NCBI GenBank assembly: GCA_963576725.1
Contig: OY755242.1
Location: forward strand, 23,828,656-23,892,655
Source: Azorinus chamasolen
Taxonomy: Eukaryota; Mollusca; Bivalvia; Cardiida; Solecurtidae
DNA length: 64,000 nucleotides
Direction of reading: 5' to 3'
The position numbers and the translations under genes were made by a program. Positions 1 through 64,000 of the stretch are shown one piece after another (the first letter of the stretch is position 1; every line of letters begins with the position of its first letter). The notes beneath the pieces were generated by a model. It saw nothing but the letters and a program-made list of their open reading frames with translations. It was not told the origin of the DNA and did no database searches.

Positions 1-322
1 ATTTTCAGTTAAGAATGTGGTCTCTATAGAGAGTACGCAAGGTTTTGACCCGAGTTGATCAAGGTTTGAGCTCAACCTAGATTTTGTAGAGATATACATT
101 CTGACAAAGATTCTATAAAATCACTTGAAGGTGTGGCCCTGTCAAAAACGAGATGGACACTATCTGGAATGACCGGTCAAGAGTGGTTAACTCTTTCACT
201 GCCACATTTAAAATTGAAGTTTGGAACTACTTTTACATTTAACTGTATACAAATATACATAACGGATACATGCTAATATAGTTCATGCTTTGGAAACTCT
301 GAAAATAGGCTTAAATGTAGAA

Positions 323-393
323 GCAAATATTGTAGTCCCAGGTCAGACGTCGCCTTGGAAAGGCGGAGTCTGACCATGGGCTGCACTATTTGC
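323..393. repeat. Short palindromic hairpin element (variant)
   Basis: GCAAATATTGTAGTCCCAGG and complement ending ATTTGC, core GGTCAGAC. Confidence 0.7.
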
Positions 394-524
394 ATGTAGG
401 CGACTTTGGCAGTGAAAGAGTTACTACATGTAAGTTGGGATAATTTGCTTCATATTCGGCCTAAATAAATAAGTACACACTATCATTAATTATCTGATTT
501 GCTTTTGCATCTCAACTGGACATT

Positions 525-600
525 GGTCCATCATCATTATCATCATCGTCATTATTATTATCATCATCATCACCATCATCATCCTTATCACCATAAACAT
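525..600. repeat. ATC/ATT trinucleotide-rich microsatellite
   Basis: Imperfect CATCATCATT runs. Confidence 0.85.
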
Positions 601-669
601 ATTCATCATTATAATCTCCATTGGAGTTATATTATCCGTTTTTAAAATGTATGATAAATACCTTAAGTT

Positions 670-832
670 AGACATGTCTATGCGGTAAAAAGCACACTTG
701 TGCCGCATAGACAGGACGACCTGTGTATGCATTGCGCGTCGCCGCATAGACGAACCGCCCTGTCTATGCATTGCAAATCACCGCATAGACCGAACAGTCA
801 CGTCTATACGGCGACTAGTCTATGCGGCGTCA
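670..832. repeat. Cluster of inverted CCGCATAGAC 10-mers
   Basis: CCGCATAGAC or its complement GTCTATGCGG occurs about seven times in 160 bp, in both orientations and with small variants. It would allow nested hairpins. Confidence 0.7.
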
Positions 833-1198
833 CAGTGCCATTATGGCTTGGTCACATGAGTCCGTAATGACAGTTTTCTACGGCAATTTTGTTACTGTTT
901 ATGGTAAGGTATTCAATAATTTACATAATTAAACTTGGGTATGTTAGTATCTAATGATACATCCTCCATCAGATTATGCAACGATTCCATAACAGTGAAT
1001 CCATTGCGCTTGCTCTTATCTCAGTTGGAGTCAAGGTTATAACATAAATGTAATGCAATTTCCTCATCCTTACTAACTTCCATTTATTATTTTGATTTCA
1101 AACCGGCACATCTGTATCTACCTTTGCAAACAATATATTCGGGATTTCAACTGTTTAATGTGACTGTTTACCTTGCTGATACGCATTCTAACGTACTT

Positions 1199-1266
1199 GC
1201 AAACAGAGGAAAACCAGACCAGACTGCTTCTACACGAGCCGTCTGATCATGGTCTGCTCTGCTTGC
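1199..1266. repeat. Short palindromic hairpin element
   Basis: A member of the family with ends GCAAACAGAGCAGACC and GGTCTGCTCTGTTTGC. The left arm is decayed. Confidence 0.7.
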
Positions 1267-1553
1267 TTAAATAATACAAGTAATATAGATACGATTTTGG
1301 ATTTTCTGCCACAGTTTAACCAATAACTTTATAAAATATCAGCTATCGAATATATGGTCATTATCGCTTACATACATATTCACCAGTTTCAAGTCAAGAG
1401 TCACAATGTGCATGTGGACCCAGACCAAGCATTGCTTATTACTGTCTATTACAAATAGTGTTACCACATGTTTATCACGATGACAGATCTGGGTCTGTAT
1501 GTTTCGTAAATGTTCCAGTATCCCGGTGACCCATTTCTGTTATGTATTTGTAG

Positions 1554-1762
1554 ATATATACACGGTATTTGCTCCGAGTGATGCTGCCTTCAATCGAGCA
1601 CCGGCCAGTGTATTGACAGAGGTGGCACAAAGTCATCTTCAAGCGTCCGCCCTCGTCAAGTATCACATGTCGAAAGCGTTATTGCTGATGCCCTCTCTAT
1701 TGCATTACGACCATATTATCAGTAGCGGTGGACAGACCATTAACTTTATTCATCTCGGACAC
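1554..1762 (+). CDS. Gene A exon 2 (FAS1-1 H1 and YH motifs)
   Basis: The acceptor is TTTGTAG before 1554 and the donor is GTAAGC after 1762. The exon enters in phase 1 and leaves in phase 0. It encodes YTVFAPSDAAF (H1) and LVKYHM (YH). Its length of 209 nt equals exon 2 of the three other genes. Confidence 0.87.
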
Positions 1763-4700
1763 GTAAGCTTATTTTCAATTTTCATATTTCCATATAACAT
1801 TGTAGCATGTTCATGAATAATTCATTATCTCATAATTTCAGATGACTGAAAGAGACATAGCGGGGAATTGTACCACCTTAGTGGAATAAACAAAGAGAGA
1901 GAAAAACAGAGAGAGAGAGAGAAACAGAAACAGACAGAGACAGACAGACTGAGAAAACAGCGACTTATAGACAGAGACCGAGAGGCGGACAGATAGACCG
2001 AGACAGACAGACAGATAGGGGAGAAATGAGGATTTGAACACCATGAAGTAATGGGTTAATTAACTAACACAAAATGCAAACTTTATACTGTCCTATACCG
2101 ATTTCTATTAATATGTTATTTGCGAACAATACCTGCTCATTTTTCAGTTGTATAACGAAATGTTCAAAGGAAGAAGAAGCATTTTATATTAAAGTAATAT
2201 CGAGTCTACATTAATATTGGATTTGGTTAATTGTAGTGTTGTTGTTAAACTATGTGCTACATTTTGCTAACTCCTGATGAACATAATTATAGAGTCACGT
2301 CATTGTTTATTTTAACTACATATAAATACCTGTTTTAATCAATAATCCTCATTAATAAAAATTTCGTATTTCAGTATTTGAATGAATACGAGTACATGTA
2401 ATGTTATCACATTTCGATTTACAAATAACAGCTGATAAATATTCATGACGTCATTATACAGTGAAGTTTTTATTTCTATTGCGTGAGTTTCTGGTTCCAG
2501 TTGGCTAGTTTGTTTTTTTTTTGTTTTTTTTTCTTATTTGTTTTTTCTTTCTTGTTTGTTTGTTTGGCATCCAGGCACCGGCTTAGCGTTCCGTCTTTTT
2601 TGGTTTACACCGAATAGTTTCCTGTTATTCTTGACTCTTTTTGTCGACATGTTTATTCACATGTCCACCATTGATTGTAAATTTATAGACGAAACAATAC
2701 TTGAGGAGAGGATCTCAATAAGCAGCATGCTTCCGATCCAATCCTTTTGATTCTCGATGTTATGTATTTATATGTATTGCAAGTTATATATAAATAAATA
2801 TGTTTAAACTATACAGTGAAGTTACGCTAATACATCCACTTAAAATAAGTATACCTCTGGATTTTAAAAACAGAAAGTAGCTTAATGCAGGACAAACGTT
2901 CTGCAGGAAACTCCCATATGGGCTTACTGTGTTACTTTTGCCCCTGCATTAAGCAAAACCCGGCCTTTACAGACTAGTATGTTATGAATTATGTGATCGC
3001 ATGATTAAGACGTTACTGTATTTGACGTGGACACTCGCATTAGTGAGACTGTACTGCATTTGACGTGGACACTCGCATTAGTAAGGCTACTGTATTTGAC
3101 GTGGACACTCGGATTAGTGAGACTTTACTGCATTTGACGTGGACGCTCGCATTAGTAAGGCTACTGTATTTGACGTGGACACTCTCATTATTAAGACGAC
3201 TGTATTTGACGTGGTCACTCGCATTAGTAAGACTTCTGTAGTTGACGTGGACACTCGCATTAGTAAAACTTTACTGTATTTGACGTGGACACTCTCATTG
3301 ATAAGACGACTGTATTTGACGTGGACACTCGCATTAGTAAGACTTCTGTATTTGACGTGGACACTCGCATTAGTAAGACTTCTGTATTTGACGTGGACAC
3401 TCTCATTGATAAGACGACTGTATTTGACGTGGACACTCGCATTAGTAAGACTTCTGTAGTTGACGTGGACACTCGCATTAGTAAAACTTTACTGTATTTG
3501 ACGTGGACACTCTCATTGATAAGACGACTGTATTTGACGTGGACACTCGCATTAGTAAGACTTCTGTATTTGACGTGGACACTCGCATTAGTAAGACTTC
3601 TGTATTTGACGTGGACACTCTCATTGATAAGACGACTGTATTTGACGTGGACACTCGCATTAGTAAGACTTCTGTATTTGACGTGGACACTCGCATTAGT
3701 AAATCTTTACTGTTTTTGATGTGGACACTCGCATTAGTAAGACTACTGTATTTGACGTGAACACTCACAAGGTAAAGTGTTAAATAATTTAGATCAGCAG
3801 TGCCTTCAATATAACTAACATCGTTTATTTACTTTAGCTTGACTATTTTGTTGTTTAAATAGAAATTAAAAAAAGGTTTGATCCATGAATAAGGAACTGC
3901 GAAATGATATTGAGTTTCAAATATTGGATGTATATAGACAATATGTTGTAATTACACATACAACTACAGCGTGCCAAAAAGTTAGTATTTATCTCCCAAT
4001 GTGTTTCAGACGGTGATCCTCAATAACGACACCCGTGTAGTTTCGGCACCAAATAACGACATCATATGTCTCAATGGTATTGTACAGCCCATTGACAATC
4101 TGCTCATCCCACCATTTTACAGTAACGAGAATATCGCCGCAGTTCTCGTTGAAAATGACAAAATATTCCAGAACTTCATGCTATCCCTCATGCTGACGAA
4201 CATGACGTCAGTCATTGAAGGTGGGTACATACTTTCAACCCTTATCAAAATAACAATTATGCAACGATCTATGATTTCATGAATATTCATTGACCGCATT
4301 TTATTATGATAGCTAAACAAGGGAACTTTTTCGAAAACTGTGTTCTCTATTTTTTCCTGACCAAAACAGAGGAAATCCTGATCTAAAGGCTGTTTGAAAA
4401 GGTGTCAACAGGCGTCAAAAGGTTAATGGTAGATATTGTGGGCTTGCTTTTGTAAAGTAACTAAATAAATTATATCAACGAAACGCATAAGCATACTAAA
4501 CATTACTATACGCATTTGCAAAATGCAAGTCTTTATTTTATTCTACTATTTTTGGACTAAATGGTAGATCACTATAAAATGCATTTAAGCCCGAAACGTG
4601 CTGTACTATTTCTTATAGCATATCATACCTCTGTGTTCACGAACGTATATATATATATTCACGGAAACGTTTTTCTCTAGTAAACGGTTAAAAGCAGGTA

Positions 4701-7700
4701 GCTGCTTAACCCATTCCCTCGTAGGCTATTTTTAGATCCAACCTCTTTGAATAAGTCTACCGAAAAGGAGCATTAACTAGAGAAAAGGAAACTTTTAGAA
4801 GTTTGTAGTTTGAAACCATTGTGATAAATAGAGCATTTGCTCCTAGAGCAAATGCTCTATTTAACACAATGGTTTCACAAAGTGACAATTGCGGAGTCGT
4901 CAAAAGTCGTCAATATGAGGGAAAGGGTTAATGCAACATTTTTACTGAAAGTCCTTTAGCAGATTATTGCAAGTTAGATGACTTGCACTTAGATACCAGC
5001 TTTCAAAAACTGACAGTTCAACAGTTATTTTTTTCTCTGATGTAATGTGTATTTTAATTTAACTAAACCAATACCTACTGAATGTTCATGGACAAAATAT
5101 TGAAATATGGAAGGTGGAACATTTCAGTCAAATTAGAAAGTAAACAAATATCAAATTCTATTAGCAAATGGAGCAGACCCTGATCAGACGGCTCCTATAG
5201 GAGCCCTCTGATCTAGGTCTGCTCTGTTTGCAGATGCGTGAACATGCGTTAATATGAAGGTACGGGTTTTCTCCAAAGCAAATCTAATGGGTACCGAAAA
5301 ATCGGATTTAAGGAGAAAATAAACCTTTCTATTATCTAGAGCCATGTTGCTGTATACTTTCGATTATTATTTCAGGTGGAGAATTCACACTGTTTGCCCC
5401 CATTAACGCTGCTTATGCTCAATATGAGGATAACATATTCCATCCAAAGTTTTCTATACAGAGGATAAGGGAAGCTTTCTTTGGTATGAATCGTCTTACA
5501 TACTAACCTTATCACTGGCAATTCCACATACAGTAAAACCTGTTTAAACCATTTTCTTTATAAATATTAATTTAAGAATAGTAATGGAATTCATTTTAAG
5601 AATTACACATTAACAAGTTTTTTAGCAATGACAGAAACTTCAGAATCAGTTCTATATAATTCCTAAATAAACAGGGCAGATCCTGATCAGACATCTCCTA
5701 CAGGGTCTATTCTGCTCGTAAAAGTGCTAAAAGCCATCCGTATGAAATAAAGGGTTACGCGATTGACTACTGATAGGAGTCGTTAACCCTTTACTCAATA
5801 ATACATACGTCTTTCTGTGCCTTTGAAAACAAAGTAGACAAAGATGAAACGGCTCCTTTCGGAGATGTCTGATCAGGATCTGCTGTATTTGTTTATGAAA
5901 CAATATAGACATTGTTCTATAGCTCCTGCCATGACCAAGATTACCCATTTGCATGCTATCATTAATTCTTAACCATTTCCCTGTTCTATGTTTATTTCAA
6001 ATTTCATTACCTACTGAATATTCATTAACAAAATAGTTATAAAGAAATATGGAAGGTGGAACATTGTAGACATTTTAGAAAGCAAAGACACAGATCTATC
6101 AAATTCCGTAAGCAAACAGAGCAGACCCTGATCAGACGGCTCCCCTATGAGCCGTCTGATCTGGGTCTACTCTGTTTGCAAATACGTGAAAACACGTTTC
6201 TATGAGGGAAAGGGTTATTATAAATGAATATTCATGCTGTACCAGGTGACAGGATCATGCATGGTATACATACTACTTGACGGGTATCCATGGAAGACAT
6301 ACTGAAAATTTATAAGTACCAATTAGCTCAATTTATGTAGGGTATGGTGTGACCGCGAAAGAAAATGTAGCATCGGATCGATATTTTTCAATAACTAAAC
6401 AGCAGATCTTAATCACACAGCTCTTATAGTAGCTGTTCTTTCGGGGTCTACCGGTTTGCAAAGTGAAGGGATAACCCTTACACTGCTTACAGCGATCTGG
6501 GTATTTGATTGGTCAAATTTGAGTTCTCAAGATTTTGATTGGTCAGATTTGAGCCAAAGGCTCAAATCTGACCAATCAAAAACTTGAGAACGAACTCAGA
6601 CTCAACTAAAATGTCAAAATTGCACCAGACCCAACTTTAAGACATTCTTATTTTCAATCACAGCATGGTAATGTTTAAGACATTTTTCACTTGAGTCCAA
6701 AATGATTCTCTTGTTCTTTGTAAAAACATGATCGATTGTCTGCAGGGTCACATTCAGAATATGCTCTATGTTCTTTCAGAGATACTCAAATACCACCTTG
6801 TTCCCGGAGCAAGATACTCAAGTATGCTGAAATCTGGACAGACTTTGTACACACTGCACGGCACGCCACTCAACATCTCTATTTTGAACAGTGGTAAGTC
6901 TAGCAAAACATATTCCTACCTCCTGAAAAAATACCAACAGTAAATTAAAACCTCCATGTAGGTACCACTTGGTATATTGATATGAAACAGTTGGCTGCTT
7001 TAGGCAAAAGTATCACAGATAAGGGATGGAGTTTTCACATTACTATCACCTGTATTACCGTTTAACTGTACTTCATAAATACAACTCTGTACGCTTCCGT
7101 ACTCATTTGCCAACGAAATAGACCCAGATCAGACGGATCCTGTAGGAAATGTCCGATCAGGATCTGCTCTGTATGCTTATGAAATGATATAGATATGCTT
7201 TTACAGTTTCAGCCAAAATTCCCTGTGTTCATGCGCCATTATGAAAAAAAAACATGAATATTCAAGGAGTAAATTGTTAAACATTAACTTCATGCATATT
7301 TATGTAATAATAATGAAATCATATTTATATCTACATATTTATATCTATATATTATCTACATCTATGTAGATTGAGACAAAAGGCATACCTCCACACGAAA
7401 ATAAGAGAACTACTCTGACTCAGAAATTAGTTCTAGAGCTACATGAACACATTCAGGTTTGAAACGTTTCAAAACCAAACCTTTTCTTACTCGAATGTCT
7501 TTAAAACTATGTAAACGTTTCTATATCAATCACGTTATAAATAAACACATATATTTAATAGAAATGGTTGCTTAAAGCAGGACAAATTAAGCCACCACCT
7601 TAAAGACACAGCAGGATACCTCTGTTTAGTTGTCTATATAAGGGGGTGTACTGTACAGCCTTTAAATTAATTACAGTGCTCCCTCCCTACAACGGCCCTC

Positions 7701-8722
7701 TCAATAACGATTCCCTCCTTACAACAACGCATGTCACTGTTTCCGAAACAACAAGGCTCTAGAAACAACTTTTTCCATCGTATTTTCTTTATGCCTCCAT
7801 CAAACCCTATGTTGTGACCACTCTTTAGAATCGTCACTTTGTGACGATTCTAAAGAGTGGTCACAACATAGGGTTTGATAGAGGCATAACGGTTTTAGTT
7901 TTCGAAATACACCTTATCTGGGGATCTGCAAACAAGCTAATTATGTTTGATTTTCCCTCCTCATAACAACTCCCTCTGAACAACACATACAATATTCGTA
8001 TCCCAAAGGGTGTCGTTGTAGAGAGGGAGCACTGTACAGTAAGTATACTAGTTTAAACGTAATTTTCATTTGACTATGTGTTTCATAGTTTATGTAAACG
8101 TGTATCTGTAATAAAAGCTTATACATAACGCCGAAATGTTTATAGATGTATGACACTCATACAGTGTCACTAAATTAAAAGAAAAATGATTCCCCAGAGT
8201 CTTAAATGAAGGGACGTACTTCAAATACGAAAGTCCTCAACATTTCTTCACAAAAACCTACTCTGTGGCAAAGTTTTAGAAGTGTCTCTTCAAAGGAATT
8301 CGGAAGTGTGGTTGTAACCGAACAAGAAAACGTTTGAGCAGTAGTTACTAGTTATGAAATGAAACCGATGAACAAGAAAACAATTGAGCAGTTACTAGTT
8401 TTGAAATCAAGCCGACGAACAGGAACAAAATGGAGCAGCTACTAACCTTGAAATTAAATTGTTGACCAAAAAACAATTTAGCAGTAATCAGCTTCCATAG
8501 GTGACTAATGACGAAGCTATAAGCTACTCAATATACATGCCTTTTGTTCATATTTCAGGGGTTGTGGTTGACAACTCTGCTCACGTTGTCATTCCTGACA
8601 TTCCCGCCGCCAATGGTGTTATCCATGCTGTTGATCATTTGCTGTTTCCCGGCGACCTTTTGGCACAACTTCGTAAAGAATACTATGCATCCCACCCAAC
8701 GACACCGGCACCCGTCGGTTAA
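1554..8722 (+). CDS. Gene A: secreted two-domain fasciclin (FAS1) protein, first exon missing
   Basis: Five coding exons can be placed by GT/AG sites and reading frame: 1554-1762, 4010-4220, 5376-5483, 6780-6893 and 8559-8722 (TAA). Lengths 209, 211, 108, 114 and 164 nt match genes B-D, except for one extra codon in the last. Motifs seen: H1 YTVFAPSDAAF and FTLFAPINAAY, YH motifs VKYHMSK and LKYHLVPG, and H2 NGIVQPIDNLLIPP and NGVIHAVDHLLFP, so two complete FAS1 domains. Sequons NDT, NMT and NIS suggest secretion, as is typical of the family (cell and matrix adhesion). It differs from B-D at many residues, so it is an older paralog. No C-terminal hydrophobic tail is seen, so a GPI anchor is unlikely. 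The ligand and tissue role cannot be told. Confidence 0.88.
1858..2030. repeat. Purine-rich GAGA/CAGA low-complexity tract
   Basis: AGAGAGAG and ACAGACAGACAG runs lie in gene A intron 2. Confidence 0.85.
3005..3775. repeat. 36-bp minisatellite with 218-bp higher-order unit, gene A intron 2
   Basis: About 21 units built on TGTATTTGACGTGGACACTC and CGCATTAGTAAGACTT. Units differ at fixed places (CTCATTGATAAGACGA, GTAGTTGACG, GTAAAACTTTA). The block 3265-3482 recurs at 3483-3700 in the same variant order, a 218-bp higher-order repeat. Most units are a multiple of three, so the array looks open in several frames, but this is not coding evidence. Confidence 0.95.
4010..4220 (+). CDS. Gene A exon 3 (FAS1-1 H2 motif, start of FAS1-2)
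   Basis: The acceptor is GTGTTTCAG and the donor GTGGGT. It has 211 nt, entering in phase 0 and leaving in phase 1. It encodes NNDIICLNGIVQPIDNLLIP, then the first helix of the second domain ending LTNMTSVIE. Confidence 0.88.
4706..4931. mobile_element. TTAA-type MITE, gene A intron 3
   Basis: The ends are TTAACCCATTCCCTC and GAGGGAAAGGGTTAA. The centre is a strong palindrome, ATAGAGCATTTGCTCCTAG and its complement. It is the reference member of a family with about a dozen copies here. Confidence 0.85.
5164..5231. repeat. Short palindromic hairpin element, gene A intron 3
   Basis: Core TGATCAGACGGCTCCTATAG, with ends pairing. Confidence 0.8.
5376..5483 (+). CDS. Gene A exon 4 (FAS1-2 H1 motif)
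   Basis: The acceptor is ATTTCAG and the donor GTATGA. It has 108 nt, phase 1 at both ends, and encodes GGEFTLFAPINAAY. Confidence 0.86.
5829..5892. repeat. Short palindromic hairpin element, decayed
   Basis: Core ACGGCTCCTTTCGGAGATGT, gene A intron 4. A half copy lies at 5672-5711. Confidence 0.6.
6112..6179. repeat. Short palindromic hairpin element, well preserved
   Basis: Ends GCAAACAGAGCAGACCC and GGGTCTACTCTGTTTGC, core GATCAGACGGCTC. A good family reference. Confidence 0.85.
6521..6592. repeat. Hairpin with arms GATTGGTCAGATTTGAGCC
   Basis: A nearly perfect inverted repeat with loop AAA, in gene A intron 4. Confidence 0.8.
6780..6893 (+). CDS. Gene A exon 5 (FAS1-2 YH motif)
   Basis: The acceptor is TTCTTTCAG and the donor GTAAGT. 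It has 114 nt, phase 1 at both ends. It encodes EILKYHLVPGARYS and TLHGTPLNIS. An AG 55 bp upstream (TCTGCAG) could be used, but it would break the 114-nt length shared by all paralogs. Confidence 0.86.
7109..7176. repeat. Short palindromic hairpin element, gene A intron 5
   Basis: Core AGATCAGACGGATCCTGTAG. Confidence 0.65.
7672..8036. mobile_element. 365-bp mariner-like MITE, gene A intron 5
   Basis: Terminal inverted repeats are TACAGTGCTCCCTCCCTACA and GAGAGGGAGCACTGTA. A long internal hairpin around ACTCTTTAGAATCGTCAC has the arms ACCCTATGTTGTGACC. Confidence 0.85.
8320..8493. repeat. Four degenerate 47-50 bp tandem units, gene A intron 5
   Basis: Units start at 8320, 8370, 8417 and 8464, each near GAACAAGAAAACAATTGAGC followed by TACTAGTTTTGAAAT. 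Confidence 0.7.
8559..8722 (+). CDS. Gene A exon 6 (FAS1-2 H2 motif, C-terminus)
   Basis: The acceptor is ATATTTCAG and the stop is TAA. It encodes NGVIHAVDHLLFP and ends TTPAPVG. It is one codon longer than the last exon of genes B-D. Confidence 0.9.
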
Positions 8723-8778
8723 ACATAGTGTCAAAGCGATACCCTCTGGCGTTGTGTTACATATACACTAAGACGGCA

Positions 8779-8784
8779 ATTAAA
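8779..8784 (+). promoter_or_regulatory. Possible poly(A) signal of gene A
   Basis: ATTAAA lies 57 bp after the stop codon. It is the commonest variant of AATAAA. The TCTCTG-rich run follows about 100 bp later. Confidence 0.4.
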
Positions 8785-8883
8785 GCTCGTTTCTGAATGA
8801 AACAATGTTTTTGTCGTTTACAAAAGGAGCTACCTTTTACACAAATCCTTTGTTTATTAAATGACATATTCATAAATAGTTAA

Positions 8884-9085
8884 AATCTCTGTCTCTATGT
8901 CTCTGTCTCTGTTTCTGTCTCTGTTTCTGTGTCTGTCTCTGTCTCTGTCTCTGTCTCTGTCTCTGTCTCTCTATGTCTCTCTCTGTTTATCTGTCTCTCT
9001 CGCTCTCTACTATCTCTAGTAATCTCCCTTTCTCCCTCTCCTTTTCTTTCTTTATTTCTCGCTCTCTATATCTGTTGCTCTCTTT
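8884..9085. repeat. TCTCTG/CTCT low-complexity tract
   Basis: GTCTCTGTCTCTGTCTCTG repeats just downstream of gene A. Confidence 0.9.
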
Positions 9086-9691
9086 GTTTCACTGTGACTA
9101 TCACAAGAACCGAACAGCGTGGGACGTCTGTGATAATAATAAGATCAGAATACATCAGGGTCGTCATATATAAGAAATCTTTATTAAAGTATATTTAGTT
9201 CCTAGCTCCTTACACAATATCAGAAGTGAGCAACAACACAAAACGTATTCTGTAGGTATGACAGCCTTAAGTCTAAAACAGGATACTTGGTTAAAGAATC
9301 CGCTCCTTTGTCCCAAGGTTTAAAGTCTAAAACCCCAAACACATTGCTCAAAACGTAGTTTTGATCCGAACATCCTATATCCATTTTACCTATAGTAAAT
9401 TATATTTACATACTTTTTCACCCACTACTTGTTTCAAAATTCAAGCTTTAATCAGCTTCTTTGCCAAATGCAAACCGGGAGTCGAACAAATGAAACGTTG
9501 TTTACTTGGCGTATCGTATGTACCCAACTTGTTTGCGAACGTAATCATACATCCACCGATACCAGGTTAAAGGTTAAATACATTAACCTTTAGCCTGCTA
9601 AGCAAATTATTTTTACCGAATTTTCCACCTACTACATTTTCAAATTTCAAGCCATAATTAATTTGTCTACCAAACTGCAATCAGGGTGTGA

Positions 9692-9752
9692 AACAGTTTG
9701 GATCCTGATGAGACGCTGAGTTTCTCGGCGTCTCATCTGGATCCAAACTGTT
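9692..9752. repeat. Hairpin AACAGTTTGGATCC...GGATCCAAACTGTT
   Basis: A second hairpin class with GATGAGACGC/GCGTCTCATC arms. Decayed relatives occur near 17337-17396, 34497-34563 and 56992-57055, just upstream of genes B-D. Confidence 0.78.
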
Positions 9753-10272
9753 AGCATAGGTATTCACTCATCCGCCAATAGCAGGCTAAAGGTTGGTTGT
9801 CTGTAGTGACCAATATACTCGAGCAATGCTCGTTTCTAGGTTTGTGTTAGAATAAGTGTATACATGTCGTTAATCGGTAATAGCTACACAAATCTGAGTC
9901 ATATGAGCTCGTGTTGAGTTGTATAACCTCTGACCCGTGTGTTCAACATATGTCTTCATTTATTAGGACAGTAAAAGATAACATGATTTAAGAATTGACC
10001 TTTCTTTAGAGCCCTTGGCAAACTATTTTTATTGGTGCACATGTCTTCATGCTTTCCTTCAAATAAACGCTTGTCAAGCCTTTGCAAACGGAGTAAACAA
10101 TTTTCTCCATAAATACGCGTCCTTTAATCCTTTTAAACCATGGATATTTATGTAGTTAGTAATGACAGCATGCATATTAATTAGCTGTTCTTTTCATAAT
10201 AGCATTTGAAAACAGGGATATTTAACCAAGACAGAATGTGTAGAATTAGATCTACATGTATAGTATTCCATA

Positions 10273-10341
10273 AGCAAACAAGGCAGATCCTATTCAGACG
10301 GCTCCTACAGGAGCCATCTAATCTGGGTCTACTCTGTTTGC
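10273..10341. repeat. Short palindromic hairpin element
   Basis: Core CAGACGGCTCCTACAGGAGC. Confidence 0.82.
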
Positions 10342-10437
10342 AAAGACGTACAAAGGCGTATTTATGGAGTAAAGGGTTAACCCTTTATACCACGAATGTT
10401 AACCCTTCGCTTGCTATTCACGTAAATATACCTACCT

Positions 10438-10505
10438 GTAAATAGTGAAGACCCAGATGAGACAGCTCCTGCAGGAGCTGTCTCATCAGGGTCTGCACTA
10501 TTTAC
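10438..10505. repeat. Short palindromic hairpin element (GTAAATAGTG ends)
   Basis: Core GAGACAGCTCCTGCAGGAGC, nearly perfect. The end variant is GTAAATAGTGAAGACCC. Confidence 0.82.
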
Positions 10506-10761
10506 AAGTTGATTGTGCAACCTGTGCACTCCACAGCAGTGATTGCACAGCAAAATACTTGTACACAGTGAAGATATATGTAATTATGCAACAGGGCATG
10601 GGTAAAGAAGGAGAAATGTATTTTAAAATTCAGCAAGCGAAGGTTAATGTAGGAAATTATTACATAATGAAGATCAATTAGATGATTTGTTTATGTAATG
10701 GCATATGAATCCAGATAATCTTGGCCATGTCAGATATATATATATATATACTATTTTATAA

Positions 10762-10829
10762 GCAAACAGAGCATACCTTGATCAGACGGCTCCTGTATAA
10801 GCCGTCTGATATGGGTCTACACGGGTTAC
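10762..10829. repeat. Short palindromic hairpin element
   Basis: It follows a (TA)8 run. Core GATCAGACGGCTCCTGTATA. Confidence 0.75.
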
Positions 10830-10936
10830 AAAGGCGTCAAAACTCTGTGTAGTAAAGAGTGACAATGACATACAGTGTTGACCCTAATTACAGAACACTC
10901 TCTTGGGTTACTCTACACATTTTACAATATTTCCTA

Positions 10937-11130
10937 TTAACCCATTCCCTACTCACGCCTTTTTGACGCCTTTGTAATGTAATTTCAAGTCATGTTTTGA
11001 AACCATTGTGATAAATAGAGCTTTCAAAACTGCATACACTACTTCTAAAATATCCCTGTTCTTTTGTTAATGTCCCTTTTCGGTAGATTTATTCAAAAAG
11101 GTTGGATTTTAAAAAGAGGGGACGATTTAA
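10937..11130. mobile_element. Decayed TTAA-type MITE
   Basis: Left end TTAACCCATTCCCTACTCA, partial centre AACCATTGTGATAAATAGAG. The right end is degenerate and the centre is rearranged. Confidence 0.55.
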
Positions 11131-11640
11131 GAATGTCATACACCATTTCATCTGCGTCAATTGACATTTAAAGTAAAACTCCTTTAGGACAGACGTTCCA
11201 ATTAGCATATACGCTGGTCAGTAGAACAGGTGACAGCCTAATGCAGGGTGAAAGGTATGATAAACTATCCTAAAAGGAGCCTTCGACATCATCCTGCATT
11301 AAGCAGCCATTTGCAAAAAAAAAATAGATTATTTTTTAGTAAAATTCCGATTCAAAGAGGTTTTATTGTACCGATTTTGGCATCCGTATATAGCTATTGT
11401 ACTCAAACCTATTTGATAAACTTAGACCAATATGGCCTGACAGATAAGGGCGCAGACCAATATGGCCTAATAGATAAGGGACCGAGTCCCAGATTGGCGT
11501 CAACTTTTAACGTTTTCGCTGCTACATATTTTCATCTGCTAATTCGTATTGTCTGCTATAGTTTTCATTGTTCTAGTTTCCATTTTCATGCAGAACGTTA
11601 TCACAGTATCACAGTATCACAGTATCACACAGTATCACAG

Positions 11641-12002
11641 TACAGTACTCCCTCTCCACAACGACACCCTTTGGGATACGAAGATTGTATGTGTTGTTCA
11701 GAGGGAGTTGTTATAGGGAGGGAAAATCAAACATAATTAGCTTGTTTGCAGATCCGCAGATCAGGTGTATTTCGAGAACTAAAACCGTTATGCCTCAATC
11801 AAACCCTATGTTGTGATCACTCTTTAGAATCGTCACAAAGTGACGATTCTAAAGAGTGGTCACAACATAGGGTTTGATAGAGGCATAAAGAAAATACGAT
11901 AGAAAAAAGTTGTTTCTTGAGCCTTGTTCGGAAACAGTGACATGCGATGTTGTAAGGAGGGACTCGTTATTGAGAGCGCCGTTGTAGGGAGGGAGCACTG
12001 TA
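11641..12002. mobile_element. 362-bp mariner-like MITE, reverse orientation
   Basis: Same family as 7672-8036, inverted. Ends are TACAGTACTCCCTCTCC and GGAGGGAGCACTGTA. Confidence 0.85.
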
Positions 12003-12241
12003 TCACATAGTTTGGATCCTGATGAGATTCAGAGTTATTCCCATTTCATCTGGATCCAACCTTGTTGTTTGCATAGGTGATCACTCATTCGCCATCAGTA
12101 GCAATACGTAACCCTTTCCGTGTTCTATCTTTATTCTAAACTTCAATACCTACTGAATATTCATGGACAATATATGGAAGATGGAACATTGTAGCCATTC
12201 ATTCTAGAAAGTGAAGAACCAGATCTTTCAAATTCCAGTAA

Positions 12242-12309
12242 GCAAACATAGCAGTCCCTGATCAAACGGTTCCTGTATGAGCCGTCTGATCTGGGTCTAC
12301 TCTGTTTGC
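12242..12309. repeat. Short palindromic hairpin element
   Basis: Ends GCAAACATAGCAG and CTACTCTGTTTGC. Confidence 0.75.
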
Positions 12310-12646
12310 AAATGCATGAACACACGTTCATATGAAGGAAAGGGTTATAAGTCTTTATCTGTCCGTTGGTGTTACAGGACGCATATGTATATGTTACGTA
12401 ACCCGTAACCTATTGGAGACGCTTTTCGTCACCAGGGTAGATCTAGAACACACGGTTCCTGGAGGAACCACCAGATCAGACTATGTTCTGTTTGCTAATA
12501 AAACAATATAGATTTGATTTTTTACAGTTTGTGCCATGGTAAACATTTCTGTGGTCATAATGCATTTCTAAACAATTCAGCTGATTAATGATAACAGTCA
12601 CTATTAACCCTTTCATCGCCGATGTCGCATAAATGCACCACGACAA

Positions 12647-12709
12647 ATAGTGCAGTCTCAGATCAGACGCCGCCTTTACAAGGCGGCGTCTGATCAGGGA
12701 CTTCACTTT
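12647..12709. repeat. Palindromic hairpin, GCCGCC core variant
   Basis: GATCAGACGCCGCC and GGCGGCGTCTGATC with a short loop. It is absent from the two other module copies. Confidence 0.8.
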
Positions 12710-12949
12710 TTGTCTCAGTCTGTAGTTCTAAATCTGTGTTTTATTCCTTTGAAACTTTTTCCATACATGAATGTTCACGAGGTAAAGGTTTGCGGTACAT
12801 CAGTGCCCCTTCATGTCCCTACATTAAGTCCTGAATAAAAACCACACCCTATTTTATCCAACACATGTTTGTAGATAAGCTACATGTATATGGCAATACA
12901 GTAAAACCTGTCTTCACCGACCATTAAAATTAGGAATAATTCTAGGGGT

Positions 12950-13159
12950 TTAACCCAGTCCCTCATATGCTATATTGAGGCATAACCTCTTTGAAAAAAT
13001 CTACCGAAAAGGAGCATTTGCTAGAGAAAAGGAAACTTTTATAATTGTGTAGATTTGAAACGATTGTGATATGGAGCAGATGCTCTATTTATCACAATGG
13101 TTTCAAAATGTGACTTTTATAGAGACGTCAAAAGGCGTCAATATGAGGTAATGAGTTAA
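12950..13159. mobile_element. TTAA-type MITE, module copy 1
   Basis: Same ends and a shortened central palindrome (GATATGGAGCAGATGCTC). Its right end is the start of the tandem array at 13120-13440. Confidence 0.8.
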
Positions 13160-13440
13160 AAGGCGTCAATATGAGGGAATGGGTTAAAAGTCGTCAATAT
13201 AAGGGAATTGGTTAACAGGCTTCAATATGAGAGAATGGGTTAAAAGGCATCAATATAAGGGGATGGGTTTAAATGCGTCAATATGAGAGAATGGGTTAAA
13301 AGGCATCAATATAAGGGGATGGGTTAAAATGCGTCAATATGAGAGAATGGGTTAAAAGGCATCAATATAAGGGGATGGGTTAAAATGCGTCAATATGAGA
13401 GAATGGGTTAAAAGGCATCAATATAAGGAATTGGGTTAAG
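13120..13440. repeat. About 32-bp tandem array grown from a MITE end, copy 1
   Basis: About nine units resembling AAAAGGCGTCAATATGAGGG then AATGGGTT. The unit equals the terminal part of the adjacent MITE. Paralogous arrays have fewer units (28640-28790, 50290-50436). Confidence 0.85.
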
Positions 13441-13737
13441 ACAGGTGGTACCTGAATGCGTGAAAAGGGATTTATATGATGGAAATGGTATATCTTTGGT
13501 AAATTCTGGATTTTTAAGACAGGTGGTAACTTCGTGCGGGACGAAAGGCACATCTGCAAAAAAACACCAGCCCTTCGCGACCTCCATATTTATTCATAGT
13601 ATGGTCTCTATTGACAGGTACTATTGTACAGCTGTAAAGCTACCATTATATTGTAACATAAAAAGTTGGTATTAATAAACAATGGTACATAATGTACATG
13701 AAATAAAACCAGCATACAAAAAAGGTAAAACTTAAAA

Positions 13738-13952
13738 CACAATAGAACCTGTCCTAAGGGGCCATTCATTGACTGAACATAGATGTCTTAAAAACTTAAA
13801 GGCATTTGGTTGCTTAATGCACGGCAAAATTAATGCAGAAATTTCCCATAGGAGCTTTCTGCATCACCCTTGACCTGCAATGAGCTACCACTTGTCATAC
13901 AGACCCATAATCAGACCTCTTTTGATGGCGGCTTAAGACAGGTTCCACTGTG
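13738..13952. mobile_element. Related MITE, module copy 1
   Basis: Imperfect ends CACAATAGAACCTGTCC and GACAGGTTCCACTGTG. The internal hairpin is GCTTAATGCACGG and CCTGCAATGAGC. Partners lie at 29321-29533 and 50970-51181. Confidence 0.7.
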
Positions 13953-14083
13953 CATACATATGTATGACAATATTGCAACGTTCACAACATATGTTTCTAT
14001 TTGCTTCAACACATAACCTGACTCAAATTTGCAAACATCTTGTATCAAGATGAGATACTCAAGAGGATGAACTCATAGTGTGC

Positions 14084-14299
14084 TTAACCCATTCCCTCAT
14101 ATTGACGCCTTTGACGCCTCTGCAAAACTTACCTGTTGAAACCATTGTGATAAATAGAGCATTTGCTCCTATAGGATCAAATGCTCTATTTATCACAATG
14201 GTTTCAAATTACAAAATACTATTGTTTTTCTTTTCTCTAGTAATGTTCCTTTTCGGAAGATGTATTCATCTAAAAATAGCCTATGAGGTAATGGGTTAA
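14084..14299. mobile_element. TTAA-type MITE
   Basis: Ends TTAACCCATTCCCTCATATT and TATGAGGTAATGGGTTAA, with an intact central palindrome. The paralogous places (29675, 51325) lack it, so it inserted after duplication or was lost there. Confidence 0.85.
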
Positions 14300-14620
14300 A
14301 CAGGATTGTATCTACGACGGACGTCTAACACTGTTGGCGCCAATTAAATTTCTTCGTCAGCTACATATGGCGTGTCAGGCGTTGCAATATCGTATAATAT
14401 TTATATTTATTGTGTAATTTTATATATTTAGTTTATATATCTATTGTATATATTTTATACATTCATTGTATAATATATATAATCGCAAGTGGACAGAAGA
14501 ACGTTTGACCATGGCAGAAACTGTAAAATTATATATGTATTATATGATAAGCAAACAGAGCAGATATATCTTATATAATAAATATATAAAATCATACAAT
14601 AAATATATATTTTATGCAAT

Positions 14621-15440
14621 ATACCGTCAGGTAATTGGTATTCCTATAGGTACGAATTGTGCACCACTTGTCGCAGATTTGTTTTTGTACTGCTATGAGA
14701 GAGATTTCATGTTGCGTTTGAATCCTCAATCACAAGAAGATGTTATAAAAGCCTTCAATGAAACTTGTCGATATTTGGATGATATTTTTAACTTAGATAA
14801 CCCTTTCTTTGATGCTCTGATTCCTACAATTTATCCTAATGACCTCAATGTTTTTGAATAAAGCTAACCCGTCCGACAATTATGCAGCGTTTCTTGATCT
14901 AGACCTTAAAATTGATAATGGAATGATTTCTTCTAAAATATATGACAAGGATATGATTTTGATTTTAATATTGTAAATTTTCCTCATCTTGACGGAGATG
15001 TTCCCCGTGCTCCAATTTACGGGGTTTATATATCTCAACTTATTCGTTTTGCTAGAGCTTGTTCATCTATTGACGATTTTAACAGTCGAAATCTCATTTT
15101 AACTGAAACACTGCTTAAGCAAGGATATAGATACCATAAACTAAGAAAAACTTTCTCTAAATTTTACTATCGAAATCTCTCGCTTATTGGCAAGTACCAA
15201 TGTAATCTCGTGGCGCTTCTGCGACACGGTATTTCACATCCTGAATTTTATGGTGATGTGATTTACAAACTTCGTAAAATTATTGGACATACGCATTTTC
15301 TCAATTTGTTCATCAAAAAATTCATTAAAAAGGGATATGATCCTGTAGTACTACAACATACTGCATGTTTGGTTGTGAACCCTTTTACAGTTGGCAATCA
15401 CGCTGGCCTCTTTGCCTGTACGCTGACAAGAAAGGTTTAG
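14621..15440 (+). pseudogene. Naiad reverse transcriptase fragment, frameshifted
   Basis: It contains motif B, motif C (CRYLDDIF), then a frameshift. After that come FARACSSIDDFNSRN-like and YRYHKLRKTFSKFYYR segments in shifted frames, and a C-terminal segment ending ACTLTRKV with TAG at 15438. It cannot encode an active enzyme. Confidence 0.85.
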
Positions 15441-15502
15441 TAATCTATGAAGGAGACCTCTTAAATCCAGAAATGGAAGGAGAACGTCGGATATCTGTAC
15501 TA
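15438..15502 (+). promoter_or_regulatory. Decayed SECIS-like element
   Basis: It is in the same place as 46032-46096. The quartet, AAA and apical parts are kept. One helix I base (TAGTAA) and one helix II base (GGAGACC) are changed, so pairing is weaker. Confidence 0.6.
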
Positions 15503-15998
15503 TTTCGTTTTTGTCGTACCCTTTATTACTTTTCTACAGTTACTCTGTTTGCAGCTCAATCATTGGGTACACTAGCGATAGGTGGATACAGTTTGTCCAC
15601 TTAAATGTTTTCGTTATACATGCACTTTACCACTGTATTTGCCATCGCGGTTGTTGTAGATTAGTCGGAGAGGGGATACGTGTATTTACATTGTTTGTCT
15701 TTTAGGGTGGGGATGGAATAAGTGTGCCCATAAACCGGTTTAACCCCCAGTGACTTTTGTCACTGACTGTTCCAAGGCGGTACTTCCATCTTCCCCCTAT
15801 TGTATGTTTGTTTTGTCTTTGTGCGTCTCGTGATGTTTTTATAGTTATGTACATTTGCTGTTTCCTTGTGTTGCTGTTCGGGCGACTGTTTGTTCTGTAT
15901 GTGGTGTTTCCTGCATGACTCATTTTTGTACTTTTTCGTTCTGTTTCAGACGCGCTGTGACAGTGCTAGTAACAAAATCAATTGTTTAAAATATATCA

Positions 15999-16295
15999 CC
16001 TCCCTTCAGAATTTATAATCTTTACAACAGCAGGTGTTAAGTGTTTGTGTGGCGGCCGTAAAACGTCGCCCCGTACTTCATTCTCAGTGTTATTATACCT
16101 TCTGATCCTTCGAGATCATGAATTTCAGTACTTCTTGTTCTGAAAATTGAATACCGCTTAAGCCGGTGTTAGGGGCGTGAGCAGTGTTGCACTTTCAATT
16201 ACTGCTCATGAACAGACTCAATAAAACCGAGTCTGCAATTTTCTCTTTTTGTGTTGCAATTTTTGCCTTCGGGGGATCACCTCCCTTCAGAATTA
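15999..16295. mobile_element. B-specific insert bounded by ATCACCTCCCTTCAGAATT
   Basis: The 19-mer ATCACCTCCCTTCAGAATT occurs at both ends (about 15999 and 16276). The equivalent places at 33225 and 56040 have neither the insert nor the 19-mer, so the repeat belongs to the element. Inside are TGTGGCGGCCGTAAAACGTC, resembling the Naiad leader, and CAATAAAACCGAGTCTGC with a possible poly(A) signal. The class is uncertain: solo LTR or pseudo-LTR remnant. Confidence 0.55.
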
Positions 16296-16964
16296 AAGAA
16301 TGAATGAACAAATGAATGAATGAATGAATGCACTATTTTTGTGTAACGGCGTTAGCTCAAGTAGTCATAATGACGTATTTACCCTGAGCCCTAAAACAAA
16401 AGCATTTCATACAAAATGCAAAACAGAAGCACATACATCTATATGCACAACAAATCAATATATCCAACTTTTCAGAAATAACTCTTTGCACGCTAAATAA
16501 TTTTGCTTCTAAATATCAGTAATGAAACTCAAAGTAACTTGGCGTCAACTCTAGATCCATTGTGATTATGGTTTTGCCAAAGAGTTAATGAGATAAAGAG
16601 AAAATGATTATTTTATTACAAGTCTGTGAAAGAATCATTATTGTTTACTAATAATATTACAATAAATTAATCTATAAAGTTCAAAATATCGTTATGCTTG
16701 TCAACACTGTTATGTTCGAACGTTTTTGTCATGTCCGTTTCAATGCATTATTGTAATACTATTGAAAATTACATTAGCAGCATAAACATCCCAAGCAGCC
16801 AGTGACTGTATTCCTATGCCGAGTTTTGCTTGACGTTGAAGAACCGTTTCCTCAGTAATTATTCATGCAAAAGCTAATGCAATCGTATAGTACTTAGCTA
16901 ATGTTTTATTATGACACAATATACAATGGAACTATTACACTGGCAAAACTATGCCATTTCATAA

Positions 16965-17031
16965 GCAAACAGAGCAGACCCTGATCGCACGGTTCCCACA
17001 GGAACCGTCAGATTTTGTCCACCCTGTTTAC
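16965..17031. repeat. Short palindromic hairpin element, upstream of gene B
   Basis: Core CACGGTTCCCACAGGAACCG. Partners at 33965-34031 and 56457-56523. Confidence 0.8.
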
Positions 17032-17547
17032 AAGTCGTTATAAGGTGGCTATTCACTTTGAAAACATGTCCGCTAAAGACATGTGAAAATATGAACTCAT
17101 GTCCAATTTAGATGAGAGGCATGTGAGCTATGTCAACTACTCTAGAAATTCCTGACATTCCATTAACAGAAACTAATCATTAAGGTGGTTTTGAAATTGC
17201 CTTCGTACAGTTATATTAATCCTTACCCCGTTATGAAACAATAATGTCGTCTTTAATAGGGATCTGGTACAAATTTTACTACATGTACTTCAAAATCAAA
17301 CAAAGCTTTGAGAAACTAATGACAGGGTGTCAAACAGCTTAGATCCGTGATGAGGCATCGTAATACTCAGTGTCTCACCTGGATCGTTGCTGTTTGCAAA
17401 TGCGAAGCAAGTCGCAAATAACATGATAATGGATAGGTTCGAATATCTGACACAGTTCACGTTGCCAAAACTTATCAGTTATTACTGTGGATTGCCATCA
17501 TGTTGTAACCTTCAGATTGTGGTCAGAGAAAGTATTTAGGGCAAACG

Positions 17548-17707
17548 ATGAGGACGGTGTTCAAGTGTATTCTGGTGGCTGCCTTCCTCGGGCTAGTGCA
17601 ATGTTACGAGGACAAAACTGTGTACCAGTATTTGGTGGACAACGGTTACACAGAATTTGTCAAACTCTTGAATGAGGCAGGGTTACAGAAACAGCTGATT
17701 GGACAAG
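17548..17707 (+). CDS. Gene B exon 1 (signal peptide)
   Basis: ATG at 17548, donor AAG|GTTTGT. It encodes a hydrophobic leader, then YEDKTVYQYLVDNGYTEF, the first helix of FAS1-1. The intron is in phase 1. Confidence 0.9.
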
Positions 17708-20700
17708 GTTTGTAAATTATGACAAATGACGTAGGTATTGATAATTAATTCCGTCGTATGTTTCCTAAGGTAACAGTTTGTTACGTGATGTGGTGGCTAT
17801 TTACCCAAATACAAATGGTTATTATATAGAATTCATTAATTCCTTTACACTTTACCTCATGAATATTCATGTAAGTAATAATGATAGCATGATTATTACT
17901 TAGATTAGATTTTTAAGGCATATAAAACATAGGAAATTTGGCTATGGCAGAAATTATCTAAAGTGACGGACATTGGAATCTTATGAAGCTGGTAACTGCT
18001 TAATACGGGGGACAATAATACACCAAAATCCAATAGGAGCTTTCTGTATTACTTTTGACCTGCATTAAGCTACAACCTTTTGATGGTAACCTAACATATG
18101 TTCTACTTTATTATTTTACAAGCAAATAGAGCAAGCTCCAGTACTATTATAATACATATTGACCGAGAAATCCTAAACGTATCAACTCACAGATAGGGGA
18201 TTACAGATATCTTAATGGGGATTACTTGTACATTTTACAGCGAGGTATCCGCTATCGGCCAAGGAATATTTAATGGCATTTATTTGGTTTCAAAACTCAT
18301 TGTTCTCTTAAAGGTCCTTTCACTGTATTTGCGCCAACAAACGCTGCGCTCTCCAGCTTAGATCCAGCGGTGAGTTCCGCCATTGCCAACAACCCTTCGC
18401 AAAAGAAGTCCATAGTGAAATACCACATTGCTGCAAACTTCCTACTGGTTCCACAAGTGCATGGCCAACAAAATGTAGACACAATGGCTGGCCAAAGCAT
18501 CGAGGCATTACATATAGGATCGGTAAGTTATGATAATAATCATCCGCCCTGGTTCAAATTACCGGTTCGAATCTGACCCGAGTAAACGCAATGGATACAC
18601 AAATGTATTTCCATTTTCTGTAAAAAAAAAAACAAGGTATACATTATAAGTATAATTTAAGCTGCAATTACATTGACGTATATTTCGGTTTAAGTTCTAC
18701 CTATGTTACTTATGTATAGAATTGAAACCTATTTGTCGCATATTATATTTTGTCAGCTTGTCCAATAAGTTACTGACATCTATGTGTTTAGCAAATAGTC
18801 TTGTTCCTGATCAGACGGTTGTTTCAGGAGCCCTATGATTTTGGTCAAGCCTATTTGCTTATTCCAATATTAGGTCAAAACCGTGTTGGTAATTTCGCAA
18901 CCATGGGCGCGGGAGTAACAGTATTAAACTACAGTACAATTTGTGTTAACATTAGACATTCTGTTGATGTATTCAACGTTTTGAATTTGATATCTGGATG
19001 GAGAACAATTAAATCGTTATAGTCGTTTACTACTTTCTGCCCCGCAAGTCTCTGTTGTTAAAGCATTACTCATACGCGTCATAAAACCTCTTAATGAATA
19101 GACATGGTTGATTTTAAAAGCGGGTGATTGCTTAAAGCATGTAAAATAAGTGCGTGAAGTTCGTTCCTATGAAAGTGTTTTGCATACCTTTCGTCCGGCA
19201 TTGAGCAACCACCTATCTATGAGACCTTGATTTATACCTATTATGGTGATAGCAATACAGAAGAACCTTACGAAGCGGCCATTAATTTATTGAACACATG
19301 AATCTTAAAAGGTAGGCGGTTGCTTAATGCAGGGCAAAGGTAATGCAGAAAGCTCCTATAATTTTGACCTGCATTAAGCGAGTTGGTGTGTTCTGAATTA
19401 ATGTTACGCTACGATTTAAATAATAATGTGTTATAACTCCAACACTAAAATGAAGTGGTATAAACCACTCTTTCTAGCACCTCTCTTTAATTCTTTCCAG
19501 TTTTGTTTCATTAAGGGAACCATTTTGTCATTCTCAATAACAGTACCTACAATCGCTGCAAGTAATATGGGTTTTACATGTTTCGTGTAAATAAAATACC
19601 TTCGTCGAATTCCATTGACCTTCTGACCTCCACTAGTTCTAGATAATGAAATGGACGTACTGTATTTTAATTTTGCAGTCATTGATTCTCAACAACGTCA
19701 CCCATGTTGATAATGCCCCCAACAACGACATCATCTGCAACAATGGTATCGTGCAGCCCATCGACAAACTATTGATTCCTCCCGTGTTCGGAACTGACGA
19801 CATCGCTTCAGTCCTCATCGAGAGGGACGACCTGTTCCAGGAATTTTTCATGTCAATCCTTCTTGCAAATATGACGTCGTACTTTAAAAGTAAGTGCAAG
19901 AGCAGCGTCCTCCAATTTCTCAACAAAGCTTGTTAAACCCATTGCCTCATAGGCTATATCTAGGTACAGCCATTTTTAATAAATCTATCAAAAAAGGAGC
20001 ATTAGTTAGAGAAAAGGATTTTTCAGAATTTTGTAGTTTGAAACCATTGTGATAAATATAGCATTTGCTCCTATAGGAGCAAATGTTCTATTTATCACAA
20101 TGGTTTCACAAAGTGTCTTTTACAGTCGTCATAAGTCGTCAATATGAGGGAATTGGTTAAATATACTTAATGAAATGAGTTTTTTGGATTGTTTCTATTT
20201 ACTTAATAAATATTTATGTCAGAAATATTAAAATCATGAATATTTATTAGCTATTTTTTATAATAGTAAATGAATACAGGAAATGCCATAGCACTAACCG
20301 AATAAGCAGATGTATATAATTTTCGTTAGATCCTGATCAGACGAGTCATGTAGGAGTAGTCTGGTCTTGGTTGATACTGTTTGCAAAGAAAGAAAGGATT
20401 GAAGAGGAGTGAACACGTCCACACGTAGGCTGCATAAACATGCAACAAGTTTTAACTGATCCTGGTTTACTGATATGCCTTATGTGATTGCAACGCTTAT
20501 TTCGAATTAATCTCTAGTGTGATAACAGATATATAATGGATCTCTACAACCAAACCAAAACAACGAAGCACGACTGAAGAAACAGTCGGATAGTTTCAAA
20601 ACAGTCGTCTACTGATTTTAAAAGTGGAATACTGTTTAAAAGTACTTGGTCATGTCCGGCTTTGAGCATATTGTCATAATTTCTAAAACCAATATCAAAA

Positions 20701-23700
20701 ACCAAATACTGCAGACCTTTTTCAAATAACCATTTCATTATTCCTCCGATCTGGCTCTAGACTGTTTGATATTGTGTATTGTATCGTTTCGTTCATTAAT
20801 TATGTTTGTGTATGACTGGGGTTAATTTATTACGGTACGAACATCAATAAGTAACTGCTTAGCCCATTTGTGACATACGGGACGTCTGATCAGAGTCTAC
20901 ATTGTTTGCTGATTATAATATAAAACAAAACGAAATTGAATATTTAGACCAGGCATTCCTTATATCACAAATGGATTAATCTAGTATACAAACATGAAAG
21001 AATCCCCTGGGCGCGAATGGGTTAATTAATGAATATTATTAAGACATGTAGTTGTTTAATACAGAACATAAGTAATGAACACCAACACGCCAACGCATGT
21101 GTTGCATTTCATCCGTTCTGCATTCAGCTACAATGTGTCATCTGTCTTAAGGACCAACCCTGATATATTTAATCGGGTTTCACTTTAGAGAAGACTTACA
21201 TATATTGTACTTAAATATACTAGACGAATATTACATGTTCATAATTTATTTTAGGTGGGGAATACACACTTTTTGCACCGATAGATGCTGCATTTGGGGA
21301 GGCTTACAAAGGCATTTTGGGATCTCACATTCCTCTTCAGAAGAGAGTAGAAATTTACAAAGGTACGTTAACTGCAATCTAGTACGTTTATAACACCTAA
21401 ATAACAACGATCTTCATTCATTACAAATAACCTCGTCCATAAGTAGAATTGATATGTTCTTCTGAGCTCTTTCGGCACCAATGTCGCCTGTTGGCACCAT
21501 TGAATACAATGCAGTCCCAGGTCAGATGCCTTTTCAAGGCAGCATCTGATCTGGGACTTCACTGTTTTCTGTATTATTTCAGCCAAAACATACAGGTTTT
21601 TAAAAACAAATGTTTTATTAATATACCTTTACTATTTAGTTTATTATGTGTCAGTTGCGAGTTTCTTGCCATATTTTCCGACGCTTGGAATATAGTCAAG
21701 GTAACAAAAAGAGCCAAACAATAATATGTGTATTACTACTATAATACCTTAGATTTTATAATAACATTTCTTGTGAAAATAGTAGTGTTGTATCATGCTT
21801 AAGTCTTTAATGAATGTAATATATGTAGAATTTATAGGACAGTATAAATTCTTTCCGCAATGCAGTGAGAATTATATAAATATAACCGTTTCAAATGCAC
21901 TTGTATTTGCTATGGCATATGTGGACGTGATTGCGATGCTTATTACACTATGAATATTATTGCAATAACATGTACATTTGCGGTCGTTATTACAATCATT
22001 GATGGAGTAATGACCATTATTTCATGTGTGACCATTTTGCATATATAAAGCGTAAATGTTTAGATGGACAAGTACCTATTGCTTTCAATCTTGTCTAGAC
22101 CATAATTGCCCATACTTTCTATTTTTAAGATTTAAATTTTTGATCAAGGGTACACCCAGATTGTAAACCTATTTTCACTATTACTAGGACTAAGTCAAAA
22201 CTGTGGTGACTGCATTTCATGATCTTTGCCAAAAACATGTGGAGATTCAAGTGAGACCCCTGATAAATCAGTACATAAACTCGTTTACAATACGAGTGTT
22301 TTATGTTAAAGGAACGAAACTTTAATATTGTCTATACTTTACAAATAGTAAATCATTTCTTTAATGAATATTCATATGACAAATAAGGAATATTAATTAG
22401 ATGAGTTTTATAATGGCATGTGAATACAGGCAATTTTGACCATTACATCAACTGTAAAGTAAGATCTATATTATATACTGCTACAGAGCAGATACTGGTT
22501 AGACAAATGCCACAAGGACAGTGTAATATTGGTTTACTCTATTTGAAAATGTCTTAAAATGCGGGATTACAGAAGGTTTGAATAAAAGACTGCATTAAAA
22601 AAGAATTGTTAACATGTATCTACTTTTAGAAATGGTTAAATACCATATAGTACCTGGTGAGCGAGCAGCTGGGGTTCTGAATGACGGAGACCAATTATAC
22701 ACCCTTCATGGAACACCGGTCAACATTACGAGAAATGCAAACGGTATCAATAATTATCAATAAACAATACTGTCGTTGCTTGCAATAAATATTAACACTA
22801 TCAATTTAGTGTATATCATTGTTATAACACAATCAATTATATCGTTATTCGTTTAGTACATATCAGTTATATTCACAATAAATACTATCATTTTTCATTT
22901 ATACTAATTACATATTTTAAATTAAATATAGGCATTCCATAAAGGGGATTTGCTCTTATATCAACGAAAAATATAACTGGGTAACTAGGTTAGTTAATGA
23001 ATAATAAAAACAAATGGTGTGTCTTTTATTGAATGTACAATGCATACTCAGATACTTTTCGATTAGTTCATACATCGTGTCTATACACAATGTTTGGATC
23101 CTGATGTCGCATTCACTTGTGGCGTACAGTACAAGCGACCACTCAAACTCAGGTGGTACCTTTACCTGGCACTGGAAGGGTTAATGCAGGGCGAAGGTTA
23201 TTTCGAAAGCTCCTCTACTTTCGGTCTGCATTATGCATCTACATATATATGTTTCAGGAGTTCAGTGATTAGTTCTTAAACCATTCCATCATAAATCTTT
23301 ATCAGATCATTTACTAGGGAATGTCCTCGCGCTAATGGAGCAAATGCTCTTTCCATCTCAATAATTTTTAAAAACGTCATTTTTGGAGGCGTCGAAAGGC
23401 GTCAATGGGGGGAATATATTAAATCAATATCGCATTAAAAGTCACTTTGTGAAACCATTGTGATAAATAGAGCATTTGCTCCTATAGGAGCAAAAGTTCT
23501 ATTTATCACAATGGTTTCAAACTACAAAATGTTCCTTTTCTCTAGTTAATGCTCCTTTTCTGTACATTTATTCAAAGTCGCAACAACTAAATATAGGCTA
23601 TGAGATAATGGGTTAAGTAGTCGCTTTAGAGGGGTTCTAATTTAACTTATTTCGAGTAGTTGTTTCGAACAGATTTAGTCAGGAGTAACGGCGTCTTTTA

Positions 23701-23963
23701 GCTTGAATTGCAAAGGTTTTTAGTGTATCATATTTTTGCAGGAGTATTGTTGTCAAATATGTTTTAACTGTATATATTTGTATTGTATCATTTTTGTTTC
23801 AGGACTGATGGTGAACTATGCACACGTAGTTGCAACTAACATCGCTGCCTCTAATGGTGTAATCCATGCCATAGATCATCTTCTGTTCCCAATGGACATG
23901 TATGCCGAGCTGGTGCAGCTTTATAACCAATATGACAAAACTACGCCGGCAACGGCTGGTTAA
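17548..23963 (+). CDS. Gene B: secreted two-domain fasciclin (FAS1) protein
   Basis: There are six coding exons: 17548-17707, 18314-18522, 19679-19889, 21255-21362, 22630-22743 and 23803-23963, all with GT/AG borders and intron phases 1,0,1,1,1. They sum to 963 nt, or 320 residues. The signal peptide is about MRTVFKCILVAAFLGLVQC. FAS1-1 spans roughly residues 20-165 (H1 FTVFAPTNAA, YH VKYHIAAN, H2 NGIVQPIDKLLIPP). FAS1-2 spans roughly 165-312 (H1 YTLFAPIDAAF, YH VKYHIVPG, H2 NGVIHAIDHLLFP). Sequons NVT, NMT and NIT are shared with C and D. The protein has no anchor or extra domain, so it is probably soluble and extracellular. FAS1 proteins such as periostin and TGFBI bind matrix and integrins; the role here is unknown. 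The start is chosen because the signal peptide begins there and -3 is A. Confidence 0.92.
18314..18522 (+). CDS. Gene B exon 2 (FAS1-1 H1 and YH motifs)
   Basis: Acceptor TCTTAAAG, donor TCG|GTAAGT. It has 209 nt and encodes GPFTVFAPTNAALSSLDPAV and KKSIVKYHIAANFLL. Confidence 0.9.
19679..19889 (+). CDS. Gene B exon 3 (FAS1-1 H2, start of FAS1-2)
   Basis: Acceptor TTTTGCAG, donor AAA|GTAAGT. It has 211 nt and encodes NNDIICNNGIVQPIDKLLIP and FMSILLANMTSYFK. A TTAA-type MITE begins 44 bp after the donor. Confidence 0.9.
19933..20160. mobile_element. TTAA-type MITE, gene B intron 3
   Basis: It starts 44 bp after the exon 3 donor. It has the central palindrome GCATTTGCTCCTATAGGAGC. Orthologous copies are in C and D. 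Confidence 0.85.
21255..21362 (+). CDS. Gene B exon 4 (FAS1-2 H1 motif)
   Basis: Acceptor ATTTTAG, donor AAAG|GTACGT. It has 108 nt and encodes GEYTLFAPIDAAFGEAYKG. Confidence 0.88.
21502..21569. repeat. Palindromic hairpin, gene B intron 4
   Basis: GCAGTCCCAGGTCAGATGCC and complement. Partners at 38660-38730 and 60943-61013. Confidence 0.75.
22630..22743 (+). CDS. Gene B exon 5 (FAS1-2 YH motif)
   Basis: Acceptor TACTTTTAG, donor ACG|GTATCA. It has 114 nt and encodes EMVKYHIVPGERAAG and TLHGTPVNITRN. Confidence 0.88.
23276..23616. mobile_element. Two adjacent TTAA-type MITEs, gene B intron 5
   Basis: A diverged copy (23276-23421) is followed by a 5'-shortened copy (about 23437-23616) with the palindrome ATAGAGCATTTGCTCCTATA. 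Confidence 0.75.
23803..23963 (+). CDS. Gene B exon 6 (FAS1-2 H2, C-terminus)
   Basis: Acceptor TTTGTTTCAG, stop TAA. It encodes NGVIHAIDHLLFPMDMYAEL and ends TTPATAG. The ATTAAA found about 60 bp after the stop in C and D reads ATTCAA here. Confidence 0.92.
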
Positions 23964-24126
23964 GTGGTCCAGCTTTAATTCATCTACAACACTATATGTA
24001 GTAAAGCAGTATACATGTAATTCAATTCTTTGTTTCTTACATGTGTATGAGGAACCCAGTCCATTTGTATAAGGAACCTAAAGACAACACCTACATAAGC
24101 GAGTATACCCAAGGCATTTCAAAGTA

Positions 24127-24492
24127 TACAGTGCTCCCTCCCTACAACGGCCCTCTCAATAACGATTCCCTCCTTACAACAACGCATGTCACTGTTTCCG
24201 AAACAACAAGGCTCCAGAAACAACTTTTTTTCATCGTAGTTTCTTTATGCCTCCGTCAAACCCTATGTTGTGACCACTCTTTAGAATTGTCACTTTGTGA
24301 CGATTCTAAAGAGTGGTCACAACATAGGGTTTGATAGAGGCATAACGGTTTTAGTTCTCGAAATACACCTTATCTGGGGATCTGCAAACGAGCTAATTAT
24401 GTTTGATTTTCCCTCCCTATAACAACTCCCTCTGATCAACACATACAATCTTCGTATCCCAAAGGGTGCCGTTGTAGAGAGGGAACACTGTA
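24127..24492. mobile_element. 366-bp mariner-like MITE, 3' of gene B
   Basis: Same family as 7672-8036. The flanks AAAGTA and TTATGTTTTCATATAAAG are joined at 41756-41775 after gene C, which gives the empty site with a TA target. Confidence 0.88.
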
Positions 24493-24990
24493 TTATGTTT
24501 TCATATAAAGAACAGTGATAGTCTCATGTATCGTATCGATTGCTGACAAAAGCAAAACTACTGTTGAATATAAATTAAACCTCAGAGGGAAAGCAAAGCA
24601 AGAAATAATGGGATTTCCTTTAAACAACTACGTTACTTGTCAAACCGATATTATACTCTCAACGTTCCCACTCGTTTCAATTCGGTGATTGATTATCGAC
24701 ATTCTTTTGGATAATTACGGACGAAATGCGAAGGAAAGATCCGAGTTGACAAACTTATGTTTTCCGTCTGTGTTTTGTTTTATTTTGTGTTCCATATGCA
24801 GCTCTAAATTTTTAGAATATAAAAGTGACATACCTGAGGACTTGGTGATATTTTTAGATAAAAATAACCCTCATGTCTTTTATCATTTATGACCAAATAT
24901 TGAAAATGACCGAGTGAACTAGGTTGTTGTTGTTTTATCCTTATATTCCGTTTGATGTTAGGATATAGACATCAAATATATATATATAAT

Positions 24991-25149
24991 TAAGAAATGA
25001 ATGACGAGCTTCCGGTGTTCATGAGGTTATGCAACGCATAGCTTTACGAGCAAAGTTAGTGAAGCCCGAAGGGCTTCACGTGAATCTTTGCTCGTAAAGC
25101 TATGCGTTGCATAACCCATGAACACCGGGAGCACGTCATTTATTTCTTA
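24991..25149. repeat. 159-bp near-perfect hairpin, B-specific
   Basis: Arms of about 70 bp start TAAGAAATGAATGACG, with loop GAAGCCCGAAGGGCTTC. It is absent at the matching place after gene C (about 42255). A single-arm fragment follows at 25179-25223. Confidence 0.82.
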
Positions 25150-25376
25150 TATTTATATTCCATTGTATTTCTTATATTTAAGAAATGAATGACGTGCTTC
25201 CGGTGTTCATGAGGTTATGCAACTTTCTTTTTAGAATAAGGTTATATAAGGACGTTGCAGGGCGAATGTAAATATTTTCAAATGAATGTTGGTCTTTATA
25301 GCAGATGGTTACTTAATATAGGGAGACTTTCATGCCGTTAACTCTTTCCCTCATATGAACATGTTTTCACGCATTT

Positions 25377-25445
25377 GCGAATAGAGTATATTCAGATCTG
25401 ACGGACTCCTAGAGGAGCCGTTTGATTAGGGTCTGCACTGTTTGC
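25377..25445. repeat. Short palindromic hairpin element, 3' of gene B
   Basis: It is the intact counterpart of the element that the full Naiad interrupts near 42376/46541. Confidence 0.75.
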
Positions 25446-28052
25446 TAATAAAATTTGATAGATCTGTTTCTTTACTTTCTAAATGTCTACAATGTTCCAC
25501 CTTCCATATTTCTTTATAACTATTTTGTTAATGAATATTCAGTAGGTATTGAAATTTGGAATAAACACAGAACAGGGAAAGGGTTAAGCAGCCATCAGTC
25601 TGAAGAGGTTTACAGTCTTCTAAAATACGGTTTACATGGGTTTTTACTATACATGTATCTTTTGAAATGATGATTGTTGGTTCAATAAGACCGTATCGAA
25701 TATCGCTATCGAACATTGTGGTTTTGGATGTTGCAATATTGAGGCTAATTTTTTATATTATAGTAAAACCTAACTAATCCGAACACTCTTCAGATAAGTA
25801 ACATTGTTGGCAATGAGGACAGGTGACAGGTGAATGCAGCTTGGACGTCATACAGAAGGTTCCTCTGGGACTTTCACCCTGTATTGAGTAGCTGTCTACC
25901 TAAAATGTTTTACATTCTTCCTAACACAAGTAAGGTTTAGCGATGTTTTAATGTATATTTAATGAGAACATCGTCAGAGAGATTGCAACAACAGAGAACA
26001 ACCCAGAGATTGATACTTTTGAAAAAGTTCCAAGCGATTGTCTGGGTAGCAATGCTGGTTGTTTTGAAATCACCGTTACCACATGAATATATTTTGTAAG
26101 AAACTATTGATGAACTAATTTGTTATAACGGCATATGACAACAGGAATTACTATCCATGGCAGAAGTTATACTCATCAGCAAACAGAGCAGACCTAGGTC
26201 GGACAGCTCCTACAGGCGCACCTTGATCTAGGTCTACTCGAGTTACAAATATTCTTTCAGAGGAGAGTTAACAGTTTGAGCGTATATGTGTGAACCCTTG
26301 CAATCTGCTCATATCAGTTGGGATGCCGGTTTACTGGACACTTCATCAGCATATAAAGAGTTTGAAAGTCAAACAGTGAAATATACTTCGAGATATCCAG
26401 CTCTATTGTTTCAGACAAGTGTACTTTCGTGTGTAGAAGGCTTTCCTACTGGTTGGACAGTTCAAACTGACACGATCTATCTCATATTTCACGCCTTTGC
26501 AGTACATCGACATTAGAGGGTCCTATGAGAAGCTGTCTCATCAGGGTCTGCGCTGTTTGCTTTTTAGCAATGGTCAAAAGTTCCTATAAATTAACGGATT
26601 ACGAAGAGTTCTCACTCTGTGTGTCCCAGACAATCTGTTTTCTGAATATAGTCTTTTGAGACATTTAATGACACAGAACCCCATATTTAAGTGTTGGGCA
26701 ATATGGTATAGAGGTACCACAATAAGCCATTCTATAAATATATCATCTAAGAATACATGTAATATACCAAACAATAAGCATCGAGACAAGAGCATTGCAC
26801 TCTATATAATATCTACAGTTACAAAAAAAGTGCACACTTGCAACTATAGTATTACTCAACATATTTACATTGCCATGAACTATTCAACACAAAGGGATAA
26901 ATTGGCTCAAACCAGCATTCAGAGAATAATTACGGCATTATCCTTAGCTTGCTGTTATATTACATGTATCACTTATATCCTACAGCCATTCTATTCTTTC
27001 GTTACAGAAGATACACACTCAATCTTTAATTAGTTTTATATTTATGAATAGTAACCTAACTAACATAAGCACCCATACCAGATATACCATTCAACCGTTA
27101 TGTACTTCCAAAAAGACATCCAGCTGACATATCTAGCCTGTTGATTTCCTTTTTTCCTGTCTTCTTGTGTCTCTTTGTAATTGATATTTTTCTCCTTCAT
27201 GTTCTTCTATGAACCACATATCTCATTAATTTCTATCTTCTTACAGAGGTCCATATAAAATGCGTAATCGCAAATATTTTCAACAATAGCTCCTTTATTT
27301 CTCCACCAAACCCTATAATGTGACTACTCTTTAGAATCGCCCCGAAGGGTATATTCTAAAGTGGTCACAGTATAGGATTAAGTAGAAAAATGACGATTTG
27401 GGTAATTGGGTAAGCACATTTTTCTGCAGCTCTGATCTTATTACATTCATTCGGCGTCTCATCAGGATTTAAACTGTCAGACACTCGGTCGAGATGTCCC
27501 AAAAACTTAATCAAATCGGAAGTAATCAAATTTGCTACAAAACAGAGTTGGAGCATACATTATTTGTTTCACATAATGCATTTCTAAACAATTCAGCTGA
27601 TTGATGATAACAGTCAATATTGACCCTTTCATCGCCGAATAGTAAACATCCTTTTCAAAGGATTATGTTAAAAAGATAATTTGCTCGAAAGGATTTACTG
27701 CTTTAGAGCAATTAATCCTTAAGAACATTCATGTTAAAGATTATACAATGCAAAGCTTTTAAACAACAGAACAATACGTCGAAATTTACTATGAAAACAG
27801 TAGCACCCTTCTAAAAGGTTGAAGTAAAAACAATACAATTTACACATATTTCCAGAACAAATTGTCTCCAATATACGTCGAAATGCACTGTTTCGTCCGC
27901 CATGTTTCAACGAAGAATGAGACTTGCGACAAACCTTGTTTATTTCAATTTACCTGAACGCCTCAACCAATAAGTATGATTTGCTTTGCAACTTTGCAAT
28001 ATTTTGGCGGGAAAAGTGACGGCGATGGTAGAGCATTGTGCTAAATAGCTCA

Positions 28053-28143
28053 GAGCATGTTTATTTCATACTACAGAATATAGTCATCTCGGTGCGTCCC
28101 GCACCTTGAGTACTATATTCCGCAGTATGAAATAAAAATGCTC
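28053..28143. repeat. Hairpin GAGCAT...ATGCTC, copy 2 module
   Basis: Arms TTTATTTCATACTACAGAAT and complement, loop around GTGCGTCCCGCAC. Partner at 49269-49359. It is absent from the first module copy. Confidence 0.75.
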
Positions 28144-28457
28144 CAACCTATACGTAGTTCTAAATCTGTGTTTCATTCCTTTGAAACTTGCATTTATTTA
28201 TCTCATTTCCTTATTGTACTGAATTATTTAACGGACGACAATTAGAAATTTGGTGCCGAAAGGGTTAAACTTTTTCCATACATGAATGTTCACGAGGTAA
28301 CGGTTTGCGGTACATCAGTGCCCATTCATGTCCCTACATTAAGTCCTAAATAAGACCACACCCTATTTTATCCAACACATGTTTGTAGATAAGCTATACG
28401 GCAATACAGTAAAACCTGTATTCACCGGCTATTAAAATTAGGAATAATTCTAGGGGT

Positions 28458-28675
28458 TTAACCCAGTCCCTCATATGCTATATTGAGGCATAACCTCTTT
28501 GAAAAAAAAAACTACCGAAAAGGAGCATTTGCTAGAGAAAAGGAAAAAGGAAAAGGAACAATTGTGTAGATTTTAAACCATTGTGATATGGAGCAGATGC
28601 TCTATTTATCACAATGGTTTTAAAAGGTGACTTTAACAGAGACGTCAAAAGGCGTCAATATGAGGTAATGGGTTA
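28458..28675. mobile_element. TTAA-type MITE, module copy 2
   Basis: Duplication partner of 12950-13159. Confidence 0.8.
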
Positions 28676-28790
28676 TAAAGTCGTCAATATGGGGGAATGG
28701 GTTAAAGGGCGTTAATATATGGGAATGGGTTAAAAGGCTTCAATATGAAGGAATGGGTTAAAAGGCGTCACTGTAAGGAAATGGGTTATG
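28640..28790. repeat. About 32-bp tandem array grown from a MITE end, copy 2
   Basis: About five units at the place equivalent to 13120-13440. Confidence 0.8.
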
Positions 28791-29000
28791 ACATGTGGTA
28801 TCTGAATGCGTAAAAAGGGATTTATATGATGGAAATGGTTAAACTTCCAGGGTTTTAAGACAGGTGGTTACTTCGTGCAGGACGAAAGGCCTGTCTGCAT
28901 AAAAAAACACCAGCTCTTAGCGACCTGCATATTTATCCATAATATGGTCTCTATTGACAGGTACTATTGTACAGCTGTAAAGCTACCATTATACTGTAAC

Positions 29001-29231
29001 CACAGGCGTTCGGTTCATGAAATATGTCTAAAATAAGTTAAAATGTCCCTAAATTGACGTTTTGTGGCATTTGGAGCCGAACAAGAAAGTTTGGGGCGTT
29101 TTGAGACAAAGCTAAAATTTCGTATATTCTATATAAGATCTCTTTTTCTCAAAACGCTCCAAATGTTACAAAACGTCAATTAAAGGACATTTTAACTTAT
29201 TTAGACATATTTTATGAGCCGAACGCCTGTG
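29001..29231. mobile_element. hAT-like MITE, module copy 2
   Basis: Terminal inverted repeats of about 60 bp begin CACAGGCGTTCGG and end CCGAACGCCTGTG. Flanking octamers ACTGTAAC and AATGTAAC, and the empty site ATTGTAAC at 13650-13657, support an 8-bp target duplication, as in hAT elements. Confidence 0.85.
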
Positions 29232-29320
29232 AATGTAACATAAAAAGTTGGTATTAATAAACAATAGTACATAGTATACATGAAATAAAACCAGCATACA
29301 AATAAGATAAAACTTAACAC

Positions 29321-29533
29321 ACAATAGAACCTGTCCTAAGGAGCCATTCATTGACTGAACATAGATGTCTTAAAAACTTAAAGGCATGTGGTTGCTTAAT
29401 GCAGGGCAAAATTAAGGCAGAAATTTCCAATAGGAGCTTTCGGCATTACCTATGACCCGCATTAAAATACCACTTGTCATACAAACCCACAATCTGACCC
29501 CTTTTGATGGCGACTTAAGACATGTTCCACTGT
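29321..29533. mobile_element. Related MITE, module copy 2
   Basis: Duplication partner of 13738-13952. Confidence 0.68.
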
Positions 29534-29769
29534 ACATACATATGTATGACAGTATTGCAACGTTCACATCACATGTTTCTATTTGCTTCAGATACAGTGA
29601 TTAAGGCATAACCTGACTCAAATTTGCAAACATCTTGGATCAAGGCGAGATACTCAAGAGGATGAACTCATAGTGAGCTTAAACAGGATTGTATCTAGGA
29701 CGGACGTTTAACATTGTTAGCGCCATTTAAATTTCGTCAGCTACATATGGCGTGTCAGGCGTTGCATAA

Positions 29770-30112
29770 TTGTTGTAATTGCAATATTGTATAAAATATA
29801 TATTTATTGTGTAATTTTATATATTTATTTTATATATCTATTGTATATTTTATATATTTATTGTATGAAATATATATTTATTGTATAATTTTATTTATAT
29901 ATTGTATATTGAATCATATTGATATGTATGTTTAATGTACCTGTGATTCAATTATGTTCGATGTATAATCCTTAACAGGTTAATAAAGAGTATATATATA
30001 AATATACAATAAATGAAATTATACAATAAATACAATACATATATAAAATATACCATAAATATATAAAATTATACAATAAATATATTGATTTTGCAACACG
30101 CTAAATATATTT
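29770..30112. repeat. AT-rich tract of TATATTTATTG-like units
   Basis: Repeats of TATATTTATTGTATAAT and its complement ATACAATAAATATA flank a central unique part. The ends are thus inverted and could fold. It is shared with 51418-51812 and partly with 14390-14614. Confidence 0.7.
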
Positions 30113-30172
30113 ATTGTATATTGACCAATGGGTGTGATCACATTTGCAACGAAGGATCTGATTGGACGGTGA

Positions 30173-30294
30173 GTCTTAGCATGCTCTGCATCCATGATAG
30201 TTGATTCGGTTCTCTTCTGATCACTGAAGTTCAGCAACGTCGAGTCCGGTTAGTACTTTGATGGGTGACCGCCTGGGAATACCGGGTGCTGCAG
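30173..30294 (+). pseudogene. 5S rRNA-derived sequence, copy 1
   Basis: The 3' two-thirds match 5S rRNA closely: AAGTTCAGCAACGTCGAG (box A region), TTAGTACTTTGATGGGTGAC and CGCCTGGGAATACCGGGTGC (box C region). The first about 35 nt are degenerate relative to the usual GTCTACGGCCATACC start. A T-run follows, like a pol III terminator. Probably a pseudogene or a retroposed 5S copy. Confidence 0.82.
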
Positions 30295-30613
30295 AATTTG
30301 TTCTTTTTTTGTGTTATTCCAAAAACTGTTCATTTCACTACTAATGAATAAAAACAATTTGCTTGTACATTTAAAACTTGTTTTCTGCTCCCGATCACTA
30401 CGAAAACATCTTAATAAGGCATATTTATCTCGATTTCAATAGCACTGTGAACAGTTTTATAGTCTTAAACCCTAAACCCTTTGCTCCATGAATATTAAGA
30501 TAAGAATAAAGTTCATCATGAGTGTCAATTAGAATAACTGTTATAATTGCAAATGGACAGAAGAACTTTTGCCATGGCAGAAACTGTAGAACCATATCTG
30601 TATTATATGATAA

Positions 30614-30679
30614 GCAAACAGAGCAGACCCTGGTCAGACAGTTCCTATAGGAGCCGTCTGATCTGGGTCTACTCTAGTT
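30614..30679. repeat. Short palindromic hairpin element
   Basis: Core CAGACAGTTCCTATAGGAGC. It is preceded by CCATGGCAGAAACTGTAGAA, a leader often seen before family members. Partner at 52321-52387. Confidence 0.78.
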
Positions 30680-31214
30680 TTATATTTATTGTATATTATA
30701 TATATATTATATATTTTATGTATAAATTACACAATACATATATATATTATACAATAAATATATAAAATTATACAATAAATATATATTTTATACAATATTG
30801 CAACGCCTGACACGCCATAGCTACAAACAATGTCGTCTGCTTCAAGTATTTGGGTGAATGTTCCTTCAGTTTCCTCTCTAAAACGTAAAACGAGTTACTC
30901 GTTTGTATCCAAACTGTTTGCAAAGGTACGAATCACAGGTTGGTCCGTTGCAGAAAGCCCTGTGAGTCGTTTTCAGGCGACTTTATAGGAAAGAAATAAT
31001 TCGTGTAAGGTCTGAGTATATGAATGTCAAATAGAAAGGTCATTTACTAGATACATTATAACGACCACTCCGTATTCTTATCTTAACACTCAGCCTTTCT
31101 ATTCACATTGGAAGTCCATGGCTCTGAAATATATGGTGTCATATATCTGCAAACACATTCAACACAACCAATATCTTAACGTTTTCTTCCATAAATACAC
31201 CTTTCTACGCCTTT

Positions 31215-31282
31215 ACAAACAGGGTAGACCCACATCAGACAGCTCTTGTAGCAGCCGTCTGATCAAAGTCTGCTTTGTTTGT
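31215..31282. repeat. Short palindromic hairpin element
   Basis: Core CAGACAGCTCTTGTAGCAGC. Partner at 52921-52990. Confidence 0.72.
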
Positions 31283-31470
31283 TTATGATATAATATGGAT
31301 AAGTAAGGTTTCTGTCATGGCCAAAACTTTATGTGTCCATGTGCTATTATAACCATTTATCTAAATAATACTAATAATGTCCGTATTTCTTACGTGTATA
31401 TTCATGGAGTAAAGCGTTAAATAAAAATATGTACGTGTGTTAGAAATATTATCATGAATATTAATAAGAG

Positions 31471-31604
31471 GTTAAAATATGGTGTGCATTCAGGCCATAA
31501 TGGCACACTTGGTGCCGTAATAGCCTGAGAGCTTTAGCCCGAGGGCTATTGTGACACCAGGTGTGCCATTATGGCTAGAAGGCACACCAGGCCATATTTT
31601 GACC
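31471..31604. repeat. Hairpin around AAAATATGG...CCATATTTT
   Basis: Imperfect arms of about 60 bp carry GCCATAATGGCACAC, with loop near GAGAGCTTTAGCCCGAG. Partner at 54278-54418. Confidence 0.7.
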
Positions 31605-32300
31605 TTTTTATTGAATATCTTTGTACTAGATCTATATGTCACCTATCATTTCAACAAAATCTACCATCCCAACAAACCACAGAAATAGATCTAGATCTAT
31701 ACTTTAAAAAATGAGGAAAGACTAGTTATGCCTTCATGGGGATTCGAATCCCCGCCAAAAAATATGTAGATCTTGTCCGACGTAAGTTAATCACTAACAC
31801 TAACGATGACTTAACATTTGATATGACTGCATTGTTTTAACGTATAAAATTTGTTTGCGAACTTCCAATGGATGACGTGAAATAATGACGTCACAACTGT
31901 CATTTTTGAACAATATAAACAAAGTTAGGTAGTACCGATCGTTACAAACAAAGAAATTAATTTTTAATAGAGTTTGCGATTGTATAAACTTTACAGGTTT
32001 CCAGATCTAGAATACGATTTGACAACGACGTCAAACCCCTTTCTCCGGCCATGTTTGAATACATCTAGATCTAGAGCTATAGTGCTAACATCAACGCATT
32101 GCACGTGAAAAAGATCATGGGCCGATTATGGATAATCGGCACGCCGGGCCATTATGACTTGGTCACATGAGTCCGTAATGACTGTTTTCTACGGCAATTT
32201 TGTTACTAGTTATAGTAAGGGTATTTAGATTCATTGTTATAATAGCACATGGACACAAGAATATTTAGCCATGACAGACACTGTACACTCATATATATAT

Positions 32301-32518
32301 TACAGTAAAACCTCTTGATAACGGCCACTAAATTGTATTAATTAGTTGGTACTTAGGATAGGTGGCTACTTAAAGCACGGTGAAATTAAATCAGAACGCT
32401 CCTATAGGACCGTTCTGTTTTACTTTCACCTTGCTTTAAGCATCCATCTGCCTTTGACACAAAAGATTTGACGTAATTTAGTGTCCGTTATGGAGAAGTT
32501 TTACTGTATTTTCTTCAT
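32301..32518. mobile_element. TA-flanked MITE with CAGTAAAACCTC ends
   Basis: TACAGTAAAACCTC at the left and GAAGTTTTACTGTA at the right. An internal hairpin lies around AGAACGCTCCTATAGGACCG. Confidence 0.8.
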
Positions 32519-33964
32519 TAAATAAACACAAGAGTTTCGAAAAAGTATAGACACCTTTGCTGCTATTCAGAAGCAATACCCCTATACTCGATGAAAATTC
32601 ATGTAAGAAATTATGACATATGGTGAATATTAATCATATTTATTATTATAATAGCACATGACCTCTTACATATTTAGCAATGGCAAAGCTAGTAAACGTA
32701 TAAATGTAGTTCCTATGACGAAACTTTGCCTTGTGTACCGAATGGTAATCAGGTATGCGTCAAATTAGAAAGTGCCCGCCATGCGCTTTGAAGCACCTCC
32801 CTCACACAAACACCCGCTAGTGGCAAACAATAGCTCAAACTGTATAATATACTGTTTTAGTGAAACTAGAAACCAAGCAAATATGATAGATGTTTAAATT
32901 TGACAGCCACTTTTTTTTAAAATCTCTGTTGTCTTCCGTATCAACTTTTTGGCTTACTTTTATACCGGCGAACAAAATGTAATAAGTTGTTGCATATCAT
33001 ACCAGATATATTCGATATCTGACAAGTCTTGTCGGAATTAGAAAAAACTTTCTATTCGTAAACATTTCCAGTACTAAGATAATGATCAGCAATGTCGTCA
33101 TGTGCTTCACAATAAGTTTAATATCATCTTGTCTACCAGTAAGTTGACAAATATCAACCAAATTGCCTTCGTTCTGTTTCAGACGCGCTGTGTCAGTGTT
33201 AGTAACAGAATCAATTGTTTACAATATATATGTTTTAACGAATGAATGAATGAATGAATGCAATATTTTTCTTGTTTAACGGCGTTAGCTCAATTAGTCA
33301 TGATGACTCATTTACCCTGAGCTTTCAAACAAAAGCATTTCATACAAAGCGCAAAGCAGAAACACATAAATCCATATGCACAACAAATCAATATATCCAC
33401 CTTTTCAGAAATAACTCTTTGCACGCTAAGTAATTTTGCTTCTAAATATCAGTAATTGTGGACTTTGCATCAATTCTTTAAGTGACACACATTTGGATCC
33501 TAATGAAACTCCAAGTAATTTGGCATCCACTCTAGATCCAATGTGATTATGGTTTTGCTAAAGAGTTAATGAGATAAAGAGAAAATGATAATTTCATTAC
33601 AAGTCTTTGAAAGAATCATTATTGTTTACTAATAATATTACAATAAATTAATCCATAAAGTTCAAAATATCGTTATGCTTGTCAACACTTGGCAAACCTT
33701 GCAATGCTGTTATGTTCGAACGTTTTTGGCATGTCAGTTTCAATGCATTATTGTAATACTATTGAGAATTACATTAGCAACATAAACACCCCAAGCAGCC
33801 AGTGGCTGTATTCCTATGCCGAGTTTTGCTTGACGTTGATGAACCGTTTCCTCAGCAATTCTTCATGCAAAAGCTAATGCAATCGTATAGTACTTAGGTA
33901 ACGTTTTATAATGACACAACATACAATGGAACTATTACACTGGCAAAAGTATGCCATTTCATAA

Positions 33965-34031
33965 GTAAACAGAGCAGGCCCTGATCGCACGGTTCCCACA
34001 GAAACCGCCTGATTTTGTCCACCCTGTTTAC
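33965..34031. repeat. Short palindromic hairpin element, upstream of gene C
   Basis: Duplication partner of 16965-17031. Confidence 0.78.
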
Positions 34032-34285
34032 AAGTCGTTAAAAGGTGGATATTCACTTTGAAAACATGTTCGCTAAAGACATATGTAAATATGAACTCAT
34101 GTCCAATTTAGATGAAAGGCATGTGAGCTATGTCAACTTCTCTAGCAATTCCTGAAATTTCATTAACAGAAACTAATCGATGTATTTCAGCTGGTTTTGA
34201 AATTGCCTTCGTATAGTTATATTTAACCTTACCCCGTTAAGAAACAATAATGTCGTCTTAAATAGAAATCTGGTACAAATTTTAC

Positions 34286-34452
34286 TACAGTAAAACCCCA
34301 CTAATGCGACCACCTAAAAGAGGTATAATTCTGGGTGATAGATGCAGGTGGTAGAGCTTTGTGCATTACTTTTGTCTTGCATTAAGAAACCACCTGCTTA
34401 TAAAGACACCTATTTTTATTTATTAAGTGGTCACATTAGAGGGTTCTACTGT
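34286..34452. mobile_element. TA-flanked MITE upstream of gene C
   Basis: TACAGTAAAACCCC at the left and GGGTTCTACTGTA at the right. An internal hairpin centres on GATGCAGGTGGTAGAGC. At the same place upstream of gene B only TACATGTA is found (17279-17286). Confidence 0.82.
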
Positions 34453-34713
34453 ACTTCAAAATTAAACAAAGCTTTGAAAAACTAATAACAAAGTGTCAAA
34501 CAGCTTAGATCCGTGATGAGGCATCGCAATACTCAGTGTCTCACCTGGGTCGTTGCTGTTTGCAAATGCGAAGCAAGTCGCAAATAGCATGATAATGGAC
34601 AGGTTCGAATATCTGACACAGTTCACGTTGCCAAAACTTATCAGTTATTACTGTGGGTTATAATCGTGTTGTAATCTTCCGATTGTGATCAGAGAAAATC
34701 TTCAGGGCAAACG

Positions 34714-34873
34714 ATGAGGACGGTGTTCAAGTGTATTCTGGTGGCTGCCTTCCTCGGGCTAGTGCAATGTTATGAGGACAAAACTGTGTACCAGTATTTG
34801 GTGGACAAGGGTTACACAGAATTTGTCAAACTCTTGAATGAGGCAGGGTTACAGAAACAGCTGATTGGACAAG
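34714..34873 (+). CDS. Gene C exon 1 (signal peptide)
   Basis: ATG at 34714, donor AAG|GTTTGT, 160 nt. It has the same leader as gene B, with the N to K change in VDKGYTE. Confidence 0.9.
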
Positions 34874-37800
34874 GTTTGTAAATTATGAAAAATGATGTAG
34901 GTATTGATAATTAATTATAGCGTATGTTTCCTAATGTAACAGTTTGTTACGTGATGTTGACTATTTACCCAAATACAAATGGTTATATAGAATTCATTAA
35001 TTCCTTAACACTTTACCTCATGAATATTCATGTAAGTTATAATAATATCATGAATATTACTTAGATTAGATTTTAAGACATAATGAACATAGGAAATTTG
35101 GCCATGGCAGAAATTATCTTCAGCGACGGACATGGGAATCTGGTAACTGCTTAATACGGGGTGGGGGATAATACACAAAAATCCAATAGGAGCTTTCTGT
35201 ATTACTTTTGACCTGCATTAAGCTACCACGTTTTGATGGTAACCTAACATATGTTCTACTTTATTATTTCAAAAGCAAATAGAGCAGGCCCCAGTACTAT
35301 CATAATACTTATTGATCGAGAATATTAAATGTATCAATTCACAGATAGGGAATTACAGATATCTTAATGGGGATTACTTGTACATTTTACAGCGAGGTCT
35401 CCGCTATCGGCCAAGAAATATTAAATGCAATTTATTTGGTTTCAAAATTCATTGTTCTATTAAAGGTCCTTTCACTGTTTTTGCGCCAACAAACGCTGCG
35501 CTCTCCAACTTAGATCCAGCGGTGAGTTCCGCCATTGCCAACAACCCTTCGCAAAAGAAGTCCATAGTGAAATACCACATTGCTGCAAACTTCCTACTGG
35601 TTCCACAAGTGCATGGCCAACAAAATGTAGGCACAATGGCTGGCCAAAACATCGAGGCATTACATATAGGATCGGTAAGTTATGATAATAATAATCCGTC
35701 CTGGTTCAGATCACCGGTTCGATGTATTTCAATTTTCTGTAAACAAAAGACAAGGTATACATTATAAGTATAATTTAAACTGCATTTACACTGACGTATA
35801 TTTTGTTTTAAGTTCCGCTAATACTTATGCATTGAAACCTATTTGACACATATTATATTTAGTCAACTTGTCCAAATTAGGTTTTCGTTGTTCATCGCAA
35901 ACAAACAATATACTGGTATAAATTACTAACATCTATGGGTTTAGCAAATAGTATTGTCCCTGATCAGACGGTTGTTTCAAGAGCCCTATGTTTTCGGTCA
36001 AGCCTATTTGCTTATTCCATTATAGGGTCAAATCCGTGTTGGTCATTTCCCAACCATGGGCGTGGGAGTAAAAGTATTAAACTACAGTACAATTTGTGTT
36101 AACATTAAACATTCTGTTGATGTATTCAACGTTTTAAATTTGATATCTGGATGGAAAACAATTAAATCGTTATAGTCGTTCACTACTTTCTGCCCCGCAA
36201 GTCTCTGTTGTTAAAGCATTACTTCATACGCGTCATAAAACCTCTTTAATGCAACAAATTAATGAATAGACATGGTTGATTTTAAACGCAGGTGATTGCT
36301 TAAAGCATGTAAAATAAGTGCGTGAAGTTCGTTCCTATGAAAGCGTTTTGCATACCTTTCGTCCGGCATTGAGCAAACACCTATCTATAAGATCTTGATT
36401 TATACATATTCTTGTGATAGCAATACAGTAGAACCTGCCGAAGAGGCCATTAATTTATTGAACACATGAATCTTAAAAGGTAGGCAGTTGCTTAATGCAG
36501 GGTAAAGGTAATGCAGAAAGCTCCTATAATTTTGACCTGCATTGACCAGTTGGTGTGTTCTGAATATATGTTACGCTACGATTTAAATAATAATGTGTTA
36601 TAACCCAAACACTAAAATGAAGTGGTATAAACCACTTTTCTTGCATCTCGCTTTAATTCTTTCCAGTTATGTTTCATTAAGGGAACCATAACAGTACCTA
36701 CAACCGCTGCAAGTAATATGGGTTTTACATGTTTCGTGTAAATAAAATACCTTCGTCGAAATCCATTGACCTTCTGACCTCCACTAGTTCTAGATAATGA
36801 AATGGACGTACTGTATTTTAATTCTGCAGTCACTGATTCTCAACAACGTCACCCATGTTGATAACGCCCCCAACAACGACATCATCTGCAACAATGGTAT
36901 CGTGCAGCCCATCGACAGACTCTTGATTCCTCCTGTGTTCGGAACTGACGACATCGCTTCAGTCCTCATCGAGAGGGACGACCTATTCCAGGAATTTTTC
37001 ATGTCAATCCTTCTTGCAAACATGACGTCGTACTTTAAAAGTAAGTGCAAGAACAGCGTCCTCCAGTTTCTCAACAGCGCTCGTTTAACCCATTGTCTCA
37101 TAGGCTATATCTAGATGCAACCACTTTTAACAAATCTACCAAAAATGAGCATTAGTTAGAGAAAAGGAAGTTTTTAGAATTTTGTAGTTTGAAACCAATT
37201 TGATAAATAGAGCATTCGCTCCTATAGGAGCAAATGCTCTATTTATCACAATGGTTTCACAAAGTGACTTTTACAGAGTCTTCAAAAGTCGTCAATATAA
37301 GGGAATTGGTTAAATATACTTAATGAATTGAGTGTTTTTGGATTGTTTCTATTTACTTGATAAATATTTATGTCAGAAATACTGAAATCATGAATATTTA
37401 TTGGTTATTTTTATAATAGTAAATTAATACAAGAAATGTCATAGCACTAACCGAATAAGCAGATGTGTATAATTTTCGTTAGATCCTGATCAGACGAGTC
37501 ATATAGGAGCTCTCTGGTCTGGGTTGATACTGTTTGCAAAGAAAGAAAGGATTGTAGAGGAGTGAACACGTCCAAACGTAGGCTGCATAAACATGCAAAA
37601 ACTTGTAACTGATCCTGGTTTACTGATATCCCTTATGTGATTGCAAAGCTTATTTTGAATTAACTTCTAGTTTGATAACATATATATAATGGATCTCTAA
37701 AACGAAACCAAAACAACGAAGCACGACTGATGAAAAAGTCGGATAGTTTCAAAACAATCGTCTCATGATTTTAAAAGTGGAATACTGTTTAAAAGTACTT

Positions 37801-40800
37801 GGTCTAGTCCGGCTTTGCGCATATTGTCATAATTTCTAAAACCAATATCAAAAACCAAATACTGCAGACCTTTTTCAAATAACCATTTCATGATTCCTCC
37901 GATCTGGCCCTAGACTGTTTGATAGTGTGTATTGTATCGTTTTGTTCATTAATTATGTTTGTGTATGACTGGGGTTAATTTAGAACGGTGAGAACATCAA
38001 TAAGTAACTACTTAACCCATTTGTGCCATACGGCACGTCTGATCAGAGTCTACATTGTTTGCTGATTAATAATATAAAACAAAACGAAATTGAATATTTA
38101 GACCAGGCATTCCTTATATCAAAAATGGACTAATCTTATATATAAACATGGAAGAACCCGCTTGGCGCAAATGGGTTAATTCATGAATATTTTTAAGACA
38201 GGCAGTTGTTTAATACAGAACGTAAGTAATGAACACCAACACGCCAACGCATGTGATGCATTTCATCCGTTATGCATTCAGCTAAAATGTGTCATATGTC
38301 TTAAGGACCAACCCTTATATATTTCATTGGGTTTCACTCTAGAGAAGACTTGCATATATTGCACTTAAACATACTAGACGAATATTATATGTATGTTCAT
38401 AATTTATTTTAGGTGGGGAATACACACTTTTTGCACCGATAGATGCTGCATATGGGCAGGCATACAAAGGCATTTTGGGATCTCACATTCCTCTTGAGAA
38501 GAGAATAGAAATTTTCAAAGGTACATTAACTGCAATCTAGTTCGTTTATAACACCCAAATAACAACTATCTTCATTCATTACAAATAACCTCGTCCATAA
38601 GCAGAATTGATATGTTCTTCTTAGCTCTTTCGGTGCCAATGTCGCCAGTTGACACCATTGAAAACAATGCAGCCCCAGGTCAGATGCCGTCTTTTCAAGG
38701 CGGCATCTGATCTGGGACTTCACTGTTTTCAATAGTGTCAAGAATACAGGTTTTTAATATACCTTTACTATTTAGTTTAGAATTACATTTAATATGAAAT
38801 TCTTATTGCAGACGACACTTTTAAATTTGGCGCCAAAATAGTTAAAACATACATCGGCGTTTGTTGTTGCAAAATTATACAAACCATTACATTCACAAAA
38901 TTCATAAGCATGCTAAAATGTTATTCTTAGATCTTAAAACGTGTAACATCTAAGTATCAATATTCGAGTCATTGTGTGTCAGTTGCGAGATTCTTGCCAT
39001 AGTTTCCGAAGCTTAGAATATAGTCAAGATAACAATAAGAATCAGGCAATAATAGGTGTATTACTTCTATAATACCTTAGATTTTATAATAACATTTCTT
39101 GCGAAAATAATAGTGTTGTATCATGCTTAATCGGAACGTAGTAAAGTCAAGCAGGCAAAGCCACATATAAGACACAGCCACCACCAAAACACCGATAGAC
39201 AGCATGGCACACACATATACCCACACACAACCACACACCCAAACGCACACTCACACACGAGATTAACACAGAAAACATCAACAGACACACAAGAACTAGA
39301 GACAAACACTCCATACATGAACAAAATCACAAGCACAAAGACGTAAGGCAAACAAAAGGAAGGGTGACAAAGAGAGTACCGCCTAAAGTCTTTAATGAAG
39401 GTAATATATGTAGAACTAATAGGACAGTATACATTCTTTCCGCACTGCAGTGAGACTTCACAACCCTTCAGAATTTATTATATACATATAATGTACTTGT
39501 ATTTGTTGTGGCATATGTGGACGTGATTTCGATGCTTGTTACATTATGAATGTTATTGCAATAATAGGTGCATTTGCGGTCGTTATTACAATCATTGATG
39601 GAGTAATGACCATTATTTTCACGTGTGCTCATTTTGCATATATAAAGCGTAAATGTTTAGATGGATAAGTACATATTGCTGTTTATCTTGTCGAGATCAT
39701 AATTGCCCATGCTTTCTATTTTAATGGTTCAAATCTTTGATCAAGGGTACACCCAGATCGTAAAACTATTTCACTATTACTAGGACTAAGTCAAAACTGT
39801 GGTAACTGCATTTCATGATCTTTGCCAAAAACATGTGGAGATTCAAGTGAGACCCCTGATAAATCAGTGCATAAACTGGTTTACAATACAATACGAGTGT
39901 TTCATGTGAAAGGAACGAAACTTTAATATTGTCTATTCTTTACAAATAGTAAATTATTTCTTTAATGAATATTCATATGACAAATAAGGAATATTAATTA
40001 GATAAGTTTTATAATGACAGGTGAATATAGGATATTTTGACCATTACATCAACTGTAAAGTAAGATCTACGAACAGATACTGGTTAGACAAATGCCACAA
40101 GAACAGTGTAATACTGGTTTACTCTATTTGAAAATGTCTTAAAATGCGGGATTACAGGTTTGAACATAAGAATGCATTAAAAAAGAATTGTTACAGTTTA
40201 TGTACTTTTAGAAACGGTTAAATACCATATGGTACCTGGTGAGCGAGCTGCTGGGGTTCTGAATGACGGAGACCAATTATACACCCTACATGGAACACCG
40301 GTCAACATTACGAGAAATGCAAACGGTATCAATAATTATCAATAAACAATACTGTCGTTACATATTAACACTATTAATTTAGTGTATATCATTGTTATAA
40401 CACAATCAATTATATCGTTATTCGTTTAGTACATATCAGTTATATTCACAATAAATACTATCATTTTTCATTTATAATAATTGCATATTACAAATTAAAT
40501 ATAGGCTTTCAATAAAGGGGATTTGCTTTTATATCAACGAAAACGATAACTGGATATCTAGGTTAGTTAATGAATAATAAAAACCAATGGTTTGTCTTTT
40601 ATTGAATGTAAAATACATATTCAGATATTTCTCGATTAGATCATACCTGGTGTCTATACAAAATGCTTGGATCCTGATGTTGCATTCACTTGTGGCGTAC
40701 AGTACAAGCGACCACACAAACTCAGGTGGTACCTTTACCTGGCACTGGAAGGGTTAATGCAGGGCGAATGTTATTTCGAAAGCTCCTCTACTTTCGGTCT

Positions 40801-41604
40801 GCATTATGCATCGACGTATATGTGTTTCAGGAGTTCAGTGATTAATTCTTAAACCATTCCATCATAGAACCAATCTTTATCAGAATATTTACTAGAGAAT
40901 GTTCTCGCTCCGATTGAGCAAATGCTCTTTCCATCTCAATAATTTTTAAAAACGTCATTTTTGGAGGCGGCGAAAGGCGTCAATGGGGGGGGATATATTA
41001 AATCAATATCGCATTAAACATGTATAGATGTTTTACCCATTCCCTCATATTGACGACTTTTGACGACTCTGTAAAAGTCAGTTTGTGAAACCATTGTTAT
41101 AAATAGAGCATTTTCTCCTATAGGAGCAAAAGCTCTATTTATCACAATGGTTTCAAACTACAAAATTTTCCTTTTCTCTAGTTAATGCTCCTTTTCGGTA
41201 GATTTATTCAGAGAAGTTGTAACTAAATATAGCCTATGAGGTAATGGATTAAGTAGACACTTTAGAGGGGTTCTAATTTAAATTATTTCGAGTGGTTGTT
41301 TCTAACAGATTTTGCCAGGAGTAACGGCATCTTTTAACTTGAATTGCAAAGGTTTTAGTATACATGTATCATATTTTTGCAGGAGTATTGTTGTCAAATA
41401 TGTTTTAACTGTATATGTTTGTATTGTATCATTTTTGTTTCAGGACTGATGGTGAACAATGCACATATAGTTGACGCTAACATCGCTGCCTCTAATGGTG
41501 TAATCCATGCCATAGATAATCTTCTGTTCCCAATGGACATGTATGCCGAGCTGGTGCAGCTTTATAACCAATATGACAAAACTACGCCGGCAACGGTTGG
41601 TTAA
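34714..41604 (+). CDS. Gene C: secreted two-domain fasciclin (FAS1) protein
   Basis: Exons are 34714-34873, 35466-35674, 36830-37040, 38413-38520, 40212-40325 and 41444-41604, with lengths and phases identical to gene B (963 nt, 320 residues). The signal peptide and all six FAS1 motifs are intact. Differences from B seen by eye include VDKGYTE for VDNGYTE in exon 1, SNLDPAV and NVGTMAGQN in exon 2, IDRLL in exon 3, AAYGQAYKG and PLEKRIEIFK in exon 4, ETVKYHM in exon 5, and VNNAHIVDAN and AIDNLLFP in exon 6. No stop or frameshift is seen, so it is probably functional. Its intron 4 carries a PLE-related insert (39131-39384) shared with D and absent from B. A possible poly(A) signal ATTAAA is at 41661. 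Confidence 0.92.
35466..35674 (+). CDS. Gene C exon 2 (FAS1-1 H1 and YH motifs)
   Basis: Acceptor TATTAAAG, donor TCG|GTAAGT, 209 nt. It encodes GPFTVFAPTNAALSNLDPAV. Confidence 0.9.
36830..37040 (+). CDS. Gene C exon 3 (FAS1-1 H2, start of FAS1-2)
   Basis: Acceptor TTCTGCAG, donor AAA|GTAAGT, 211 nt. It encodes NGIVQPIDRLLIPPVFGTDD. Confidence 0.9.
37084..37313. mobile_element. TTAA-type MITE, gene C intron 3
   Basis: Duplication partner of 19933-20160. Confidence 0.85.
38413..38520 (+). CDS. Gene C exon 4 (FAS1-2 H1 motif)
   Basis: Acceptor ATTTTAG, donor AAAG|GTACAT, 108 nt. It encodes GEYTLFAPIDAAYGQAYKG. Confidence 0.88.
38660..38730. repeat. Palindromic hairpin, gene C intron 4
   Basis: Partner of 21502-21569. 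GAAAACAATGCAG pairs with CACTGTTTTC. Confidence 0.78.
39131..39384 (-). mobile_element. Short PLE-related insert in gene C intron 4
   Basis: It shares AGTAAAGTCAAGCAGGCAAA, the CACACA-rich centre and AAAGAGAGTACCGCCT with 49569-49870. It sits after CTTAA. Gene B has the uninterrupted site near 21800. Confidence 0.65.
40212..40325 (+). CDS. Gene C exon 5 (FAS1-2 YH motif)
   Basis: Acceptor TACTTTTAG, donor ACG|GTATCA, 114 nt. It encodes ETVKYHMVPGERAAG. Confidence 0.88.
40852..41252. mobile_element. Two adjacent TTAA-type MITEs, gene C intron 5
   Basis: It matches the pair in gene B, but the second copy keeps its left end (TTTTACCCATTCCCTCATAT). Confidence 0.75.
41444..41604 (+). CDS. Gene C exon 6 (FAS1-2 H2, C-terminus)
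   Basis: Acceptor TTTGTTTCAG, stop TAA, 161 nt. It encodes NGVIHAIDNLLFPMDMYAEL and ends TTPATVG. Confidence 0.92.
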
Positions 41605-42376
41605 GTGGTCCAGCTTTAATTCATCTACAACACTATATGTAGTAAAGCAGTATACATGTAATTAAATTCTTTGTTTCTGTCATGTGTATGAGGAATCCAA
41701 TCCATTTGTATAAGGAACCTAACACCTACATAAGCGAGTATACCCAAGGCATTTCAAAGTATATGATGTTTTCATATAAAGAACAGTGATAGTCTCATGT
41801 ATCGTATCGCTTGCTGACAAAAGCAAAACTACTGTTGATTATAAATTAAACCTCAGAGGGAAAGCAAAGCAAGAAATAATGAGATTTCCTTTTAAAAAAC
41901 TACGTTTCTTGTCAAACCGATATTATACTCTCAACGCTCCCAATCGTTTCAATTCGGTGATTGATTATCGGCATTCTTTGGATAATTACGGACGAAATGC
42001 GAAGGAAAGATCTGAATGGACAAATTTATGTTTTCCGTCTGTGTTTTTTTTTTTTTGTGTTCCATATGCAGCTCTAAATTTTTAGAATATAAAAGTGACA
42101 TACCTGAGGACTTGGTGATATTTTTAGATAAAAATAACCCTCAAGCCTTTTATCATTTATGACCAAATATTGAAAATGACCGAGTGAACTAGGTTGCTGT
42201 TGTTTTACCCTTCTATTCCGTTTGATGTTAGGATATAGACATCAAATATATCAAATTTCAAATGAATATGAATATTGGTCTTTATAGCAGATGGTTACTT
42301 AATATAGGGAGACTTTCATGCAGAAAGTTCCCACGTTAACTCTTTCCCTCATATGAACGTGTTTCACGCATTTGCA
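41605..42376. other. 3' flank module Z of gene C, part before the Naiad
   Basis: It matches 23964-25376 without the MITE and the B-specific hairpin. No gene is recognised. Confidence 0.6.
41661..41666 (+). promoter_or_regulatory. Possible poly(A) signal of gene C
   Basis: ATTAAA lies 57 bp after the stop. It is identical in gene D (63955-63960) and mutated in gene B. Confidence 0.4.
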
Positions 42377-42580
42377 AAACCGGTTTAAACCCCCGGTGAC
42401 TTTTGTCACTGACCGTTCCAAGGCGGTACTTCCATCTTCCTCCTATTGTATGTTTGTTTTGTCTTTGTGCGTCTCTTGTTGTTTTTTCTACCCATGTACA
42501 TTTGCTGTTTCCTTGTGTTGCTGTTCGGGCGAGTGCTTGTTCTGTATGTGGTATTTCCTGCATGACTCATTTTTGTACTT
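42377..42580 (+). repeat. Left pseudo-LTR of the Naiad
   Basis: It begins AAACCGGTTTAAACCCCCGG and ends TTTTTGTACTT. It reads identical to 46337-46540, offset 3960 bp. Confidence 0.9.
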
Positions 42581-42842
42581 TTATTATCACAACAGTGTTG
42601 CTTGTGCCGTGTGGTGGCCGTAAAAAGTCTCCCCGTACACGTAATCGATGTTGTTATCATTCTCTTGCAGGATATGCAAGTAACATACACAACTCTCATT
42701 CGCCTCTTACATCATCATAAGTATGTCATGCACCTCGTGGTAGGTGTTGTGTTCACCAACAATTTGATGCACTTGGTAGCTACACTAATGTAATTGACGT
42801 GTTGATGAACACAATACAGGTGCCCCTCTATCACTTTCCAAT
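42581..42842 (+). other. Naiad 5' leader
   Basis: This stretch of 262 bp lies between the left pseudo-LTR and the first ATG. It includes GTGGTGGCCGTAAAAAGTC, which recurs in diverged form near 16050. A possible internal promoter cannot be recognised by eye. Confidence 0.5.
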
Positions 42843-45800
42843 ATGAATAAAGTTAAAATACCTCGAATAGAACTAAAAGCTTTAAATATGCAATCTGTGT
42901 CGTCTGTACAAGTACCCAGAAATATTTCTAATTTCTCTTCCCTTCAACCTTTTGTTCGTTTAAAACAACTTAATCTTCAGTCGGCTTCATCTTTTCACAT
43001 ACCATCTCTTTCTATTAATAAATGTTTTTTCAATGGACCAAGAGTTGTACTTTCACCTTTAAAATCTGTTATCCAAAATGTTTCTTCTATTCGTAAAAGG
43101 TCCTTATGCAGGCGACACAGAGTGTATCCAATTATCCAAAAGTGCTTTGCTAAGAGGTGCATATGTTGTAATAACATTTCTTGTAATTCCACTATAAAAT
43201 CTACAGTTAATGGTAGAACATTTAATGTCAAGATAAACTCAGACGTTGATTGTACTACTACTAACGTTATTTATGTTTTAACTTGAAACGTGCCTAGTTG
43301 CGGTATACAGTACGTAGGACAAACAGGACGTGCTTTGAAAACTCGATTTCGTGAGCATGCATATCAGTGTCGAAATCGTAAACTAAACAATTTTTTATAC
43401 CAACACTTTCGAAAATCTGGCCATTCTTTTAAAGATGTTTTAGTACAAATTGTTGAGCATATAACATATGATAAGGAGGCGACTAGTAGCTTTAAATCGA
43501 AAGCTAGATTTATATCTGAATTAAATTGGATCAAAAAATTGCAAACACCTTTTCCTTTAGGACTGAATGATAATATTTACCAGACTGGAAATATTTCAAA
43601 AGAACCAGATATAGATATTTTTTCAATTTTTTCTATTAGAAAACGCAAATCTCGATCGCATGGCATTCGCAAGAATGGTAATATTAAACGAAAATCTCGT
43701 TTGAAATTGACTCTTCTTGATCTACATACTTTACGCCTAATTTCGGGTAAACATGCCATGCTTTCTAGACTTTCCTCCTTATCTATATGTTCATTAAAAG
43801 AAATTGACGAGCAAGCCGATAAAATTATTTTTCGATCAGATCCTCTCATAGGAACGGCTAGTTTGATACAAAGCTTTACTCTACATGTTCTCAGACCGCA
43901 CATCGACAAATTATCTGAACACCAAAGATTCTTCTTGAAAATTCCTTTTATTAATAAAGGTATTGATTTTATTGACCTCCAAAGTATTTTTAGAGACAAA
44001 AATGTAATTGACACTATTCCTAAATACTTTAAAAATACAGAACCACCTATCATCTGCTACAAATATAACAAACCCATCAGAAATACAATTTTCAACTATA
44101 ATAAAATTGTGGCCGACCTTAATATTAATGATAATATTCCTGATAATTGAGATTGCGCCACCTCAAAATTTTGCTATTCTCCGGCTGGTCATGTGATTAC
44201 TGGTAATTTTGAGATAATTAAAGATAAACGTCTACGATCTCTTTTGAATAAAGGTCCCAAATATAGAATACCATCCTTGATAGATTTTAACTCTTGTCGA
44301 GTTCAGATTGCGGAGGCTTTACAAAATTTTAGTATTAAATGGTGTCGAAGAGAACATGTTGAGTCTACTGCCCTTTCTTGTTGGAAAAAACTAATTTTTG
44401 ATATAATTGATAAACGCATTTCCTTTTACAGCTCTAATAAACACCTTCTTCCACCTAAACCTAGAACTTCATTTAGACATCTTAAAAAGGGTTTACAGGA
44501 TTTCCATTCAAAATACGTTTTTGTTCCTGCTGATAAGGCATCAAATAATGTGATTATTATTTGACGATTACATTATATCGATGTCTTGAAGCAGGAAATT
44601 ACTAATACCAAGTCATACATTTCAGTTACCACTGACGAAAAGACCATCATTTCAGACCATGTCAAAAAGTGTGAACAATTTGGAACCGATATTAAAATTA
44701 CACAACATAAACTTCCTACTATGTATTGGTTACCAAAACTACATAAAAAACCATATAAAGCGCGTTTCATTGCAAATTCTAGTTCATGTACAACTACTAA
44801 ATTGTCTATACTTTTGACTTCTTGTTTAACGAAGGTAAAGGAACATGTAAAATTTTACTGTGATAAGACTTATGAAAATTCTGGAATAAATCTCTTCTGG
44901 TCTATTAAGAACTCTTCAGAAGTCTTAAACAAACTTAAGAACAAAAGGTATCTTGCATCCACTGTAAGCACTTACGATTTTTCTACTCTGTACACAACTC
45001 TTCCTCATATTTTAATTAAGGATAAGCTTACTAACTTGATCCAGAAAGTATTTGCCCGGGAAAAAACATCGTTCTTGGCATGTAATGCTGAAAAAGCTTT
45101 CTTTACTGACGAGCAAATGAAATATTACACCAATTGGACTTGCTCAGAAGTTTGCGAAGCACTAACCTTTCTTTTGGATAACATATTTGTACGTTATGGG
45201 AATGCTATATACCGTCAGGTAATTGGTATTCCCATGGGTACGAATTGTGCACCACTTGTCGCAGATTTGTTTTTGTACTGCTATGAGAGAGATTTCATGT
45301 TGAGTTTGAATCCTCAATCACAAGAAGATGTTATAAAAGCCTTCAATGATACTTGTCGATATTTGGATGATATTTTTAACTTAGATAACCCTTTCTTTAA
45401 TGCTCTGATTCCTACAATTTATCCTAAAGAACTCAAATTGAATAAAGCTAACCCGTCCGACAATTATGCAGCGTTTCTTGACCTAGACCTTAAAATTAAT
45501 AATGGAATGATTTCTTCTAAAATATATGACAAAAGAGATGATTTTGATTTTAATATTGTAAATTTTCCTCATCTTGACGGGGATGTTCCCCGTGCTCCAT
45601 CTTACGGGGTTTATATATCTCAACTTATTCGTTTTGCTAGAGCTTGTTCATCTATTGACGATTTTAACAGTCGAAATCTCATTTTAACTGAAAAACTGCT
45701 TAAACAAGGATATAGATACCATAAACTAAGAAAAACTTTCTCTAAATTTTACTATCGAAATCTCTCGCTTATTGGCAAGTACAAATGTAATCTCAAGGTA

Positions 45801-46034
45801 CTTTTGCGACACGGTATTTCACATCCTGAATTTTATGGTGATGTGATTTACAAACTTCGTAGAATTATTGGACATACCCATTTTCTCACTTTGTTCATCA
45901 AATATATAAAACAATTCATTAAAAAGGGATATGATCCTGTATTATTACAACATACTGCATGTTTGGTTGTGAACCCTTTTACAGTTGGCAATCACGCTGG
46001 CCTCTTTGCATGTACGCCGACAAGAAAGGTTTAG
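42843..46034 (+). CDS. Naiad polyprotein: GIY-YIG nuclease, CxC linker and reverse transcriptase, with three in-frame UGA codons
   Basis: One frame of 1,064 codons ends in TAG. It is interrupted only by TGA at 43284, 44148 and 44562 (codons 148, 436 and 574). The frame stays open on both sides of each, with family motifs continuing across. Nuclease: residues about 130-215, CGIQYVGQTGRALKTRF, FREH, then HFRKSGHSF, with UGA148 where the first Cys of the CCHH set is expected. Linker: UGA436-D-C, then GHVITGN and LLNKGPKYR, so the characteristic CxC reads UxC. RT: DKASNN followed by UGA574, YWLPKLHKKPYKARF, motif A YDFSTLYTTLP, motif B GIPMGTNCAPLVADL, and motif C CRYLDDIF with the catalytic aspartates. 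With the SECIS-like hairpin at 46032-46096 I infer that UGA encodes selenocysteine. The enzyme would copy element RNA and nick target DNA in the nucleus. Confidence 0.9.
43284..43286 (+). other. In-frame UGA 1 (predicted Sec148, nuclease CCHH position)
   Basis: It is preceded by NVIYVLT and followed by NVPSCGIQYVGQT. In Penelope-like nucleases a cysteine precedes the C...YVGxT signature at this place. Confidence 0.8.
44148..44150 (+). other. In-frame UGA 2 (predicted Sec436, CxC linker motif)
   Basis: The context is IPDN-UGA-DCATSKFCYSPAGHVITG. The defining CxC motif of Naiad elements becomes UxC. Confidence 0.82.
44562..44564 (+). other. In-frame UGA 3 (predicted Sec574, RT fingers)
   Basis: The context is DKASNNVIII-UGA-RLHYIDVLKQEI, early in the RT fingers. 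The frame continues directly into the RT core. Confidence 0.78.
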
Positions 46035-46096
46035 TACTCTATGAAGGCGACCTCTTAAATCCAGAAATGGAAGGAGAACGTCGGATATCTGTACTA
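46032..46096 (+). promoter_or_regulatory. SECIS-like element beginning at the stop codon
   Basis: The hand-folded structure matches a form-2 eukaryotic SECIS. Helix I is TAGTAC (46032-46037) with GTACTA (46091-46096). The internal loop is TCT(A)/ATCT. The quartet is TGAA (46042-46045) with GGAT (46083-46086), fitting UGAN/KGAW. Helix II of 11 positions is 46046-46056 with 46072-46082, with two central mismatches. Unpaired AAA is at 46057-46059. A mini-stem TCC/GGA with a 6-nt loop caps it. Its 5' strand includes the UAG stop itself. SECIS elements recruit SBP2 and EFSec to decode UGA as selenocysteine. Confidence 0.82.
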
Positions 46097-46336
46097 TTTC
46101 ATTTTTGTCGTACCCTTTATTACTTTTCTACAGTTACTCTGTTTGCAGCTCAATCATTGAGTACACTAGCGATAGGTGGATACAGTATGTTCAATTAAAT
46201 GTTTTTTGTTATACATGCACTTTACCACTGTATTTGCTGTCGCGGTTGTTGTAGATTAGTCGGAGAGGGGATACGTTTATTTACACTGTTTGTCTTTTAG
46301 GATGGGGATGGAATAAGGGTGAGGTTGGGCGCCCAT
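46097..46336 (+). other. Naiad 3' untranslated region
   Basis: It lies between the SECIS-like hairpin and the right pseudo-LTR. It includes ATAGGTGGATACAGTATG and GTCGGAGAGGGGATACGT. It is shared with both truncated copies. Confidence 0.6.
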
Positions 46337-46540
46337 AAACCGGTTTAAACCCCCGGTGACTTTTGTCACTGACCGTTCCAAGGCGGTACTTCCATCTTCC
46401 TCCTATTGTATGTTTGTTTTGTCTTTGTGCGTCTCTTGTTGTTTTTTCTACCCATGTACATTTGCTGTTTCCTTGTGTTGCTGTTCGGGCGAGTGCTTGT
46501 TCTGTATGTGGTATTTCCTGCATGACTCATTTTTGTACTT
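46337..46540 (+). repeat. Right pseudo-LTR of the Naiad
   Basis: It reads identical to 42377-42580 over its full length and ends TTTTTGTACTT, directly abutting the host hairpin repeat. Confidence 0.9.
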
Positions 46541-46544
46541 ATAG

Positions 46545-46600
46545 TAGACCAAGATCAGACGGCTCCTAGGAGCCGTCTGATCAGGGTCTGCACTGTTTGC
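46545..46600. repeat. Short palindromic hairpin element, cut by the Naiad
   Basis: AGATCAGACGGCTCC/GGAGCCGTCTGATC arms remain. The outer left arm is missing at the Naiad border. Confidence 0.75.
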
Positions 46601-48780
46601 TTATAAAATTTGATAGATCTGTTTCTTTACTTTCTAAAATGTCTACAATGTTCCACCTTCCATATTTCTTTAAACAAAATTTGTTAATGAATATTCAGTA
46701 GGAATTGAAATTTGGAATAAACACAGAACAGGGAAAGGGTTAGGCAGCCATTAGTCTGAAGAGGTTTGCAGTCTTCTAAAATACGGTTTAGATGGGTTTT
46801 TACTTTACATGTATCTTTTGAAATGATGATTGTTGGTTCAATTAGACCGTATCGAATATCGCTATCGAACATTGGCATTATGGTTTTGGATGTTGCAATA
46901 TTGAGGCTAATGTTTTTATATTATAGTAAAACCTAACTAATCCGAACACTCTTCAGATAAGTAACATTGTTGGCAATGAGGACAGGTGACAGGTGAATAC
47001 AGCTTGGACGTCATACAGAAGGTTCCTCTGGGACTTTCACCCTGTATTGAGCAGCTGTATACCTAAAATGTTTTACATTCTTCCTAACACAAGTAAGGTT
47101 TAGCGAGGTTTTAATGTACATTTAAATGAGAATATCGTCAGAGAGATTGCAACAACAGAGAATAACCCAGAGATTGATACTTTTGAAAAAGTTCCAAGCG
47201 ATTGTCTGGGTAGCAATGCTTTGAAATCATCGTTACCACACGAATATACTTTGTAATAAACTATGATGAACTAATTTGTTATAACGGCATATGATAACAG
47301 GAATTACTAGCTATGGCAGAAGTTAGACTCATAAGCAAACAGAGCAGACCTAGATCGGACAGCTCCTACAGGCGCACATTGATGTTACAAAGATTCTTTC
47401 AGAGGAGAGTTAACAGTTTGACCGTAAATGTGTGAACTCTTGAAATCTGCTCATATCAGTTGGGATGCAGGGTTACTGGACACGTCATCAGCATATAAAG
47501 AGTTTGAAAGTCAAACAGTGAAATATGCTTCGAGACATCCAGCTCTATTGTTTCAGACAAGTGTACTTTCGTGTGCAAAAGGCTTTCCTACTGGTTGGAC
47601 AGTTCAAACTGACAAGATCCATCTCATATTTCACACCTTTGCAGTACATCGACATTAGAGGGTCCTATGAGAAGCTGTCTCATCAGGGTCTGCGCTGTTT
47701 GCTTTTTAGCCCTGGTCAAATGTTCCTATAAATTAACGGATTACGAAGAGTCCTCACTCTGTGTATCCCAGACAATCTGTTTTCTGAATATAGTCTTATG
47801 AGACATTGTCTGTTTTAATGACACAGAACCCCAGATTTAAGTGTTGGACAATATGGTATAGAAGTAACACAATAAGGCATTCTTTAAATATATCATCTTA
47901 TATCTAAGAATACATGTAATATACCAAATAGTAAGCATCGAATTACTTCAACAATACGAATGTTACAAACACATCTGTTAAAGCTTTTCTAAACAAACGA
48001 TGTCTGGAGAGACAATAGCATTGCACTCTATATAATATCTACTGTTACGACTATAGTATTGCTCAACATATCTACATTGCCATGAGCTATTCAACACAAA
48101 GGGATAAATTGGCTCAAACCAGCATTCAGAGAATAATTACGGCATTATCCTTAGCTTGCTGTTATATTACATGTTTCACTTATATCCTACAGCCATTCTA
48201 TTCTTTCGTTACAGAAGATACACACTCAATCTTTAATTAGTTTTATATTTATGAATAGTAACCTAACTAACATAAGCAACCATACTAGATATACCATTCA
48301 ACCGTTATGTACTTCCAAAAAGGCATCCAGCTGACATATTTAGCCTGTTGGTTTTTTCTTTTTCCTGTCTTCTTGTGTCTCTTTGTAATTGATATTTTTC
48401 TCCTTCATGTTCTTCTATGAACCACATATCTCATTAATTTCTATCTTCTTACAGAGGTCCATATAAAATGCGTAATCGCAAATATTTTCAACAATAGCTC
48501 CTTTATTTCTCCACCAAACCCTATAATGTGACTACTCTTTAGAATCGCCCCGAAGGCGATATTCTAAAGTGGTAACAGTATAGGATTTAGTAGAAATATG
48601 ACGACTTAGGTAATTGGGTACGCACTTTTTGCTGCAGCTCTGATCTTATTACATTCATGCGGCGTCTCATCAGGATTTAAACTTTCAGAAACTCGGTCGA
48701 AGTGTCCCAAAAACTTAATCAAATCGGAAGTAGTCAAACTTGCACCAAATCAAAATTGGAGCGTATACATTATTTGTTTC
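46601..48780. other. 3' flank module Z of gene C, part after the Naiad
   Basis: It matches 25446-27570. It contains a MITE-like stretch at 46922-47060 and decayed hairpins. No gene is seen. Confidence 0.6.
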
Positions 48781-49268
48781 ACATAATGCATTTCTAAACA
48801 ATTCAGCTGATCAATGATAATAGTCACTATTGAACCTTTCATCGCCGAATAGTAAAAATCCTTTTCAAGCGATTATGTTAAAAAGATAAATTGCTCGAAA
48901 GGATCTACTGCTTTAGAGCAATTAATCCTTTAGAACATTCATGTTTAAGATTATACAATTAAAAGCTTTTTAAACAACTGAAGAATACGTCGAAATTTAC
49001 TATGCAGATACAGTAGCACCCTTCTAAAAGGTTAAAATAAAAAATAAATACAATTTACACATATTTCCAGAACAAATTGTATCCAATATACGTCGAAATG
49101 CACTGTTTCGTCCGGCATGTTTCAACGAAGAATGAGACTTGCGACAAACCTTGTTTATTTCAATTTACCTGAGCCGCTTCAACCAATAAGTATGATTTGC
49201 TTTGCAACTTTGCAATAATTAGGCGGGAAAATTGACGGCGATAGTATAGCATTGTGCTAAATAGCTCA

Positions 49269-49359
49269 GAGCATGTTTATTTCATACTACAGAATATAGT
49301 CCTCTCGGCGCGTCCCGCGCCTTGAGTACTATATTCCGTAGTATGAAATAAAAATGCTC
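49269..49359. repeat. Hairpin GAGCAT...ATGCTC, copy 3 module
   Basis: Partner of 28053-28143. Confidence 0.75.
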
Positions 49360-49560
49360 CAACCTATACGTACTTCTAAATCTGTGTTTAATTCCTTTTG
49401 AAACTTGCATTTATTTATCTCATTTCATTATTGTAATTAATTATTTAACGGACGACAATTAGAAATTTGGCGCCGAAAGGGTTAAACTTTTTTCCATACA
49501 TGAATGTTCACGAGGTAAAAGTTTGCGGTACATCAGTGCCCCTTCATGTCCCTACATTAA

Positions 49561-49636
49561 TGGAAAAGGTAGTAAAGTCAAGCAGGCAAAGCCACATACA
49601 ATACGCAACCACCACCAAAACACCGATAGACAGCAT

Positions 49637-49719
<83 letters not shown>

Positions 49720-50000
49720 CCACACATCCAAACGCACACACACACACGAAATGAACACAGAAAACACCAAAAGACACACAATAACCAGAGACAAACGTTC
49801 CACACATGAACAAAATCACAAGCACAAAGACGCAAGGCAAACAAAAGGAAGGGTGACAAAGAGAGTACCGCCTTGGCACGGTCAGTAGCAAAAACACCAC
49901 TGGGGGTTTAAACCGGTTTATGGACGTCCTATCCTCACACTTCTCTCAAAGTCACCCTAGCTTTACAAATATTGTAAATAAAGATATCCCCGCTGGACTC
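49561..50000 (-). mobile_element. PLE-related 3' end with an AC microsatellite
   Basis: Read on the minus strand it contains CCATAAACCGGTTTAAACCC and CCAAGGCGGTACT, as in the Naiad pseudo-LTR, but the rest is diverged. The equivalent sites at 12832 and 28350 lack it, running directly from ACATTAA to AACCACACC. An (AC)n run of about 82 bp lies inside. Probably the end of a second, related family. Confidence 0.6.
49638..49719. repeat. (AC)n microsatellite
   Basis: An uninterrupted AC dinucleotide run of about 82 bp, within the PLE-related insert. Confidence 0.95.
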
Positions 50001-50107
50001 AAAAACCACACCCTATTTTATCCAACACATGTTTGTAGATAAGCTATATGGCAATACAGTAAAACTTGTATTCACCGACCATTAAAATTAGGAATAATTC
50101 TAGGAGT

Positions 50108-50323
50108 TTAACCCATTCCCTCATATGCTATATTGAGGCATAACCTCTTTGAAAAAATCTACCGAAAAGGGGCATATGCTAGAGAAAAGGAAAAAGGAAA
50201 AGGAACAGTTGTGTAGATTTTTAACCATTGTGATATGGAGCAGATGCTCTATTTATCACAATGGTTTCAAAAGGTGACTTTTACAGAGACGTCAAAAGGC
50301 CTCAATATGAGGTAATGGGTTAA
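50108..50323. mobile_element. TTAA-type MITE, module copy 3
   Basis: Duplication partner of 12950-13159. Confidence 0.8.
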
Positions 50324-50436
50324 AAAGTCGTCAATATGGGGGAATGGGTTAAAAGGCGTCAATATATGGGAATGGGTAAAAAGGCTTCAATATGAAGGAA
50401 TGGGTTAAAAGGCGTCAATATAAGGAAATGGGTTAA
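50290..50436. repeat. About 32-bp tandem array grown from a MITE end, copy 3
   Basis: About five units at the place equivalent to 13120-13440. Confidence 0.8.
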
Positions 50437-50645
50437 GACAGGTGGTATCTGAATGCGTGAAAAGGGATTTATATGATAGAAATGGTTAAACTTCGAGGGT
50501 TTTAAGACAGGTGGTAACTTCGAGCGGGACGAAAGGCCTGTCTGCATAAAAACCCAAGCCCTTAGCGACCTGCATATCTATTCATAGTATGGTCTCTATT
50601 GACAGGTACTAGTGTACAGCTGTAAAGCTACCGTTATATTGTCAC

Positions 50646-50878
50646 CATAGGCGTTCGGCTCATGAAATATGTCTAAAATAAGTTAAAATGTCCCTAAATT
50701 GACGTTTTGTGACATTTGGAGCCGAAAAAGAAAGTTTAGGGCGTTTTGAGACAAAAAGCTGAAATCTCGTATATTCTATATAAGATCTCTTTTTCTCAAA
50801 ACGCTCCAAATGTTACAAAACGTCAATTACAGGACATTTTAACTTATTTAGACATATTTCATGAGCCGAACGCCTGTG
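50646..50878. mobile_element. hAT-like MITE, module copy 3
   Basis: Partner of 29001-29231. Flanks are ATTGTCAC (50638-50645) and ATTGTAAC (50879-50886). Confidence 0.85.
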
Positions 50879-50969
50879 ATTGTAACATAAAAAGTTGGTA
50901 TTAATAAACAATAGTACATAGTATTCATGACATAAAACCAGCATACAAAAAAGGTAAAACTTAAAACTC

Positions 50970-51181
50970 AATAGAACCTGTTCTAAGGGGCCATTCATTG
51001 ACTGAATATAAATGTCTTAAAAACTTAAAGGCAAGTGGTTGCTTAATTCAGGGCAAAATTAAGACAGAAATTTCCCATAGGAGCTATTTGCATTACCTAT
51101 GACCCGCATTAAACTACCACTTGTCATACAGAGCCAGAATCTGACCCCTTTTGATGGCGGCTTAAGACATGTTCCACTGTA
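50970..51181. mobile_element. Related MITE, module copy 3
   Basis: Duplication partner of 13738-13952, with the left end changed to CTCAATAGAACC. Confidence 0.65.
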
Positions 51182-51629
51182 CATACATATGTATGGCAGT
51201 ATTGCAACGTTCACATCATATGTTTCTATTTGCTTCGGATACAGTGGTTAAGGCATAACCTGACTCAATTTTGCAAACATCTTGGATCAAGGCGAGATAC
51301 TCAAGAGGATGAACTCATAGTGTGCTTAAACAGGATTGTATTTAGGACGGACGTTTAACATTGTTGGCGCCATTTAAATTTCGTCAGTTACATATGGCGT
51401 GTTAGGCGTTGCAATATTGTATAAAATATATAAAAAATTATATAAAATATATTATTTTATATATTTATTTTATATATCTATTGTATATTTTATATATTTA
51501 TTGTCTAAAATATATATTTATTGTATAATTTTATTTATATATTGTATATGGAATCATATTGATATGTATGTTTAATGTACCTGTGATTCAATTATGTTCG
51601 CTGTATAATCCTTAACAGGTAAATAAAGA

Positions 51630-51630
<1 letters not shown>

Positions 51631-51704
<74 letters not shown>
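51631..51704. repeat. (TA)n microsatellite
   Basis: A pure TA run of about 74 bp. The matching place in the other copy (29991-30000) has only a short TA run, so the run expanded after duplication. Confidence 0.95.
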
Positions 51705-51708
<4 letters not shown>

Positions 51709-51875
51709 AAATATATGAAATTATACAATAAATACAATACATATATAAAATATACCATAAATATATAAAATTATACAATAAATATATTGATTTTGCAACA
51801 CGCTAAAAATATTTATTGTATATTGACAAATGGGATGTAATCATATTTGCAACGAAGGATCTGATTGGACGGTGA

Positions 51876-51997
51876 GTCTTAGCATGCTCTGCATCAACGA
51901 TAGCTGATTCGGTTCTCTTCTGATCACTGAAGTTCAGCAACGTCGAGTCCGGTTTGTATTTTGATGGGTGACCGCCTGGGAATACCGGGTGCTGCAG
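51876..51997 (+). pseudogene. 5S rRNA-derived sequence, copy 2
   Basis: It is the duplication partner of 30173-30294 with a few substitutions (GGTTTGTATT for GGTTAGTACT). A run of T follows it. It is not an independent insertion. Confidence 0.8.
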
Positions 51998-52320
51998 AAT
52001 ATTTTTTTTTTGTGTGTGTGTTATTCCAAAAACTGTTCATTTCACTACTAATGAATAAAAACAAGTTGCTTATACATTTAAAACTTGTTTTCTGCTGCCG
52101 ATCACTACGAAAATATCTTAATAAGGCATATTTATCTCGTTTTCAATAGCACTGTGAACAGTTTTATAGTCTTAAACCCTAAACCCTTTGCTCCATGAAT
52201 ATTACGATAAGAATTAAGTTCATCATGAGTGTCAATTAGAATAACTGTTATAATTGCAAATGGACAGAAGAACTTTGGCCATGGCAGAAACTGTAGAACG
52301 ATATCTGTATTATATGATAA

Positions 52321-52387
52321 GCAAACAGAGCAGACCCTGGTCAGACAGTTCCTATAGGAGCCGTCTGATCTGGGTCTACTCTAGTTT
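52321..52387. repeat. Short palindromic hairpin element
   Basis: Partner of 30614-30679. Confidence 0.78.
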
Positions 52388-52920
52388 TATATTTATTGTA
52401 TATTATATATATATTATATATTTTATGTATAAATTACACAATACATATATATTTTATACAATAAATATAAAACATTATACAATAAATATATATATTATGC
52501 AATATTGCAACGTCTGACACGCCATAGCTACAAACAATGTCGTCTGCTTCAAGTATTTGGGTGAATTTTTCCTTCAGTTTCCTCTCTAAAACGTAAAACG
52601 AGTTACTCATTTGTATCCAAACTGTTTTCAAAGGTACGAATCACAGGTTGGTCCGTTGCAGAAAGCCATGTGAGTTCTTTTTTAGGCGACTTTATAGGAA
52701 AGAAATAATTCGTGTAAGGTCTGAGTATATGAATGTCAAATGGAAAGGTCAGTTACTAGATCATTATAACGACCACTCCGAATTCTTATCTTAACATTCA
52801 GCCTTTCTATTTACATTGGACATCCATGGCTCCTAAATATATGGTGGCATATATCTGTAAACACATTCCACACAATCAATATATTGACGTTTTCTTCCAT
52901 AAATGCACCTTTCTACCTCT

Positions 52921-52990
52921 TTACAAACAGAGTAGACCCACATCAGACAGCTCTTGTAGAAGCCGTCTGATTAAAGTCTGCTTTGTTTGT
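52921..52990. repeat. Short palindromic hairpin element
   Basis: Partner of 31215-31282. The minus-strand Naiad fragment begins 20 bp after it. Confidence 0.72.
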
Positions 52991-53456
52991 TTATGATATA
53001 ATATGGATAAAAGTACAAAAATGAGTTATGCAGGAAACACCACATACAGAACAAATACTCGCCCGAACAGCAACACAAGGAAACAGCAAATGTACATAAC
53101 TAGAAAAAACAAAAAGAGACACACAAAGACAAAACAAACATACAATAGGAGGAAGATGGAAGTACCGCCTTGGAACGGTCAGTGACAAAAGTCACTGGGG
53201 GGGTTAAACCGGTTTAAGGGCGCCCAACCTCACTCTTATTCCATCCCCACCCTAAAAGACAAACAGTGTAAATAAACGTATCCCCTCTCCGACTAATCTA
53301 CAACAACCGCGACGGCAAATACAATGGTAAAGTGCATGTATAACGAAAAAACATTTAATTGAACATACTGTATCCACCTATCGCTAGTGTACTCAATGAT
53401 TGAGCTGCAAACAGAGTAACTGTAGAAAAGTAATAAAGGTTACGACAAAAATGAAA

Positions 53457-53521
53457 TAGTACAGATATCCGACGTTCTCCTTCCATTTCTGGATTTAAGA
53501 GGTCGCCTTCATAGTGTACTA
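53457..53521 (-). promoter_or_regulatory. SECIS-like element in truncated Naiad copy
   Basis: It has the same 65-nt fold as 46032-46096: the TAGTAC/GTACTA helix, the TGAA/GGAT quartet, AAA and the TCC/GGA cap. It differs only in the internal loop (ACT for TCT). Confidence 0.72.
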
Positions 53522-53523
53522 AA

Positions 53524-54109
53524 CCTTTCTTGTCGGCGTACATGCAAAGAGGCCAGCGTGATTGCCAACTGTAAAAGGGTTCACAACCAAACATGCAGTA
53601 TGTTGTAGTACTACAGGATCATATCCCTTTTTAATGAATTGTTTAACACATTTGATGATCAAAGTGAGAAAATGGGTATGTCCAATAATTTTACGAAGTT
53701 TGTAAATCACATCACCATAAAATTCAGGATGTGAAATACCGTGTCGCAGAAGCACCTTGAGATAACATTGGTACTTGCCAATAAGCGATAATAAAATTTA
53801 GAGAAAGTTTTTCTTAGTTTATGGTATCTATATCCTTGCTTAAGCAGCTTTTCAGTTAAAATGAGATTTCGACTGTTAAAATCGTCAATAGATGAACAAG
53901 CTCTAGCAAAACGAATAAGTTGAGATATAGAAACCCCGTAAGATGGAGCACGGGGAACATCCTCGTCAAGATGAGGAAAATGTACAATATTAAAATCAAA
54001 ATCATCTCTTTTGTCATATATTTTAGAAGAAATCATTCTATTATTAATTTTAAGGTCTAGATCAAGAAACGCTGCATAATTGTCGGACGGGTTAGCTTTA
54101 TTCAATTTG
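53524..54109 (-). pseudogene. Naiad reverse transcriptase C-terminal fragment
   Basis: It encodes LDLDLKINNRMISSKIYD, FARACSSIDDFNSRN and YRYHKLRKTFSKFYYR, then a frameshift, then the C-terminal segment ending ACTPTRKV. Motifs A to C are missing, so it is inactive. Confidence 0.85.
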
Positions 54110-54277
54110 AGTAAGGTTTCTGTCATGGCCAAAACTTTATATGTCCATATGCTATTAGAACCATTAATCTAAAGAATACTAATAATGTCTGTATTTCTAA
54201 CGTAAATATTCAAGGAGTAAAGCGTTAAATAAAAATATGTACGTGTGTTAGACATATTACCATGAATATTAATAAGA

Positions 54278-54418
54278 GGTAAAAATATGGCCTGGGTGTG
54301 CCTTCAAGCCATAATGGTACACCTGGTATCATAATAGCCCGAGGGCTTTAGCGCGATGGCTATTCTGACACCAGGTGTGTCATTATGGCTAGAAGGCACA
54401 CCTAGACCATATTTTGAC
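54278..54418. repeat. Hairpin around AAATATGG...CCATATTTT, copy 2
   Basis: Partner of 31471-31604. Confidence 0.7.
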
Positions 54419-55110
54419 ATTTTTTATTGAATGTCTTTGTACTAGATCTATATGTCACCTATCATTTCAACAAAATCTACCGTCCCAACAAACCACAGAA
54501 ATAGATCTAGATCTATACTTTAAAAAATGAGGAAATACTAGTTATGCCTTCATGGGGATTCGAATCCCCGACGAAAAATATGTAGATCTAGTCCGACGTA
54601 ATTTAATCACTAACACTAAAGATGACTAACATTTGATATGACTGCATTGTTTTAACGTATAAAATTTGTTTTGAGAACTTCCAATGGATGACGTGAAATA
54701 ATGACGTCACAACTGTCATTTTTGAATAATATAAACAAAATTAGGTAGTACCGATCGTTACAAAACAAGAAATTGATTTTTAATAGATTTTGCGATTGTA
54801 TAAACTTTACAGGTTTCCAGATCTAGGATACGATTTGACAACGACGTCAAACCCCTTTCTCCGGCCATGTTTGAATACATCTAGATCTAGAGCTATGGTG
54901 CTAACATCAACGCATTGCACGTGAAAAAGATCGTGGGCCGAGTATGGATAATCTGCACGCCGGGCCATTATGGCTTGGTCACATGACTCCGTAATGACAG
55001 TTTTCTACGGCAATTTTGTTACTAGTTATAGTAAGGGTAATTAGATTCATATAATAGCACATGGACACAAGAATGTTTAGCCATGACAGACACTGTACAC
55101 TCATATGTAT

Positions 55111-55318
55111 TACAGTAAAACCTCTTTATAACGGCCACTAAATTGTATTAATTAGTTGGTATTTAGGATAGGTGGCTACTTAAATCACGGTGAAATTAAA
55201 ACAGAACGCTCCTATAGGACCGTTCTGTTTTACTTTCACCTTGCTTTAAGCACCCATCTGCCTTTGACACAAAATATTTGACGTAATTTAGTGTCCGTTA
55301 TGGAGAAGTTTTACTGTA
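55111..55318. mobile_element. TA-flanked MITE with CAGTAAAACCTC ends, copy 2
   Basis: Duplication partner of 32301-32518. Confidence 0.8.
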
Positions 55319-56456
55319 TTTTCTTCATTAAATAAACACAAGAGTTTCGAAAAAGTAGAGACACCTTTGCTGCTATTCAGAAGCAATACCCCTATACTCG
55401 ATGAAAATTCATGTAAGAAATTATGACATATGGTGAATATTAATCGTATTCATTATTATAATAGCACATGAACTCTTATATATTTAGCAATGGCAAAGCT
55501 AGTAAACGTATAAATGCAGTTCATATGACGAAACTTTGCCTTGTGTACCGAATGGTAATCAGGTATGCGTCAAATTAGAAAGTGCCCGCCATGCGCTTTG
55601 AAGCACCTCCCTCACACATACACCCGCTAGTGGCAAACCAATAGCTCAAACTGTATAATATACTGTTTTAGTGAAACTAGAAACCAAGCAAATATGATAG
55701 ATGTTTAAATTTGACAGCCACTTTTTTTTTAAATCTCTGTTGTCTTCCGTATCAACTTTTTGGCATATTTTTATACCGGCGAACAAAAGGTAATAAGTTG
55801 TTGCATATCATACCAGATATATTCGACATCTGACAAGTCTTGCCGGAATTAGACCAAACTTTCTATTTGTAAACATCTCCAGTACTAAGATAATGATCAG
55901 CAATGTCGTCATGTGCTTCACAATAAGTTTAAATATCATATTGTCTACGAGTAAGTTGACAGATATCAACCAGATTGCCTTCGTTCTGTTTCAGACGCGC
56001 TGTGTCATGGTTAGTAACAGAATCAATTGTTTAAAATATATATGTTTTAAAGAATGAAAGAATAAATGAATGAATGAATGAATAAATGCAATACTTTTCT
56101 ATTTTAACGGCGTTAGATCAAATAGTCATGATGACTTATTTACCCTGAGCTTTCAAACAAAAGCATTTCATACAAAGTGCAAAACAGGAGCACAAAAATC
56201 TATATGCACAACAAATCAATATATCCAACTTTTCAGAAATAACTCTTTACACTATTTACATTACATTAGCAACATAAACATCCCAAGCAGCCAGTAATTG
56301 TATTCCTATGCCGAGTTTTGCTTGACGTTGATGAACCGTTTCCTCAGCAATTCTTCATGCAAAAACTAATGCAATCGTATAGTACTTAGCTAATGTTTTA
56401 TAATGACACAACCTACAATGGAACTATTACACTGGCAAAACCATGCCATTTCATAA

Positions 56457-56523
56457 GTAAACAGAGCAGACCCTGATCGCACGGTTCCCACAGGAGCCGT
56501 CTGATTTTGTCCACCCTGTTTAT
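56457..56523. repeat. Short palindromic hairpin element, upstream of gene D
   Basis: Duplication partner of 16965-17031. Confidence 0.78.
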
Positions 56524-56777
56524 AAGTCGTTTAAAGGTGGATATTCACTTTGAAAACATGTTCGCTAAAGACATATGAAAATATGAACTCATGTCCAATT
56601 TAGATGAAAGGCATGTGAGCTATGCGAACTACTCTAGAAATTCCTCAAATTCCATTAACAGAAACTAATCGACGTAGTTAAGGTGGTTTTGAAATTGCCT
56701 TCGTATAGTTATATTAACCCTTACCCCGTTATGAAACAATAATGTCGTCTTAAATAGGAATCTGGTACAAATTTTAC

Positions 56778-56946
56778 TACAGTAAAACCCCACTAATGCG
56801 ACCACCAAAAAGAGGTATAATTCTGGGTGCTAGATGCAGGTGGTAGAGCTTTGTGCATTACTTTTATCCTGCATTAAGAAACCACCGGCTTATAAAGACA
56901 CCTATTGTTATTCATTAAGTGGTCACATAAGAGGGGTTCTACTGTA
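56778..56946. mobile_element. TA-flanked MITE upstream of gene D
   Basis: Duplication partner of 34286-34452 with few changes. Confidence 0.82.
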
Positions 56947-57204
56947 CTTCAAAATCAAACAAAGCTTTGAGAAACTAATGACAAGGTGTCAAACAGCTTA
57001 GATCCGTGATGAGGCTTCGATACACAGTGTCTCACCTGGATCGTTGCTGTTTGCAAATGCGAAGCAAGTCGCAAATAGCATGATAATGGATAGGTTCGAA
57101 TATCTGACACAGTTCAAGCAGCCAAACCTTATCAGTTATTACTGTGGAATGCCACCATGTTGTAACCTTCCGATTGCGATCAGAGAAAATCTTCAGGGCA
57201 AACG

Positions 57205-57364
57205 ATGAGGACGGTGTTCAAGTGTATTCTGGTGGCTGCTTTCCTCGGGCTAGTGAAATGTTACGAGGACAAAACTGTGTACCAGTATTTGGTGGACAAC
57301 GGTTACACAGAATTTGTCAAACTCTTGAATGAGGCAGGGTTACAGAAACAGCTGATTGGACAAG
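57205..57364 (+). CDS. Gene D exon 1 (signal peptide)
   Basis: ATG at 57205, donor AAG|GTTTGT, 160 nt. A Q to K change sits at the end of the leader and could shift the cleavage site. Confidence 0.9.
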
Positions 57365-60300
57365 GTTTGTAAATTATGAAAAATGATGTAGGTATTGATA
57401 ATTAATTATAGCGTATGTTTCCTAATGTAACAGTTTGTTACGTGATGTTGACTATTTACCCAAATACAAATGGTTATATAGAATTCATTAATTCCTTAAC
57501 ACTTTACCTCATGAATATTCATGTAAGTTATAATAATATCATGAATATTACTTAGATTAGATTTTAAGACATAATGAACATAGGAAATTTGGCCATGGCA
57601 GAAATTATCTTCAGCGACGGACATGGGAATCTGGTAACTGCTTAATACGGGGTGGGGGATAATGCACAAAAATCCAATAGGAGCTTTCTGTATTACTTTT
57701 GACCTGCATTAAGCTACCACGTTTTGATGGTAACCTAACATATGTTCTACTTTATTATTTCAAAAGCAAATAGAGCAGGCCCCAGTACTATCATAATACT
57801 TATTGATCGACAATATTAAATGTATCAATTCACAGATAGGGAATTACAGATATCTTAATGGTGGTTACTTGTACATTTTACAGCGAGGTCTCCGCTATCG
57901 GCCAAGAAATATTAAATGGCATTTATTTGGTTTCAAAACTCATTGTTCTATTAAAGGTCCTTTCACTGTATTTGCGCCAACAAACGCTGCGCTCTCCAAC
58001 TTAGATCCAGCGGTGAGTTCCGCCATTGCCAACAACCCTTCGCAAAAGAAGTCCATAGTGAAATACCACATTGCTGCAAACTTCCTACTGGTTCCACAAG
58101 TGCATGGCCAACAAAATGTAGGCACAATGGCTGGCCAAAACATCGAGGCATTACATATAGGATCGGTAAGTTATGATAATAATAATCCGTCCTGGTTCAG
58201 ATCACCGGTTCGATTATGACCCGAGTAAACGCAAATGATACACAAATGTATTTCAATTTTCTGTAAACAAAAGACAAGGTATACATCATAAGTATAATTT
58301 GAACTGCATTTACACTGACGTATATTTTGGTTTAAGTTCCACCTATGTTACTTATGCATTGAAACCTATTTGTCACATATTATATTTAGTCAACTTGTCC
58401 AAATTAGGTTTTTGTTGTTCATCGCAAGCAAACAATATACTGGTATAAATTACTAACATTTATGGGTTTAACAAATAGTCTTGTCCCTGATCGGACGGTT
58501 TTTTCAAGAGCCCCATGATTGCGGTCAAGCCTATTTGCTTCTTCCAATATAGGGTCAAAACCGTGTTGGTCATTTCCAAACCATTGACGTGGGAGTAAAA
58601 GTATTAAACTACAATACAATTTGAGTTAACATTAGACTTTCTGTTGATGTATTCAATGTTTTGAATTTGATATTTAGATGGCAACCACCTATCTATAAGA
58701 CCTTGATTTATGCCTATTCTGGTGATAGCATTACAGTACAGCCTGCCGAAGCGGTCATTCATTTATTGAACACATGAATCTTAAAAAGTAGGCGGTTGCT
58801 TAATTCAGAGTATAGGTAATGCAGAAAGCTCCTATAATTTTGACCTGCATTAAGAGAGTTGGTGTGTTTTGAATTAATGTTACCTACGATTAGAATAATA
58901 AGGTGTTATAAGCCCAACACTAAAATGAAGTGGTATAAACCACTCTTTCTAGCACGTCTCTTTAATTCTTTCCAGTTATGTTTCATTAAGGGAACAATAA
59001 CAGTACCTACAATCGCCGCAAGTAATATGGCTTTTACATGTTTCGTGTAAATAAAATACCTTCGTCGAAATCCATTGACCTTCTGACTTCCACTAGTTCT
59101 GGATAATGAAATGGACGTACTGTATTTTAATTCTGCAGTCACTGATTCTCAACAACGTCACCCATGTTGATAACGCCCCAAACAACGACATCATCTGCAA
59201 CAATGGTATCGTGCAGCCCATCGACAAACTCCTGATTCCTCCTGTGTTCGGAACTGACGACATCGCTTCAGTCCTCATCGAGAGGGACGACCTGTTCCAG
59301 GAATTTTTCATGTCAATCCTTCTTACAAATATGACGTCGTACTTTAAAAGTAAGTGCAAGAACAGCGTCCTCCAATTTCTCAACAGCGCTTGTTTAACCC
59401 ATTGTCTCATAGGCTTTATCTAGATGCAACCATTTTTAATAAATCTACCAAAAAGGAGCATTAGTTAAAGAAAAGAATGTTTTTAGAATTTTGTAGTTTG
59501 AAACCATTGTGATAAATAGAGTATGTGCTTCTATAGGATCTATTTATCACAATGGTTTCACAAAGTGACTTTTACAGAGTCGTCAAAAGTCGTCAATATG
59601 AGGGAATTGGTTAAATATACTTAATGAATTGAGTTTTTTGGATTGTTTCTATTTACTTGATAAATATTTATGTCAGAATATTTATTGGCTATTTTTATAA
59701 TAGTAAATGAATACAGGAAATGTCGTAGCCTTAACTGAATAAGCAGATGTGTATAATTTTCGTTAGATCCTGATCAGACGAGCCATATAGGAACTGTCTG
59801 GTCTGGGTTGATACTGTTTGCAAAGAAAGAAATGATTGTAGAGGAGTGAACACGTCCAAACGTAGGCTGCATAAACATGCAACAACTTGTAACTGATTTT
59901 GGTTTACTGATATGCCTTATGTGATTGCAAAGCTTATTTCGAATTAACCTCTAGTGTGATAACAGATATATAATGGATCTCTAAAACCAAACCAAAACAA
60001 CGAAGCACGACTGATGAAAAAGTCGGATAGTTTCAAAACAATCGTCTCATGATTTTAAAAGTGGAATACTGTTTAAAAGTACTTGGTCTAGTCCGGCTTT
60101 GCGCATATTGTCATAATTTCTAAAAACAATATCAAAAACCAAATACTGCAGACCTTTTTCAAATACCCATTTCATGATTCCTCCGATCTTGCTCTAGACT
60201 GTTTGATGTTGTGTATTGTATCGTTTCGTTCATTACTTATGTTTGTGTATGACTGGGGTTAATTTATTACGGAAAGAACATCAATAAGTAACTACTTAAC

Positions 60301-63300
60301 CCATTTGTGCCATACGGCACGTCTGATCAGAGTCTACATTGTTTGCTGATTAATAATATAAAACAAAACGAAATTGAATATTTAGACCAGGCATTCCTTA
60401 TATCAAAAATGGACTAATCTTATATATAAACAAGGAAGAACCCACTGGGCGCAAATGGGTTGATTAATGAATATTATTGAGACAGGTAGTTGTTAATACA
60501 GAACGTAAGTAATGGACACCAACACGCCAACGCATGTGTTGCATTTCATCCGTTCTGCATTCAGCTACAATGTGTCATCTGTCTTAAGGACCAACCCTTA
60601 TATATTTCATTGGGTTTCACTTTAGAGAAGACTTGCATATATTGCACTTAAATATACTAGACGAATATTACATGTATGTTCATAATTTATTTTAGGTGGG
60701 GAATACACACTTTTTGCACCGATAGATGCTGCATATGGGGAGGCCTACAAAGGCATTTTGGGATCTCACATTCCTCTTCAGAAGAGAGTAGAAATTTTCA
60801 AAGGTACATTAACTGCGATCTAGTTCGTTTATAACACCTAAATAACAACGATCTTCATTCATTACAAATAACCTCGTCCATAAGCAGAATTGATATGTTC
60901 TTCTTAGCTCTTTCGGTGCCAATGTCGTCAGTTGACACCATTGAAAACAATGCAGTCCCAGGTCAGATGCCGTCTTTTCAAGGCGGCATCTGATATGGGA
61001 CTTCACTGTTTTCTGTATTAATTCATCCCAAACATACAGGTTTTTAAAAACAAATGTTTTATTAATATACCTTTACTATTTAGTTTAGAATTACATTTAA
61101 TATGAAAATCTTATTGCAGACGACACTTTTAAATTTGGCGCCAAAAGAGTTAAAACATACATCGGCGTTTGTTGTTGCAAAATTATACAATACATTACAT
61201 TCACAAAATTCATAAGCATGCTAAAATGTTATTCTTAAAACGTGTAACATCTAAGTATCAATATTCGAGTCATTTATGTGTGTCAGTTGCGAGTTTCTTG
61301 CCATAGTTTCCGAAGCTTGGAATATAGTCAAGATAACAAAAAGAATCAAGTAATAATATGTGTATTACTACTATAATACTTTAGATTTTATAATAACATT
61401 TCTTGCGAAAATAGTAGTGTTGTATCATGCTTAATGGAAACGTAGTACAGTCAAGCAGGCAAAGCCACATACAAGACGCAGCCACCACCAAAACACTGAT
61501 AGACAGCATGGCACACACATATACCCACACACAACCACACACCCAAACGCACACTCACACACGAGATAAACACAGAAAACATCAACAGACACGCAAGAAC
61601 TAGAGACAAACACTCCACACATGAACAAAATCACAAGCACAAAGACGTAAGGCAAACAAAAGGAAGGGTGACAAAGAGAGTACCACCTTAAGTCTTTAAT
61701 GAAGGTAATATTATGTAGAATATATAGGACAGTATACATTCTTTCCGCACTACAGTGAGAATAATATACATATAATACACTTGTATTTGTTATGGCATAT
61801 GTGGACGTGGTTGTGATGCTTGTTACATTATGAATGTTATTGTAAACACGTACATTTGCGGTCGTTATTACAATCATTGACGGAGTAATGACCATTATTT
61901 TCATGTGTGACCATTTTGCATATATAAAGCGTAAATGTTTATATGGATAAGTACCTATTGCTGTCAATCTTGTCGAGACCATAATTGCCCATACTTTCTA
62001 TTTTTAAGGTTTAAATCTTTGATCAAGGGTACACCCAGATCGTAAAACTATTTTCACTATTACTGGGACTAAGTCAAAACTATGGTAACTGCATTTCATG
62101 ATCTTTGCCCAAAAAATGTGGAGATCCAAGTGAGACCCCTGATAAATCAGTACATAAACTTGTTTACAATACAATACAAGTGTTTTATGTGAAAGGAACG
62201 AAACTTTAATATTCTCTATTCTTTACAAATAGTAAATTATTTCTTTAATGAATATTCATATGACAAATAAGGAATATTAATTAGATGAGTTTTATAATGG
62301 CAGGTGAATAGAGAATATTTTGACCATTACATCAACTGTAAAGTAAGATCTACGAGCAGATACTGGTTAGACAAATGCCACAAGGACAGTGTAATACTGG
62401 TTTACTCTATTTGAAAATATCTTAAAATGCGGGATTACAGGTTTGAACATAAGACTGCATTAAAAAAGAATTGTTAACATTGATGTACTTTTAGAAATCG
62501 CTAAATACCATATGGTACCTGGTGAGCGAGCTGCTGGGGTTCTGAATGACGGAGACCAATTATACACCCTACATGGAACACCGGTCAACATTACGAGAAA
62601 TGCAAACGGTATCAATAATTATCAATAAACAATTCTGTCGTTACTTGCAATACATATTAACACTATTAATATAGTGTATGTCATTGTTACAATACAATCA
62701 ATTATATCGTTATTCGTTTAGTACATATCAGTTATATTCACAATAAATACTATCATTTTTCATTTATAATAATTGCATATTACAAATTATTACAAATTAA
62801 ATATAGGCTTTCCATAAAGGGGATTTGCTTTTATATCAACGAAAACTATAACTGGATATCTAGGCTAGTTAATGAATAATAAAAACAAATGGTGTGTCTT
62901 TTATTGAATGTACAATACATATTCAGATATTTTTCGATTAGTTCATACATGGTGTCTATACAAAATGTTTGGATCCTGATGTCGCATTCACTTGTGGCGT
63001 ACAGTACAAGCGACCACTCAAACTCAGGTGGTACCTTTACCTGGCACTGGAAGGGTTAATGCAGGGCGAAGGTTATTTCGAAAGCTCCTCTACTTTCGGT
63101 CTGCATTATGCATCTACATATATATGTTTCAGGAGTTCAGAGATTAGTTCTTAAACCATTCCATCATAGAACCAATCTTTACCAGATCATTTACTAGAGA
63201 ATGTTCTCGCGCCAATGGAGCAAATGCTCTTTCCATCTCAATAATTTTTAAAAACGTCATTTTTGGAGGCGTCGAAATGCGTCAATGGGGGAATATATTA

Positions 63301-63898
63301 AATCAATATCGCATTAAACATGTATGGATGTTTTACCCATTCCCTGATATTGACGACTTTTGACGACTCTGTAACAGTCAGTTTGTGAAACCATTGTTAT
63401 AAATAGAGCATTTGCTCCTATATGAGCAAAAGCTCTATTTATCACAATGGTTTCAAACTACAAAATCTTCCTTTTCTCTAGTTAATGCTCCTTTTCGGTA
63501 GATTTATTCAGAGAAGTTGTAACTAAATATAGCCTATGAGGTAATGGGTTAAGTAGACACTTTAGAGGGGTTCTAATTTAACTTATTTCGAGTGGTTGTT
63601 TCTAACAGATTTTGTCTGGAGTAACGGCGTCTTTTAGCTTGAATTGCAAAGGTTTTAGTGTATCATATTTTTGCAGGAGTATTGTTGTCAACTATGTTTT
63701 AACTGTATATATTTGTATTGTATCATTTTTGTTTCAGGACTGATGGTGAACAATGCACATATAGTTGAAGCTAACATCGCTGCCTCTAATGGTGTAATCC
63801 ATGCCATAGATAATCTTCTGTTCCCAATGGACATGTATGCCGAGCTGGTGCAGCTTTATAACCAATATGACAAAACTACGCCGGCAACGGTTGGTTAA
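57205..63898 (+). CDS. Gene D: secreted two-domain fasciclin (FAS1) protein
   Basis: Exons are 57205-57364, 57957-58165, 59139-59349, 60696-60803, 62495-62608 and 63738-63898, with the same lengths and phases as B and C (320 residues). All FAS1 motifs and the three sequons are intact. Its particular changes are LVKCYED at the signal-peptide end (LVQCYED in B and C), LLTNMTSYF in exon 3, EIAKYHMVPG in exon 5 and IVEANIAA in exon 6. It shares the exon 2 and exon 6 variants of C and the C intron-4 insert, so C and D look like the youngest pair. No disabling change is seen. The ATTAAA at 63955-63960 is a candidate poly(A) signal. Confidence 0.92.
57957..58165 (+). CDS. Gene D exon 2 (FAS1-1 H1 and YH motifs)
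   Basis: Acceptor TATTAAAG, donor TCG|GTAAGT, 209 nt. The protein sequence is the same as gene C exon 2 as far as I can read. Confidence 0.9.
59139..59349 (+). CDS. Gene D exon 3 (FAS1-1 H2, start of FAS1-2)
   Basis: Acceptor TTCTGCAG, donor AAA|GTAAGT, 211 nt. It encodes NGIVQPIDKLLIPPVFGTDD and LLTNMTSYFK. Confidence 0.9.
59394..59614. mobile_element. TTAA-type MITE, gene D intron 3
   Basis: Duplication partner of 19933-20160. The central palindrome is partly deleted (CTTCTATAGGATC). Confidence 0.82.
60696..60803 (+). CDS. Gene D exon 4 (FAS1-2 H1 motif)
   Basis: Acceptor TTTTAG, donor AAAG|GTACAT, 108 nt. It encodes GEYTLFAPIDAAYGEAYKG. Confidence 0.88.
60943..61013. repeat. Palindromic hairpin, gene D intron 4
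   Basis: Partner of 21502-21569. Confidence 0.78.
61435..61687 (-). mobile_element. Short PLE-related insert in gene D intron 4
   Basis: It is the same insert at the same site as 39131-39384, so it was inherited by duplication. It is flanked by TTAA on both sides here. Confidence 0.65.
62495..62608 (+). CDS. Gene D exon 5 (FAS1-2 YH motif)
   Basis: Acceptor TACTTTTAG, donor ACG|GTATCA, 114 nt. It encodes EIAKYHMVPGERAAG. Confidence 0.88.
63153..63552. mobile_element. Two adjacent TTAA-type MITEs, gene D intron 5
   Basis: Same arrangement as in gene C, including the complete left end of the second copy. Confidence 0.75.
63738..63898 (+). CDS. Gene D exon 6 (FAS1-2 H2, C-terminus)
   Basis: Acceptor TTTGTTTCAG, stop TAA, 161 nt. 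It encodes VNNAHIVEANIAASNG and NGVIHAIDNLLFP. Confidence 0.92.
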
Positions 63899-64000
63899 GT
63901 GGTCCAGCTTTAATTCATCTACAACACTATATGTAGTAAAGCAGTATACATGTAATTAAATTCTTTGTTTCTGTCATGTGTATGAGGAATCCAATCCATT

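Follow-up and report, generated by a model that had tools for sequence, protein, structure and literature searches.

The window analysed here, a stretch of 64,000 nucleotides of Azorinus chamasolen DNA, contains a retrotransposon-like reading frame that is interrupted by three UGA codons, and the question raised by this locus is whether these codons mark the decay of a dying element or are read as selenocysteine (Sec). We put the probability at roughly 95% that a young Penelope-like retrotransposon of the Naiad type lies here and that its one ORF specifies a selenoprotein containing three selenocysteines, the insertion of which we infer from the sequence comparisons described below. The frame and its codons of interest are located as follows.

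42843..46034, plus strand: polyprotein ORF of 1,063 codons followed by a terminal TAG, with GIY-YIG-type nuclease, CxC linker and reverse transcriptase (RT) regions
43284..43286, plus strand: UGA codon 148, opposite an invariant Cys of the aligned relatives, the first of the nuclease CCHH set
44148..44150, plus strand: UGA codon 436, where the CxC linker motif has its first Cys
44562..44564, plus strand: UGA codon 574, in the early part of the RT region, at a conserved Cys
46032..46034, plus strand: terminal TAG, whose three bases are also the first three of the basal helix of the SECIS element

The earlier note had claimed that this frame has no TAA or TAG before its terminal TAG and is broken only by three TGA codons, and the coordinates, the length, the stop and the TGA positions were all confirmed (TAA/TAG, 0; TGA, 3). 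From the base composition, a frame of such length would be expected to hold approximately 58 TAA/TAG and 18 TGA codons, the chance of zero TAA/TAG being about 2e-26, and the five remaining frames over 42843-46034 held 33 to 133 stops apiece. The claim that UGA codons occupy the first Cys of the CCHH set and of the CxC motif also agreed with the motifs: a C-x4-C set has its first Cys at site 148 (U148-x4-C153), with the conserved H172, H188 and H194 downstream, and site 436 opens the CxC motif (U436-D-C438) if Sec is counted as Cys. Site 574 corresponds to the conserved Cys within ADKASNNVIII-C-RLHY, upstream of the RYLDD motif at residues 839-843. The bases immediately 3' of the three UGA codons are AAC, GAT and CGA, respectively.

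The element that carries this frame was delimited by self-BLAST and by comparison with repeated segments of the window, in which the following features were located.

42377..46540, plus strand: whole copy of the Penelope-like (Naiad-type) element, from pseudo-LTR to pseudo-LTR, with flanks that align to an empty paralogous site
42377..42580, plus strand: 5' pseudo-LTR, identical to 46337-46540
46337..46540, plus strand: 3' pseudo-LTR, with 204 bp identical between the two pseudo-LTRs
25381..25394, unstranded: paralogous empty site, which matches both element flanks and marks the insertion
14614..15933, plus strand: 5'-truncated relative with 93.7% DNA identity, a decayed frame and nearly the same SECIS
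53008..54112, minus strand: 5'-truncated relative with 95.5% DNA identity, frameshifted

The pseudo-LTR match in the self-BLAST extended over 210 bp with two mismatches, both in the last six bases, and no clear target-site duplication was seen when the flanks of the element were compared with the empty site. The unit length was 3,960 bp, and tandem copies were found at 3,961-bp spacing on contig C19. The window protein gave no match to Pfam or to PDB sequences; among four relatives scanned, the N-terminal GIY-YIG domain scored over the cut-off in all four, and a C-terminal RVT_1 match, below its cut-off, was obtained in two. The window protein aligned through with these GIY-YIG/RVT_1 relatives, the nuclease thus preceding the RT within a single ORF, and a search for a hammerhead ribozyme in 42000-50000 gave no match up to an E value of 10. 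A nuclease preceding the RT, a CxC linker, pseudo-LTRs and the lack of a hammerhead are features of Naiad elements. The best reading is thus that the element is a Naiad-type Penelope-like retrotransposon, a name that rests on these features. The description of the element as young was borne out by the 204 identical bp of the pseudo-LTRs and by the 99-100% protein identity of the 43 best copies in the genome, and it is plausible that the element is still active.

We then compared the three UGA sites with the corresponding residues of relatives. When X replaced the residue at each of the three sites as a control for bias and 62 sequences were realigned, the relatives having a letter at the respective column carried Cys in 37 of 37 (site 148), 55 of 60 (site 436) and 56 of 61 cases (site 574); the other letters were three W, one L and one F at site 436 and five W at site 574. 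The W residues probably represent TGA codons read with genetic code 4. BLASTP with C at the sites of the query, for which 120 of 333 relatives were listed, gave Cys in 39/40, 90/99 and 107/115 at sites 148, 436 and 574, and the same search with X gave 21/41 (18 of the 41 gapped), 75/98 and 106/115, the lower counts arising because neighbouring indels displace the gaps. Only 13 of the 1,063 positions carried Cys in at least 90% of the relatives, and all three TGA codons fall among them; the probability that three of three TGA codons would hit such positions by chance is therefore approximately 1e-6 (computed with 12 positions). The ten other highly conserved Cys residues (101, 106, 109, 137, 153, 438, 649, 673, 802 and 1057) use ordinary Cys codons. 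The Cys-type Naiad-like proteins P0017, P0023 and P0041 share the domain order and the conserved Cys residues of the window protein, but their ORFs, like those of others of this type, are unbroken and have Cys at 148, 436 and 574. The alignment with Cys-containing homologs proposed in the earlier note thus placed Cys opposite all three UGA codons in nearly all relatives with a residue there, contrary to the homologs devoid of Cys that it had named as the outcome that would speak against its reading.

To what extent the stops are retained in other copies was assessed across 1.72 Gb of the genome in 137 contigs. All 43 close copies scored, out of 49,305 first-look candidates, held the three TGA codons and no other stop. 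Second and third queries, whose copy sets overlap with each other and with the first, gave 58/58 scored copies that have, within the matched part, two TGA and a single TAG, and 48/48 copies with two TGA, of which 46 had one TAG, one had TAG and TAA, and one had neither. Comparison of 38 loci base by base, including that of the window, revealed TGA at 436 and at 574 in all 38 and at 148 in 27 (the other 11 being uncovered by the match), and the TAG corresponds to the stop that closes the frame, being present there in 38/38. A further query, the RT part of a relative, gave 88 scored copies, of which 87 had no stop over the matched part and one had a TAG; an open frame of exactly 489 (= 1063 - 574) codons was counted by eye in 82 of the 88. 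Other fetched copies were approximately 94-98% identical over the matched pieces. Retention of TGA among such close copies proves little alone, because the copies are so young that they are nearly identical.

Diverged copies were more informative, and in their alignments rows of more than 93% identity, that is, the young copies, were left out. At locus L027 (C14:61752111-61757411), an older Naiad-like element of another family is split by a young copy inserted in it. The pieces of this older element were 67-76% identical to the window protein, and they carried TGA at 148 (L049:813), 436 (L027:566) and 574 (L027:960). TGA was also found at 436 and 574 in L018 and at 574 in L053, and in total six of the seven rows covering a site had TGA. 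The seventh row showed TGT on site 574 in L027 (position 4859), at the junction of the split copy and in poor context; the proper codon there is the TGA at 960. Other parts of these old copies contained two TAA codons and one TAG. Unrelated stops at these places in other copies, which would have spoken against the selenoprotein, were accordingly not what the copies showed (TGA in 6/7 diverged rows and 43/43 scored close copies).

Immediately at the end of the ORF lies a hairpin, which the earlier note had missed and which follows the eukaryotic SECIS plan of an AUGA core, an AAA apical loop, a second helix and GGAU.

46032..46096, plus strand: SECIS element, with AUGA core 46041-46044, AAA apical loop 46057-46059 and GGAU core 46083-46086

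An Rfam scan of the 64-kb window at cut-off gave no SECIS above threshold, the hairpin scoring 26 bits (E 0.12) against SECIS_1, whose gathering score is 35. The homologous hairpin of L050 (L050:1051-1113), which belongs to the older family, scored 36.8 bits, over the 35-bit cut-off; that of L045 scored 20.8 bits (E 0.083), below it, and one older fragment, L038, had no SECIS match. The fold z values of the three hairpins were -2.33 (window), -2.73 and -2.59, with 8, 1 and 5 of 200 shuffles folding as low. In its minimum-energy fold, however, L050 has some of the AUGA core paired, which departs from the SECIS plan. In a covariation alignment of only four sequences (two from the window, L045 and L050), onto which the structure of the window sequence was imposed, 93.4% of the cells pair, and none of 500 shuffles reached the score or the number of cells paired. 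Six pairs were changed on both sides, a number reached by 11 of the 500 shuffles; for the pair types, 166 of the 500 reached as many. Among the 38 loci, the SECIS was identical in 34 and had one change in four. These comparisons suggest that the SECIS is conserved in the older family with compensatory changes.

The host appears to possess the machinery for Sec insertion. The best tRNA-Sec match in the genome scored 80.7 bits and was called by ARAGORN as tRNA-Sec with anticodon TCA, and the next matches of the search (47 bits or less), as far as checked, were tRNA-Ser. Weak matches of this kind mean nothing, since the same search also matched in 14 of 14 control genomes, in five of them over the cut-off. 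For SepSecS, seven exon-like pieces were found in order on contig C11 within approximately 17 kb, two of them containing stops that are perhaps intron sequence; the SepSecS search matched in 3 of the 14 control genomes, including Bacillus subtilis. The selenoprotein proposal of the earlier note thus gains support from the coincidence of UGA with Cys, the TGA codons of diverged copies, the covarying SECIS, and the tRNA-Sec and SepSecS of the host.

In the proposed mechanism, the SECIS at the ORF end would recruit the host tRNA-Sec, and UGA 148, 436 and 574 would be decoded as Sec, replacing highly conserved Cys residues at three places, namely the nuclease CCHH set, the CxC linker and the RT. 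Ribosomes that fail to recode would stop to leave N-terminal fragments of 147, 435 or 573 residues, and only full recoding would yield nuclease and RT in one protein, which could then nick DNA and reverse-transcribe its own RNA. Transposition might, if so, depend on selenium.

Three other explanations were weighed against this mechanism. Retroelement copies do decay, and truncated copies with broken frames are present in the same window, so that three stops acquired by chance in a dying element might be suspected; but such decay would have to spare 1,063 codons from any TAA or TAG, to leave the 43 scored copies with the three TGA only, to strike identical positions in a family whose proteins are 67-76% identical, and to select three near-invariant Cys columns; the ORFs of relatives, too, end exactly at the sites. 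We regard ordinary decay as extremely improbable. An equally remote prospect is that UGA denotes Cys throughout the host, through a changed nuclear code or RNA editing. The finding of UGA at Cys positions only in the ORF frame would accord with it, whereas the frame contains only three UGA codons, the ten other highly conserved Cys residues are specified by ordinary codons, and a tRNA-Sec with anticodon TCA is present.

Programmed read-through of the stops with insertion of a standard amino acid (e.g. Cys, Trp or Arg), giving graded truncated products without any Sec, is slightly less improbable but still very unlikely. Three in-frame stops would indeed give a graded set of products, and W occurs at the sites in the ORFs of some relatives, although gene calling with code 4 best explains it. 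On the other hand, relatives carry Cys at these positions, the 3' end holds a covarying SECIS, both tRNA-Sec and SepSecS are present in the host, and the AAC, GAT and CGA that follow the UGA codons are unlike CUA, the context motif of stop-codon read-through. Decoding of the three UGA codons as Sec is hence the reading that we retain.

Such selenoprotein elements have precedents. Craig, Yushenova, Rodriguez and Arkhipova (2021; Mol Biol Evol 38:5005) reportedly described the Naiad clade, including selenoprotein Naiads of clams and spiders. In the literature searched, no paper joined Naiad and Penelope-like with selenocysteine, or Penelope-like elements with selenoprotein; the work of Craig et al. 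(2021) is cited in the reference list of PMC11167929, and Naiad and Penelope-like occur together in PMC10941475. That the window element is a fresh example of the kind already described in clams and spiders is well supported. It resembles the selenoprotein Naiads in having the nuclease before the RT, a CxC linker, pseudo-LTRs, tandem copies, no hammerhead match and several UGA codons at Cys positions, and it possibly differs in a SECIS that starts on the stop codon and in a Sec/Cys mosaic. Selenoprotein P is a host protein with multiple Sec residues, and the element is likewise similar to such multi-Sec host selenoproteins in combining several UGA codons per ORF with a 3' SECIS; it differs in that Sec here would replace likely metal-binding or structural Cys residues of a nuclease-RT.

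The mosaic became apparent from a quick tree of 64 sequences including that of the window, for which those numbered up to P0070 were taken from 113 suitable ones. The window protein and every row with W at 574 shared one group of 21, consisting of 8 Sec or presumed Sec and 13 Cys sequences, and the 43 other rows were all Cys. At least four Sec/Cys changes were counted on the tree, three of them forced by well-supported branches; Cys rows are over-represented in it because gene callers lose the UGA forms. A query with the middle segment (43290-44147) retrieved 651 related predicted proteins, in which the kind of stop is invisible. Among the 120 listed, the end falls exactly at residue 435 in 69, exactly at 573 in 37 and elsewhere in 14, counts that were unchanged when the query sites were X, and all 37 ending at 573 have Cys at 436. 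Site 148 had no aligned residue in 119 of these 120 and Cys in one (P0281). In a further set of relatives of the RT part, 78 of 97 did not reach site 574, the others having 16 C, 2 W and 1 R, and of those 78, 25 begin at residue 576 and 12 at 582, the start of the window's own mechanical ORF. Judging from such predicted proteins, some families apparently have Sec at 148 and 436, either alone or together with 574, and others combine Sec at 148 and 574 with a Cys at site 436.

The end of the ORF also showed an unusual arrangement. The ORF frame across the hairpin reads TAG-TAC-TCT-ATG-AAG-GCG-ACC-TCT-TAA in the window and TAG-TAC-TCT-ATG-ATG-GTA-TAC-TCT-TAA in L045, and the C termini of P0003-type relatives are SDSMMVPT, SDSMMAPT or similar; at the protein level, the strict C-terminal pattern was found in 49 of 217 homologs and a looser one in 50 of 217. 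In the sister clade, the ORF thus seems to run through the 5' arm of the SECIS and to stop at the UAA of the apical loop. We tentatively entertain, as a rather doubtful joint reading, that the SECIS is integrated into the 3' end of the coding sequence, so that terminating ribosomes might disturb the read-through hairpin as a built-in brake, and that, within the wider family, each conserved Cys site changes independently from Cys to Sec or back. Possible novelties are the overlap of the SECIS with the ORF end and the mosaic of Sec and Cys, which extends over more than 100 predicted relatives.

A mobile element would here appear to depend on the rare selenium pathway of its host for its own replication protein, and its Sec residues would occupy positions with an expected role in metal binding or structure, unlike a classical redox site. 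The many natural Sec/Cys variants of one protein provide good material for studying why Sec is used and how several UGA codons are read, and annotators should be aware that gene callers cut such ORFs into pieces at the UGA codons.

Several relatives from other sources were also encountered. Viral contigs were considered as a source of relatives and rejected, 15 matched stretches including none. A scan of genome contigs gave two loci, L047 with 30% identity and Cys at all three sites, and L048 with a 31-residue match; L047 (NYSS01000008.1) is a Naiad-like element on a contig filed as a Planctomycetota MAG, perhaps through animal contamination, and some relatives are filed under MAGs of lucinid-clam symbionts. 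Two Naiad-like proteins, P0017 and P0019, have a ubiquitin carboxyl-terminal hydrolase domain (Pfam UCH) at the C terminus, at residues 1024-1299 with 107.9 bits in the former and as a precomputed match in the latter.

The window itself is rich in repeats. The segments 22928-28342 and 40501-49559, and also 62803-64000, are repeated at approximately 91-96% identity, one of them without the Naiad and containing the empty site. Matches to 5S rRNA at 30184-30297 (57 bits) and 51887-52000 (45.4 bits) lie in similar AT-rich repeats, perhaps a duplicated unit. The ORFs 35312-35767 and 57803-58219 are very similar to each other and duplicated in the window, and their TVFAPTNAAL motif presumably belongs to a fasciclin-type domain. 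A 28-bp tandem unit, AAAAGGCGTCAATATGAGGGAATGGGTT, is common to 13130-13439, 28647-28788 and 50294-50436, and a tandem array of 36-bp units with a 218-bp higher-order period occupies 2997-3766.
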